64,000 nt of DNA from Scolanthus callimorphus. Its lineage: Eukaryota; Cnidaria; Anthozoa; Actiniaria; Edwardsiidae. The translations under genes and the position numbers were made by a program. The stretch is taken from the NCBI GenBank assembly GCA_033964015.1, contig CM066913.1:24137790-24201789 (forward strand), in the 5' to 3' direction. Every line of letters begins with the position of its first letter. Position 1 is the stretch's first letter. The notes under the pieces were generated by a model. That model saw only the letters and a program-made list of their open reading frames with translations, was not told the origin of the DNA and searched no databases. Below are positions 1 to 64,000 of this stretch, piece by piece.

Positions 1-563
1 ATGTTGAACCACGGCTGTGGTAGTGTGAGTTCTAGTTGTAGACGTGTCCGTAAGGCATAAGTCCGTGGGCGTTTCCGAAGTCGTAGTTGCGAGAGAAACC
101 TGGGTTAGTCAAGATTCCGTGGAAAAGTCGAGAACAGGAATCTGATTTCTTCGTTTTGGACAGTGGAGCATCGAGTGTTCCGAACTAGCGCCTACTCGGC
201 ATTTGTGGCATAATGTGCCGCCGAAGTCTCACAAGAGCAAGAGGCCGTACAATTCCACTTCCTACATGCCCCTGTCGCTGATTTGTCTTAGCCTGTTATT
301 GATGCGCCGCTCGGAGTAGTTCCGTCGTTGCCCTTCAGAAGGTGATGACAATTAAAATTGTCATCACCTTTAGTAATGACCAACCACTGATGTGACTGTG
401 AGGAGCTTGGTGTTAGCCGGTGCTGGGTATTTAGCAGCAGTCTCTTTGGCTGTTTCTACAGCAAGCCCGCTGGTAAGAAGTGTGTTGACGAGATCTGTGA
501 AGCCCTAATCGATGGCTGCAGATTTCTTAGCAGATTCAATATATGCCTGTGACAGACTTGCAA
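1..563. other. Unassigned sequence, no recognised gene
   Basis: No open frame of useful length and no recognisable protein motif on either strand. The minus strand has short Ser/Thr-rich open stretches that could be decayed coding sequence continuing from the ORF at 564-956, but this is not supported by any motif. It contains one strong hairpin, listed separately. Confidence 0.4.
339..370. repeat. Perfect 15-bp-arm hairpin
   Basis: Arms 339-353 and 356-370 are exact reverse complements around a 2-nt centre (AA). It could be the tip of a MITE or a chance palindrome. No flanking terminal repeats were found. Confidence 0.7.
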
Positions 564-956
564 TCAAGTCGTCTTTTGGCTTTGTGCTCTTGCTCTAGGG
601 CACCGTGTCGGAGCATGAGACAGAGGTTGTTTTTGTTGAGCATGAAGCTGAGCCAACACTCGTGTCTGCGTGTATTTACTCAAAGCTTGGGCAATATTTC
701 GCGAATCCAGACCACCGTCGTTTTGTTTTTCTCCCTTATCCGATTCTTCTCCTTGAAGAAGAATGTGTTCTCGTAAAGAGGCTTGTGCCTCCATCTGTAT
801 GTTGGAAGCTTCGGTTAACTTCCTCAAGGCGGCGTTTAGTCCTCGGAGGACCACCTTCAACCCTGTTTGGTCGTTGTTCGGTTCATGCTCGACCAAGTGT
901 AGTCTCGATCCAGACGATTTTTCTCCGTTCACTGTAGTATTCTCCGTAAGAGACAT
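564..956 (-). CDS. Unrecognised 130-aa ORF
   Basis: Open frame of 130 codons starting with ATG. The product is hydrophilic, rich in Glu/Gln/Asn in the first 80 residues and in Gln/Ser/Arg toward the end, with no membrane segment or catalytic motif. The composition (helical, charged, LREHxLLQxEE-type stretch near residue 65) resembles the N-terminal or gag-like part of a mobile element, but I do not recognise a family. It may equally be an exon of a decayed gene, or chance. Confidence 0.25.
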   Translation of the reverse strand: MSLTENTTVNGEKSSGSRLHLVEHEPNNDQTGLKVVLRGLNAALRKLTEASNIQMEAQASLREHILLQGEESDKGEKQNDGGLDSRNIAQALSKYTQTRVLAQLHAQQKQPLSHAPTRCPRARAQSQKTT

Positions 957-1200
957 GTAAACACCACGGATAAACTCTTAATGAGCTAATATGACGCTAA
1001 AGTAAAGCGAAAAAGGACGATAAGTCGTGGAAAATGAGTATTTTCCCTGTTAAAAATCAAACTGTGTACTGATTTCTCGCGCGCTGCGAAGCACTGATTA
1101 TTGCGCATGCGCTGCCAATCTCATGGGATCGCTGTGCAGTGACGACGAGATAGAATAGTATATTGCTCTTACATTTTTATCATAGTTTCTTAAAGAGTAG

Positions 1201-1225
1201 TATATATATATATATATATATATAA
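1201..1225. repeat. (TA)n microsatellite
   Basis: Twelve uninterrupted TA units. Confidence 0.95.
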
Positions 1226-2292
1226 CTAATGCATGTAAAATGTTTTAATCGGATTTTTTTTTGAAAAATATTGTAAAAATTGCTTAATTCAGCCTTTAGA
1301 CTGCAATGTGATTTTAATAATCGTGGACGTACTTGACTGGTTTATTAAGAATAGCGTCAGTGTTTTTGCTTCGAAAACAGCTCGCGCTTTCATGAGTGAT
1401 TTCTTGTTCAATGACCAGACACACAACATTTTGCTCAAATTTCGATAGAAAATGAAACGACCCCCAGCTAATTCTAAAAGGCAAACTTTAGAATGAGTAA
1501 CAGAGCTGCGTTTAAAGGGTCGTCTCACCCTGCCCATAAAGCATTGCTCTGTTTTCGTTTATATTATTCATTGCATCAGAAACTCTGACTTAAAGCAAAT
1601 AATTCTACTATTTATTGCGCTTGTACAATAAAATGTTCTAACCTGTACTCATTTTGTCGAGTCTCTGATATATAAAATGGCGGCGAAGCAGTGCATATGG
1701 GCAGGGATAAACGGATCCTTTAAGAGCTATTATAATATTCATCAATTCTTCATGAAGCAGGTATCCAGTGAGAAAGCACAATTTTGGTCACATGACTAGC
1801 CTTGTAAACTGGATACAGGTCCATCAAACTAAAAGAGCGGGGAGGGCTTGAATATTCAACAGGGAAAGGGTGGGGTTGATGAATAATGACAATAGCTAAT
1901 AGATCTATTAGTATTCTTTAGCTTTTTTTCTAGCTTTTTCTAAACTGTGCACGAAATGCCCCTACGCTCCCTACGCTACTACGATCGTAGTTTAGAAAAC
2001 CCTTGTCATAGAACGTACCCCTCATGACATAAGCTTATGTGAGACGCATGAGGACGATTCGAACATTGTTAACTTTCTCATTTTGCAGAAGTCTCCGCTA
2101 GATTTTGTTTCTTCTAGATTTTGTAGTTTTTTTTCCCCATTCGACTTTGCCATTGAAAAGAAATCAAAACTGCAGTACTGTTTGCACTTAGCCACAACGC
2201 TAGATTATATGTTGTGAACTCTATGGATTTCATTTTTGATGAGATGCAAAGTTATTCAATGTCATATTTTTGGGGCTTTGTTCAAGCCTGTT

Positions 2293-2343
2293 TGTCTGTC
2301 TGGTCTGTCTGGTCTGGTCTGGTCTGTCTGGTCTGTCTGGTCT
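2293..2343. repeat. GTCTG/TCTGG microsatellite
   Basis: Alternating GTCT and GGTCT units over about 50 bp. Confidence 0.9.
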
Positions 2344-2383
2344 ATTTACTCGCATGATTGTAACTGTTTCTTGTGTAACTGCC

Positions 2384-2415
2384 CTGAGGAGTAGCTGAAG
2401 TAAAAGCTTGAAACG
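2384..2415 (+). ncRNA. Hammerhead-like core remnant (Penelope-type terminus?)
   Basis: CTGAGGA (2384-2390) fits the hammerhead CUGANGA core and is followed 20 nt later by GAAAC (2410-2414). An AGCT/AGCT pair lies between them as a possible helix II. Penelope-like elements are known to carry hammerhead motifs in their terminal repeats. Here helix II is imperfect and no element body is recognisable, so this is only a candidate remnant. Confidence 0.25.
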
Positions 2416-2904
2416 TTGCCAAAATCTGATAGTTTGACACCTTTAGTTCGGAGATAAAAACATCACACTTTTTGGCATGCCTGATTTTTATTTACTGTGA
2501 TTTACTTTAAAACATTCCGGCTCTAATCGGCCGATTTGTAGATTATGTTGGCTTTCAAAAAATCGCAAAATTCTAGTACTTCTGAACTCAGGAAAGACGG
2601 TTTTACAGCTCTGTACTTAAATATTTAGTGCAAGGAACTGCCATTATTTCCCTCACATAGTTGTTGAAAATGAATTTCGGATTTTTTTTCTACCGAATCA
2701 TCGTTTGGCTGTGCGCTTGGTCACCACTTAAATACGGATCGAAAGATCCCTTTGCTACAAAACCTTCGCTCCGTCAAGTTGTTCCAAGCTAAATCCACAT
2801 GACCTCTCCTTAAATTATATATTAAGGTGATTTAGTAACAGGGCGTCGTCTCGGGGACGCGGGCGCGTGTGCTGACGAATGACGTGCGCGAGAAAGGGAA
2901 ACAT

Positions 2905-2928
2905 AAAGGCGTCATGCGAGACGCCTTT
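2905..2928. repeat. Perfect 9-bp-arm hairpin
   Basis: Arms AAAGGCGTC (2905-2913) and GACGCCTTT (2920-2928) around a 6-nt loop. Confidence 0.7.
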
Positions 2929-3008
2929 ACTTAGATACACAGGACGACGCCAGGTTGAATGTTCTTTTATTCTTTTTTGTATTCTCAAATTTAGAGTTCG
3001 TTTCAGAC

Positions 3009-3885
3009 CTGGGGGTCGTTTCTCGAAACGCCCGAAAACTTTTCGGGCCCGATAAATTACCCTAAAAGCGTGCTGATGACGAACTTTGCGTTTCTCGAAA
3101 ATCCCGAGTTTTTCGCGCCCGAAAAAATTGCGTCATTTATCGCCCCTTAATAAGGGGAGAAACCCTTCTCCCCTAAACTTTTTCGGGTTTCCAAAAATCC
3201 TCAGAATAGGGAAGAAAAATAACAAAATTAACTAAGATTTTTCACTCCTTTGCTACTTTATTTATCTCTCTAGTACATGCGAAGTTGAATTTCCCCGAAA
3301 GTGCATATTTCTTCTCGTAAAACAGACATTTATACAGGTGTCTTGCTTTGTTTCCAAAATTTTCTTTCTTTGTCGCGAAATGGTTTCCCGGTAACTCTCC
3401 CGGGTTGCTTTTACCGCCATCCCGATAAGATACACCAATCAGGTGCAAGCATCTCGCTTATTGACCAATCAAATTCAATCTCTTGACAGCTCGCCTGTCA
3501 AATTTGACGAGGGGCTGTCAAACTTTTTGTGACATGTTGTAACAAAAGTACGAATGCATCTACAAGAATTCGATGCAAAATGCTTGCTTTTTCGCACATT
3601 TTATCTAATTTCTTGCCATTTATCGATGGAAATACCAACATGGCGATACACTTTGTCCCCTGACAGCGACGAATCGATAAGTTTCCTATTTTTTCATTGT
3701 TTATTTATGCAAACTATTCGCAAAGTCTGGACATTATAATTTTGATTTCGGGTTCCCGATAATTATGGGGGAGTTTTGGGAGTTTCGAAAAACACTTTTC
3801 AGGACTCCTAAATCTCGCCCGAAAAACCACCCGAAACGTTTATCGGGCCCGAACATATCGGGCGATGTCGAGAAACGACCCCCAG
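3009..3885. mobile_element. Non-autonomous DNA transposon (MITE) with TIRs
   Basis: The ends are inverted: CTGGGGGTCGTTTCTCGA at 3009-3026 and its exact complement at 3868-3885. Similarity continues imperfectly inward through paired CGGGCCCGATA-type motifs. Length is 877 bp with no coding capacity. CAGA occurs just outside or overlapping both ends, but the exact boundary and target duplication are ambiguous, so I do not assign a superfamily. Confidence 0.7.
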
Positions 3886-4129
3886 ATTCCCTTTAAAACA
3901 GCTAAAACTCGAGATGAGAAGGCAGCGAAAAGTAAGTCTGTAAGTTTACAGTTGATTTAAGCTTACTTCAGTTTGTATCCTCTGTTGTTCGTTGATTAAA
4001 ATTTAATTATTTGAAAATAATCTCACGTGTGATAAGTTGGTGTCACGGTGTTGGTGTTTGCTCAAAAGACTTGCTTATCCTTGTCGTTACACTGACATGG
4101 TTGGGCCGATTTTGACGCAATCCAACAGA

Positions 4130-4620
4130 GCTGTGTTTGATATTTAACAGTGTACTTGACAACATCTATGACATACACCATCCTCGTTTAAACAGCTGGA
4201 ATCAGTCATTTCTCAAGCCCATTGAATTGCATCGTTATGCCAGAGCTATATACGACAAGGGTGCACCTCTATAATTATTTTTGGTTTATTGATGGAACTG
4301 TGCGCCCAATATGTAGGCCTAATACAAACCAAAGGGTTATGTACAATGGACGCAAAAGATTTCATGGCATTAAGTTTCAGAGCATTGTTGTCCCAAATGG
4401 TTTGATAGCCAATTTAAGTGGTTCATATGAAGGAAAAAAAGATGACGGCATGATGCTATATGAATCTGGACTCTTGGGTGAATTGGAGCTTCATGCCAAT
4501 TATATGGGACAGCCCTTTTGCCTGTATGGAGAGTGTAGCTGTATTGCTGTAAAATGCTCATACCTACTTGTATGGCAACAATGTATCAGATTTGTTTCAA
4601 GTTGAGCCCCCCATGTTGCA
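4130..4620 (+). pseudogene. PIF/Harbinger (DDE_Tnp_4) transposase fragment
   Basis: An open frame (best part 4222-4605, with the homologous reading extending upstream in another frame) matches the catalytic core of HARBI1-like transposases. It has WFIDGTVRPICRP (first Asp) followed by YNGRKRFHGIKFQSIVVPNGLI and GSYEGKKDDGMM (second Asp), then LYGE where these enzymes usually have an iYGDxAY motif. The N-terminal HTH and the C-terminal Glu region are absent. It reads as a truncated, frameshifted copy of a 3-bp-TSD transposon. No TIRs were found around it. Confidence 0.75.
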
Positions 4621-5548
4621 GGAGTATTTTGCATGACTTAATCTGTTTCCTAACTGGTGGCCAAAAAATTAATTCAAACTTTGGTGCAAGGCTTAATAGC
4701 ATGACTTAGAGGGAATGCTGCAAAGAAATATACACCAAATCCATAATGGCTGCAGATTTGAATTAAAGCTATTGTTTTCAACTCAAATTCAGATGAAAAC
4801 AATAAGGTTTTCACACAAACTCAAGGCTAGTAAGGAAAAAACGATAGTTATTCAAATCAGCAGCCATTTAGGAATTTGGTGTATGAAACATTTATTACTT
4901 AATACTGGTAGGATATATTTTGTTCTGTTTCCCTTAGCCTTGGTGAGTAGGAGCTTCTTTCTTGGATCTGTGTATTCTTAAGGAAACATTTTGACTGACA
5001 AGTTATTTTTTTTAGAAACGAGTTTTCAATTCAACAGGTCAGTTGTGACAAGACAAGGAGGTCACAAATTACAAACGAAAAACTGACAGGGCCAAATTTA
5101 CTTTTTACATTGTGTAGTTCATACCCCCTTTTGGTATTGGAATTACCAATTTCACATTCACTCTAATAAAAGAGCGTGTGTCTTCAGCTGCCATTTTGAC
5201 AGCATAGCAACATACCAAGTGGGAGAAAGCAACCATAATTTCCATAGGCTGATTAAGAGAATACAGAGCAATGTTCTCGCATGAATTTGGTAAACACAAA
5301 TTTGAAACTTTGTTCTCAGATGTTTTTAAGAGATTTCTGCATGTTATTCATCTTCATAAAAACAGTAACAAAGGAGTGGCTGACCATTCATAATAACTCC
5401 ATGGGTTGACACAGGCTATTTAAGATGAGAAATTCCACAAGGGTGAGTTTGCCACCCCCTGCCACTAAGTGAAAAGGCCCAGATTATACAGAACAACATA
5501 CTTACAAGAAAAATGCAAAGTAAGTTCAGAATTCAAAGTTCCTGAATG
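4621..5548. other. Intergenic, nothing recognised
   Basis: AT-rich sequence without motif-bearing frames, tandem repeats or terminal repeats that I can see. Confidence 0.5.
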
Positions 5549-5617
5549 CTAAATCCTTAAGTTTTTTTTTTGTTTCTTAAACTTTTTATTGATACACTAT
5601 CCTTATATTTACATAGG

Positions 5618-6002
5618 TCATACCTTTTTGTGTTTACAGCCTTTTTTTACATATGTCCATTTGTCATTATAACCCGTCTTATTATTTAAGAGCTTATACT
5701 GAAAAAACCTGAAATATGCATCGATGGTAGTGCTGTAGATTCTGGAATAAATAGATTCCCGAATTGTCTTTATTCCTCCCATCGACGCTAAAATATGATG
5801 GGGTAAAATAAACCGGATTGATCCCTCTATATTTCTTCCTTTTACGAACGCTGCTTGGTCAGGATGAATGATTCCTGGTAAACATTTGGTCATGCGACTA
5901 CACAAGGCTTTGCTACAGATCTTAGAATCTACATTGATTAAACTTATAGGGCGCCAAGCATCAAATGTCCTTATATCTTTTTTAGGTTTTTGGAGAAGAG
6001 TA
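5618..6002 (-). pseudogene. LINE reverse transcriptase fragment (downstream of element A)
   Basis: The minus-strand frame reads ITLLQKPKKDIRTFDAWRP, then ISLINVDSKICSKAL and HPDQAAFVKGRNI, the fingers region of L1/Tx1-type RTs. After residues ...SIRFI the reading jumps to a sequence like the C-terminal end of these proteins (FQYKLLNN). The YxDD catalytic block is therefore missing through an internal deletion. The frame joins exactly to the piece at 7223-7320 once element A and one TA are removed. Confidence 0.8.
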
Positions 6003-7220
6003 ATATATAGATTTAGCCACTGGCTAAAAGCGGAGCTCCTGGTTATAAAATTTTCTATGTGAATGAAAGGGATTCCCATGTGTACATGGTTTATATGGTT
6101 GCTTTAGAGTCTTCACGAGATATTAATTTTTCAAGCATAGATGACGTCATCGATGACGTCATATCACGTGACCACTTCATTTCGATCATATGGTGGCCTA
6201 GACTACACTACCCAAGTTTGGTTCTTTTAGAGTTTTCCCTTCACGAGATATTATTTTTTCAAGCATAGATGACGTCATCGATGACGTCACATCACGTGAC
6301 CACTTCATTTTGCTCATCTGGTGACCTAGACCACACTACCCAAGTTTGGTTGTTCTAGAGTCTTCTCTTGACGAGATATTCATTTTTCAAGCACAGATGA
6401 CGTCATCGATGACGTCACATCACGTGACCACTTCATTTCGCTCATCTGGTGACCAAGACCACACTGCCCAAGTTTGGTTGTTTTAGAGTCTTCTCTTCAC
6501 GAGATATTCATTTTTCAAGCATAGATGACGTCATCGATGACGTCACATCACGTGACCACTTCATTTCGCTCATCTGGTGACCAAGACCACACTACCCAAG
6601 TTTGGTTGTTTTAGAGTCTTCTCTTCACGAGATATTCATTTTTCAAGCATAGATGACGTCATCTATGACGTCACATCACGTGACCACTTCATTTCGCTCA
6701 TCTGGTGACCTAGACCACACTACCCAAAGTTTGGTTGTTTAGAGTCTTCTCTTCACGAGATATTCATTTTTCAAGCATAGATGACGTCATCGATGACGTC
6801 ACATCACGTGACCGTCCTACAGCACCCCCCTTGTGGCATAGACAAAATATCCCAAGTATGGCTGTCTTAGCATGTTCCCTTGAGGAGATATAATTTTTTC
6901 TTTGCATACCACAGGGTTCCCATGTGTACACGGACGACGGACGGCGGACGGACGGCGGACACTATAGGTTTAATACCAGAAAAATAAAGAAAAAATCATA
7001 TCTCCCGAAGGGAAGCTTCTCTAGAAGCCAAACTTGGACAAACTTTCAAAGACCATCAGAGGAACTCTACACCAAAGTCAGGTTCCCTCACGCCATCAAT
7101 GACGTCATCAAAATGATCCAAAATGCCCGTGACGTTCAAAAATCAACTCGATGGTATACGTTTTTCCCTTAGGTATGGTGCTCCGCTTGCGCGGGCCTTC
7201 GGCCCGCGCTGGAGCTCCGC
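6003..7220 (+). mobile_element. Element A: TA-flanked hairpin-ended transposable element
   Basis: The element begins ATATATAG and ends GGAGCTCCGC, with TA on each side (6001-6002 and 7221-7222). Removing the element plus one TA restores the LINE reading frame (..QVLI-TLLQKP..), so the boundaries are exact. The left end carries hairpin TTTAGCCACTGGCTAAA (6012-6028). The right end carries GCGCGGGCC-TTC-GGCCCGCGC (7189-7209) nested within a CTCC/GGAG stem. The interior is a six-unit tandem array. No transposase is present. It could be a mariner-like MITE (TA target duplication) or, given the hairpins and internal array, a Helentron/HINE-like element. Confidence 0.9.
6130..6815. repeat. Tandem array, about 127-bp units with CRE palindrome (element A)
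   Basis: Six units, each with TGACGTCATCGATGACGTCA (one unit has CTATG at its centre) followed by ATCACGTGAC. The flanking text is conserved (CACGAGATATT, CCCAAGTTTGGTTGT). Confidence 0.92.
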
Positions 7221-7222
7221 TA

Positions 7223-8523
7223 ATAAGGACTTGCCTCTGAGTTGTTGTTAAGCGACCTTTTTCATACCCATCATTTAAGCAATCGATTAAGTCCTTCCCT
7301 AAATCACTCCACATGCTCAAATAAAATTCCTTTGTGAGTCCGTCACTGCCAGGCGTTTTCGAGTTCCCCATACTTACCAAACTACTGTAACATTCATTCA
7401 TTGTTAATTTGCCTTCACATTTCTCTTTCTCCTCTGTTGTTAATTTAGGAGTATTTATGTCTGACAGAAAAGCGAGGCAATCTTTTTCTGTTTTGTTGCT
7501 CTTTGTTTTATAAAAGTCGCTAAAATGGGCTTTAATACTTTTCAGAATTTCTTTGAGATCTGTTACTTCCTCATTATTAATAAGTATTTTCTTAATATGC
7601 GTTTTACTTTTATTTCGCTTTTCTAAGTTCAAAAAGTACTTATTACTTTTTTCTCCTTGCTCATACCATTTCGTCCTAGACCTTATAATTATTCCTTGTG
7701 TCACATAATTACTTTGTACCTCTTTGAGATCTGTTACTTCCTCATTATTAATAAGTATTTTCTTAATATGCGTTTTACTTTTATTTCGCTTTTCTAAGTT
7801 CAAAAAGTACTTATTACTTTTTTCTCCTTGCTCATACCATTTCGTCCTAGACCTTATAATTATTCCTTGTGTCACATAATTACTTTGTACCTCATCATTT
7901 TCCCACCCCTCTATCTCCTATATCTCTTTGATTAACTTTTCCAATATGTTATAGTCATTCCACCTAAGTTTTGCTAGTGTTTTTGAAAAAGAAATAGTAA
8001 ATTTACGCGTTTCATATTTAATTAATTCCCATCTTAATTGCGGGTTGGTTATGCCTTCATCGGTCATCGATTGTTTAACCTCATTAATTTCTTTTCTTAG
8101 AGACTCTACATATTCTTTATTCTCGGTGAGTGAATTGTTGAATTTCCAGTACGATGGACCCCTTTCTTGGCTTTGTGATGATTTCAATCGAAGTGTTACT
8201 GCGGAGTGATCAGTCGATGGAGCAGGGATAATATCACATTCCATTACAGTTGTTTGAATGTCGTCCGAAATAAAAATATAATCTAGTCTCCGATGAATAG
8301 TATTACCATGTCTACTACTTTTGCCTTGGGCTGTTCCGCGCCATGTAAATCGCCTAGATAATGGATTGCGTAAACGCCAGATATCACACATATCCGATTC
8401 TAAGAGTATGGTTTCTAATGTTTCCACAGTGCGCGTTTTCAAAACAGGGTTTCCACCCGATGTTTCCAATTCGATATTCATTACAGCGTTAAAATCTCCA
8501 GCCCAAATTATTGGTGTATCTAT
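7223..8523 (-). pseudogene. LINE ORF2 fragment: endonuclease C-terminus and RT N-terminus
   Basis: From the 5' side (8523 downward) the product contains IIWAGDFNAVMN (endonuclease GDFN motif), RRLDYIFISDD and STDHSAVTLRL (the terminal SDH motif). These are followed by the linker region with RSRTKWYEQGEKSNKYFLNLE and the start of RT (MGNSKTPGSDGLTKEFY). A frame break near 7876-7917 and a 171-bp tandem duplication interrupt it. It is a dead copy; the active enzyme would nick DNA and reverse-transcribe the element's RNA. Confidence 0.8.
7551..7892. repeat. 171-bp tandem duplication inside the LINE
   Basis: Copies at 7551-7721 and 7722-7892 appear identical. The period is 57 codons, so the frame is preserved and the protein repeats RSRTKWYEQGEKSNKYF. 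Confidence 0.9.
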
Positions 8524-8565
8524 CTAAATCCTTAAGTTAATAAACAAGGAAATGATTAGAATGAC

Positions 8566-9010
8566 TGTAGCTGCTGCTTGATCAATCACACTCGTGATTG
8601 TTGACATGTTTATTGTACTAAGTCTAACTCAACAAACTCACAAACGCTGTGAAAGTAGGTTTTCTAAAACAGAAAACATAGAACAATCTTAATACAACAT
8701 AAGCAACGTTACAAAGCAACAAATCGAGCAAATCCAAGCAAAGAAACTTACCGACTTTTGACCAGAAACGTTCACAACGAACAAGCAGCAACTGACTTAA
8801 AAATATGGCGGGGGACGCGGTACATACGTCACATACGTCAGGAACGCCTGACTAAACGAAGGGATACGAACTGACGCCGAATGCACACGACAACTCACGA
8901 ATGCAATACGAACGCCAAATCTACAAACGAAGACAACAAACGCCGCGCGAACTAACAAACATGTTACAATCTAAACAGATAAACATAAAATGCACAATTT
9001 GGTGGCTACA
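8566..9010 (-). repeat. 3' LTR of BEL/Pao element
   Basis: 445 bp. In element orientation it starts TGTAGCC and ends CAGCTACA. It matches the other LTR across its length with a few substitutions. Confidence 0.95.
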
Positions 9011-9164
9011 CCGGCCCCTAAATGAACGTTATTTATCTCATTTATACTCAAGCCACCAAATAACAGGGTTCGATTCCCCGTATCTTTATACTCTCAATAT
9101 GACTTTCGTCCGAAAGCCAAAGTCCATCAACTTCTGTTGCTTCTAATGTTCATCGACACCACGG

Positions 9165-12100
9165 CTATTTCAGTCCATCAAGTTCTAATCGGCACAATTT
9201 CGTCACTGGTCGATGTAGAATCTTTGTAGACGTCTTCACTTCTCCGTGTCTGCGACGCTTTGATCTTGTAACCACTGTGGAGCTAGTGAGAACTTTCGCG
9301 CTGCGAACCAAGCCATCTCTCCCTTTGAAAATCTCCACCACTCTTGCCATTGGCCATTCTCCTCTTGGGAATTTTGGATCCGCCAGCATCACCACATCTC
9401 CGACACGTAGGTTTTCTTGGACCTCATTCCATTTCTGACGCAACTGCAGGTTTGGAAGGTATTCTTTAATCCATCGCTTCCAGAAAACTTCCATTAGATA
9501 CTGAGCTTGCCTCCACTGTCTTCTACTCGTCATATCTTCTTTTGTGAATACCCCGGGTGGTAATTTCGAGCTTGGGCGAAGCTGTAACAAGTGATTAGGT
9601 GTCAAAGGGTCTTCATCAGAAGGATCCTCGCTGCTCTTGGTCAATGGTCTACTATTCAGTATCCCTGCTGCCTCGGCTAGAACAGTAGATAACACCTCAT
9701 CTGTGACAATCTGTTCATGCAACAAAGATGCAAGAATCGTCCTGACAGATCTGATCATCCGCTCCCATGAGCCACCCATGTGACTGGCGTCTGGAGGATT
9801 GAACTCCCATTGCATACCTCGTTCGGAACAGAAACCATCTATCTTCTTCATGTCCCATTCACTGATTGCAGCTTGCAATTCCTTGTCAGCACTGGTGAAA
9901 TTAGTCCCTCTATCGCTTCTTATCTTCTCAGGGTACCCTCTCAGGCTGATGAATCTTCTTAAGGCGTTGATCATAGAATCAGTCGTAAGTGAATGTGCTA
10001 CTTCTATGTGAATGGCACGAATCGCCTGACAGGAGAAAATGCAGCCATAACGCTTCATTCGCTTTTGTCGCCCTTGTTTCACTTCTATGGGTCCAAAGAA
10101 ATCCACACCAACGTTGCTGAATGGCGGCTTCTCTGGAGTCACTCGATCTTCTGGTAAATCGGACATAAACTGCTCGCATGGTAGTTTCTTTCTCTTCTGA
10201 CATGAGACACATTTCGCAATAACACTTCTGACTACTGTGCGGCCCTTCACGATCCAATATCGCTTCCTGATGTCTGACAACACCAGTTCTTGGCCCATAT
10301 GCCCTGCCAGTTCATGACATTCTCTAACAATCAGATTCGTCACATGATGCTTCTGGGGAAGAATAGCTGGATTCTTCAAACCGACATCGACAGAAGAGTA
10401 TCTGAGTCTACCTCCTACTAGTATTCCATTCTTCTGGATTGTTGGATTAAGCTTGTAGATCGACTTCCTAGCTTTCTTGATCTTCCTCTTCACAGTACTC
10501 TCAGTTTTCCTGTCAGTACTTTCTTTACCGTTGAGAGTCTTTACTTCTAATGGAAATGACTCTTGCTGTACTAGTCTGACAATATCTTCTTGTGCATTAC
10601 GAAGCTCCATTACACTCAGGAAGCGGCCAGTAGACACTTGCTTGACGTCTGCATTCCGACGTCTGTCTAACATCGCTCTGTGGGAACTCTTGGAAAGGAT
10701 AAATGCCTTGAAACGAACCAACCAAGCAACAGCTCTTGTCAATCTTGACCACGAAGAGTAATAACTCAACAACTCATTCATCACGTTTCTCTCTTGGATG
10801 ACAGAGTACACTGGAACTTCTTTTCGTACTTCTGGATCTGAGTCTGTCAAGTCTGGTAACTCCGGCGAATCAGGCCACTCATCTTCGTGTTTCCATAAGA
10901 ACTCAGGTCCTCTGATCCACCGTTGGTTCTTAATCATCTCGTCCATTTTCATGCCTTTCGCTGCATCATCAGCTGGATTCTCCTTTCCGTTGACAAATCT
11001 CCACTGTGTGACTTCAGAACCGGTCCTTATGATTGTAAGCCGATTGGATTCAAATGTGTGAAACCGTTTAGAATTGTTCCTTATACACTTGAGCACAGAC
11101 ATTGAATCAGTCCAATAAACAACTTGATCTAGCTTGATCTCGATCTCTTCCTGGATGAAACTGCTCAGCTTGACTGAGATAACCGCTGCTGCTAACTCAA
11201 GACGGGGAATGGTGATTTCATGGATAGGAGCGAGTCGCGCTTTGCCCATAACAAAACTGCAATGAATCCTGTCATTGTCGTCAACCAAGCGTAGATATGC
11301 CACTGAACTGTAGCCTACTCGGGACCCATCAGAGAACAGATGCAACTGTGCATTCTTGATCCGGCCGAACTCTTTTGGCTTGTAACATCGATCAAGTTTG
11401 ATCTGTTGCAGCTTTGTGAGATCTTCAACCCAACGTAACCACTGTGCCTTCTGATCATCACTGACATCATCATCCCATCCTAGCTTCTTGCGGCACAACA
11501 TCTGCAAAATCAGCTTAGCCCTCATAGTATAAGGCGCTATAAACCCTAATGGATCGTACAATGACGACGTCATTGCAAGAATACTGCGTCTTGTCACTGA
11601 AGACATCTTCTCCGGCTCCATCAACTTTTTTGGAATCTTCCATTCAAACTGATCACGTTCAACATTCCACTTAGTACCAAGGGCACTTTCGGTTGGCAAA
11701 CTTTCAATATCTAGGTTAACGACCGACTTTGCTCTTTCAGTGTCCGGTATGTCTTCTAAGACTTCTCTGTTATTACACATCCATTTAGTCAACCGGAATC
11801 CCGCTCTTTGTAGCATCTCTCGCACCTGTCTCACTAAGGACAAAGCTCTTTCCTTGGTTGCAACTGACTTCATAAGATCGTCAACATACATATTTCGTTC
11901 AACCGTCTTCTTTGTTTCTTCATCATAGTCATCTGGATGCAGTGTAGCAGCCTTCTTCAAACAAAAGTTTGCACAACTTGGAGAGGAAGTGGCACCAAAG
12001 ATGTGCTTCGTCATCCTGTATTCTTCTGGTTTATCTTCTAGGTTATCATCCTTCCACCAGAGAAAACGTAGTGCATCACAGTGATTAGGCTCCACCTTCA

Positions 12101-12656
12101 CTTGATGAAACATTGCCTCAATATCTCCGACGATAGCAATCGGTTCTTGACGAAACCTGATCAGTACTCCCAATAACTGATTGTTCAAATCTGGGCCTGA
12201 TAGAAGCTGATCATTAAGTGATGTTCCTTGATACCTGGCTTGACAGTCGAACACGACACGTACTTTCCCCGGCTTTAATGGGTGTGTCACAGGATGGTGA
12301 GGCAAATACCAGACAATGCCTTCCGGTACTTCCAGTTCTTCTAATGGAACCCTCTGCGCATGTCCCTTATCGATGTAATCGCGCACAGTTGTCTTGTACT
12401 TCTGATACAAGTCTTCATCCCTTACAAGTCTTTTCTTCAGAAGTTGCAGTCTTCTTTCAGCTACTTGCTTGTTGTTGGGTAAATGAGGCGGGTTGTGTCG
12501 CCATGGTAACATCAATTGAAAGTGTCCATCAACAAACTTGAGGGATCTTTCCATGACTTCTAAGGCTTTCGCGTCTTCAACAGAAGGAGACACCTTATTT
12601 CCCACAGTCATGTCAGTAAAATCTGTCCTCCACAGCTTGTCCATCTGACCTTTCAA
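9165..12656 (-). CDS. pol: BEL/Pao pol: RT, RNase H, integrase
   Basis: About 1163 codons open. The first residue is only where the frame reopens (a TTG codon), not a real start; protein would come from a gag-pol polyprotein. RT spans roughly residues 110-330, with GDIEAMFHQV (Asp near 178) and MYVDDLM (YVDD near 257-260). An RNase H-like part contains YWTDSMSVLKC. Integrase has an HHCC zinc region (CHELAGHMGQ, CVSCQKRKK) and a DDE core (VGVDFFGPI, SDRGTNFT, GGSWERMIRSV). A C-terminal segment follows with VGDVVMLADPKFPRGEWP. The domain order matches Pao/BEL polymerases. It is cut off from gag by the duplication at 12438-13027, so this copy is defective although the pol domains look intact. 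Confidence 0.95.
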   Translation of the reverse strand: MKGQMDKLWRTDFTDMTVGNKVSPSVEDAKALEVMERSLKFVDGHFQLMLPWRHNPPHLPNNKQVAERRLQLLKKRLVRDEDLYQKYKTTVRDYIDKGHAQRVPLEELEVPEGIVWYLPHHPVTHPLKPGKVRVVFDCQARYQGTSLNDQLLSGPDLNNQLLGVLIRFRQEPIAIVGDIEAMFHQVKVEPNHCDALRFLWWKDDNLEDKPEEYRMTKHIFGATSSPSCANFCLKKAATLHPDDYDEETKKTVERNMYVDDLMKSVATKERALSLVRQVREMLQRAGFRLTKWMCNNREVLEDIPDTERAKSVVNLDIESLPTESALGTKWNVERDQFEWKIPKKLMEPEKMSSVTRRSILAMTSSLYDPLGFIAPYTMRAKLILQMLCRKKLGWDDDVSDDQKAQWLRWVEDLTKLQQIKLDRCYKPKEFGRIKNAQLHLFSDGSRVGYSSVAYLRLVDDNDRIHCSFVMGKARLAPIHEITIPRLELAAAVISVKLSSFIQEEIEIKLDQVVYWTDSMSVLKCIRNNSKRFHTFESNRLTIIRTGSEVTQWRFVNGKENPADDAAKGMKMDEMIKNQRWIRGPEFLWKHEDEWPDSPELPDLTDSDPEVRKEVPVYSVIQERNVMNELLSYYSSWSRLTRAVAWLVRFKAFILSKSSHRAMLDRRRNADVKQVSTGRFLSVMELRNAQEDIVRLVQQESFPLEVKTLNGKESTDRKTESTVKRKIKKARKSIYKLNPTIQKNGILVGGRLRYSSVDVGLKNPAILPQKHHVTNLIVRECHELAGHMGQELVLSDIRKRYWIVKGRTVVRSVIAKCVSCQKRKKLPCEQFMSDLPEDRVTPEKPPFSNVGVDFFGPIEVKQGRQKRMKRYGCIFSCQAIRAIHIEVAHSLTTDSMINALRRFISLRGYPEKIRSDRGTNFTSADKELQAAISEWDMKKIDGFCSERGMQWEFNPPDASHMGGSWERMIRSVRTILASLLHEQIVTDEVLSTVLAEAAGILNSRPLTKSSEDPSDEDPLTPNHLLQLRPSSKLPPGVFTKEDMTSRRQWRQAQYLMEVFWKRWIKEYLPNLQLRQKWNEVQENLRVGDVVMLADPKFPRGEWPMARVVEIFKGRDGLVRSAKVLTSSTVVTRSKRRRHGEVKTSTKILHRPVTKLCRLELDGLK

Positions 12657-13027
12657 TTTCTCGTGCTCTTCTTCGAAACTCTCCTCAGGACTCTTCTCAA
12701 AAGAAGGTTGACGCTCGAGCTGTCAAGCTGTCAAGACTGCAGAAGTTGCAGTCTTCTTTCAGCTACTTGCTTGTTGTTGGGTAAATGAGGCGGGTTGTGT
12801 CGCCATGGTAACATCAATTGAAAGTGTCCATCAACAAACTTGAGGGATCTTTCCATGACTTCTAAGGCTTTCGCGTCTTCAACAGAAGGAGACACCTTAT
12901 TTCCCACAGTCATGTCAGTAAAATCTGTCCTCCACAGCTTGTCCATCTGACCTTTCAATTTCTCGTGCTCTTCTTCGAAACTCTCCTCAGGACTCTTCTC
13001 AAAAAGAAGGTTGACGCTCGAGCTGTC
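12438..13027. repeat. About 288-bp tandem duplication within BEL/Pao pol leader
   Basis: Copies at about 12438-12725 and 12740-13027 (offset 302 bp) are near-identical. One has a 1-nt shorter A-run (AAAA versus AAAAA), which shifts frame. The junction holds repeated TGTCAAGC. The duplication separates gag-protease from pol. Confidence 0.92.
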
Positions 13028-14272
13028 CACTGTTCCTCCGACTGCACCAATCACTGTCCATCCCAACTCATACTTCACCGCGACTGGTTCGTGATCTTTA
13101 CCTGAAACGTGTTCTAATGGAAGAAACAACCCTGGCCTCTCTTTCACGCCTATTAACAACATCACAGTTCCATTGTTAATTTCTGAAATATCAATGTTTC
13201 TTAAATGAGGGAAGTGCTGTAAATCATCTTGCTTTGGTATACAGCTCTTAGAAATCGGCATATGCTTCACAGTCTTTACATCATTCAACTCAACAGAAAT
13301 TTTCTCATCCAGAGACTTTACGATAATATTAATCAATTTGCTATTTACATTAGCTGAGCCTGTCATTCCGGTCAGCGTGAAATTAGTATCAGTTCCGATA
13401 ACTCCAATACGCATAGCCAACTGCTCATGACAAAGTGTCAGTTCTGAACCAGTATCCAAAAGAGCATATGTTTCCACGACAGCGTCACTTCCTTGACCTT
13501 GAACTTTTACCGGTACTACTCCAAGACAGACCCTCTTCTCGCTTGTAGCTGCGGAAGCTAGCGCTACTCCAGTTCCAGATCCAACACCGGAACTACTAGC
13601 TTGAGCCTCGCCGGCCCCAGTATCAACTCTTGGACTAGGTGCGCCTGACTGATCAGCTGGTTCGCGGTTCTCGTTGTTGCGCATGCGCTCTGGAGGTGCT
13701 TGGCGATGTAATAAAGTATGGTGATCACTTGAACCACAATCTTGAATCTGACATTTGAAATGCGTTTTCGGACAATTCTCAGCTATGTGGTTCTCAACCA
13801 GACATTTATTACAAAGTTTATACTTCATTACAATTTTCCTTTTGTCTTTGAAAGATGAATTCTTAAACTCGTCACACTTCCAAATTCTGTGTTTGCCTCG
13901 ACAAGCAGGACATGAAGGGGCAGAACTTTGCGGATTGGGAGAAACTGTACGTTCTGAAACTGATCCTGAAATTGATCCTGCCATTACTATTCCCTGACCC
14001 CAACTGTTCTTCGAACCCTGCTCCTTACTCCCCCCTTTCTGTTTATCATCCTTAGCAACACTGTGACACATGTCAAGTCCAAACTCGTTGTTGATCAAGC
14101 GTGCTCTGGATTCAACAAACTTTACAAAATCTCTGAATTTGGGTCTGTGTCCGCTCTCAATAATTGCACCAGCTTTTTCTGTCCAGCGGCCTCTCAAATA
14201 CATGGGAAGTTTCTTAGCTAATTCCCTTAGAGTAGTGATGTGATTTAACTCCGATGAATATTCCTGTCCCAT
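12731..14272 (-). CDS. gag: BEL/Pao gag C-terminus, zinc knuckles and protease
   Basis: 513 codons open. The N-terminal part continues gag (SELNHITTLRELAKKLPMY). It is followed by Cys-rich knuckles (CPACRGKHRIWKC, CNKCLVENHIAENC) and an aspartic protease with LLDTGSELTLC near residue 270. The frame then enters the pol leader and ends in the first of two tandem copies of a 288-bp segment. Start: the Met is probably not used, because the upstream gag frame at 14245-15468 overlaps by 28 nt in a different frame. The shared GATGGAATGGGACAG context suggests a microhomology deletion in gag rather than programmed frameshifting. Confidence 0.92.
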   Translation of the reverse strand: MGQEYSSELNHITTLRELAKKLPMYLRGRWTEKAGAIIESGHRPKFRDFVKFVESRARLINNEFGLDMCHSVAKDDKQKGGSKEQGSKNSWGQGIVMAGSISGSVSERTVSPNPQSSAPSCPACRGKHRIWKCDEFKNSSFKDKRKIVMKYKLCNKCLVENHIAENCPKTHFKCQIQDCGSSDHHTLLHRQAPPERMRNNENREPADQSGAPSPRVDTGAGEAQASSSGVGSGTGVALASAATSEKRVCLGVVPVKVQGQGSDAVVETYALLDTGSELTLCHEQLAMRIGVIGTDTNFTLTGMTGSANVNSKLINIIVKSLDEKISVELNDVKTVKHMPISKSCIPKQDDLQHFPHLRNIDISEINNGTVMLLIGVKERPGLFLPLEHVSGKDHEPVAVKYELGWTVIGAVGGTVDSSSVNLLFEKSPEESFEEEHEKLKGQMDKLWRTDFTDMTVGNKVSPSVEDAKALEVMERSLKFVDGHFQLMLPWRHNPPHLPNNKQVAERRLQLLQS

Positions 14273-15468
14273 TCCATCAATGCTGCGCCATCAGGGTTTT
14301 TCATGAAAGGTAAATTCTGCAATAATTTAATATGCGCTGCAGCTACTGCATATGGTTCTCCAAAGTTATCATGCAGAATTTGCTTGGCTGTCAAAAAACC
14401 TTTGGTAGGAGGTAAGTTTACACAACTCTCAATAGCCTTTTTAGCTTTTCCGGTACAATGTTGTATCAACAACTGCAATTTTGTTGCGTCATCGGGATTG
14501 TTTCTCTCCAGAAATGTCTCGAAATTATTCATAAATGAAACATACTTTAACACATCTCCATCAAATTGCAAATATTCGATCTTTGGATTTGTCAGAATTT
14601 GTTGTAATTTAGTTATCATTTCTCTCTGTCCATCACTGCCATGATCTACATCACGTAAACAACTTGGATTAGGACTAGGAGATTTTGGCAGTTCAGCACG
14701 TTTTGGAGCTTCACGTTCTGGAGATTCATATTTTGGCGCTTTACGTTCTGGCGCTTCATGTTTTGGCCGATAATTACCAAGAGAATAATTTTCAACATTC
14801 AACTTTCTCTCCCCGCAAACAGAAAGTTCAGCTCGTCTAGCATCCATTTCCGCTTCTAAAATTTGTAATTTCTGTCTTACCTCTTGTTCTTCTCTTTCTA
14901 ATTCCTGCTTCAATTTCAATTCCCTTACTTTTAACTGCGCAAGTGCCAACTCCTCCTCTTTAGACCGTGTCGATCGCACTGACCTTGACGAACGCGACTT
15001 TGAACTTCGTTTCGATGAACTGGAAACACTACTAAATTCGTCTCCGTACCGACCGTCCTTTTTCGCTTTCCTTTTCCACATTTTCACTCCTGTGTCGATG
15101 TTTAATTTCCGCTGCACTTGCTCCATGTAGCTGTCATTAAGCTTCGCCAGCAATTCTTGATCCTCAGTCAAAGTCACAACTTCCTCTTGAACCCTTATGA
15201 ACCTTTCCATAGTTTCATCAAACTTGTTTACTTGATCTAACAAAGTCTGCCAAGGAATATCAATTCTTAACATCATTGACTGGATTTCATTGTATCTTTT
15301 CGTCAAGACTCCAACCAATGCTGATCTTGAACGTTTCTTCGCCTCTACATCGGCAACCGGCGAGTCCTCCAATGCCGCTCCGATTTCTCGTAGAGAAGTT
15401 AACAGCTCGAACTCCTTTTCCAGCCCTTCGACTCCCGGCGATTCTACCAAACCACCAGACGCTTCCAT
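14245..15468 (-). CDS. gag: BEL/Pao gag N-terminus
   Basis: 407 codons from an ATG at 15468, 51 bp downstream of the 5' LTR. The product has a coiled-coil, charge-rich first half (Lys/Glu/Arg repeats, an SRSSRSVRSTRS stretch near residue 160). A gag core with EYLQFDGDVLKYVSFMNNFE and LLIQHCTGKAKKAIE is typical of the Pao/BEL gag region. It ends abruptly after GAALMEWDRNIHRS, where other members continue in the downstream frame, so about 40-60 nt appear lost. A run of repeated APKxExPER units sits near residues 235-260. Confidence 0.92.
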   Translation of the reverse strand: MEASGGLVESPGVEGLEKEFELLTSLREIGAALEDSPVADVEAKKRSRSALVGVLTKRYNEIQSMMLRIDIPWQTLLDQVNKFDETMERFIRVQEEVVTLTEDQELLAKLNDSYMEQVQRKLNIDTGVKMWKRKAKKDGRYGDEFSSVSSSSKRSSKSRSSRSVRSTRSKEEELALAQLKVRELKLKQELEREEQEVRQKLQILEAEMDARRAELSVCGERKLNVENYSLGNYRPKHEAPERKAPKYESPEREAPKRAELPKSPSPNPSCLRDVDHGSDGQREMITKLQQILTNPKIEYLQFDGDVLKYVSFMNNFETFLERNNPDDATKLQLLIQHCTGKAKKAIESCVNLPPTKGFLTAKQILHDNFGEPYAVAAAHIKLLQNLPFMKNPDGAALMEWDRNIHRS

Positions 15469-15519
15469 GGTACATTTACCAATGCATTAGTCGAAATCTC
15501 GTAGGCAGAAGTCGAAAAC

Positions 15520-15964
15520 TGTAGCTGCTGCTTGATCAATCACACTCGTGATTGTTGACATGTTTATTGTACTAAGTCTAACTCAACAAACTCACAAACG
15601 CTGTGAAAGTAGGTTTTCTAAATCAGAAAACATAGAACAATCTTAATACAACATAAGCAACGTTACAAAGCAACAAATCGAGCAAATCCAAGCAAAGAAA
15701 CTTACCGACTTTTGACCAGAAACGTTCACAACGAACAAGCAGCAACTGACTTAAAAATATGGCGGGGGACGCGGTACATACGTCACATACGTCAGGAACG
15801 CCTGACTAAACGAAGGGATACGAACTGACGCCGAATGCACACGACAACTCACGAATGCAATACGAACGCCAAATCTACAAACGAAGACAACAAACGCCGC
15901 GCGAACTAACAAACATGTTACACTCTAAACAGATAAACATAAAATGCACAATTTGGTGGCTACA
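15520..15964 (-). repeat. 5' LTR of BEL/Pao element
   Basis: 445 bp and near-identical to the LTR at 8566-9010, with TG...CA ends. It lies 51 bp upstream of the gag start codon. Confidence 0.95.
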
Positions 15965-15969
15965 ATGAC

Positions 15970-16432
15970 TGCATTTAAACAAAATGAATCCAGCAGCCAC
16001 TTGTAAAAAAACAAGAAGATGGTCTTGAGTAAAAAAATAGAAGGCACTGTATGGGCATTGTACTTGGGTTACAGTGAAGTCCAACTGATATGAGTCCATG
16101 AATCAGGCCTAAAGCCAGTCCAATTAAATAAATTGGTGAAGCACTTTTGTAGTAAGGTTGTGTGATTTGAAAGGGAAGCTAAAAAAAACTTCCATAAATA
16201 ATTTTGAACATTCCCTGAAGTAACTATAATACAGGGGAAGAGCCACCTGGTGGAACATGTGTTTTATTCATTATTATCATGACACCAACTTGTCATTTTA
16301 CAAAATGGATTCAAATTATTTCTAATTGTGAAATAAATGGATTCAAAAATTATAAAAGTGCTTTTTTAAATGCTTTAAGTCAAATATTGTTTACAACTGC
16401 ATCTGCTGCGATTATCTTCATGATTTGCTTTT
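15970..16432. other. Short intergenic stretch
   Basis: No recognised feature between the BEL/Pao insertion and the Myb-like pseudogene stop codon. It is probably the 3' flank of that pseudogene. Confidence 0.4.
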
Positions 16433-17130
16433 CTATTTCTTTAAGAGCTGAGCAAACATTTGTGCTTGCTGTGTCATAAAGCCCATGAATTGCTGCTGTA
16501 TTAATTGGAACTGTTGTTGCTGTTGCATGGCCTGGTTTTCTTGTGCTTTCCGCTGCATCTCAAGTTCATAGCGCAGCAAGTCTTGGCGTTCTCCCTCTTC
16601 CTTTCTTTCTTTCTTTCTGCCAGCTTTTCTTCAATCTCTTTTTCTCGCATCTCTCTGTCTCAACTTTCAACCGTAAAAACTCCACTGTATCGCCTCCAGA
16701 CCTTCTCCTCTTTTTGTCCCCTTTCTATGTCTTCCAATCATCTGTTTCTTTCTCTCTTTTCCTAGTCAGCCGAATCTCTCGATTGCACAGTCTCTCATCT
16801 CCAGTGCCTGTCCTCTTTATTTATCTTCATTCTATCATTCATTCTATCTTCATTTTATCTTGCCTTCTCTAGTTCAGTATCTTTCTGCCTTTTCATTCGA
16901 CAAGGTCTTCTAGTACTTGGTCAATCTCAGTTACATCTTCCTCTCCTCCTCCACTCGCCTTTTTTTTCTTTTGCTTGCCTGACCTTCACCTTGCAAGCAA
17001 GAGTTCAAAAGCGATCTCGCAGTGCCTTCACATTTACGTTAAGTTCTTGGCTAGCATTGAAGTTTTTTTACAACTCTCTGCCAACAAGCCCCCCTCTCTT
17101 TTGACCGTGGCTTGCTGTGAAAAACACCGT
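16433..17130 (-). pseudogene. Decayed Myb/SANT-like protein with Gln-rich coiled coil
   Basis: Reading the minus strand to a stop at 16433, the last 55-60 codons are clean: ERQDLLRYELEMQRKAQE, a CAG/CAA-rich stretch, then QQFMGFMTQQAQMFAQLL. Upstream, in shifted frames, come EREKEIEEKLAERKKERK-like text, an acidic linker (GGGEEDVTEIDQVLEDL) and QELNVNVKALRDRF, resembling the third helix region of the Myb/SANT-like domains that accompany Harbinger transposons and related genes. Several stops and frame changes show it is dead. It may be a Harbinger accessory gene; which element it belonged to is unknown. Confidence 0.5.
16600..16620. repeat. (TTTC)n microsatellite
   Basis: Several tandem TTTC units within the Myb-like pseudogene; they encode the Lys/Glu/Arg run on the other strand. 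Confidence 0.8.
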
Positions 17131-18916
17131 CAGCAGAAATTTCCTATGCAGAGATGGCGTCCATCTCTTTGGTCCAGACCATCACATTTCTGTCAAAAAC
17201 AGAAACTAAAATATAAGATATTTCAAAATCAAGAACGGTAAGTTTTAGAATCAAATTAAAAAGAAAAACGTGAGCATTGGAAACTCCATGGGGTGGGAGG
17301 GGAGTGTGTTTGTTTGTTTGCCTTCATAAAAGAAGTAAATTCGGGAAAATGTTTCCAATGGTTTACATATATTGACTACCGTTATGCTGACTGTGAAAAT
17401 TAAATATTACAACTTCAATTTGTCTATTGTTACCCTGCGGTGGGTGGGCATTAACCCCAGATAGAGCTATGCTTCTGCTTGAAATTATTGGAAATTGAGA
17501 GAAATATAGAAGATATAAGGCATTTGTCTTGAGACGTGAAAAAACGTGAGACTCCTGGCAAAACCAAGAGTGCATTGGACGTCCCTGGAACTTGCAGCTC
17601 TCATACAAGAACAAATTTATGTCAATGTTTTTGACAAACATTTTGGTGGGGACTTATTATTGCTATTGTGTGATTCCATAAAATGTGCAACCCCTACCAT
17701 AGAGGAAATTTTCCATATGACCATCTTTCCAAAGACTTTCCAAATAAAAAACAGTTTTTGTAAAGAAAAAAGCATCTTCACCTTCTGGAAAATCATGCGA
17801 ATTGCCCCATCCTACAAAATCTCCAAGTAGTTTTTTTTTTTCAGGAATTATTGGTCTTACTTTTGACTTAAATAACAATAATTTTGGTTACAATTTTGCA
17901 ATTAAAATTGTGACCATAGGTAGAAGCCCTAAACAACCTTTAGAATCTAGCACTTTATTCAGGGGTGTAGCCAGGATTTGAGAAATGAGCTTAGAAGATA
18001 GAGGTGTTTGATGTTTTACCTCTGAAAGATTCTCATAATCTCCTGGCCATGCCCTGTCATGACCGTAAATTCTCGTCACAGAAATAAACTAAAATGCGGT
18101 AATTAACAATAGATATATTATTGCAAAAAGACTTTTCTAAAATCAGCATTTAAGTCACTTACTCAGTTATATATTTTGACCATTATTATTTTATGTCCCC
18201 ATAGTAAGGGAGTTTCCTTCCTAGCCAAGCGGTTTCTCTTGACACTTTAATAATGTTTCCATATCTATCTATCTTATCGAAACTTTAGCGGGAGAGAGGG
18301 AGCATTTCTCGAAGGTCTCGGTAGCCTGGGGATACTTATCGGGCTTTTAATACGATCCATGATTCACCTCAACAGCACAGAAGCCGTGCTTACTTTTACA
18401 ACTGCATTATTGTTTAGAAAAGCAACAGTTCAAGTTCAAAGACAAACCTACTCGAATGGCGATAAATATCAACTTCACTGCATTAGGCCAGACATAAGTA
18501 ACTTCTGTCTCCAGGAGAGTAAACCATGCAGCTAGTTGTGGTTTTTTATTGCCATGTCTATTTTATATTTTAAGTTTTGTTTTATTCATCTTAAGACTTA
18601 AGTTTTGAGACAAGATTTCTTGTTCACTATATGTTGTTTGCTATCGTACCAAGCATCAAAAACATAGGAAATTGTACAGGCAATTATTTGGAATCATTTT
18701 TGCTAAGTTCTTACCTTGTAAATAAATAAAATAGAAAGTCAACTTTCCGCGTCGCCTGCACACATCTAGGATGTGAAAAACATCAAAATGGAGTCGTGGA
18801 CGCGGCGGCAAAATGGCAAGACGTCGGCACCGGAAGTACAATTTACGATTCGTCAGCGCTCGCGCACCAAATGACGACGTCCCCCGTGCTACTAATGCTT
18901 TTTGAGCAAAATCCTC
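17131..18916. other. Intergenic, decayed repeats
   Basis: No supported gene. Around 17960 the text GGGGTGTAGCCAGGATT resembles the end of a MITE seen again at 51180-51360. ORFs at 17363-17878 carry no motif. Confidence 0.45.
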
Positions 18917-19018
18917 TAATAGCGCTGCGCACAGATGACGTCATACAAAATGGCGCCCTGCCGTGGGTCAGACTAACAAACCCCACGTGCTCTCATATTC
19001 TCTATACAAATTCAACAA

Positions 19019-19725
19019 AATGCCATCTTTATTTTGCACTCTCACTCAAAATGACGGCGTTCCAGGTTCGTGTCTGAAGCAAGATCCTTCCGAATACACT
19101 GTGGACCAACTGAAACAACGGTTAAAGTGCAGAGGATTGAAATAAGCGGGAAAAGGCGGGGAACTGATCCAGCGAGTCACTGACTGCATTGCCTCAGGAA
19201 ATCACCTCTTACTTGATCCAAGTATCGATGGGGGGAAATGGCTTGCTGCAAAGGCTCTACGGCAAAGTTCAGAGGCTCAGAACTCAAAAGCAAGTACAAG
19301 TGGGAACATTTCTACAAATGTTCCAATCGCCCCACTTCCTAACGAATGGAACAATTTTCAATCTAAAGACATCCCGTCTCATTTTAACTACGGCCATATT
19401 TATCACTATGCATTGGAGTCAATCACGGACATGGCTGCGGACGAGGAAGACGGTCTTGGGCACATGACCGATAAACCAATGAAAAATGCTAGAAAATATG
19501 TGGATTCTGGAAATGTTCATAACGTTAGGATGCAAAATCCGAAGATCACTATTTTGTACGCGCGCATGTTTGGCCTTCTATGAGAACAGACTACCCGCAT
19601 AATGTGTTTATTGTTTTGTCAAACATCAGCGGTGCTGTTATTCACGCTGAATGCGAGCCCTGTAAAGTATCTGCCTTAGGTCGCTGTAGCCATGTCGTGT
19701 CTGTGCTGATGTCAGCCTAGTCCCT
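19019..19725 (+). pseudogene. YqaJ-type nuclease gene, 5' exon: SAP and SWIM domains
   Basis: The reading starts at an ATG at 19019 (MPSLFCTLTQ). A SAP-like motif follows (DPSEYTVDQLKQRLKCRGLK), interrupted by an in-frame TAA (about 19143), continuing GELIQRVTDCI. Downstream it reads FNYGHIYHYALESI and YVDSGNVHNVRM. After a 1-nt frame change near 19530 come YFVRAHVWPSM and a SWIM zinc finger (CEPCKVSALGRCSHVVSVL). A plausible splice donor region follows near 19716. SAP binds DNA and SWIM is a CxCxnCxH zinc site; this combination is common in cnidarian YqaJ proteins. It is broken by one stop and at least one frameshift. Confidence 0.72.
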
Positions 19726-21145
19726 GGCGTTCTGGGTGGGCTTCCTGTGGTAGAAGCGCGACGTCACAGGAACGAGGTACAAACTGAAGAGCTACTGGTT
19801 CCAGTTCGGTCTGACAGAACAACACGAGGGACACCTCTGATCAGATACCATTCTCGACTCCCGCCATTAGCATTCAGAAAAAGCACCTTGAGCCCCGTCT
19901 TATGCGGTGTACTGCAGCACTAGTAGAAGCGGCAAACGAGGACTTTTACCTGCTTTTACCTCCTTTACAAGAACTTACTGCTAAAATAATTCCAAATTCG
20001 ACCATTCAGTATGGAAGTCAAGCGTTATTTGGCATGAATACGGAGATTGAAGATAACCACTCGTGTTCCAGATCTAGTAATTCACTGAACATTGTTATGA
20101 ATGGATTTATTTCGTGATTTTAACATTGTCTTAATTTTTTCCAAGTAGACTTCCCTCTTCCAGGGTTGCATAACTTAGTTTATCAATCATGGTTGTTGCA
20201 AATATCCACTTCTAGTACTCATTTCCAATTGAATATTTTTTTATGTAGTTTACAAACCAAACATGGTGAAAGTTATAAACCACTGAAATTGTGACAGGTT
20301 TCACCACTTGTAGAGTTATTTCTTTGATGAATGACAAGATCTCTGTATCCTGATTAAACCAATATAAAGATACTAATGTAGCAATCTAATTCACACTGGT
20401 TATCAAAATGTGCATAATTCCAGATAAGATTCATAACCCCCACCATGGAGGGAATTGGAAAATTTCCAGGGGTGGCAGGTCAAAATATACCTCTTATTTC
20501 CAAATAATCACCGTTGGTGATTTCAAAGTCAGTGTAAATGTCTTTGGTTATATTTGACATACATGTAAATACCACTTGTGAAATGTCTAAAATGTTTGTA
20601 ATCTCACTCGCCTTTCAGCTAGTGAAATTACACATTTGAGACTTATTACTTACCGTGTTTATGCCAAATATCACACATACCTACAAATTCCTTATGTATG
20701 TGGTGGAGTTATGGATCATTTCTGGAATTACAGTGGCATAGCAAAAGTGAAGTGTATATTCCCAGAGATATTAGTAACACCTACTGGTATTGACCAATGG
20801 GAATTTTGCCTCAAAAGCACAACTTTTACAAACAACAAAATATTAATGGGGTCTGTTACCAAGTGCTCCTTTCCCTTCCCTTGTCAGTCTCGATCCTGGT
20901 TCCATTCACCCACTTACAAATGCTAAAATCCTGTATGCTGAAATACTAGAACAAAAACCTTCTGTAAAGGCATCTGTAGTGACTGTAGAGTATCACTAGT
21001 AAAGCTCAAGGTGAATGGTGCATTCACAGCTTTCAGATAATTCCAACACAGGTAATGCAAGTATTTTAATAATCATACAGGTACCCTCTGGTTTTCCTTG
21101 AATAGACCAAAGCAACTAATGGTGTTTACGTCTTATGGCCACCCA

Positions 21146-21269
21146 ATCATGTGATGATTCCTTTGTGTGGTTACAATTGTCAAATTATCAACATGACCAA
21201 GTACAGTACACAAATCTTTGTGCAGAACTAACAAAAGTACCCAATCACACAAAGGAATCATCACATGAT
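21146..21269. repeat. Inverted repeat, 24-bp perfect arms
   Basis: Arms 21146-21169 and 21246-21269 are exact reverse complements around a 76-nt spacer. This is a likely small foldback/MITE; no target duplication was identified. Confidence 0.8.
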
Positions 21270-21787
21270 CTGTATTAGGTGGCAACAAGTTGTAAACACT
21301 GATAGCTGCTTTTGCCTATTGCCACATATTCTTTCTTGGGATTTTCACAGGAACTATTTTGTATTTTGTCTGAAATCCCAACCATTCATATTTAATTTAT
21401 ATTCAATTTCTGCTTTATGACAGAGCTTGATCAGTGATTATTATTTAATGCAGGAGCGCTATTTTTGACAAAAATTGCTATACAGTAAGAACAAGGTATT
21501 CAAAGAGCACAATTTGCTGGTTAAGGAGCCCTAACATTTTATTTTATGTTGAATGTGGTTGCTCACCTAAGGCAGGTTTTCCTTCCCTAAACTATGCAAT
21601 TCTGATTTCCTCACCTGAGCCTGCCTGAGGGTTTTTTGGGGGATTCGTGTACTGATTTTGTTGGCATTGTCATGGAACTATGTTACTTGGGAAGGTCTTC
21701 GGATTTGTTTAAAAACGTGTCACCCTAATAAAACAATTGCCTTGCCTACAATTTTTAACAAGTTGGCGGTCTAGAACACAAGAAGAT

Positions 21788-21940
21788 CAGGGGCGGAAGC
21801 AGGGATTTCAGAAAGGGGGGGGGGGGGGGGCAGATAGAAAATTGTCAAATTTCCTTCATTAAATACAGTAAATGTATGGGAAAACCTCCCGAGAAAGGGG
21901 GAGCCTTGGCCCCTAACCCTCTAAATCCGCCACTGAAGAT
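21788..21940. mobile_element. MITE remnant with G-run
   Basis: The left end reads AGGGGCGGAAGCAGGGATTT and the right end AAATCCGCCACTGAA, a degenerate inverted pair of the common GGGGCGGA..CCAGGATTT type. An internal G-homopolymer lies at 21817-21831. Confidence 0.5.
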
Positions 21941-23109
21941 GAATTCTGGGACAATGACAGACAATACTGAATCGCTTATCACATACGCAGCTCAGGTATG
22001 AAGGAGCTCATTTTGTTCTTACATTATACAACAAGGCATCTTAGAAAGATAGCAGGCCAGACATGGGAAGGAGTTTTCTTTTGTGTACTGTATGATGTGA
22101 CAAGAGACAAGTAGGTACTTGTTTCCAAACCTAGCTTGCCGCATAAGGGATCTGTCAGCAGATCTATTTAGAAATCATTAGTCCTTATTTTAAAATATGC
22201 ACATTTGACATGGGAGACTCACCTCATTGTTTCTTTCAAAATTGAATGGAGATTTCCAGCCCTGCAGAGCTTTTCAAAATTCATTGTATGGCCTGCTGAA
22301 ATACCCCTTCTCTTCAGGCAAGATTGTTGCAAGAGTACTGTATACCTGCCAACTCTCCCACTTTTCGTTGGGAGTCTTGGTAGCTTGGTAGCTTGGTAGT
22401 CTTGGTAGTTGAACTTTTCCATATATTTACAGGATAAGTTTTCAGGATAATGGCAGGTATGGTACTGTATTGTGGGCATTTCGTTTTGCAATAAAACTAA
22501 AGAGATAAAATGCAGAGTCGAGAAAAGTAAGTTAAAAGCACTCCATGAGCCAAAACGGTCGTACAGCCAAGCAGAAGGCTTTAAATAACGATATCAAAAA
22601 GCAGTAAAAGTGCACTGAACTTATCTTAATTGAGAACACTAAAATCACAAAATCCATGTATGAGGTTGATCGCCCAATACTAACGTGAAAATGCACTGCA
22701 CATTTAAATAATCAAGAAAAATTAAGTAATTTCAAGCAACCCATAATTACGAAAAGACAAGAAAAGAATTATGGATGTCATAAGTTGCATTTAAGGTGAA
22801 TAAACGTGTTTCTAAAGAGGATCTAGCATACATTACCAACAATTTCGATGAAACATTGAGAACGACCATTTGCAGGCTTAGTAGAAAAAACTACAATCCT
22901 CGATACTAAAAACGAAGACATAGGCGTGAACACGGGTCTATTCTACTACTTAAAACTGAAGAAATTTTTGAAATTGAGCTAATACTCGATTAACTGTGCG
23001 CATTCTAAATAGGGACCGAAACAGGGACTTTTTTTGGCGAATTTCACCAGGCGTTCTCTTGCAGTGTTTGAGCCCGCGCACATTCACTCTGCGGTTTACC
23101 TTCTCACTG

Positions 23110-23255
23110 CAGACGAGGAACGCCTGGGACCAGGCTGTGCTGATGTATGTCTTAGATCATGTCGAGACATCTGGTTACACTGCCACAGCAGTCTGCACCA
23201 GCAAGCCTTGTACCTGGAATAAAGGAAAAAAAAAGAGAAAAAAATCCCAAGAGCC
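23110..23255 (+). pseudogene. YqaJ-type nuclease gene, second exon
   Basis: The plus-strand reading VLDHVETSGYTATAVCTSKPCTWNKGKKKRKK is the segment that follows the SWIM finger in this protein family (CTSKPCxWNKGKKR). The exon is cut at about 23255 by the LINE. Joining to 24670 restores a Pro/Lys-rich linker in frame. Confidence 0.7.
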
Positions 23256-24669
23256 TTTCAGATTTTTGATATCGTTATGCTATTGACCAAAACAAAATAA
23301 CAGCTGGTGTTTTCTAGACCTCTCAAAAGCTTTTGATACCCTAGACCATAATATCTTATTCCATAAACTGACAAATTTGGGAATCCGAGGTCCTGCTCTG
23401 CAGTGGATAAAAAGCTATTTTGAAAATAGATATCAATTTGTTCAATTTGGAGAGACATGTTCCATTAGGCAACTTATTAAGTGCGGGGCCGCGCAAGGGT
23501 CAATCCTTGGACCGTTGTTCTTCGTTATTTACATTAATGATCTTCCAAATGCACTCCAATCGGCAGGAGCAATGCTTTTGAAGACGACACTAGCATTTCT
23601 TTTCTAACGAAGATCCAAATGAAATTGTCAATACAATGAATAGGGAGCTTGTGGGCGTTGACATTTGGATGAAAGCGAACAAGCTCTCTGTTAACTCTAA
23701 AAAAACTTATTACACCTTTTTCAAGCCGAGACAGAAGTCAATGGGTCCCACTCCTCACGTTCTTTATGATAGTCTACCGCTTACCTACAGTGATAAAATC
23801 AAATTCCTAGGTGTTTATTTGGACAGTAATTTGTCGTGGAAGTTCCACATAAACCATATTTGCCAAAAGATTTCAAAATCGATTGGAATAATATCTAGAT
23901 CGCGCTATTTTCTATTTCACTATTTTCACAAAAGTGTCCTTGTATTACAGTTTGGTCTATCCTTATCTCAGTTATTGCACTACAATCTGGTCATCTACTT
24001 ACTCCTCAAATCTAAATATAATTTTTCTGTTGCAAAAACGAGCGGTCCGTGCTTTAACCAATTCCGAATATCGTGCTCACACTGCACCCCTTTTGAACGT
24101 CTTCAAGTACTTGACATTTTCAAAATTAATTCATTTTACGTGGCCAAGTTTATGTTCTCTTACTATCATCAGCTTTTACCCACCCCCTTTCATAATTTAT
24201 TTGTAACCGGTGCCCAATTTCATCATTATAATACTAGAACTGCCTCAAACTTTCGCACCCATTATTGTCGCACAAACATCAAACAATTTACCATTTTGTA
24301 TCAAGGACCAAAAATCTGGAATTCACTACCAATAGCGATCACTTCTGCCACTACACTTGCTAGCTTTAGAACAAGACTTATTTCATTTCTTAATAATTAG
24401 CCACTTTACAACAATACCTTTTCTACACTGACTCCGCTAACAATCAGTTTGTATTTAGCTTAATATAAGCGAGGGGGCTCTTCTCGAAAAGCCTTAGCTT
24501 CCAAGGGCTCCCTCGCCACACTTTTTTTTTTATAATCTTCCTTTTTTCATTTCCTTATTTTCATTTTCATTTTTTTCTTCTTCTTCTTTTTGTTTCACAA
24601 TGATATGTAAGTGAAAATAATTATAAAAATATGTAAAAATGTGGCGGAAAATAAATTGAATTGAATTGA
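23256..24669 (+). mobile_element. CR1/Jockey-like LINE, 5'-truncated
   Basis: The insert carries a non-LTR reverse transcriptase and ends in a short tandem TTGAA tail at about 24650-24669. RT motifs are LSKAFDTLDHNILFHKL, AAQGSILGPLFFVIYINDLP, a frameshifted ADD block (near 23575) and then KANKLSVNSKKTYYTFF. It sits inside an exon of the YqaJ gene, which resumes immediately at CCTACAAAACGC. Confidence 0.85.
23300..24400 (+). pseudogene. Non-LTR reverse transcriptase (LINE)
   Basis: The reading covers RT palm to thumb and a C-terminal region, in at least two frames broken near 23600. The first part has FLDLSKAFDTLDH and CGAAQGSILGPLFF. The second (23636-24400) has DIWMKANKLSVNS, IKFLGVYLDSNLSWKFH and a C-terminal YNTRTASNFR/ NSLPIAITS region typical of Jockey/CR1 proteins. 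No endonuclease domain remains. Confidence 0.85.
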
Positions 24670-24735
24670 ATCCTACAAAACGCAAGAAAGGTGACACTGA
24701 AGTTATAGATTTTGATCCTAGGCCAATCAACAATA
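24670..24735 (+). pseudogene. YqaJ-type nuclease gene, linker segment
   Basis: The reading PTKRKKGDTEVIDFDPRPIN matches the linker between SWIM and YqaJ domains in this family. It is wedged between the LINE tail and the foldback MITE. Confidence 0.65.
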
Positions 24736-25270
24736 TGCTAGTCCGAAGGTGACAAAAAAAAACAAGTTTACTTTTTATAACTACTTGGAGTCTTTCACGT
24801 CAAGTATCGTTTCCATGACAACAAGTCACTCGCATTTTTACAAATCAGGATACTTTTTGGAGTCTTTCACATCAAGTATCGTTTCTATGAGAACAAGTCA
24901 TTCGCATTTTTACAAATCAGAATACTTTTTATATTTAGTTTGGAGTCTTTCACATCAAGTATCGTTTCTATGACAACAAGTCACTCGCATTTTTACAAAT
25001 CAAGAAGGAATATGATATTCCAAAGGCGACAAAACATGTAACACTTTAATAAGTAGTTATAAAAAAGTATATTCATTCTTGATTCATGTGTAAAAGTGCG
25101 AGTGAATTGTTGTCATAGAAATGATACTTGATGTGAAAGACTCCAAAGTTGTTATAAAAAAGTATATTCCTTCTTGATTTGTAAAAATGCGAGTGACTTG
25201 TTGTCATGGAAACGATACTTGATGTGAAATACTCCAAAGTAGTTGTTTTATTGTCACCTTCGGACTAGCA
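24736..25270. mobile_element. TA-flanked foldback MITE
   Basis: The ends are exact inverted repeats: TGCTAGTCCGAAGGTGACAA at 24736 and its complement ending at 25270. TA lies on both sides (24734-24735, 25271-25272). Each arm contains tandem units of about 70-80 bp (GGAGTCTTTCACATCAAGTATCG type), so the whole 535 bp can fold into one long hairpin. TA duplication suggests a mariner/Tc1-related or ISL2EU-related non-autonomous element. Confidence 0.88.
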
Positions 25271-26395
25271 TAGATCTGCAAATGATTTCGGGTGAAACAA
25301 AAAATAACACCTCAATGTGGGAGACTCGACTATTAACCACTTATACTGACTACACTCTGAGTAATGAAATTGCTGTTAATTTGCAAAACAAAGTATGTAT
25401 TTTTGAGGAGAATCCCCCCCCCCCCTCGTTAATGGCAATGGAAGGGACAGAAAGACAAAGTGAGAGTGAAGAATGGTACAATGAAAAGTTTTGGAGACTA
25501 ACAGCATCAAGCTGCCAAGCCGCATGTAAAGTAGGGGAGGCTGTGCTACGGGAAATGTCTGAGACTCCAGCCAAGGCTTGTACCTTGTACCTTGTACCTT
25601 GTACCTTGTACCTTTATCAAGGAAAATGGTGCCACATTTTGAAAACAAATGGACAAACTATGGCCTTGAGAGAGAGCCAAAGGCTATTGCTAAATACGAA
25701 ATGCAAAAAAATACCACTGTTACTCAAACAGGCCTCTGGGTAAACCCAAAGTTTCCCTTTCTAGGGTGCTCCCCAGATGGCCTGGTAAGTAACAATGGGC
25801 TTTTGGAGATCAAATCACTTAAAGTCTTCAAAGAGCATACAATAAAGGATGTTGTTTCAGGAACAGTTAAGCTACCTAGTGATGTTTGAATAGGCAGTGC
25901 TTCATTATTAGAGATGGTAAATGCCAACTCAAGTGTTGACATCAGTATTATTACCAAATACAGATGCAGCTGCTGGTCACAGAAAGAGAATTTTGTGACT
26001 TTGTCTTGTATGCAGAAAAGGGTGATGTGGCCATTCAGAGAATAACCAGAGATGACTCTTTCGTTTCTAAAATACTCTCTGACCTCACAGCATTATGGTG
26101 TAGGGTAATAGCCCCTGAAGTGTTTGAAATGCGGGTTCCACGAGGGCTGAAACCCTTTGTTTTACCAGCTGAAAAGCAGGCAGATACCACAAAGCCAGTA
26201 AATGACAGCCAACTGGGGCAAGACTTGGTGGACAAGCTTGACATTGCTGATTTGTCAAGTCATACTGCAGATGATTTTGATGCTGCCGATGTACTTGTCA
26301 GTACATTTCGTTGCCCAGTAACTTACCTTCTGCTCATTCTGAAGGACTGGTTGCAGTACCATGGGGATGTCAGACAACAACAGGAACTGTCTTAA
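25271..26395 (+). pseudogene. YqaJ-like (PD-(D/E)XK) exonuclease domain
   Basis: Readings in two or three frames give MWETRLLTTYTDYTL, ESEEWYNEKFWRLTASSC, then GLEREPKAIAKYEMQ, GLWVNPKFPFLGCSPDGLV and LLEIKSLK. The last two are the nuclease PD...ExK motif. IQMQLLVTEREFCDFVLY (the QxxxQ helix) and RVPRGLKPFVL follow. A TTGTACC microsatellite expansion at 25580-25616 and frame breaks at about 25620 and 25890 inactivate it. In phages and in ISL2EU elements YqaJ proteins are exonucleases. Here it is the 3' part of the SAP-SWIM gene. Confidence 0.8.
25580..25616. repeat. (TTGTACC)n heptanucleotide repeat inside the YqaJ domain
   Basis: About five tandem copies of a 7-bp unit. It is not a multiple of 3, so it shifts the reading frame. 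Confidence 0.9.
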
Positions 26396-26435
26396 CTAAT
26401 ACCTGCCCACTTGACAATTGGTAATAATTTTTCGA

Positions 26436-27170
26436 GCTCTTGTAAAATCGAAACAAATTCATGTATTGAATCTCACACCAACTGGGGGGGTTATACATGG
26501 TGCTCTTGAGTTAATTGAATCAAGGCAATTTGGTGATGCAAAGTTAGCCATACTGCTAGGCCATTCAGCAACCACATGCATTACTGGATAGTTGTATCAA
26601 TCTGTATGGAAATTGAGACCTTACTTGTCCCAAACCAGCAGACTTAATCACTTCTTACACTGTCAACCTGGATATCCCAGCTAATATCTCAGGAAATGTT
26701 TTTTGTTGAAGCACTGGATGCATGGCTTCACCCAAGTGTTTCTCAAAGAAAGTTCAAATCCAAGCCTGAACCTGATGTACCCATGTTGAGGATACAACTT
26801 TGGATGATAACAGCAATTCACACATTTCCTGGCATTGCTCAGGTATTCGAGAAAATTCTCCACGTTCACTGGAAAACCTGAAGAACTTCTTCCTGTTTTC
26901 AGTGGATCTTCTAAGCAGAGGAAGTGGCATGATATTAGCAGAAGTACCTCATAGCATCACTCTTGATGGAAGGGCATTTCATCTTAATGCAGCCACTCTC
27001 TGGAATGGTGGTCATTATATTGGCATTTTCCACTACAATAATGCATGGGTACTGTATGATGGGCTCAAGGAGTCGCAACAAGCAAACTCTGGTTTAAGGT
27101 TTAGTCAAGACATATTTGTTGAACCTCCTGGGTACTCATTAAGCTATCTTGTGTTCTGTTGTCTATAGAA
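26436..27170 (+). pseudogene. Unassigned coding remnant with GGHY motif
   Basis: Readings in several frames give a coherent protein: EALDAWLHPSVSQRKFKSKP, then (frame change near 26880) HSITLDGRAFHLNAATLW, NGGHYIGIFHYNNAWVLYDG. The NGGHYxGIF...W.LYDG pattern resembles the His end of ubiquitin-hydrolase-type cysteine proteases. The matching Cys box is not evident. It lies between the YqaJ and transposase genes inside the ISL2EU element; whether it belongs to the element is unclear. Confidence 0.35.
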
Positions 27171-27973
27171 TGATGCACAAAAAGGAGATCAAACCTAACA
27201 CTGAATCACAAAGAAGTAACAATAATAGTGCAAAAAACATTTACAGAATAGAGAAACCTGTGGTTCTGAATAGTTATTACACAATAATTAGTATTAACAA
27301 ACTGATTGTTTGCTCTTTGAGGGGAGGAGTTGGAAGATTCTTTTCTGCACAGCAGATTTTTAATGCAGTTTTTCTACTTCTATAAGTTGGGCTAGGATGT
27401 CTATTTCAAAAAAAGTACATAATTTTCTGTATTCAGTGACCTGTTAAAAAAGGTGCTTTTTGACAGCTTTAGCAATAGTGCTTTATGAATTTTTTTAAAT
27501 AGATATCCTAGGCCAACTGATAGAAGTAAAAAAACTGCATTAAAAATCTACCATCCCCAACCCATGCTATTAGAGGAAGTTATGTTTTGATGTTATTAGA
27601 GTAAATGGAGAAGCAGTGACCCCATAATAGTTGTAAGAAGAAATACACTATAGTAAATAAACTCAACAACAGCAACAGCTTTATTAATTATTTCTTTCCT
27701 CAAATACTTATTATTTTTAAACAATAGCCCTAAATGTTTCTGTTCACAAACTTGTATCCCTACAGGATTAGCAAACAAAATACACAAAACTGCAGAAATG
27801 AAAAAGGGTGGCTTCTGAAAATATCCATACATCCCACAGAAAAATAGACAGAAGAGAATTGATTGGTAATTTATTTCCAGGGGGTGCTGTTAAATGTGGC
27901 CTGGATTTTTGGCGCAAGCTCTATAAAGACGTTTGGAAGTTGCAATGGGGTGTGTGGAGGGAGAGGGGTCAAA
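27171..27973. other. Intergenic within ISL2EU element
   Basis: Between two convergent genes. It contains an imperfect inverted repeat (about 27330-27400 against 27490-27560, reading TTTTAATGCAGTTTTTCTACTTCTAT and its complement), probably a small hairpin or MITE. Confidence 0.5.
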
Positions 27974-28518
27974 TCATCTGCTGGTATGGAGATTTCTGGG
28001 AGTCAACTGTGAACTTGTAATAAGCCATTTGCATAGGACTTCTTGAAAATTTACAAGTCCACAGGCAACCACCACCAACTGAGTTGCTAATGGTGCAATG
28101 GAAAGGGGAATCTTTCGCCCAAATAATCGAAACTGCTTTAGTCTCTGATTAAAGCGTTCAACATGAATACGAACTTTGGCTATCTTTCTTGTTTCGAGCT
28201 CCTCTGCTGCACTAAGATTTTTTCTTCCCTTCAAGAAAGCTGGAATTTTCAAATGGGCATGCAAAGGATTAAGCAGATGTTGCACAGTAAATCCACGATC
28301 AACCATAACAATGTCATCAGGGTTGATGTGTTTCAGGATTCCACATTCCTTAAAAATTCGAACATCATCAATGTCCCCTTCGTAAAGATCTGAAACAAAG
28401 CAGGCTCCTCCATTAACGGTAATAGCAATCAAGCACTTGAAAGTGTTTGCATGTTTGTACAAAGAGTATGTATGTCCCTGTCTTGCAAAGTTACGGGATG
28501 TTTCAACAGAAAACTCAG
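27974..28518 (-). pseudogene. ISL2EU-type transposase, DDE domain C-terminal part
   Basis: The frame reads [19 protein letters not shown] and [20 protein letters not shown], then GDIDDVRIF and DIVMVDRGF (second Asp), and [18 protein letters not shown] (Glu region). This is a DDE_Tnp_4 catalytic core. The missing first catalytic Asp lies in the piece past element B: IRCIVDC joins TEFS once B and one TA are removed. It ends at a stop at 27974. The transposase would cut and join the 18-bp TIRs. Confidence 0.85.
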
Positions 28519-28520
28519 TA

Positions 28521-29773
28521 ATATATAGATTTAGCCACTGGCTAAAAGCGGAGCTCCTGGTTATAAAAAAATATGTGTGAATGAAAGGGATTCCCATGTG
28601 TACATGGTTTACATGATTGCTTTAGAGTCTTCCCTTCACGAGATATTATTTTTTCAAGCATAGATGACGTCATCGATGACGTCATATCACGTGACCACTT
28701 CATTTCGCTCATCTAGCGACCTAGACTACACTACCAAAGTTTGGTTGTTTTAGAGTCTTCCCTTCACGAGATATTGATTTTTCAAGCATAGATGACGTCA
28801 TCGATGACGTCATAACACGAGACCACTTCATTTCGCTCATCTGGTGAACTAGACTACATTAACAAAGTTTGGTTGTTTTAGAGTCTTCCCTTCACGAGAT
28901 ATTGATTTTACAAACATAGATGACGTCATCGATGACGTCATATCACGTGACAACCTCATTTTGCTCATCTGGTGGCCTAGACTACACTCCCCAAGTTTTG
29001 TTGTCTTAGAGTCTTCCCTTCACGAGATATTGATTTTTCAAGCATAGATGACGTCATCGATGACGTCATATCACGTGACAACCTCATTTCGCTCATCTGG
29101 TGGCCTAGACTACACTACCCAAGTTTGGTTGTTTTAGAGTCTTCCCTTCACGAGATATTGATTTTTCAAGCATAGATGACGTCATCGATGACGTCATATC
29201 ACGTGATAACCTCATTTCGCTCATCTGGTGGCCTAGACTACACTACCCGAGTTTGGTTGTTTTAGAGTCTTCCCTTCACGAGATATTGATTTTTCAAGCA
29301 TAGATGACGTCATCGATGACGTCACATCACGTGTCCGTGTTACAGCACCCCCCTTGTGGCATAGACAAAATATCCCAAGTATGGTTGTCTTAGCATGTTC
29401 CCTTGAGGAGATATAATTTTTTTATTTGCATACCACAGGGTCCCATGTGTACACGGACGGACGGACGACGGACGGACGACGGACGGACGGACGACGGACG
29501 GACGGCGTACGCTATAGGTTTAATACCAGAAAAATAAAGAAAAAATCATCTCCCGAAGGGTAGCTTCTATAGAAGCCAAACTTGGACAAAGTTTCAAAGA
29601 CCATAAGAGGAACTCTACACCAAAGTCACGTGCCCTAACGTCATCAATGACGTCATCAAAATGATCCATAATGCCCGTGACGTTCAAAAATCAACTCGAT
29701 AGTATACTATACGTTTTTCCCTTAGGTATGGTGTTCCGCTTGCGCGGGCCTTCGGCCCGCGCAGAAGCTCCGC
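28521..29773 (+). mobile_element. Element B: TA-flanked hairpin-ended transposable element
   Basis: Starts ATATATAG and ends GCTCCGC, flanked by TA at 28519-28520 and 29774-29775. Removing B plus one TA fuses the transposase frame (CIVDC-TEFS), proving the boundary. The left hairpin TTTAGCCACTGGCTAAA and right hairpin GCGCGGGCC-TTC-GGCCCGCGC match element A. It has a six-unit internal array, and a GGAC/GGACGAC simple repeat at about 29452-29508. No coding capacity. Confidence 0.9.
28650..29335. repeat. Tandem array, about 127-bp units with CRE palindrome (element B)
   Basis: Six units centred on TGACGTCATCGATGACGTCA, most followed by TATCACGTGA, with regular 127-bp spacing. Confidence 0.92.
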
Positions 29774-29775
29774 TA

Positions 29776-30130
29776 CAATCAACAATGCAGCGTATTTTTT
29801 TCATTGTTTTGAAAACCTTTGGTAAAAATCTGTTCAACACAGCTCTTGGTGGAAACATTACTTCTGACATATCTCGGAATATTTTATACATCAATTGAAT
29901 ATATGTTGTAAAAATTTTCCTTATCAGTGATTCCTGAATAGATCTTGTTGGGGAACTCAGAAGAAACGCTAAAGTCTTAATAGTGAAACCTCTTCTTAAC
30001 CTTACTAGAGAAATAAACAGCTTTTCACGATTAGATCATGTTGGTTGTGGCCCCCTATTGCCCTTGCTTGTTCCAAGAGTTTGTTTACCAGAGTAGAAAA
30101 CAAGATTATCTTAAGGGGCAGACCCTATTC
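29776..30130 (-). pseudogene. ISL2EU-type transposase, HTH and start of DDE domain
   Basis: The minus-strand reading (two frames) has SREKLFISLVRLRRGFTIKTLAFLLSSPTRSIQ, which matches the helix-turn-helix (HTH_Tnp_4) preceding these DDE domains. MYKIFRDMSEVMFPPRAVLN and IRCIVDC (first catalytic Asp) follow. An earlier block HFTGLSTKQFEALFSFLNRV lies upstream in another frame. Confidence 0.78.
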
Positions 30131-30238
30131 AAAAACGAAAACAATGCTTCAAATTGTTTTGTAGAGAGCCCGGTAAAATGTTTCATAGACGATGAGTTTT
30201 TACTGATGTTTTCATAAGCGAGGCTAGGTGTAGTCTTA

Positions 30239-30860
30239 ATTTTTTCTTTTTTTGTTGTCACTGACTCGTTTCCGCAACATCATGGTCTCAAGTTTAGCAG
30301 AAAGCATGTACTTTGAGTACACAGTTTGAGTTTCTTTATTACTCACAAGGGGTGTGCCATTGTCTTGCTCAATGGTCTCTTCATTATTCGAGCAATTGTT
30401 GCTGATATCGTTTTCATTTGTTGTGATATCGTTTTCATTTGTTCTGATATCGTTCTCAGTTGTTCTGATATCGTTGTCAGTTGTTCTGGCTTTCTTTCTT
30501 GGCTGTAGAAACTGTCTTTCCTTAGGAGATGGCCGTTTTGGCGCACAAGCTTTCTCTACCTCTTTTGGTCCCCACACCGCTTTCAAAGATCGGGATGATC
30601 ATCTGTCGGTCCTTTCCTACCAGGCCAATGATACGCGCAAGTATAAGTGTTTTTTGTTATATTGTTGACATTAAAATCAGGTTTTCGATCACATGCATTG
30701 ACCCAGCGAATGCATTTGTCGATACCTTGTGCAGGCTTCGGGAATGGGATAAAAGCCTTTTGGCCCGCAGGTTCCATTTCTTGGAGCGATTTTGGAAGAC
30801 TTTTCGGGTATCTGGAGTCATTCTTGCATTCTCCCCAGCAACAGTGCTAGGTGGTTACCA
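30239..30860 (-). pseudogene. ISL2EU-type transposase N-terminus: THAP zinc finger and linker
   Basis: From about 30860 downward the product reads CCWGECKND, KAFIPFPKP, CIRWVNACDRKPDFNVNNIT and CAYHW. This is a C2CH THAP domain (CxxxC...W...CxxH) that binds transposon ends. After it comes a linker with PKERQFLQPRKKAR and five repeats of an NDIRTTE-like 7-residue unit encoded by about 21-bp tandem DNA (30396-30485). A coiled-coil SAKLETMMLRKRVSDNKK follows. A frame change near 30583 joins the two parts. Confidence 0.78.
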
Positions 30861-31174
30861 TGTTCCAGTTTTTTTAGATAAATACACTCCAATAAAGCTA
30901 TTACTTTCGAGGTTAAAGACAGAAAAGCGCTTCGAAACTCTCACATTAGCTCTTTCACGAAGGCTTTGTTTGTCTGGCTCTCGCGGGGGGTCTACGTTCA
31001 CGTGATCTATTTTTAGAATCTGTGCGCAGCGCTATTAAGTAGTGAGTTTCTGTGAAAAAAAATCGATTCGGTTAAGTCCTGATTTTTTTACGGATCATTT
31101 CATATTGAAATAGAAATGAAGAATGTTACCCACGTGGGGAGTGTTTCAAAAATGTTTTTGACAGCTGATGGCTG

Positions 31175-31977
31175 ATGCTCTCGGCTGACGGCGTGCAGAG
31201 GTTAGTCACTTGGAGAGATGGCCAACCAAAATTCAGACATAGTTTTGATCAGTATCGCCGTACTATATGCATGTTGGAAAATACTTCATCACAACAAAAT
31301 GTCACTGAATTGCTAACCGCTTCTGTTTTAAAGCAAGACTTCGATTTTGTCGTAGATGGAGTTCCACTTAAGAGTAAAAAGGAACTAAGAAGTATCATAG
31401 AGCACTGCTACACAACAACCTCGAAAGGAATTCATTGTATTAGCTTGAAAATGAAAGAGGGCGCCGAATCGAAACTGGGTTCGAGCAGCAAAGCTGCTTG
31501 GAGTGCGTGCGATGTAGCTAAAAGTTTTAGCGGAGTGTTTTATCAAGATGAACAACGCTCAAAACCATATTCAAACTGGGTCTTTAGATGGTTGGAATGT
31601 CCAGAAGCTCAAAGTGATCGAGCTTGGATAATGAGGAAAAAAAATCTATTAAAGACGAAAGAAGTGTGTGTGGAAAAAAACTTGAAACCCGATAAAGAAA
31701 GAGTACTGAAGAATTTGCAGCGGATGGAACAGTGCCACAGAAGTGTAGATCTTGAATGCCAACAATTCTGCTCATCTCCTTGGACTTCATGTCTTTTGAC
31801 GGGCCCTCGAGAGAGAATTTGATGCCTTTTGCAGAACTGAAGAAGGCTCAAGTAAATATGAAAAAGGGACTGGAAGACAATTACGCGACAACTGAAGCTG
31901 ATAGAGCTGACAATCATACGAATGCATTTTACGAGTATGAGCCGCCTGCACTCAACAACAACAAATTGTCTTCTTAA
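31175..31977 (+). CDS. Unrecognised ORF, about 215 aa with frameshifted tail
   Basis: An ATG-started frame of 215 codons (31175-31822), followed by a second frame (to 31977) whose sequence could be its natural continuation after a 1-2 nt shift. The product is mixed alpha/beta, with WRDGQPKFRHSFDQYRR early, a GVPLKSKKELRSIIEHCY stretch and a Lys-rich C-terminus. No family is recognised. It starts 140 bp beyond the ISL2EU right end, so it is not part of that element. Confidence 0.35.
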
Positions 31978-33483
31978 ATGCAAGAGGCCAAATTGGAATT
32001 TGAGTAAGCCTTTGCGGGATGCGTCTTTGGGAATCTGCATGTTTTCGTTTGGCTGTCGCATCGTCTTGAACTTGTTGAACTTGAACTCTTGACGAATCGT
32101 CTTGGCCTGTTGTATTATTTCCCCGTTATTCCCGAATTCCGATCAGCGTATTGACAACATCTTTAAGGTTCTCCGATTCCCCATCTAATCATGCAAAACT
32201 CCCTCAAACTGTAACATGCGTTCCCTAATCATCAGTGACATTAAAATCGTGACGAATCAGACGTCTTCTTAACGACTCGCCTACCGAGAGATTACGCTCT
32301 TTGGTGCCACTTGGGACGCACTTATAATGTTCCCTCAGCTCCGTTAGGTTTTCCTGTAGTAAAAACCTCAAATTGACAGAAATAGGTGAGGCGAGTCCTA
32401 GAGGGCCGTAAAGTTTAGCTGCCGTTTTGAGGACGTTCCGTTTATTTGACTCCAACTCGTTTCCGAAATCAGCTACCTCGCTTGTCTTCAGGGAAATCTT
32501 ATCGTCAACAACGTTCCATTGTAGTCTGAGTACGTCAAACTCGTCCGACGACCGAACAAAAAATTGTGCTCGTTACATCAATCACCAGAACAATGCGACC
32601 ACTTTAAAGAGTCGTTTATCCCTGAAGCTTGGCAGATGTGTTCTTATAAAGTGGTTCAATATTCTGGACCCTGTCGAATTGGCCTGTGAATATCTTCAAA
32701 ATGCGACCAATTCTGAAGCGCAGATATTCTATTTTTTAGAGGTTTGCCTTGTCTGTTTCTGAAACTAGCTAGCTGGATATGTCGAATTGTTATAAGAGGT
32801 CCTCAGTCCTCGAAAACGTAATATATGTAGAGGCTAGTTTGCGTGATTTAGCCGATTTTTTTGTAATGGGTCTGTATAATGAATCAAATTTGAATTTTAC
32901 CGCCATGTAATGAGATGCAAGTTAAGCTCAATGACGCGCGATTCTGCCCGATGTGAAATCGCTTCTTTTTTCCCTTTACTTCTGTCATTTCACCTCCCCC
33001 CTCTCCCCCGAAGCAATGTTGCAAGGAACGTGTTGAGGGATGGACGCCTTTCGTAACCATTATTGATTTAGGGGGTGCGGGGATAAAACTCAAGAAATAA
33101 GTGGTATTTAAGATTTTCTCTACCCTGTTGTCCAAGATTGCAGATTCAATGTTAGAAAACGCTGGAAAGGCTGCCGTAGTGGGAATATTACTGCTGTTCC
33201 TTCCACTATGACCTAACCCCAGATTCTCTTTCTCGTTATTGCTAGGTGAGATCTGAATCCCCCCATACGGATCGCTCGGGTTTGTACTTCGTTTGTGCAC
33301 GCTGTTGGGATTTAAATGACTGAGGGCAAAGTCCCAAAGCCTATTTAACCAACGGCTACAATAACTTTCTGTAAAGAACTTTACAAAGCCCTGCAAAAGT
33401 TAGGGCATCCAAAAGCCAGGGCCAACCCTTGGTTCATTGGCAAACCAGATATGGGTTTCCAAACAAAAGATCGAGCATCATTC
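31978..33483. other. Intergenic with one BEL/Pao RT fragment
   Basis: Apart from the Pao fragment (32225-32575) no gene is recognised. The minus-strand frame 32884-33396 carries no motif. Confidence 0.45.
32225..32575 (-). pseudogene. Pao/BEL pol fragment
   Basis: The reading FFVRSSDEFDVLRLQWNVV, then SNKRNVLKTAAKLYGPLGLASPISV, matches the Pao region just after RT (LGLxWxxxxD...KRxxLxxxxxLYDPLGLxxP). It differs from the BEL/Pao element at 9-15 kb and is a separate, older relic. Confidence 0.75.
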
Positions 33484-33936
33484 GGTGGCCCATAGGGGAC
33501 ATGCAACTATAACTAGTTATTTTCCATCGAGTGTTACAAACTCTCGATCGAGTGTTACTATCTCTCTATCAAGTGTTACTAACTCTCGATCAAGTGTTGT
33601 CCAAAATGGCGGACTTGTAAATCAAAATCCATCACGGAAATGATTTCTGCTTCCATAAATGCATGTAGTCGATAAATATTGCCACCTTCATCGACTACAG
33701 GCACGTATAGAGGCAGAACTTCATCTTCGAAGGCTACTGAAGCCAAGATTATGAAAGCTACTAGGCAAATCTACAAATCACTTCCGTGGTGGCTTTTGCC
33801 GACCCTACAAGTCCGACATTTTGGACAAGGACAACATGTCTCTGAGTTGCGCAAGCCTCGAGTAACTCTCGATCGAGAGTTAGTAACACTCGATGGAACA
33901 TAATTAGTTATAGTTGCATGTGCCCTATGGGCCATC
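33484..33936. mobile_element. MITE with about 30-bp TIRs and TCGAGTGTTACT repeats
   Basis: Left TIR TGGCCCATAGGGGACATGCA (from about 33486) and right TIR ending TGCCCTATGGGCCA (about 33932) are inverted. Subterminal copies of CTCGATCGAGTGTTACTA are repeated four to five times near both ends in opposite orientation. The target duplication is ambiguous (TCG possible). An internal hairpin (TGTAGTCGAT/ATCGACTACA) lies at about 33665-33705. Confidence 0.8.
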
Positions 33937-34559
33937 GTATCATTCATCAACCGATAACAACAAATAATTAAATCCAAAATTAGAAGGAAAACATTTTCAA
34001 CAATCGTTGAACCAATTTTTGCGACGTTCAATGGTTCAGTTGAATAGCAGCTCTGTTAGTGTATTTCAGCTACAATGTTTTTGAAGCTATTTGCTCAGCA
34101 AATCGCTTCTTAGTCATCGCCCTCGAACTATGTGACTATGTGGCTATGTGAGTATGTCACTTCGCGGGAATCGTCCAGCTTGCACTCCATGTTGCTCCTG
34201 TTTCTACATTGATTATACTTCAGTCGCACAAGAATCACGGGTCATGAAGTTTCTGCCTTACAAATATTTGAATTGAGCCAATCATAGCACTGCATCACCT
34301 TTACCCTCCCCTCCCTTGCTACATTAATCGGTACGTCTCCCCACCATCCCCTCCCTTGTATCATCATGGCATTCACTTGTTCGGCGCTGGGTATCCTGTG
34401 TCTCGTCCCTTCTCCCGTCTAAGTACTTCACCTTTGCCAACACATATATAGGCCACATAGGCCAATCAGTCGTCCATGTGGGACGAGCATTTTCTTCTTG
34501 GAGGTGATGTCAATGAGCATGCTCTCGGTATCACGTCATACATGCCCACTATCGTGTAT
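33937..34559. other. Intergenic, nothing recognised
   Basis: No motif-bearing frame or repeat seen before element D begins. Confidence 0.45.
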
Positions 34560-34949
34560 TAGCGGAGCTCCTGAGCGGAGCACCATACATAAGGAAAAAT
34601 GGTATCAGAATTCAGACGTATAACCATCAAGTCGCTTTTGAGTGGTTTCAGAGGCTTTTGTCAATTTCAATGACGTAAACAGTGACGTCTTGTCACGTGA
34701 CTTTGACAATAGACAGGTATGAATCCAAAGACAACTTTTGCCAAGTTTGGTCGTTATTGGAGCTTTCCTTCTGGAGATATGATCTTTTTCTTTTCATTCC
34801 TGAATAAAACGTATAGTGTAATTCCGTGTGTGCGTGTGTTTGTGTGTGTGTCCGCCCGGCACACAGGCATCCCAATTTCAAAGAAAGAATAAAAACTTGA
34901 ATGGTTGATTAACAGCTTATAATTTCATTTACGATATTTCGGTATTTAC

Positions 34950-35005
34950 GATATTTACGATATTTCGGTCAGCCAGTACCGACCTTCTTCAGGTAATGGT
35001 GAATA
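34950..35005 (-). ncRNA. Hammerhead-like motif in Penelope-like 3' terminus
   Basis: On the minus strand: CTGAAGA, helix II candidate GGTC...GACC, then GAAATATCG. This matches the plus copy at 41170-41205. The core fits CUGANGA...GAAA, but an extra A precedes helix II. Confidence 0.35.
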
Positions 35006-35261
35006 TTTACATTGGTAACTACTATAAATAAAATAACCGTCAAAATTCAAACGTGAAATAGATACATACAAGTGGAGTGTCACGTGATAAAACGTAACAG
35101 GAAGACACAAAAAGATACATAGATACATAAAGATCTAACAGCTGAAATTGTTAAAATTTTCGTCTCTAGTATTGAGACCTTTGGGGGATAAAGTTTGACC
35201 TCTGTTGATAAAAAAGCCTCCCTAGCTTTCCTAACAGAATCTCTTTTGTTAGTCAGTCGTT

Positions 35262-36377
35262 CTAAAGGGATAAGTAGCATGTCTGCGGATGTATGGTTAG
35301 GGGTGTTATGAAAATGGAGAGAGCGGCGGTAGTGGGTGTAGATTGGCTGTCAGAGTCAAGTGTGCGTCTGTGCTCGTTGAAACGTTCCCGTAATTGTCGT
35401 TTGGTTTCACCTATGTATTGTAGTTTGCAGCGCTTGCAGTGAATCATGTATACAACATTAGAAGTTTTGCATGTGATTTTAGAAGTTATCCTACGTGTTA
35501 GTCCATCAGCAATATAATTACAAGTGTAACAGTTATCACCACAACGGTACGAGCCTGAAGTTTGGTTAATTACATTAGGGCTTTTTAACTGCGCTTTAAC
35601 TAAAAGGTCGCGGAGGTTAGGGCTACGTCTAAACGCCACGATAGGTGGGCTGGGAAAAGCGTTTTTACAACGGTTAGAAGTCTGAAGAATTCTGAAATAT
35701 TTGTGTAAGATGTGAGATATATTAGGGAGGGCAGGGTTATAGGTGACAACAAAAGGTGTGCGATGAGAAGTGTTATTTCTGTCTTTAGGTTTGAGGGCAT
35801 CAGTACGAGAGATAGTGTTAACACGTGATATTTGCTGCTCAATAAAGTCACGTTTATAACCACGATTTTGTAAAAAAATAATAAGTTCATTAGACCGTTT
35901 AATATAGGTATCATTAGTAGAGCAGATGCGGCGAAGGCGGAGAGCAAGGCTGTAAGGAATGCCTTTTTTAGTGTGATAGGGATGACAAGAAGAATGAAAG
36001 AGGTGCTGATGTTTATCGGTGGGTTTACAATACAAATCAGTTTCAATTTTACCATTAACCAAGGAAACAGAGACATCAAGAAAAGGAATATTAGTGAGAG
36101 AATGTTCAGAGGTGAATTTAATGGTGGGATGTAAGTTATTAAGATAAGACACAAAAGTGTTAAGCTCATTAATTCCTTTGTCCCAAATTATAAAAATGTC
36201 GTCTATATATCTCCACCATGTATGAGGTTTATGAGGAGCATTAGCAAGGGCTTTAGATTCGAAATGACCCAAAAAGAGATTGGCAAAAGAAGGAGCCATC
36301 CTAGTGCCCATAGCAGTACCGTGTATTTGGAGGTAGTGTTTATCGTTGAAAGTGAAGTTATTCATGGTGAGAATCAT
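35262..36377 (-). CDS. Penelope-like RT palm and GIY-YIG endonuclease
   Basis: 371 codons. HGTAMGTRMAPSFANLFLGH and WWRYIDDIFIIW (catalytic YIDD) mark the RT, and NIPFLDVSV the thumb. A Cys-rich linker (CGDNCYTC) leads to a GIY-YIG nuclease: VVYMIHCKRCKLQYIGETKR, then LRERFNEHRR. The Met is internal. The upstream RT half (36388-37734) is separated by a 2-nt deletion, because the plus copy has ACTATATGTG where this copy has ACTATGTG. Relative to the plus copy it also lacks about 10 codons just before the nuclease. It ends early relative to the plus copy because of a frame change near 35280. Confidence 0.9.
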   Translation of the reverse strand: MILTMNNFTFNDKHYLQIHGTAMGTRMAPSFANLFLGHFESKALANAPHKPHTWWRYIDDIFIIWDKGINELNTFVSYLNNLHPTIKFTSEHSLTNIPFLDVSVSLVNGKIETDLYCKPTDKHQHLFHSSCHPYHTKKGIPYSLALRLRRICSTNDTYIKRSNELIIFLQNRGYKRDFIEQQISRVNTISRTDALKPKDRNNTSHRTPFVVTYNPALPNISHILHKYFRILQTSNRCKNAFPSPPIVAFRRSPNLRDLLVKAQLKSPNVINQTSGSYRCGDNCYTCNYIADGLTRRITSKITCKTSNVVYMIHCKRCKLQYIGETKRQLRERFNEHRRTLDSDSQSTPTTAALSIFITPLTIHPQTCYLSL

Positions 36378-36387
36378 GCGAATGAGG

Positions 36388-37734
36388 TCACATAGTTTCA
36401 GTGGGAATTTGTCTAGAGGTGCGGGTAGAGAGGAAATGGCGACAAGCGTTTATGCCTTCGTTATGGGGTATATTAGTATACAGAGATGAAACATCAAGAG
36501 TTACTAGCATAGCGTTGTTAGGTAGATCTAGGGTTAGCAGTTTATTAAGAAAGTCGTTGGTGTCTTTTATGTATGAGGGTAGTTTAGATACTAAGGGTTT
36601 AAGAAAGAAATCAACAAACTGGGAAATGCGTTCTGTAGGATGGCTGTTAGAAGACACTATGGGACGGCCAGGATTACCAGCTTTGTGAATTTTAGGGAGA
36701 ATGTAAAAGCGGCCTGGTTTAACGTCATTATTGATAAGAAAAGCTTGAAGTTTCTCGTCAATAAGGTTACTGTTAGACATGCGTTCAACGTATATTACTA
36801 TACGTTTCTGAATGTCATTAGTTATGTCTTTGTGTTGGGGTTTGTAGAATTTTGTGTCGTTAAGTTGCCTTAAGCATTCATTAGTATACCATTCTTTATC
36901 CATTACAACGGTGCCAGAGCCCTTATCTGCAGGTTTAATGATTATATCGTCGCGTTGTTTGAGATCAAAAATAGCAAGACGTTCAGTTTGGGTAAGGTTA
37001 TCTGATATGTGTTGAAGAGGTGAGTTAGTTATTTCATACTTAATGGCATCTAAGTAGTTATTAAGAGTTGTGTTTCTATTAGTGGATGGTGTCCAAAAGC
37101 TCTTTTTACGGAAGAAAGAAAATGTGGAATCTGAATTACATGATTGTGAGTCAGGAGTAACAGAGTCGTTATTGGCAATAGAGTGGTTTGTGTCTTGGTC
37201 TTCGTCTTTGTAAAAATATTCGCGCAGACGCATTCTTCTTGAAAAATCACCGATGTCAGCAGATAGCTCTGACCAGTCAATGCGCTTAGGTGTGGGACAA
37301 AATGTGAGACCACGTGCAAGAACATTAGATTCAGCGTAAGAGAGAGGAGTGCTAGAAAGGTTAATAACTGAGTCGGGTGAAAGTAAAGAAGTACGTTTGC
37401 GTTTACGCCTACATGTCCTTCGTCGTGTGAGGTTATCTCTATTATCAGAGATGTCGCTAGTGGGGGCGGTGACAGAACGGTTAGTATCAGTGTTATCACG
37501 TATGGGATAACGTGACTGTTTTCTAGCACGTCTATTAGCGAGAAGAGATTCTAAAGATAAAGCCATGGAGGTCAACTTATCACAGTAAAATGAAAACAAA
37601 TCTGGAGTACAAGAATTTTGTAAAAGTTCTATCTTTGCTGTGAGTTCTTCTTCGAAGTTTCGTATGTTAACATGACATGCCATAATTAGAAGTTCCAGCT
37701 GGCGGTTAGCGGCGAAAATCCAATTTAGTTTCAT
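36388..37734 (-). CDS. Penelope-like RT N-terminal half
   Basis: 448 codons. The N-terminal 200 residues are low-complexity and Ser/Thr/Arg-rich. Then come FDLKQRDDIIIKPADKGSGT (Penelope-type RT motif 1), RFYILPKIHKAGNPGRPIVS and LVTLDVSSLYTNIPHNEGI (first catalytic Asp). It is interrupted at its end by the 2-nt deletion that separates it from the YIDD half. Upstream, MATLFTQDLP...FYRK (37735-38080) may be the protein's true N-terminus in another frame. Confidence 0.9.
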   Translation of the reverse strand: MKLNWIFAANRQLELLIMACHVNIRNFEEELTAKIELLQNSCTPDLFSFYCDKLTSMALSLESLLANRRARKQSRYPIRDNTDTNRSVTAPTSDISDNRDNLTRRRTCRRKRKRTSLLSPDSVINLSSTPLSYAESNVLARGLTFCPTPKRIDWSELSADIGDFSRRMRLREYFYKDEDQDTNHSIANNDSVTPDSQSCNSDSTFSFFRKKSFWTPSTNRNTTLNNYLDAIKYEITNSPLQHISDNLTQTERLAIFDLKQRDDIIIKPADKGSGTVVMDKEWYTNECLRQLNDTKFYKPQHKDITNDIQKRIVIYVERMSNSNLIDEKLQAFLINNDVKPGRFYILPKIHKAGNPGRPIVSSNSHPTERISQFVDFFLKPLVSKLPSYIKDTNDFLNKLLTLDLPNNAMLVTLDVSSLYTNIPHNEGINACRHFLSTRTSRQIPTETM

Positions 37735-38085
37735 TTTCTGTAAAAACCAGGGACGTTCGTGACGTCTAGGGGTGGTGTACGTCTTGGTAATAGATGAAAC
37801 GGAACAAGTTGATGTTGTTTGAAGAATGTGTAGTTTATTAAATGATGGCGATGTCGAATCAGCTTGAGTTGGACCCGTTTGGTGTCATTAAAAATTCTTG
37901 AAAAAGTTGCTTCTCGCGTGCGGATATATCTTCTTGAAGAAGTGGTGGTGGGTGAAGCTGCATCTTGATGTATTGTAGAAGGTGTTGATCTCTGAATGTA
38001 ACGTCTATTATGTCTATTTGTAGCTAGATTTGAATGGGAGCCAGATGAAGTCGTTCTTGGAAGGTCTTGAGTAAATAATGTCGCC
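37735..38085 (-). pseudogene. Penelope-like protein N-terminal segment
   Basis: The minus-strand frame ends VPGFYRK at a stop at 37731, just where the RT N-terminal frame starts at KLNWIFAANRQ. It contains KRVQLKLIRHRHHLINY and KQHQLVPFHLLPRRTPP, which look like the basic leader of these proteins. The boundary with the inverted plus copy is at about 38085. Confidence 0.6.
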
Positions 38086-39071
38086 ATTTCCTCTCTACCC
38101 GCACCTCTAGACAAATTCCCACTGAAACTATATGTGACCTCATTCGCATGATTATCACCATGAATAACTTCACTTTCAACGATAAACACTACCTCCAAAT
38201 ACACGGTACTGCTATGGGCACTAGGATGGCTCCTTCTTTTGCCAATCTCTTTTTGGGTCATTTCGAATCTAAAGCCCTTGCTAATGCTCCTCATAAACCT
38301 CATACATGGTGGAGATATATAGACGACATTTTTATAATTTGGGACAAAGGAATTAATGAGCTTAACACTTTTGTGTCTTATCTTAATAACTTACATCCCA
38401 CCATTAAATTCACCTCTGAACATTCTCTCACTAATATTCCTTTTTGATGTCTCTGTTTCCTTGGTTAATGGTAAAATTGAAACTGATTTGTATTGTAAAC
38501 CCACCGATAAACATCAGCACCTCTTTCATTCTTCTTGTCATCCCTATCACACTAAAAAAGGCATTCCTTACAGCCTTGCTCTCCGCCTTCGCCGCATCTG
38601 CTCTACTAATGATACCTATATTAAACGGTCTAATGAACTTATTATTTTTTTACAAAATCGTGGTTATAAAACGTGACTTTATTGAGCAGCAAATATCACG
38701 TGTTAACACTATCTCTCGTACTGATGCCCTCAAACCTAAAGACAGAAATAACACTTCTCATCGCACACCTTTTGTTGTCACCTATAACCTGCCCTCCCTA
38801 ATATATCTCACATCTTACACAAATATTTCAGAATTCTTCAGACTTCTAACCGTTGTAAAAACGCTTTTCCCAGCCCACCTATCGTGGCGTTTAGACGTAG
38901 CCCTAACCTCCGCGACCTTTTAGTTAAAGCGCAGTTAAAAAGCCCTAATGTAATTAACCAAACTTCAGGCTCGTACCGTTGTGGTGATAACTGTTACACT
39001 TGTAATTATATTGCTGATGGACTAACACATTACACTTTTTCGTCAACTAATGAAACACGTAGGATAACTTC
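38086..39071 (+). pseudogene. Penelope-like RT, plus-strand copy
   Basis: The same protein as the minus copy, from the end of the first half through YIDD and the thumb, interrupted by three small indels (2-nt loss at about 38443, +1 at about 38670, -1 at about 38790). It retains the 10-codon HYTFSSTNET segment before the nuclease that the minus copy has lost. It stops where element C enters. Confidence 0.88.
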
Positions 39072-39073
39072 TA

Positions 39074-40681
39074 ATATATAGATTTAGGCAATGCCTAAAA
39101 GCGGAGCTCGAATAATAACTGACATACCAGCATTACTGTCATCGCGGTATCGACTTTTCTAGTTTTGATGACGTCATACCGCATGACGTTGGTGGTGCTC
39201 CCCCCTTTCCTCCAAATAACTTTACCCAAGTTTAGTCACCTAGCGATGTTGCCTTCTTGACATATTGACTTCTCTAGTTTTGATGACGTCATCGATGACG
39301 TCATCCCACTTGACCTTGGTGGTGCAACTCCCTTACCTCTGAGATAACTTTATCCAAATTTGGTCACCTAGCGATGTTGCCTTCTTTAGATATTGACTTC
39401 TCTAGTTTTGATGACGTCATCGATGACGCCATGCCACGTGACCTTGGTGGTGCACCCTCCTTGCTTCCAGGATAAATTTACCCAAGTTTGGTCACCTAGC
39501 GATGTTACCTTCTTTAGATATTGACTTCTCTAGTTTTGATGACGTCATCGATGACGCCATGCCACGTGACCTTGGTGGTGCACCCTCCTTGCCTCCAGGA
39601 TAACTTTACCCAAGTTTGGTCACTTAGCGATCTTACCTTCTTGAAATATTTACTTCTCTAGTTTTGATGACGTCATCGATGACGTCATCCCACTTGACCT
39701 TGGTGGTGCACCTCCCTTACTTCTAAGATAACTTTACCCAAGTTTGGTCACCTAACGATGTTGCCTTCTTGCGATATTGATTTCTCTATTTTTGATGACG
39801 TCATCGATTACGTCATGTGGCGTGACCTTGGTGTTGCACCACCCCGTACCTCCAAGATGACTTTACCCAAGTTTGGTCACCTAACGATGTTGCCTTCTTG
39901 AGATATTGACTTTTCTAGTTTTGATGACGTCATCGATGACGTCATGCCACGTGACCTTGGTGGTGCACCCTCCTTGCCTCCAGGATAACTTTACCCAAGT
40001 TTGGTCACCTAGCGATGTTACCTTCTTGAAATATTGACTTCTCTAGTTTGATGACGTCATCGATGACGTCATCCCACTTGACCTTGGTGGTGCACTCCTC
40101 TTACCTCCAAGATAACTTTACCTAAGTTTGGTCACCTAGCGATGTTGCCTTCTTGAGATATTGATTTCTCTATTTTGATGACGTCATCGATGACGTCATG
40201 CCGCGTGACCTAGGTGGTGCACCCCCTTGCTTCTAACATAACTTTAATTAACCCAATGTTGGTCAACTAGCGCCGTGCCGGAGCTCGGTTAAAACTAAAC
40301 ACGAAGGCGACAAAAATAGAAGCGCGCGCGCGTGTGCGTACTTGCCTATTTTCCCGCCTGAAATTGGGATGCCTGTGTGCCGGGCGGACACACACACAAA
40401 CACACGCACGCACACACGGAATTACACTATACGTTTTATTCAGGAATGAAAAGAAAAAAATCATATCTCCATAAGGAAAGCTCCAATAACGACCAAACTT
40501 GGCAAAAGTTGTCTTTAGATTCATACCTGTCTATTGTCAAAGTCACGTGACATGACGTCACTGTTTACGTCATTGAAATTGACAAAAACCTCTGAAACCA
40601 CTCAAAAGCGACTTGATGGTTATACGTCTGAATTCTGATACCACTTTTCCTTATGTATGGTGCTCCGCTCAGGAGCTCCGC
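39074..40681 (+). mobile_element. Element C: TA-flanked hairpin-ended transposable element
   Basis: Starts ATATATAG and ends GGAGCTCCGC, flanked by TA (39072-39073, 40682-40683). The minus Penelope-like copy at about 35463-35500 is a real empty site in the same window (CTTCTAAAATCACATG), confirming TA. The left hairpin is TTTAGGCAATGCCTAAA, with a changed but still paired stem compared with A, B and E. The right end has only the outer GCTCC/GGAGC stem. The nine-unit array is followed by a 430-bp conserved right part containing CACAC and GCGCGC runs. No coding capacity. Confidence 0.92.
39160..40215. repeat. Tandem array, about 121-128-bp units with CRE palindrome (element C)
   Basis: Nine units with TGATGACGTCATCGATGACG-type cores, TCACCTAGCGATGTTGCCTTC and CCCAAGTTTGGTC blocks. 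Confidence 0.92.
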
Positions 40682-40683
40682 TA

Positions 40684-41026
40684 AAATCACATGCAAAACT
40701 TCTAATGTTGTATACATGATTCACTGCAAGCGCTGCAAACTACAATACATAGGTGAAACCAAACGACAATTACGGGAACGTTTCAACGAGCACAGACGCA
40801 CACTTGACTCTGACAGCCAATCTACACCCACTACCGCCGCTCTCCATTTTCATAACACCCCTAACCATACATCCGCAGACATGCTACTTATCCCTTTAGA
40901 ACGACTGACTAACAAAAGAGATTCTGTTAGGAAAGCTAGGGAGGCTTTTTTTATCAACAGAGGTCAAACTTTATCCCCCAAAGGTCTCAATACTAGAGAC
41001 GAAAATTTTAACAATTTCAGCTGTTA
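40684..41026 (+). pseudogene. Penelope-like GIY-YIG endonuclease, plus-strand copy
   Basis: The reading resumes immediately after element C (minus one TA): KITCKTSNVVYMIHCKRCK, LQYIGETKRQLRERFNEHRR, and a C-terminus ending GLNTRDENFNNFSC and a stop at 41026. GIY-YIG enzymes nick the target for priming. Confidence 0.88.
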
Positions 41027-41164
41027 GATCTTTATGTATCTATGTATCTTTTTGTGTCTTCCTGTTACGTTTTATCACGTGACACTCCACTTGTATGTAT
41101 CTATTTCACGTTTGAATTTTGACGGTTATTTTATTTATAGTAGTTACCAATGTAAATATTCACC

Positions 41165-41210
41165 ATTACCTGAAGAAGGTCGGTACTGGCTGACCGAAAT
41201 ATCGTGTAAA
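41165..41210 (+). ncRNA. Hammerhead-like motif in Penelope-like 3' terminus (plus copy)
   Basis: CTGAAGA at 41170-41176, GGTC (41178-41181) pairing with GACC (41192-41195), GAAA at 41196-41199. See the minus-copy entry for caveats. Confidence 0.35.
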
Positions 41211-41479
41211 TGAAAATTATAAGCTGTTAATCAACCATTCAAGTTTTATTCTTTCTTTCATATCTACTGGTTGATAGGTCCTTTATTGGATCCAGCTTCA
41301 GTTTTACTTGTAAGCGGTCCTGCAAATACTTCAAAGTTTATCCCAATTTCAGGCGGGAAAATAGGCAAGAACGCACACGCGCGCGTGCGCTTCTATTTTT
41401 GTCGCCTTCGTGTTTAGTTTTAACGGAGCTCCGGCACGGCGCTAGTTGACCAACATTAATTAAAGTTATGTGGTGCACC

Positions 41480-42561
41480 ACCTAGGTCACGCGGCATGAC
41501 GTCATCGATGACGTCATCAAAAATAGAGAAATCAATATCTCAAGAAGGCAACATCGCTAGGTGACCAAACTTAGGTAAAGTTATCTTGGAGGTAAGGGGA
41601 GTGCACCACCAAGGTCAAGTGGGATCACGTAATCGATGACGTCATCAAAACTAGAGAAGTCAATATTTCAAGAAGGTAACATCGCTAGGTGACCAAACTT
41701 GGGTAAAGTTATCCTGGAGGCAAGGAGGGTGCACCACCAAGGTCACGTGGCATGACGTCATCAAAACTAGAAAAGTCAATATCTCAAGAAGGCAACATCG
41801 TTAGGTGACCAAACTTGGGTAAAGTCATCTTGGAGGTACGCGGTGGTGCAATACCAATGTCACGCCACATGACGTAATCGATGACGTCATCAAAAAATAG
41901 AGAAATCAATATCTCAAGAAGGCAACATCGCTAGGTGACCAAACTTGGGTAAAGTTATCTTGGAAGTAAGGGGGGTGCACCACCAAGGTCAAGTGGGATG
42001 ACGTCATCGATGACGTCATCAAAACTAGAGAAGTCAATATTTCAAGAAGGTAACATCGCTAGGTGACCAAACTTGGGTAAAGTTATCCTGGAGGCAAGGA
42101 GGGTGCACCACCAAGGTCACGTGGCATGACGTCATCGATGACGTCATCAAAACTAGAAAAGTCAATATCTCAAGAAGGCAACATCGTTAGGTGACCAAAC
42201 TTGGGTAAAGTTATCTTGGAGGTAAAGGGGGTGCACCACCAAGGACCAAGGTCACGTGGCATGACGTCATCGATGACGTCATCAAAACTAGAGAAGAAAA
42301 TATCTAAAGAAGGTAACATCGCTAGGTGACCAAACTTGGGTAAAGTTATCTTAGAGGTAAGGGAGGTGCACCACCAAGGTCAAGTGGGATGACGTCATCG
42401 ATGACGTCATCAAAACTAGAGAAGTCAATATTTCAAGAAGGTAAGATCGCTAAGTGACCAAACTTGGGTAAAGTTATCCTGGAGGCAAGGAGGGTGCACC
42501 ACCAACGTCACGTGGCATGGCGTCATCGATGACGTCATCAAAACTAGAGAAGTCAATATCT
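41480..42561. repeat. Tandem array of element D, main part
   Basis: About nine units in inverse orientation to element C. It ends mid-unit at AATATCT where the RAG1-like transposon enters. Confidence 0.9.
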
Positions 42562-42586
42562 CACAGTCACGTCGGCAGTGACATTT
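42562..42586. repeat. Left terminal sequence of RAGL transposon
   Basis: CACAGTC resembles the RSS heptamer CACAGTG. GACATTT lies at positions 19-25 from the end. This is the 3' end relative to the gene. Confidence 0.6.
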
Positions 42587-43217
42587 AGTTTATCTGCGCC
42601 CGCGGTATGATGAGTTGCGTTCAGCGCCATTTATGAAAGGTTACCCTAGCAACAAATTAGCCAAAAATTCGCCTAGCAAGCGTGCATTGTCTTCCAACCA
42701 ATCATATTGCCACGTTTAATAAAAGGAAGCCGACCAAACAGCCAAAATGGCGGCCAAGGGATTGAAGAAACCGTATGTGGCAAGAATTTGCAAAGAAAAC
42801 GCTTTGAACCGTCGTTTTTACGAGCTTAAATATGGGCATGGGAACTTCAGGATGCGCTCTAGCAATTCTGATGGCCTCTTTTTAAGAGTGAATTGAAGAA
42901 ATCGCAAGGTTTTCCCAAGGAAATGGAGACGTTTCTACGAAAGTCTGATGCTTTCTGGACTACATGGAATGGTAAGAGTTCTAGTCCCATTTGCTTTGAG
43001 AGCTTGAGGCCGCTTCGCGTAAAGCTATCATTCGCTACACCGACGCCATTTTAAAGGGCCGAACATGTACTCGAACCGTTGGGATTGCAATGAATTCATC
43101 CCAGGCGAGGAAAGGAACAAGTTTGAACTATTTAATACAGTGGTTTTACATGGACGGATATTGCGAATTGGCTATATAAAACTGCTGGCGGCTTGGCAGT
43201 GAGCCCTTCTAGTCCAG
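42587..43217 (-). other. RAGL 3' flank
   Basis: Between the left end and the RAG1-like stop codon. No further coding sequence recognised; presumably 3' UTR and subterminal DNA. Confidence 0.5.
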
Positions 43218-46200
43218 TCAAGTACTATTATCGTCAGTCTCCTGAGGACGATTTCTTTTCAAATTTCTCTTTTTCACCTCCGGGATCATTGCTCTATTTG
43301 TAGGATTCACCACCAAGTAGTGACGAAGGAGCATTTGTTTCAGTCTTGTTGTAGCAGGTTTCACTCCAGAGAAATCTTGTTCCAGCCTGGCGAGCTCGTG
43401 ATGAATAGACTCTCCCCCTTGCTCCCCAAAAAAGCCAAGAGGGAACTTCCACCTCCTGATAAATGGAACAATGTGCTCCTCGAGCATGTGCATTTTGGGT
43501 GGGCATGATGAGTCTGGAAATTGCTCACGGTAATAGGCCATAAAGTCTCTGATGTTTGTCTCTACAAGAAATAAATATAAATTAATGGAATATAAGTATT
43601 CAAACCGTTTAAAAAAAAATTATTGCAATAGTGTGAGCTGTTTTTGTAAACCTTCTTGTGAGTGATAGAGATATTTTTGTTCTTAGGTCCAGGTACAATA
43701 CATGTGTTTCCTTTAATCAACATACCTAGCTGGTCAAGATCCTTTTCATCTTGCACTGTAGCACTATTGAATCTCTTGTGGCAGCAAGCATATAGGCTGA
43801 ATAGCTTGGAGAACTTGTGGCTTGTCTCCCGGGCCTCACTCAGCAACTCGGTTTTACTCACTAGGTTCTCAGTAGTGTCAGTAACTGCACTGCATATGAC
43901 TAGGATGTTTTTGTCCTGCAGGGTATTTTGAGAGAAAAGCATAGCAACTTTAATTTGTTTAAGGTTTCCTTATATTACTTTGTGAAGTTTTAGATTCATT
44001 AATGAATGAAGCCCTTTTCTGTTAAATGAATATACCTTAAGGCATGTATCAACATGGTTCCCCACAAAACTGTGGCTGTGGTAGGCCTGCCGTTTGACAT
44101 TGATACTCTGTAAAACAGCCTCGATGGCTTTGCAGATAGGTCCAGAGTGTCTAGCATGGGCTGTGGCTGTCAGACAAGCCTCGCTTAAGGTCCGCTGTAG
44201 ATGAATCCAAACAAACAAAAGTTACTGCATTTATTTTAAATTATGTGAAGTCAAGTGAAAAAAATGTTTAGGGGAATATGAAGTTTCAGTCATTTGACAT
44301 TTGAAGGTTGGGGCTGAGTGAATATGTTTTGTTTTTGTTGGGGCTGAGTGATTTGAGATTTTATATCATATTAGCTGTACATGATTTTCATAACACTGAT
44401 TTACCTCCTTTTCTGCCTTTTCTCTGAGAGCTTTAATGGATTCCATCATCCCTGCTATCAGTGCTTCAGATATCTGCATGCTGTTGTTAGCATCTAACGA
44501 CATCAGATTTGTCATGTATCCCTCAATTGTGGAAGCTTCATCCTCGAGGCCTTGTGCTGTTCTGTTGTGCTCGGCAGCGTTTTTAGATTTGTGACATGCT
44601 CATTGAGATCACTGTCTATGTTCTGCTCAGTGGCACTGCTGTTTGACAGCTCCCAAGCAATTTTCTCATCAAGCACAGCACACTCCTCTATCATCATGTC
44701 GAAAAACTTAAGAAATAGCCCAAGGCTTATATGTAGGCCAGGGGTGCAAATCTAAAAAAAAGCATGCGTATATAGAGGATATTACACGGTGGCACAAAGA
44801 TATGAGTTTTATTTTCGAGTGGCAAGAACAATATTTTACGAATGAGGGCAGCAAGAAAATAAAACTCATATATTTGTGCCACCGTGTAATTTTCTTTTTA
44901 TATAGACAAACCAGAAAAAATATTCCAAATTGATTTCTAAGTACTTTTGTTTCGACCGATATCCTCACTAGTGAGGATGTGGAAAATATGTCACTCAGAT
45001 CGTGGATGTAGCTTCATATGAGATCTATGAGTGGCATATTTCCCAGTAAAACACTCAAGTATAATAAAAGCTGATATTGCTTCAAGATACAATTATTTTA
45101 TTGAAAATGCCATACCTGTTCAATGGGAATATTAACAATTGGCTCTTGGATAACATTGAAGAACTTCTTGGCTTTCTTGATGTCCCCTCCCCCTTCCACT
45201 TGGAAAGCACGAAGAGACTCCTTCAGGTTGTCCAGTGATCTTGTGATGACTTCTCCTCTCTGTTCCTTTGGGAGTTTCATATCCTGTGCTGTTACCGTGC
45301 ACCAAAGGCATGGGTGTCGGCCTGACAAAAACAGAATTGAATGTTATTTGAATTTTAAAACACTGTATACATTTTCCAACTAACATATTTCTGATCAGTT
45401 ATAAAAGCATGCATGTACCTGAAGCTCCACTGATCCCTAGTAACTTGCACAGCAATTCATAGTCACCAAACAAGAAAAGAACAATCTTTTTTCCACTGCA
45501 AAGAGATGCATATGAATAGGTATTTTAGATTGAAGATGAAAGCTCAAGTCCTATTTTGTGTATATATGTGTATATTCTACTAGTGATAGTCACTAACACC
45601 TAAGAATACCTCCATGTTGCTTTGGTCAGTTCTTCAAGATCAGCAGCATGCTGTCCAAGTACTAACTTCAGGTTGTTTCGGGTGTCTTTTCCCTCAAAGA
45701 TGGAGAACACAACAGTCTTTTTGCTAGAATTGGGCTTGATCACATTGGCAAGCTGAAACTCCATTTTCATTGAACCTTTGCCATGATCCCCACCAATTTT
45801 AATAAAAAGACTATCTTCTGGAATGTTTCCATCATGCCAAGTCAAAGCACCAACCCTGTGTGGATTAAAGTATTACAACTTATAGAAATGTATTTGAATT
45901 GTTAACTAATGGGCTTAAAATGCTCCTGGACTTAATTGACTTTGACACTAACCTTTCATTTCATCTATAAATTTCAGGATTTTGTCTTTGAGATCTTTCA
46001 CAAAGACACATGGGGTTTCTTTTATATAGGTGATGGTCTGGTGTCCACGCCTGTCGCTGTGTTCTAGGGGCAACATTTCTCCATCAAGCTCATCACCAAA
46101 GGTCTCTTTGATTGACAGTCGCTGCTTTTTTTCACTCTCCAATTTAACATTCCATTCTCTGAACCATCTAGAAATCAAATTAAAAGATTATGCTGCAAAT

Positions 46201-47592
46201 ATGGAATTTGGGAGTTACATGTCTATGATTTGTACATTCCACAGTCGTTACCTCCTGAGCTTGTTTAGTTTGTTCCATGTAAGGCCCAAGTCCCCCATCA
46301 TGGCATTTGCTTCACCCTCCGGGATTTGCAGCACCAACTCCTTCCCTATTGCCTGACGGAGAAGTTCCTCCCTTTCTGCCTTGTTTTTCTTTTTTAGGCT
46401 AGCCACTAAGTGTAGGTCTTTCTGGCCACTGCTGACAGCATCGCCAACTGACTCTATAATTGCAGTTCGTCTTAGGCGATGGCGCGTACTGACTTGGTCG
46501 GAAGATTTACCAGCAATGGGGACATGAACAACACCTAAGGGCTAACATTCAAAATGCAGAAATTTTATTACAAGCATCATTTAATAGCTGAAACAAGCAA
46601 CAACAATAACAAACCTTTCCCCCAGTCTTCAAGAGCACCGTTTTTCCATCGGGAGAGGTCTTCATTTTTTCGCGTACGAAAGCACTGCACAGTTTCTCAA
46701 CTGCAGGATCAAGCTTCCCACCTTTTACTTCCTCTATTATTTTTCGTATTGTCAGATCTGCTTCAGTGGGCGTTTGGGGTTCTTGTTTTTTTCCTCTTTT
46801 CGAGCATGTGTGTGTAACTGTGTCTTCGTACTTCAGTTCTTCGCTGCACTGCTTACATATCACATTTTGTTCCGCCAGGAGCCGCAGTACCATTCTAGTG
46901 GGAAATTTCAATTTCCCAACACAGCGCTTACAAAGGGGGCAATCCTTACTCTGGCTAGCCTCGAAGACGCCCTTGATGCATTCCGCACAAAAATAATGTT
47001 CACATTCAGTTTCAATTGGTCTGTCTAATATCTGAATACAAATTGGACATTTAAAATCAGCTCGAGGTTCAGTCTCAAATATGAACCTGGTTGCGAAGTC
47101 ATCCAATCTATATGACTTTAGGTCGGACACCAATTCATCGACTGTGATAGGCATTGTTTCAACGCCAGCTTCTTTCTTTGTTGCTGAACCCGCCGCAAGA
47201 GTTTTGCCAGGCTTTCGTCCGCGTGCTCCTTTTTTCGGTCGCCCTCCTTTTTTGCGCTCGGCAACCCTCTCACAAATTTCGCAGTTTATCTCTGAATGTG
47301 CTGGCCATATAACTGTTGATACTCCTCGACGGTTTGGATGCACATAGCATGCATGGCAAAGTGATTCTGGGTGAATGTCGAGTGAGTCTTTAGCGATGTC
47401 TATCGAAAACTTTTCCAGAAGAAACTCACTTTTATTAGAACACTTAAATGATGACGAAGTAGGTCCTGTGGATTTCCTTAACTTTTCACCGCAAACTCGG
47501 CAAAGCCCTTTAAGGCTTCGCTGTGCGAAGTCATATCTCAGACGGCATGGGATGAACAACACTCGATAATTCAGTTGCAATTTCTGTGCCAA
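43218..47592 (-). CDS. RAG1L: RAG1-like transposase, 10 exons
   Basis: Exons by GT-AG rule and phase: 46615-47592, 46252-46541, 45953-46167, 45610-45855, 45419-45495, 45116-45321, 44405-44751, 44036-44194, 43726-43915, 43218-43561; about 1017 residues. Exon 1 has CRVC, HPESLCHAC and CEIC zinc pairs, then a C3HC4 RING (CPIC..CEHYFCAEC..CPLC) and CKQC..HTC, as in vertebrate RAG1. Catalytic candidates: Asp in IKIGGDHGKGS (exon 4, D600), Asp in LFLFGDYELL (exon 5, D708), Glu in GEQGGESIHHE (exon 10, E962). The zinc site CLWC plus HMLEEH matches RAG1 CxxC/HxxxxH. Frame needs one extra nt at the exon 3/4 junction and one in exon 7 (A-run at about 44580), so this copy is slightly broken or has sequencing errors. 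No start ATG in exon 1; an upstream exon is likely. Confidence 0.9.
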
Positions 47593-48150
47593 CGCGGGTT
47601 CAAGTAATACAGTAAGACAAGTTTAACTGGACTTAAGACAGTTCAGTTTCGTGGATATTTTATTTATTGCTACAAAAGAGCTGATGACTTAATCTAGAAA
47701 TAACATTTTAGAACTGTAATTTTACACCTATCAGTGGAGATCTAATACATCGGTGCCATGCAGCGGAAGATCAAGTCAGTGACGCAAATTTCTCCCACGA
47801 AATAAGCTCTCATAAAGTCAATACCTAGAAGGATTTATAGTCCAAAATTACATATACAATGTCATTTGTCTATTTCTTCACAAATAAACTTGATATTTGA
47901 AGTTAATATCACAAATTACTTCATTTTAGAGCGATGGGCATTTTCACCCGGTACTCAGGTCGTGTTTCATTGTCAAAGCGGTGCGCGCTGCATGAGTTAA
48001 TAAAGTGTCGCAATTTTGGTGAAAACTAAATGGGACTAGAACTCTGGAAATGGATCTTGGCTAATAAAAGGTCCATAAGTATAAAACAGCTTTTCCTTTA
48101 ATCCAGAAAACCTCAGGAGTTTTGTAACGTCGCTCTAAATTTCATGTATA
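47593..48150 (-). other. RAGL 5' region upstream of first recognised exon
   Basis: No clear first coding exon. The frame of exon 1 stays open back to a TAA near 47615 without an ATG. Confidence 0.4.
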
Positions 48151-50217
48151 AACACGTCTTGATTTAATTCCGGAGCTAATGTTTAAATCCGGACTGTCAA
48201 AAATATCCACACTGAAACGTTTTTTAGGAGAAATCTACTTCTAGCTGGAGATGCAGGCCATTTCTCCAAACAATTTGGAGAACTCAACAGCAGCATGTCA
48301 GAATTTCCATAAAATATGGAAAAATGCTTTTTAAATCAAGAGCTTTGAAGAAGGTGACACAAATTCCATATAAACTGGAGAACGAAAGCGGTGTCAGATA
48401 TACGGTCTACACGAGAAGAAAATTATCACATTGCAGGAGAGTACAAAAATCGGTTCAAAACAAAAGCCATATCATCGAATTCTCTCTGCCAGGAGACGCT
48501 TCATTACTTAATTCATAAATCGCTTGAGAAAATTGCGTCCACGGTTGTTTTCGGCCTGTACTTTCATTAGAACAACTGATGAGGCAATCTGCGACTGTAG
48601 TGTGTACACGAATCAACAGAGACATGAATTAGCAAATACATCTTTGAGACGGCCCCTATAACTCTAGTGACTCTAGTCACTTTTTTATGAAAATCAAGGT
48701 AACCAAAAACTCCATTAAATATGAAATACATATACAGTAATTCCGTAGATTGCTTTCATAAACTAAACTGTATTAGCTAGCTGCATGTGTTCATTTAATG
48801 TTGCAATTGACATGGCGATTCAGAATTTCCATAAATTATGGAGAAAACACGTCTTTGACAGCATTGCTTCAAAAGATTGTTCAAAAGCCTATATAGAAAC
48901 TCGAAAAAAATCAGATAAGATATACAAAGCATGCTATTTTGTATGTGACCTTAACAGCAGCAGAAGTAGACAGATAATAAACACCGTGAACAAATATCGA
49001 CCATGGTGATCAAACCTCAAATAAAGATATTGATGATATAAACCTAGAGTAGTATTTCTAAGGCTTAGCAAATTGATCAATTCACCAATCCTTAAAACTC
49101 CCGATTTTGCACCCTCTACATCAAAGTTCCCCCAAACGTGTGGTAATTTTACATGCTAGGCTCTGAATTTACGGCCCTGGAAGGGCATCCAAGCCAATTC
49201 CTATCTAGGTTTTATTAAAAACCCCGCGAAAAGTTTATTAAAAGTCCGCGCAATTTATTGCTTCAGGGATTCACGTGGCTAGGCAACTCGAGGTAACTCA
49301 CTCTGAGCTGAAACTGAGAAACAGGATTACAAACAAACAAATCGACTTTGCAAAATGCCCTCCGTGAAAATGGTTCCGGTAGCTGTCCTACGGCAAACGC
49401 CGTGCCAGACTCGCGCCGTTCCATATAATCGAAAGTTTCCATTACAGTAAAACCCCGATGTTACGATACCCCACGGGGGCAACGAGCGAAATTACACCGT
49501 AAAATCAGGGCACTGTATCGTTTTATATGAACTTTCGATATAAGGATTTTAAAGGCGAGGTATTTGCCGGGACCCAGAACAGTAATCGTAAATTATAATG
49601 AAGCTGCAACCCCCGTGGTGACTGGAAAACGCTCAAATAGCGCGCTACAAAGACTTTTACGAATTTTATCTTGTTTACGGTCGTGTGGGAATGTAAGTGG
49701 TATATTTTGAAGGCTCACAAATGGCGTATTTTCGATCTTCTAAAGGTCATATCAAAGGCAAAATGTAGAGAACGTCATCTCAGATTTTCCACAAAATGTG
49801 GAGAAATGCTTTTTTAATCAAGATCGTTGAAGGGATGTTTGCATTGTCGGATATAAGGTTTTTAAAGCAAATTTATAAATTCATCGATTCGTCTATTTTG
49901 CGGCAGTGAAATCGAAACCAATTCCTGTACAACGTTTGATTGAAAATGCAATGGTACACGATGGAAACCAACTATATCCGAGTTTATAAAAAGCTCAAAG
50001 TGAAAGAACAAGAGTCTCTTGTTATTCGAGATATGATAAAATATGACCTTGTCAGGTAGCAGTAGTAGAGACTTTCCTATAAAACATGAATGGATGTACT
50101 AAGCGGAAAGAACGCTGCTAAGTGTGACAAGAATAGCGAGTGTATAGTCTGCACATACAACGAAAAGCACCCACATAAAAGTCATAAATCGAAATCCCTT
50201 TTAGAGTCTAAATAAAG

Positions 50218-50626
50218 CCCGGGGGAGTTTCTTCACATGTCGACCTGATAGGGTGCTCGTCGTATTTTTTAGGGGTCAAAATCGACTCTCAGATATTTTT
50301 TAGGGGTTATCGGAGAAACATTCTGGCTTTCACTAATAAATTGTTTTTTTAGGGGTACGCAAATGAATGACAGGGTCACAAACCAAGCAAAACGTTTTCT
50401 TTCTTTCTTTGTTCATTTATAGCTCTAAACTAAGCTTTTTTGAGATGAAAAACAATAAACAATAACAAAAAAGGTTTATTGTTGGTATTTTTTAGGTGTC
50501 TTTTTGTTTTATAAGGTATTTTTTAGGGGGTGGATTTTTTATGTCCTGGTATTTTTTAGGGTATATTTTCCGATGTCCCGACGAGCACCCCTATCACTCT
50601 TACATGGGAGAACCTCCCCCCCCCGG
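50218..50626. mobile_element. hAT-type MITE with 8-bp TSD
   Basis: AAATAAAG at 50210-50217 and 50627-50634. Inverted ends CCCGGGGGAG / CTCCCCCCCCGG and ATAGGGTGCTCGTCG / CGACGAGCACCCCTAT. The interior has repeated GTATTTTTTAGGGG. An 8-bp duplication indicates hAT. Confidence 0.9.
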
Positions 50627-51179
50627 AAATAAAGCTAGAATGGTCTTTATTCGCTAAGATATTGTTTTTGAGGCTTATTTAGGAAAATTGGAAACTACCG
50701 CTCATTTAGTCTATTTAAGACCTTGAGCGGCTACCGCTCATATACCCGCATATAGCCACTTCGTTCTAAATAAACCAGGTACTGATGATAGTGTGTAAAA
50801 TACCTTAAGCACCTTCCTTATCCGGTATGTTGGCGCAAATGCCTTCCAGTGCAAATCCAAAACCATCGATAAATCCCCGAGCGAGTTCCCGCATGAAGGA
50901 TATTGTTAAGTCCATACTATCTAATAGTATTGTTGTAGGAATCCCCTCTCAACCGGCCCATGTTTGCATGTGTTGCATGCTAAACTGAATAGGCATGTTA
51001 TGATTTGACGGGGATTTGACCTCTGAAACCCACGTAAGTGGCGTATGCTACGCAACAGACGATCGGAGACAGTTTGACAATTTGTTTCCGGTTTTCAGGA
51101 TTTCGGCGCTGTTCACAGTTCATTCAACATTCCTTTGTTTTTCTAAAAGGGAAATTTTCAGTTTGTCCGAAACATTAGT

Positions 51180-51360
51180 CAATGGCGTAGCCAGGGAGGA
51201 TTCCAGGGGTTCTGCAGAAACTCTTCTCGCGTCAAGGAAACCCCCTTCCTAGCAACGTTTTTTTTTATTTTTGCCTTTCCGAGGCCTTAGTAATTTATAG
51301 CTAGGCACTATGAACCCAATTTGGAAGGCCCCTCTATTAGAAATCCTGGCTACGCCCTTG
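51180..51360. mobile_element. MITE with GGCGTAGCCAGG ends, left arm copy
   Basis: CAATGGCGTAGCCAGGGAGG at the left and ATCCTGGCTACGCCCTTG at the right. A mirrored copy lies at about 51885-52040 in the other arm, so the MITE was present before the palindrome formed. Confidence 0.8.
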
Positions 51361-51884
51361 TTGTTTACGAATCGCGTTTGTGAAACTCGCACATCTCCCT
51401 AGATCCTTGAATGTTGTCTTTTTCTACATTGAAAAAGGTCACATAAATATGTTTTCTCCATATTTTATGGAGAATCTGAAGTTCTTGCTAATATATTGAG
51501 TACTTCTGGTAGCGATGAAAACTGCTGTATCTTTGGTCTCTTATTTCCTGAAGAAAAAAGCGAACATTATAGGAAAGAAGTAATCATAATTAATAAATTT
51601 GTGCGCAGAAGGAATTCTTTAGGCGCGCGTACGCTGTGTTATGTTTTCGTGTACACTCTGTTTTCCTCATCAGTTATGAAAGCCTTATCGGAAAACGGCC
51701 TTATCACGGTTTCTGTCGCCAATTTGACGAGTAGAGGAGGTAGCGCAACATTCCACAGAGATGTAAAAACAGCGAAAATATTGCAGATATCGACAAAATA
51801 CTTGGTTTTGTTTTTCTTGCTTGGATCTCTTACTTTTTATCGCTAAGTACTCAAATATATTTGTAAGAAAAGGGCGCAGCGTAG

Positions 51885-52040
51885 CCAGGAATTTATAAGA
51901 ACGGGCCTTCCACATTGGGAACTAAGGTTTCGGAAAGGCAAAAAAAAAAAAATACAGAGACCAAAATGAAGAGTTATGCTGGGATAAAATCACTAGCATA
52001 GAAGAGTAGGAAGGGGCTTCCTTGACCCTCTGGCTACGAC
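51885..52040. mobile_element. MITE with GCGTAGCCAGG ends, right arm copy
   Basis: GCAGCGTAGCCAGGAATTT to CCTCTGGCTACGACAC, the mirror image of 51180-51360 in the palindrome. Confidence 0.7.
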
Positions 52041-53260
52041 ACAGACCAAAGGCTTCGGACAAACTGAAAAGTTCCCGCAAAACAAAATAATTTTGAACTG
52101 TGAACATATATATTTTCCCCATCGAATCACCGAAATCCATAAAACCGAAAAAAAAACTGTCAATCTGTCAGCCATTCGTCAGTTGTATGAGCCTACGTGT
52201 TTAACGTGAGTTTCAGAGAGGTCAAATCCCCGTCAAATCATAACATGCTTTTCAGTTTAGCATGCAGCACATGCAAGCATAGAGAGGGGATTCCTACAAC
52301 AATATAAGATATGTATGGAAGACTGGACAATATCCTCCATGCGGGAACTCTCTAGGGGATTTATCGATGGTTTTGGATTTGCACTGGAAGGCATTGCCCC
52401 CCATAAACCGACAAGGAAGATGCTTAAGGTATTTTACACACTAACATCCAGTATTTTAGAAATATTTAGATTGCTTGCAGGCCCTTCTACTTTTATCGTC
52501 CAGCGATTCGATGCCCTTCAGTGCCGCAAAATAGACGAATCCATAAATGCATAAATTTGCTTAAGAAACCTTATACAATCTTATATCCGACATTCTCTGT
52601 GTAAACACAGAGAAAAGTCGGAAAAGCTTTTTCAGCGCCTTTCCAGTCACCACGCGGGATGCTGGTTACCCTCGAGCGGTGATGTTTTCGAGTTTTCGAT
52701 CCTTCGATTTAACTTTACTTTTCTGGGTCCCGGCAACAGCACCTCGCCTTTAAAATCCTTATATCGAGAGTTCGTTTACAGCTACCCCGATTTTACGACG
52801 TAATTTCGTTGCCCCCTTGGGTATCATAAAATCGGGGTTTCACTATAATAATAGAAACTTTCGATTGTTTTAGAATGGAAAAGCGCGAGGTCGGCACGGC
52901 GTTTTCTGTAGGACACCTACCGGGATCCCGTAATAATTTCCCCTCTGCAGCTCGTGGTTGACCTTGTCGGTCTGGATTCTGTTCTAAATAATACCGCGAT
53001 CACCCTGTACATAGAGCGAAAAGAGGTTTATTTTTATCCGAGCCCTTTTATCGTCAGAGTAAGCCATTTTCACGGAGGGCATTTTGCACAGTCGATTTGT
53101 TTGGTTTTAATCCTGTTTCTCAGTGCCAGCCACGAGAAGGACTGAAGCACTCCTGCAATTTGCGCGGACTTCTCATCAACGTTTTGCGAGTTTTTTTTAT
53201 AAAACGCTAGATTTGGCTGAATAAAACACATTGGTTAATTGATCAATTTGGTAATTCTTA

Positions 53261-53531
53261 GGCCTAGTTTATACGTCGCATTTAATTAGACGAACTTAAT
53301 TGGTCTGTGCGACGTATAAAATGGAGGTTCGTTTTATACGACGAATAAAATAAAACGAAGACATACTTCAGACGTTGTATACGTCCGGGGTCGACGTATA
53401 CAACGTCTTGGACGAATTTAATTTTCGACCTTTTTAGGTTCGTTTTATACGTCGCATTTCAGACGAGTTTAATTGCGATAATTAAATTCGTCTGAATTAA
53501 TTCGTCCGAAATAGGACGTATGAACTAGGCC
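53261..53531. mobile_element. PIF/Harbinger-type MITE with TTA TSD
   Basis: TTA at 53258-53260 and 53532-53534. TIRs GGCCTAGTTTATACGTCGCA and TAGGACGTATGAACTAGGCC. The matching position in the left arm (about 49060) lacks it and serves as an empty site. Confidence 0.88.
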
Positions 53532-54416
53532 TTAGAAACACTACACAAGGTTTGCATGACGAACTTCATGGCCTTTTGAATCGCACAGCGTGAGGGCGCT
53601 TAGACTTACGGTTAGCATGGCAACCCCTTTAATCCCATAAAACTATCTTTCATCCATATACTTGAACGTGTACAAATCGAACGATTTATTTCCTTTTCAT
53701 GTAGCTTGGCTGAAATACTAGATTCGTTTTAATAGTTAACATGAAATACGAGTACACGATCTGCGAGGAATCAGCGATGGCGGCAACATGGCAAGCGCTT
53801 TGAAGGAACGATTCTATCGCTTTCAATCGGGTTTTCGGAAGGTTACACAACGCAAATAAGTAGTAGCATGCCTTGTCAAGTAATGAACGAGCGATCGTAG
53901 GATTTAACCTCGTTTTAAAGCCTGATGCGACGAAATACTGGCCTGAGAAAGCGCAAAGCAAGTTCCCTGGATATCGCTAAATGATGGAAATGACAGAAGA
54001 CTGCAGTTCGAACTCTTCAGATCTTCACGAGAAAAGGATGATGTTGTTATTGAAACGGTATTTGACCTACTAAGCTCTTCTGCGAGGAGGAAAACAAAGA
54101 TGATGATAGTTTTGCTGCCTCCTCTGAGTTTGTACGACACAGAGAATTAATAAACTTTGATCGGCCTTCCTTTGGCGGGACAAACAACTCCCGCCAATTC
54201 CGAATTTATTCCGAATTTATACCCCTCCGAGTACGCCTGAGGAAGAATTCGAAGGACAGGAGCAAGAAAACAAAAGGGATCTTAATTAATTTTTGCCATC
54301 GAAAGAATCATGCTCTATGGACATATCTATCGGCATTTCTCTTGTTGCCATTCCTGTTCCTTAATTCTATCAACTTTTATACTTGATGCTTTTTTTTTGT
54401 AACGTTAATACACAAC

Positions 54417-55145
54417 TTAGTATATTATTTCGGTTTGGGCCCGTTGGCAGCAGAGAAACTTGGCCGTAAAGGTTTGTGTTCTGCGGAAATTTCTTTCGAT
54501 ATTTTCCTTGGTGTCATTCTTGGCCTTAAATTCATTTTTCAAGACTATGTATTTTTTTAAATATACAACTTTTAGTATATTATTTCGGCTTGGGTCTGTT
54601 GACAGCAGAGAAACTTGGCCGAAAGGTTTGTGCTCTGCGGAAATATCTTTCGATATTTTCCTTGGTGTCATTCTTGGCTTAAATTCATTTTTCAAACTCG
54701 TTTACTTTTTGCTAATACACAGCTCAGTTTATTATTTCGGCTTAGGTCTGTTGGCAGCAGAGAAACTTGGCCGAAAGGTTTGTGCTCTGCGGAAATATCT
54801 TTCGATATTTTCCTTGTTGCCATTCTTGGCCTTAAATTAATTTTTTCAAACTCGTTGACTTTTTGTTAATACACAGCTCAGTTTATTATTTCGGCTTAGG
54901 TCTGTTGGCAGCAGAGAAACTTGGCCGAAAGGTTTGTGCTCTGCGGAAATATCTTTCTATATTTTCCTTGTTGTCATTCTTGGCCTTAAATTCATTTTTC
55001 AAACTCGTTGACTTTTTGTTAATACACAGCTCAGTTTATTATTTCGGCTTGGGTCTGTTGGCAGCAGAGAAACTTGGCCGTAAGGTTTGTGCTCTGCGGA
55101 AATATCTTTCGATATTTTCCTTGGTGTCATTCTTGGTCAGTCAAA
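54417..55145. repeat. 153-bp minisatellite, about five copies
   Basis: Units begin near 54430, 54584, 54737, 54890 and 55043 (TTATTTCGGCTTGGGTCTGT..). The period is 51 codons, which keeps spurious long ORFs open on both strands; no protein motif. Confidence 0.9.
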
Positions 55146-56358
55146 TGTTAAACTTCATACATTTTTGTATAACACGTTAGTATATATTTTCAGCTTAGTA
55201 TATAATGGCGTATTAACTAAAGAAATGATTGTATTTACGTTTTGTAGAAAGAAAGGTAAGATCAATCTAATTGAAAATTCAAGCGCCGTCTGTTCGTTTT
55301 GCACGGCTAAGGTATTTAGGCGAAGCAAGACTGTATAATCCCCATCTTAATCCTCCATGCGTTGAAGCACAGTTTAATAGCTTTTATTGAGATACAATAT
55401 CTAATTATATACTGAGTTTGCCAGGAAAGTAGGGCAAACGCGCTGAAAGGTTTGCAGAGGTCGTGTTTCAGGGAAGCGCGAAAATCCCTGCTACTTAATC
55501 TCCCATGACTGACAGCATATATGGGCACCCCGCGGAAATTTCCGAGATTCAAGCACAAAACTCACCAGGGTGCCGCATATTCAGACCTTACTGAAGTTCA
55601 TCATGTCTGTTGCGAATATCAGAAAGATCTCCACTGTACTAACATGGGCATCGGTCGAAATTGTTCACGGTTTCAATCTGTCTACTTCTGCTGCTGTTAA
55701 GGTCACATACAAAATAGCTTGCTTTGTATATCCTATCTGATTTTTCGAGTTTAACTATATAGGCTTTTGAACAATCTTTTCAAGCAATGCTGTCAAATAC
55801 GTGTTTTCTCCATAATGTACGGAGATTCTGAATCGCCATGTCAATTGCAACATCAAATGGACACAGCAGCTAGCTAATACAGTCTAGTTTGCGAAAGCAA
55901 TCTACGGAATTATTGCTAGAGTTATAGGGGCTTGCTTGCCCGAAGATGTAGATAGTTAATCATTGCTAATTGTGTCTCTGTGTCGCAGAAGGAATTACAG
56001 CAGTCGTCTACCTATAACTGGCAGAGAGAATTCGGTGATGATATTTCTTTTGTACCAATTTTTGTACTCTCCAGCCTTGATAATTTTCTTCGCGTGTATA
56101 TCGTATATCCGACACCGCACTCGGTCCAGTTTATATGGAATTTTTGTCACCTTCTTCAAACATATTGATTTAAAAAGCATTTCTCCATATTTTATGGAAA
56201 TTCTGACATGCTGCTGTTGTGTTCTCCAAATTTTTTGGAGAAATGGCCTGCATCTCCATCTAGCTGTAGATTTCTCCTAAAAAACGTTTCGGTGTGGATA
56301 TTTTTGACAGTCCGGATTTAAACATTAGCTCCGGAATTAAATCAATACGTGTTGTATA

Positions 56359-56634
56359 GTGTTAACACAATGATGGACGTCAAATCCCAATCACCAAGCA
56401 TTGTGACTCCTTGTAGCACGTTTATTACAATTCTGTCACGTAAACCTCAGTTTATCAATGACGTGGGTGAGTAAGCATTCGAAATATGGCAATTGCGCAT
56501 ATATTTCTTTCAACGCTAGGTACTGCGCAATACTATTCCCCAGAGGAACTGTGTGCGCAAGCGAACCTGACGCGCCTCAGTTAGTAATTAACTAGGGCCC
56601 TTGACCCTCGAGCCAAAAAGCACGGTTACCCAGC
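56359..56634. other. RAGL right subterminal region
   Basis: Between the nested palindrome and the right end. No exon recognised; an ATG near 56395 (minus) opens a short frame continuing past the nested element, with no motif. Confidence 0.4.
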
Positions 56635-56669
56635 AAATGTCCGCAACAGGCCTACTGGAAAGAGCCGTG
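56635..56669. repeat. Right terminal sequence of RAGL transposon
   Basis: Reading inward: CACGGCT at the end, GACATTT at positions 29-35. This is the 5' end relative to the gene. Confidence 0.55.
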
Positions 56670-56673
56670 ATCT

Positions 56674-57050
56674 AAAGAAGGTAACATCGCTAGGTGACCA
56701 ATTTGGGTAAAGTTATCTTAGAGGTAAGGGAGGTGCACCACCAGGTCAAGTGGGATGACGTCATCGATGACGTCATCAAAACTAGAGAAGTCAATATGTC
56801 AAGAAGGTAACATCGCTATAGGTGACCAAACTTGGGTAAAGTTATTTGGAGGAAAGGGGGAGCACCACCAACGTCATGCGGTATGACGTCATCGATGACG
56901 TCATCAAAACTGGAAAATTTATTCTCGTGAAGGGAACATTGTTAGGAGACCGTACTTGGATTAAGTTTTTTTTTGGAGGCAAGGGGATGCACCACCAAGA
57001 TCACGTGGCATTACGTCATCGATGACGTCATCAAAACTAGAAAAGTCGAT
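56674..57050. repeat. Tandem array of element D, remaining part
   Basis: Three more units, continuing in phase from 42561; then the unique left end with its hairpin (57109-57116 region). Confidence 0.9.
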
Positions 57051-57127
57051 ACCGCGATGACAGTAATGCTGGTATGTCAGCTATTATTGGAGCTCCGCTT
57101 TTAGGCATTGCCTAAATCTATATATTA

Positions 57128-57610
57128 TTTAGGATATTTCCATTACGACAAGTAAATAAGTATGGCAAGGTGGTACTAAAACGTTAACAATATTGAAGTT
57201 GCCACTGAGCATGCGCAATATATTTTCTTATTTTATTGCTACAAGCGATCAAATGATGCCAGAGAACCTTTCCTCAGTTTTGTGCTGCATGTTTTCAACG
57301 TCGTGCTGCTTTGTTCCAATCACCTAATTTACGAGGCGAATTTTTTGCGAGTTTATAGTCATGCGATCGATCAGTTATTTAAATCGAGCGCGGAATACAG
57401 CAAACAACTGTCGAAATTGACAAAGGACTATCCATAAAAGTACAAGACATACAAATATGGATGAAACTGAAAGGGGAAGAACATTACAAGTGAGAAATGA
57501 GAAAGAACAAGTCTAAGAAATGAGTTTCGAGATCAAAGTCTTATTGAATCCAAGGTCGACTTCAATATTTATGTATAAATAATAAAAGTTCCTCTTTGGG
57601 TAATTGATCA
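57128..57610. other. Intergenic, nothing recognised
   Basis: AT-rich flank of element D; no supported feature. Confidence 0.4.
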
Positions 57611-57615
57611 ACTGA

Positions 57616-57688
57616 GTGGCCGAATGGTATGATTCTCGCTCTGTAAATGGTAAAGTAATTGTCCGGGGTTCGAATCCCGGGATGGCAA
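57616..57688 (+). tRNA. tRNA-derived sequence, probably pseudogene or SINE head
   Basis: A-box-like TGGCCGAATGGTATGATTC and a clean B box/T-arm CCGGGGTTCGAATCCCGG are spaced as in a tRNA. The 3' end TGGCA does not pair with the 5' flank (ACTGAG), and the anticodon arm does not fold well. The D-arm resembles tRNA-Pro (GGTATGATTCTCGCT). An A/T-rich tail follows, as for a SINE. Confidence 0.45.
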
Positions 57689-57944
57689 GTTTTTTTTTGC
57701 ATGTTTTATTCTAATCCATAGGGAAAGGGGAGAACTACTTCAGACAATGAAGTCTTTAATAAAAGTTGCCAGTGAGCATATGCACAATATTTTCTGGAAT
57801 TTATCGCCTGCTTTAATTAAAACCAAAACAAAATGAAAATTAACACCGCATTGCTTTAACCGGTGACGCAAACAAGTCTAATCTCTTTTCTCATGATTAG
57901 CCCATTCATGGGAATGCTGGGAACAAGGTTATGACGGCCGGTCC

Positions 57945-57964
57945 TACATACATACATACATACA
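57945..57964. repeat. (CATA)n microsatellite
   Basis: Five tandem units. Confidence 0.9.
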
Positions 57965-58769
57965 CCTTTATTTAGCCACGCTGGTCACAACAACTGAATT
58001 TACAAACATAAAACGGCTGATTTCCATGTGGGGCGTCCTGTCCTATAAGTGCCGAAGAACATCAGCAATAGCTTCTTGTACGCTCTGTGTACCTATGTTT
58101 TTTGCTGGGGAGGGGGGCTACCTTAAAGAAAAACACGACATAGGAGTGGGTCACTGAAAAAAAAATGGATGTGCAGGGGGGTCATGCAAAAGTTTTTAAG
58201 ACTGTACCCGAATTTTCTCCGCTAGCCCTAGCTGTCAAATATGCCCGCCGAGTAACATTTTCGCAATAATAGGACCCTGAGCACGCAAACACGCGTATAT
58301 TTATTTATCTGCGTGTGAAAGATTTGTTCTAGTGATGCAAATCTAAAGCAAACAGCGTTTTCACTAACGAATACCACGGTACTATGGAGATCATTGTATA
58401 CACTGGGGGTGACCAGTTTATCTGTGGAAAAACGTAGGAGTCGCACAGACTGACCCAATTTGGCGGTAATAAAAACTCGGGAGAGTTGACAACAAAATGT
58501 TGGAAGCAAAGCAAGGGGCCTTCGTATATTGCTGGGAACTTTACTCTATAATATAACCGGCCAGTGGAGGTTTATATGTTTTTTAGATACTTCTTGTAAA
58601 AAAATTCCATGCAACATTTTTGATGTGAAAATGTTTCCGAATATAAAAGAACTAGTACTAGAAAGCAAAGTAATTGAATGTCGGCGCATCACACCACTTT
58701 TTTTAACAAGGTTGCACATGATCCACATACCTAATTTATAGCCCCCCCCCCCAAAAAAAAGTTTCTCTT

Positions 58770-58809
58770 CCTTCTTTGCCAAACGAGTTAGATGACAATC
58801 ATTTCTTAA
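58770..58809 (+). repeat. 40-nt exact repeat, copy 1
   Basis: Identical to 63052-63091 in the same orientation (starts CCTTCTTTGCCAAACGAGTT). No coding or TIR context recognised. Confidence 0.9.
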
Positions 58810-59437
58810 CACCTTGCACCCTCCAAGATAGCCCCCCCCCCCCCCCCCAAAAAAAGGTCTATTTTCAAACATAAAGAAGTTCAGGGAAATGCACCCCAAA
58901 TGTTTATCGCAGCTGAAAATATATTGGACAAAACCAATGATATTGATGTTTTTTGTAGTAGCTTCCGTCATTTTTTGGACGGACACGTAAAATGTTGACC
59001 ATTTATTCATCTTCCATATTTTCAAGCTCAGTTGTAAAGTCTTTTTGTTGTTTGAACCATTCTGTTGAACAATAAAATCGTAGCAAATAACGTTTCAATA
59101 ATTTCACAACACGTAAAAATGGTTGTCGTGAAAATTCAATTTCAATATTTTGCAAGAAATAGAAAATAAGTACAAGCCTTCTACAGATGGAAATGCAACA
59201 AATTCTGATGCATTTTTGGTTATCTTGAGGGCTAAAATTACATAGCTTCCCTTGGGGAAGTAGGCCGCCAGCCTCCCACAAAAAATAAGATGGAACCGTT
59301 GGCCAAAACGTTTTTTATTATTAAATTTTTAATGATGAATTTGAAGAGCACTTCCTAAGTCTTTATTTCAGTCCAAAAAGATACATTTGAACATTTGGCA
59401 TGACGGCAGATATGGAAATAAAGTAAAAACCCGCAAG

Positions 59438-59775
59438 TCAGAACCTCACCGAGGAATCACCCAATTCAGCGATGAATCGGTTTACCCTGGACGATAGCCC
59501 CGGGTTTTTGCGAAGCTCTCGTAAGATTTCCCCACGGCTTCCATGAGGCGGTGCTGAAGAAACAGGGGCCCCGTTAAGCTTAGCTTCCAGCACTGCATTC
59601 TGTTTCTTGAGTTGCTGTTGCAACCGCTGATTCTCGAACCTTGCCTGTTCGAGAATGCTTGAAAAATGGTTCTCTCTTTTCAATATACTCGATCCCCTGG
59701 CGTAGCTCGAGTAGAATGAGCTGTTTCTTTGATAGGTGAAAACCCGTATACTGGAAACTGTACCGCTCTCCCCTC
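59438..59775 (-). CDS. Coiled-coil C-terminal exon, unrecognised
   Basis: Minus-strand frame open from about 59775 to a stop at 59438. The product reads SSYARGSSILKRENHFSSIL, then EQARFENQRLQQQLKKQ (a heptad coiled coil) and a C-terminal ILRELRKNPGLSSRVNRFIAEL. The upstream part is either in another exon or lost. The pattern, a short coiled coil plus LRKNP segment, looks like the end of a mobile-element-associated protein, but I cannot name it. Confidence 0.4.
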
Positions 59776-59845
59776 GTTCAGGTCCTCATAATTCAAGCCT
59801 GATTTTCTCGGTCGCAATTATACATTTTTAACAAAACAATTACTA

Positions 59846-62720
59846 ATATATAGATTTAGCCACTGGCTAAAAGCGGAGCTCCTGGTTGTGTACATGGTTT
59901 GTCACTATAATAATCTTTTCAGAAAAAATGTCTCTAAATATGTGCAGTATACAGAGATACAGATGAAAATAAGCACGAAAGAAAGGTTAAAAAAATTAGG
60001 TACTAGCCCCTCACAATGGAATAATTCTAACAAGGTGCAACAGTGTAATCAAGAGAAAAGCTTTTCTTTGTCATGAGCTGTTTTAATATTTCAACATATA
60101 CATACCATACATGTACCATATTATTACATGTTCAGTGTATTTTTATTAAAATGTGTCACCCCAGAAAATACCCAACATGAATAAGCAGAGAAATTCAGAA
60201 TACTGTAGTTGGTTGTCAATTTTGGTATTTTGACTGAATTTCTGTGTAAAATTTATTGCAAATTCCATGTGAAGGGAAGGAACGTTTTTTTTCTTGAGTG
60301 GTGGGGAGTGGGGGTAGGGAGGCACAAGGGTAGGGCCATACCTATTATGAAAGCTTTTCAGGGGAGGGCAGACCATTCTCTTACATGTTACTTTCCATTT
60401 AATTAATTGTCCATTTAATACCTCCTAGCTCATAACTTAAACTACTATTTTATATATACACTTTTTTCATGATGCATAGTCTTCTCAGAAGCCTTGGAAC
60501 AAAACATATACCAAGGTGAGGGGAGGTTTGCACCTTTCCTAGACCCCTGCAGATGGGGGGCAAGATGTTTTCCCTAAATGCAAGGGAGGGCCAACACTTT
60601 ATTGAAAACAGTGCTGAAATTCCCCAGTCCTCTACCCCACCCCCTTGAAATAAAAAAAAGCTACCTTCCATGTGTGCAAACCCAACAAGGGAGATGAGTA
60701 TTTGATAATCTGGCATTGTGTGGACCTTCCAGAAAATATCCATCCCCCTCCCATGGAATGGTGTTGAAAAGTACCCCCCCCCCCCAAAAAAAAAAAATAA
60801 TAATAATAATAAATAAAATAAAATACAGTATTTGTATGGAAAAAGTCAGGATAGTTGACCCCCCAACCTCTCTGGCGTTTCCAATCCCTTCCGTGGAGGG
60901 GGGATATTTTTCCTGTAGTAACAGGATACAGTACAAGAAAAGTTATGAATTAAAGTAATTAGAGGATCACAGTTACCTAAATAGCAGAGTTAATCGAGTT
61001 AGGTAACAGTGGTCAAGCAGATAATAGTCATGTACAATTCATAGGAGTTATAGTTAAGGGAGAGACAAACAAAGGAGAATAATTAATTAACAATAAAGAA
61101 AATAAATAAATAAATAAACAATAACAACAACAGCAACAGAGTAGTACACTATGAAATAAGAGGATATGAAATAGAGAATTCCAATTTTGATTGTTTCACG
61201 GTCGACTGATGAGACAGATACGACAGATGAGACAGATACGACAGATAAGACTATATGGAAACTAGGCTAAAGTAAACTTTAAAGTAAACTTCAGTACCAT
61301 AAGTCATTGTCCTGTTGCCGAGGATCCAAGGCAGCAAAGAGAACACGGCTCCATCACCATCTTCTCAAGTAAAGTAAAGTAGTTTTGACTGGCAGCCAAA
61401 TGTACAGCAACAGCAGGGATCAGCAGCGAGCAGAGGTTTTCTTGTGTGCCGCTCGATACAATACAGTACGTTTTTCAGCGTTCTTATTTATCTGTGAATC
61501 AGAATAATGATAATATGTTAGTCTTTATGTAATGTGATAGGCGTTTGTTTAACTCACTTTTCTTTAGCTACCTCGTGGTTCTTGTTTTGAATTCGAGAAA
61601 TGCCACTGAGCGTGCAGAAACCTAATGTTTTTCTCAACACACACGGCTCAAGCAATAGTTAGCCTTATTAGAAAGTTGAAGGAATTCTAGAGATTTTCGG
61701 GGTCGCATATTAACTCAAATGCATATTTTATTTTGAAGCTAAAACAAGTTCGCGTTTCAATGTCACGCCGGCTTTGTTCTAGCCGCCCTTCTAGCTAGGA
61801 TTCAAAGGTTATAAATGCTTGATGTTTACTAACACAGTATACTAACTTTTCTCCTACCTTCATCCCGAGTAGTTTTTTTCTCCCGTGTATAGAAACAACC
61901 TCGGAACTGTGAATGTCCTGCCATCTCCCAATAAACACTGCTTTATCCAGGAATTTTGAACCACGAATTGCTCGATCGCCATTAAAGACCCGACTTGTGT
62001 TGCTAATTATTTCTACAAATAAAACTGTCCCTTCACAGCTTCTGCCGTAGTGGAAATGAGGGCTTCTCCCAGTTAATTTCACTCTTCAAAAAATCACTGC
62101 CCAGTTATTAAAACGCCTCGGCTTTGTGAAAGAAATGGAGAGAAGATTAAGAATGACTTCGCAAGGAAATGCACAGCCATATTGCAATTCTACTCGGCGC
62201 TAAAATCTTGGTTGGACTTCTAGATGATAAGAAGACACTCTTCTGATTTCTTCAGACATTGTCTTGCACTCCCTGGCTTTTTGTAAACAAATTATCATTT
62301 GCGTAGCACAGTTCTGTAGTCGCGTACAGTCGATATTTTTTTATCAAAAGATTCGTCAAGATGTTTGGGTTTCCTGTAGTCTGTCACATGAGCAGCATCC
62401 CCCCCGACTACCCACCCCTCCCCCCTCACTGCCATACCGCCATGTTGCGACGTCATGAGCGCGCGCCATCCACCCCTCCCCCTGTCGCGCCATGTTGTGA
62501 CGTCACGTCAAGTTGTGACGTAGGGCTTCACAGAAATCACGGGAAAATGGCGGGAAAATGCCTCGACGTCGAAAATTCACTCGCATCCCTTTGCAACCTG
62601 TGATACTTTGGGTACCCTGTGGGGATATCATACATGCGATATATATTTGCGATCATTTGGACGCTTTTTTCTTAGGTATGGTGCTCCTCTCTGCGGCCTC
62701 CGGCCGCAAAGGAGCTCCGC
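59846..62720 (+). mobile_element. Element E: hairpin-ended element with unrelated interior
   Basis: TA at 59844-59845 and 62721-62722. The left 50 bp match elements A and B (hairpin TTTAGCCACTGGCTAAA). The right end has GGTATGGTGCTCC, inner hairpin TGCGGCC-TCC-GGCCGCA (62692-62708) and terminal GGAGCTCCGC. The 2.8-kb interior has no CRE array. It contains AT-rich DNA, poly-C/A tracts, a GACAGATACGACAGATGA repeat (61207-61250) and, near the right end, several GACGTCA/GTTGTGACGT motifs. A 95-codon minus frame (61795-62082) with a possible splice donor (GATGAAG|GTAGGAG) may be a captured exon. No transposase is recognisable. Confidence 0.82.
61795..62082 (-). CDS. Possible exon inside element E, unrecognised
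   Basis: The frame includes GRSPHFHYGRSCEGTVLFVE and KFLDKAVFIGRWQDIHSSEV, then GRKKLLGMK followed by GTAGGAG, a plausible donor. There is no ATG. It could be chance. Confidence 0.2.
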   Translation of the reverse strand: MKLTGRSPHFHYGRSCEGTVLFVEIISNTSRVFNGDRAIRGSKFLDKAVFIGRWQDIHSSEVVSIHGRKKLLGMKVGEKLVYCVSKHQAFITFES

Positions 62721-62789
62721 TATGACTAGGTAACACGGTCTAGATACAAAGTATTCACCTTTGTATCTAGACCGTGTTACCTAGTCATA
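62721..62789. repeat. 31-bp perfect-arm hairpin abutting element E
   Basis: Arms 62721-62751 and 62759-62789 are exact complements around 7 nt. Similarity continues outside: the left flank of E (ACAATTAC) matches the complement of the right flank (CAATTAAC). Element E is therefore inserted in one arm of a longer, about 43-bp, palindrome. Confidence 0.93.
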
Positions 62790-62791
62790 GT

Positions 62792-63582
62792 TAATTGTTT
62801 GTACAATTAGAGTTCAGAGTACTTGAAATTTGCCTATAGTGTCACAAACTTATATCAATCCTTATGCACAGCTACTAAAGCCTGCATTAAGAACACAGGG
62901 AACTTCTTCGACACGTATGTCGATAGAACCTTGGGTGTAACACAAGCTATGAGAAACATAAATTTGTGCAAGAAATTATTGCTCTTTTTCCCTGTGAATC
63001 TGTACTCAAATGGTTTATCCTTACCTCTAGTGACGTCAACCCACAACTCTACCTTCTTTGCCAAACGAGTTAGATGACAATCATTTCTTAAAACTGGCTG
63101 TGAAATTTTGCTATAAAGGAAGTGATCTTTGCACGGTCAGTTTTCGATGATAAATCAGTATTCTGGCCTCCCTGTTTCTTCAGATTTTAAACTTGAGCAC
63201 TTTTTGAACAGTTTTCAGGCGGTCACAGGTGTACCAGTTATCCTTGACCTCACTTCCAAAGCAGTCATCAACATTAGCAGTAGATCATCGTAAACTGAAT
63301 TTCATGTACCCATAAGGATAGATTTCACATAAGGCGTTAGCTTAATGTACGGAACTAGCCGAGCTACGGGAAGATGTGAGATGATAATGCGTTGCTCCAC
63401 CTCCTCTTTCGCTACACTTACAGGCCGCAGCCCTGTACTTCTTCATATACTGTTTCTTACCCGTTACCCCAGAGCAATAGATCCAATCGGCTAACTCAGG
63501 ACCGCTGGTCACGTGACCTGAATTGGGTGCCTGATCAAAACAAACACCGGGCGCTCACACGTGGACCTCTGTCAGATTCGCG
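62792..63582. other. Intergenic / probable 5' flank of the THAP gene
   Basis: Only the 40-nt repeat (63052-63091) is notable. Frames at 62823-63077 show no motif. Confidence 0.4.
63052..63091 (+). repeat. 40-nt exact repeat, copy 2
   Basis: Identical to 58770-58809, same orientation, 4.28 kb apart, on the other side of element E. Confidence 0.9.
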
Positions 63583-64000
63583 ATGCCTCACTTTTGCTGC
63601 GCCGGAGAATGCGAAAATAGTTCGGAAAAAAACAAGGATCTGTCTTTCCATAGCCTTCCTCTCGATGACAAACCTTTGCTGAACTTATGGATTCAAAAAA
63701 TGCACAGAAATCCGCGTTATTTCAACATAAACAAGCATGTGAAGATCTGCAGCGTGCACTTCCGATGCAGCGACTTTGTAAATCCTTATGCTAAGAAGCG
63801 GCGATTAAAGCGCAACGTAGTTCCTTCAAAATTTGCTTGGACTCCTGAAGAAGATGAAGAGGGAGAAGTCGTGGAGAGGACAGCAGTTTCAAAACTAGAG
63901 CAAAGTAGGACCGAACAAGATGAAGCTACCGATACTGCATCTGAGGACGAAGGCGAAGAGCTGAGCGTGAGTGGTCTCAAGTTAACTTCGCAAAAGACTC
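63583..64000 (+). CDS. THAP-domain protein, 5' part (runs off the window)
   Basis: ATG at 63583 opens a frame that is still open at the window edge (139 codons). Residues 1-90 are a THAP zinc finger: CCAGECEN (CxxxC), LWIQKM (the invariant Trp), KICSVHF (CxxH) and a basic patch AKKRRLKRNVVPSKF, where VVPSxF is the AVPTxF-like end of THAP domains. An acidic linker follows (TPEEDEEGEVVE, DTASEDEGEEL). THAP proteins bind DNA; many are host transcription factors and many others are transposases. The clean frame is unlike the broken THAP at 30.6-30.86 kb and is the best candidate here for a live gene. Its kind cannot be decided without the remainder. Confidence 0.85.
   Translation, partial: MPHFCCAGECENSSEKNKDLSFHSLPLDDKPLLNLWIQKMHRNPRYFNINKHVKICSVHFRCSDFVNPYAKKRRLKRNVVPSKFAWTPEEDEEGEVVERTAVSKLEQSRTEQDEATDTASEDEGEELSVSGLKLTSQKT

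Follow-up and report, generated by a model that had tools for sequence, protein, structure and literature searches.

The gene on the minus strand at positions 47583-43218 of the window (the whole 64-kb stretch of Scolanthus callimorphus DNA that was analysed) very probably encodes the transposase of a cut-and-paste DNA transposon of Chapaev type, or is what remains of one, of the kind that carries a Chapa zinc region and a RING finger. An earlier note on this DNA had proposed a RAGL transposase. That the product is a RAG1-related DDE transposase holds, but the RAGL label does not, as the core is nearer to Chapaev/DUF1280. The check set beforehand, that a non-RAG DDE family might align better, came true, and Chapaev/DUF1280 aligned far better.

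Gene structure

The gene has ten exons and nine introns, all of them GT-AG; for exons 2 and 10 the boundaries were taken from the splice-junction letters. We searched the 2726 stop-to-stop ORFs of the window (at least 15 residues) with a profile of 32 relatives. Ten ORFs matched, one per exon; the matches are collinear over positions 6-845 of the model, and their E values run from 2.6e-37 to 2.1e-11. Beyond these no ORF of the window matched at E <= 0.1; chance is therefore excluded. The exons and motifs, with the exon limits used and the profile E values, are as follows.

46615..47534, minus: exon 1 from the likely Met (limits used 47583-46615; search string from 47583); Chapa zinc region, KGGRPKK motif, RING, then a zinc finger
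47505..47534, minus: likely start MTSHSEALKG; relatives start M..H...L..LCRVCG
47272..47502, minus: three Cys pairs of the Chapa/RAG1 N-terminal region; CRVC from 47502, CHAC from 47358, CEIC from 47283
46930..47049, minus: RING finger
46252..46541, minus: exon 2, helical, between RING and core; E 1.3e-16
45953..46167, minus: exon 3, DUF1280 core begins; E 2e-16
45610..45855, minus: exon 4, first catalytic Asp, GGDHG 45794-45780; E 6.8e-37
45419..45495, minus: exon 5, second catalytic Asp, FGDYE 45470-45456; E 2.1e-11
45116..45321, minus: exon 6, CLWC half zinc site 45310-45299; E 3.9e-23
44405..44751, minus: exon 7, helical insert; E 2e-15, first half only
44036..44194, minus: exon 8, family motif RQAYHSHSFVGNH; E 1.6e-17
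43726..43915, minus: exon 9, helical region; E 2.2e-13
43218..43561, minus: exon 10, HMLEEH zinc half site 43490-43473 and stop codon; E 2.6e-37
43407..43427, minus: catalytic Glu in exon 10, GEQGGES 43427-43407

The ten exons were as previously described, but the continuous product of about 1017 residues was not recovered, as the exons do not splice into a single open frame. There are three breaks. The likely start Met (47534) and the LCRVCG frame, which starts at 47505, are in different phases; the chosen GT-AG sites join exons 3 and 4 out of phase; and a frame shift lies inside exon 7, somewhere in 44599-44512. The second half of exon 7 (ORF 44599-44366) had no match to the 32-relative profile and is presumably coding. 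No further in-exon stops were seen in the chosen frames over about 1000 codons. The 1014-residue string used for searches has an X at the second and third breaks, leaves out a few residues at the third, and has at its start, in front of LCRVCG, some 22 residues that are uncertain. As assembled, this copy of the gene can probably not be translated. At 44769-44902 intron 6 contains an inverted repeat of 48 nt (90 %) around a 38-nt loop, perhaps a small hairpin element.

Family assignment

The core matched Pfam PF06918/DUF1280 (E 2.9e-12, 47.1 bits, cut-off 25). DUF1280 proteins are described as putative Chapaev transposases, and RAG1 and DUF1280 form one RNase H-like clade in a published tree (PMC3985635). 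When the best 7991 candidates by shared words were scored, at least 33 relatives were recovered at E <= 1e-3, and 33 of the 33 matches listed had PF06918; a rescan found it in 32/32 relatives. The matches listed include proteins from Hydra, Nematostella, Oculina, echinoderms, lancelet and a nematode, and one more relative (P0017) is perhaps of sponge origin. The partial nematode match (P0033) was excluded from alignments A2 and A5, which used 32/33. Alignment A1 took in 18/33 relatives, A3 13/33 plus the window exon and A4 11/44 RAG rows.

Within a 77-protein set, the nearest sequences by identity were two partial anthozoan proteins, from Oculina (45 %) and Nematostella (44 %). In BLAST of the search string against this set, a core-only Chapaev row (P0001) scored E 7e-138, whereas the best RAG1L core stretch (P0070) reached only E 0.002. 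The two groups also differ in their Pfam domains: the 44 RAG1/RAG1L rows have PF260xx/PF261xx listed and no PF06918, and the 33 Chapaev rows show the opposite. A maximum-likelihood core tree of 30 rows separated the window gene and 22 Chapaev rows from 7 RAG1/RAG1L rows with 100/100 support. This tree sampled 22/33 Chapaev and 7/44 RAG rows and left out the two nearest anthozoan rows, which are partial; it was built without Transib, CACTA or Mirage rows and does not fix the position of the window gene inside Chapaev.

The Cys-rich tail carried by two RAG1L rows (P0070 and P0072) is absent from the window gene, in which exon 10 ends in ...RNRPQETDDNST. No kelch domain, as would be expected of a convergent RAG2L gene, was found by Pfam in ten flanking ORFs, a scan that a split and diverged gene could escape.

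Catalytic core and predicted fold

The window contains a DDE triad, and the stretch from the second D to the E holds C(2)C and H(3-4)H. In profile-profile alignments (hhalign, 97.7 % and 97.4 %), the acidic residues align with those of RAG1 that we take to be D600, D708 and E962, and the zinc residues with the RAG1 CxxC and with what we number H937/H942. The identity to RAG1/RAGL in profile alignment is 12-14 %. Both the acidic residues in these contexts and the CxxC plus HxxxxH zinc site (CLWC and HMLEEH) had been read correctly from the letters. The first catalytic Asp (GGDHG, equivalent to D600) is D in 32/32 relatives, the second (FGDYE, equivalent to D708) is D in 31/32 with 1 gap, and the catalytic Glu (GEQGGES, equivalent to E962) is E in 29/32 with 3 gaps. 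Over the whole set of D, D, E, C, C, H and H the residue is kept in 29-32/32 relatives, the rest being gaps apart from one Tyr that replaces the second Cys. The equivalence to D600/D708/E962 is not specific to RAGL, because it is common to the CMC/Transib group.

The AlphaFold2 model of one relative (P0003, 34 % identical to the window protein) had a pLDDT of 84.2. Its best structural match was RAG1 (Z 28.2, 463 aligned, 3.8 A), followed by HzTransib (Z 25.8, 405, 3.3 A), BbRAGL (Z 25.7, 457, 4.4 A) and the P element (Z 14.1). By analogy with this relative, the window protein is predicted to have a RAG1-like folded core.

As for the mode of action, the helical and zinc domains of the protein would bind the transposon ends and the transposase would dimerise. 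The RNase H-like DDE site would then cleave, as in RAG1 and Transib, and the element would be inserted elsewhere. The RING may serve as a ubiquitin ligase or as a dimerisation module.

N-terminal zinc region and RING finger

Exon 1 matched Pfam PF12560 RAG1_imp_bd (26.2 bits, cut-off 23.3) and PF00097 RING (33.3 bits, cut-off 21), and its best PDB match by phmmer was mouse RAG1 151-380 (E 3.6e-9). The three N-terminal Cys pairs and the RING of the earlier note are both present (CRVC, CHAC and CEIC; RING at 47049-46930), and with both Pfam matches above their cut-offs its view that a RAG1-type N-terminus with RING is kept was borne out. At each of the six Cys positions 17-19 of the 32 relatives have a residue, which is Cys in 16 or 17 of them. 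The AlphaFold2 model of 46615-47583 had a pLDDT of 77.4 and a pTM of 0.42.

A profile of the N-terminal region from 18 relatives, with the window gene excluded, had RAG1 as its best match (residues 97-435, E 1.6e-34), and against the RAG1 N-terminal region alone (21wb) the 18-relative profile reached E 1.1e-15. The 145 N-terminal residues of the window gene by themselves gave only E 0.033 against 21wb, and in the 77-protein set the N-terminus of the search string matched a fish RAG1 (P0074) with BLAST E 3e-15. For the RING itself the situation was less uniform: by profile the RAG1 RING (1rmd) scored 57.1 bits against 50.1 for TRAF6, VIA-align placed RAG1 level with TRAF6 and LNX, and in Foldseek with the exon of the window RAG1 ranked below both. 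Not all of the relative set shares the full N-terminus, because PF12560 was found at E <= 0.01 in 10/32 relatives and the PF00097 RING in 4/32, many of the rows being partial.

We infer that the helical region of exon 2 occupies the place of the RAG1 NBD. In one profile alignment the NBD-like helices start at a conserved TGGxP/GGRP motif. For the P0003 model, the structural match extends back to RAG1 residue 394 in one chain (4wwx_B, rmsd 10.8) and 408 in another (6cil_A, rmsd 9.6), and to 458-480 only in the remaining RAG1 rows.

Relation to known elements

Kapitonov and Koonin described the 'Chapa' domain of Chapaev as corresponding to part of the RAG1 N-terminus; they name Chapaevs from lancelet and sea anemone genomes and place a RING after Chapa in two subgroups (PMC4411706). 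The gene fits this description, and its Chapa plus RING architecture is not new, such Chapaev genes being already known from that paper. These CMC-group subgroups (PMC4411706, PMC4079192) likewise have the DUF1280 core, the DDE residues, C(2)C and HxxxxH, and the same N-terminal Chapa zinc region and RING as the window gene. In contrast to published Chapaev elements, no intact CAC...GTG ends or target duplication were found in the scanned flanks of this copy, and its frame has breaks.

With RAG1 and RAGL (ProtoRAG) the gene has in common the order of N-terminal zinc region, RING and core as well as the equivalent catalytic and zinc residues, and the likeness also appears in the predicted fold of the relative. 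It differs from them in its low identity in profile alignment, in another Pfam core family, in having no CCGHC tail and in that no RAG2L was seen. Transib (HzTransib) has no RAG1-type N-terminal region according to PMC7204232, and is set apart here by that description. The Aplysia N-RAG-TP is described as consisting of RAG1 N-terminal-like sequence in a mobile element and nothing else (PMC8355894); compared by description only, the window gene adds a Chapaev core. Chapaev, Transib and RAG1 transposases have been aligned and placed in a tree in PMC12730594. Our limited literature search, based on partial texts, found no published comparison of a predicted Chapaev model with RAG1 structures.

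Transposon ends

According to PMC4079192, Chapaev elements end in CAC...GTG inverted repeats and are accompanied by duplications of 3-4 bp. We found no CAC...GTG inverted ends (at least 10/14 matching) with an exact 3-5 bp duplication in 40.5-43.2 kb and 47.6-53.0 kb. The scan thereby also allowed the 5-bp duplications of RAGL type, none of which was found, and a decayed copy would fail it as well. One pair of sequences brackets the gene:

42975..42992, plus, and 48028..48045, minus: 18-bp perfect inverted repeat

This pair is a possible terminal or subterminal repeat. It has no CAC ends, and the sole 4-bp flanking match has mismatched termini. A 17-mer of it occurs nowhere else in the window at up to three mismatches, and comparable pairs were rare in shifted controls (5/230, two of them being the 18-bp repeat itself). 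The locus is a Chapaev-type transposase gene; it is not called a complete transposon because no CAC...GTG ends were found in the scanned flanks and the 18-bp repeat has no CAC.

Alternative readings

The RAGL (RAG1L) transposase with a retained N-terminus, as first proposed, can point to RAG1 as the best match of the N-terminal profile, to the aligned D600, D708 and E962 equivalents, to RAG1 chains as the top structural matches of the relative's model and to the occurrence of RAGL in corals (PMC7204232). RAGL pairs have been published from cnidarians, namely from corals and from a jellyfish (PMC7204232, PMC9435367). We rejected this identity on the DUF1280 core, a domain that separates Chapaev from RAG1/RAG1L rows, on the BLAST values of 7e-138 against 0.002 and on the 100/100 split in the tree; the missing Cys-rich tail and the lack of kelch in ten flanking ORFs speak against it too, and we regard it as highly improbable.

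Two further readings concern the state of the gene. That it is a dead, decaying Chapaev copy, no longer translated, has a chance somewhat short of even, and would be compatible with a Chapaev transposase. The three frame breaks and the lack of clear transposon ends argue for decay, whereas all nine introns retain GT-AG and the roughly 1000 codons have no other stop in the chosen frames. The breaks, whose exact positions are not fixed, could moreover fall in short G or A runs, which are prone to sequencing error. Domestication of a Chapaev transposase as a host gene that anthozoans retain seems unlikely. The single copy within the 64-kb window, the lack of clear ends, the many introns, the conserved active-site residues and the anthozoan relatives at 44-45 % would suit such a gene, but the assembly has three frame breaks, the surroundings are dense in transposable elements and there is no sign here of one-to-one orthology.

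Origin of the RAG1 N-terminus

For the source of the RING-bearing N-terminus of RAG1 two answers have been published, namely recombination with an N-RAG-TP-like element (PMC8355894) and inheritance from a common ancestor with Chapaev (PMC4411706). As a Chapaev transposase, the locus is one more member of that family, and it shows that a RING with RAG1-like motifs is insufficient for a RAGL label. The Chapaev gene and the predicted fold of its family make inheritance of the RAG1 N-terminus testable. Inheritance is favoured by a RAG1-type N-terminus on a Chapaev of an early-branching animal combined with the predicted fold of the family core, whose nearest solved structures are RAG1, BbRAGL and Transib. 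We give about even chances to Chapaev and RAG1 being homologous over their full length, from the Chapa zinc region through the RING and the NBD-like helices to the full DDE core. If so, the complete RAG1 domain plan predates the split of Chapaev from Transib/RAG and was already in cnidarian, perhaps sponge, elements, and the RAG1 N-terminus would be no late transposon graft.

Sequence neighbourhood

Five tandem-repeat arrays of 127-128 bp, alike by eye and with a core like ATGACGTCATCGATGACGTCAT, lie in the window:

6110-6898: tandem-repeat array
28617-29421: tandem-repeat array
39167-40246: tandem-repeat array
41472-42563: tandem-repeat array
56670-57051: tandem-repeat array

One of the arrays stops some 650 bp short of the gene's 3' end. 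A BEL/Pao-type LTR retrotransposon (9168-15486, minus) contains Peptidase_A17, DUF5641 and an integrase zinc domain. Its frame changes near 14250-14290, and at 12438-13027 it carries a tandem duplication of 302 bp (99 % alike), possibly an assembly artefact. The same may apply to an exact 171-bp tandem duplication (100 %) at 7550-7893 within a LINE-like ORF. A DDE_Tnp_4 (Harbinger-type) transposase fragment (27977-28621, minus) adjoins a tandem-repeat array. A GIY-YIG retroelement with adjoining inverted partial copies (35265-37884, minus; 38079-39078, plus; 40632-41024, plus) is presumably Penelope-like.

On the opposite strand, 3' of the gene, 42747-42980 (plus) combines a ATGGCGGCC start context with a GTAAGAG donor-like site, the latter overlapping the 18-bp inverted repeat at its edge. 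This segment had no notable Pfam match and may be the initial exon of a convergent gene. On the other side, a dispersed inverted repeat (48147-49002 and 55653-56358, 73 % alike over 863 columns) starts about 100 bp past the 18-bp repeat. At the window edge, 63535-63999 (plus) is an ORF with a THAP domain.
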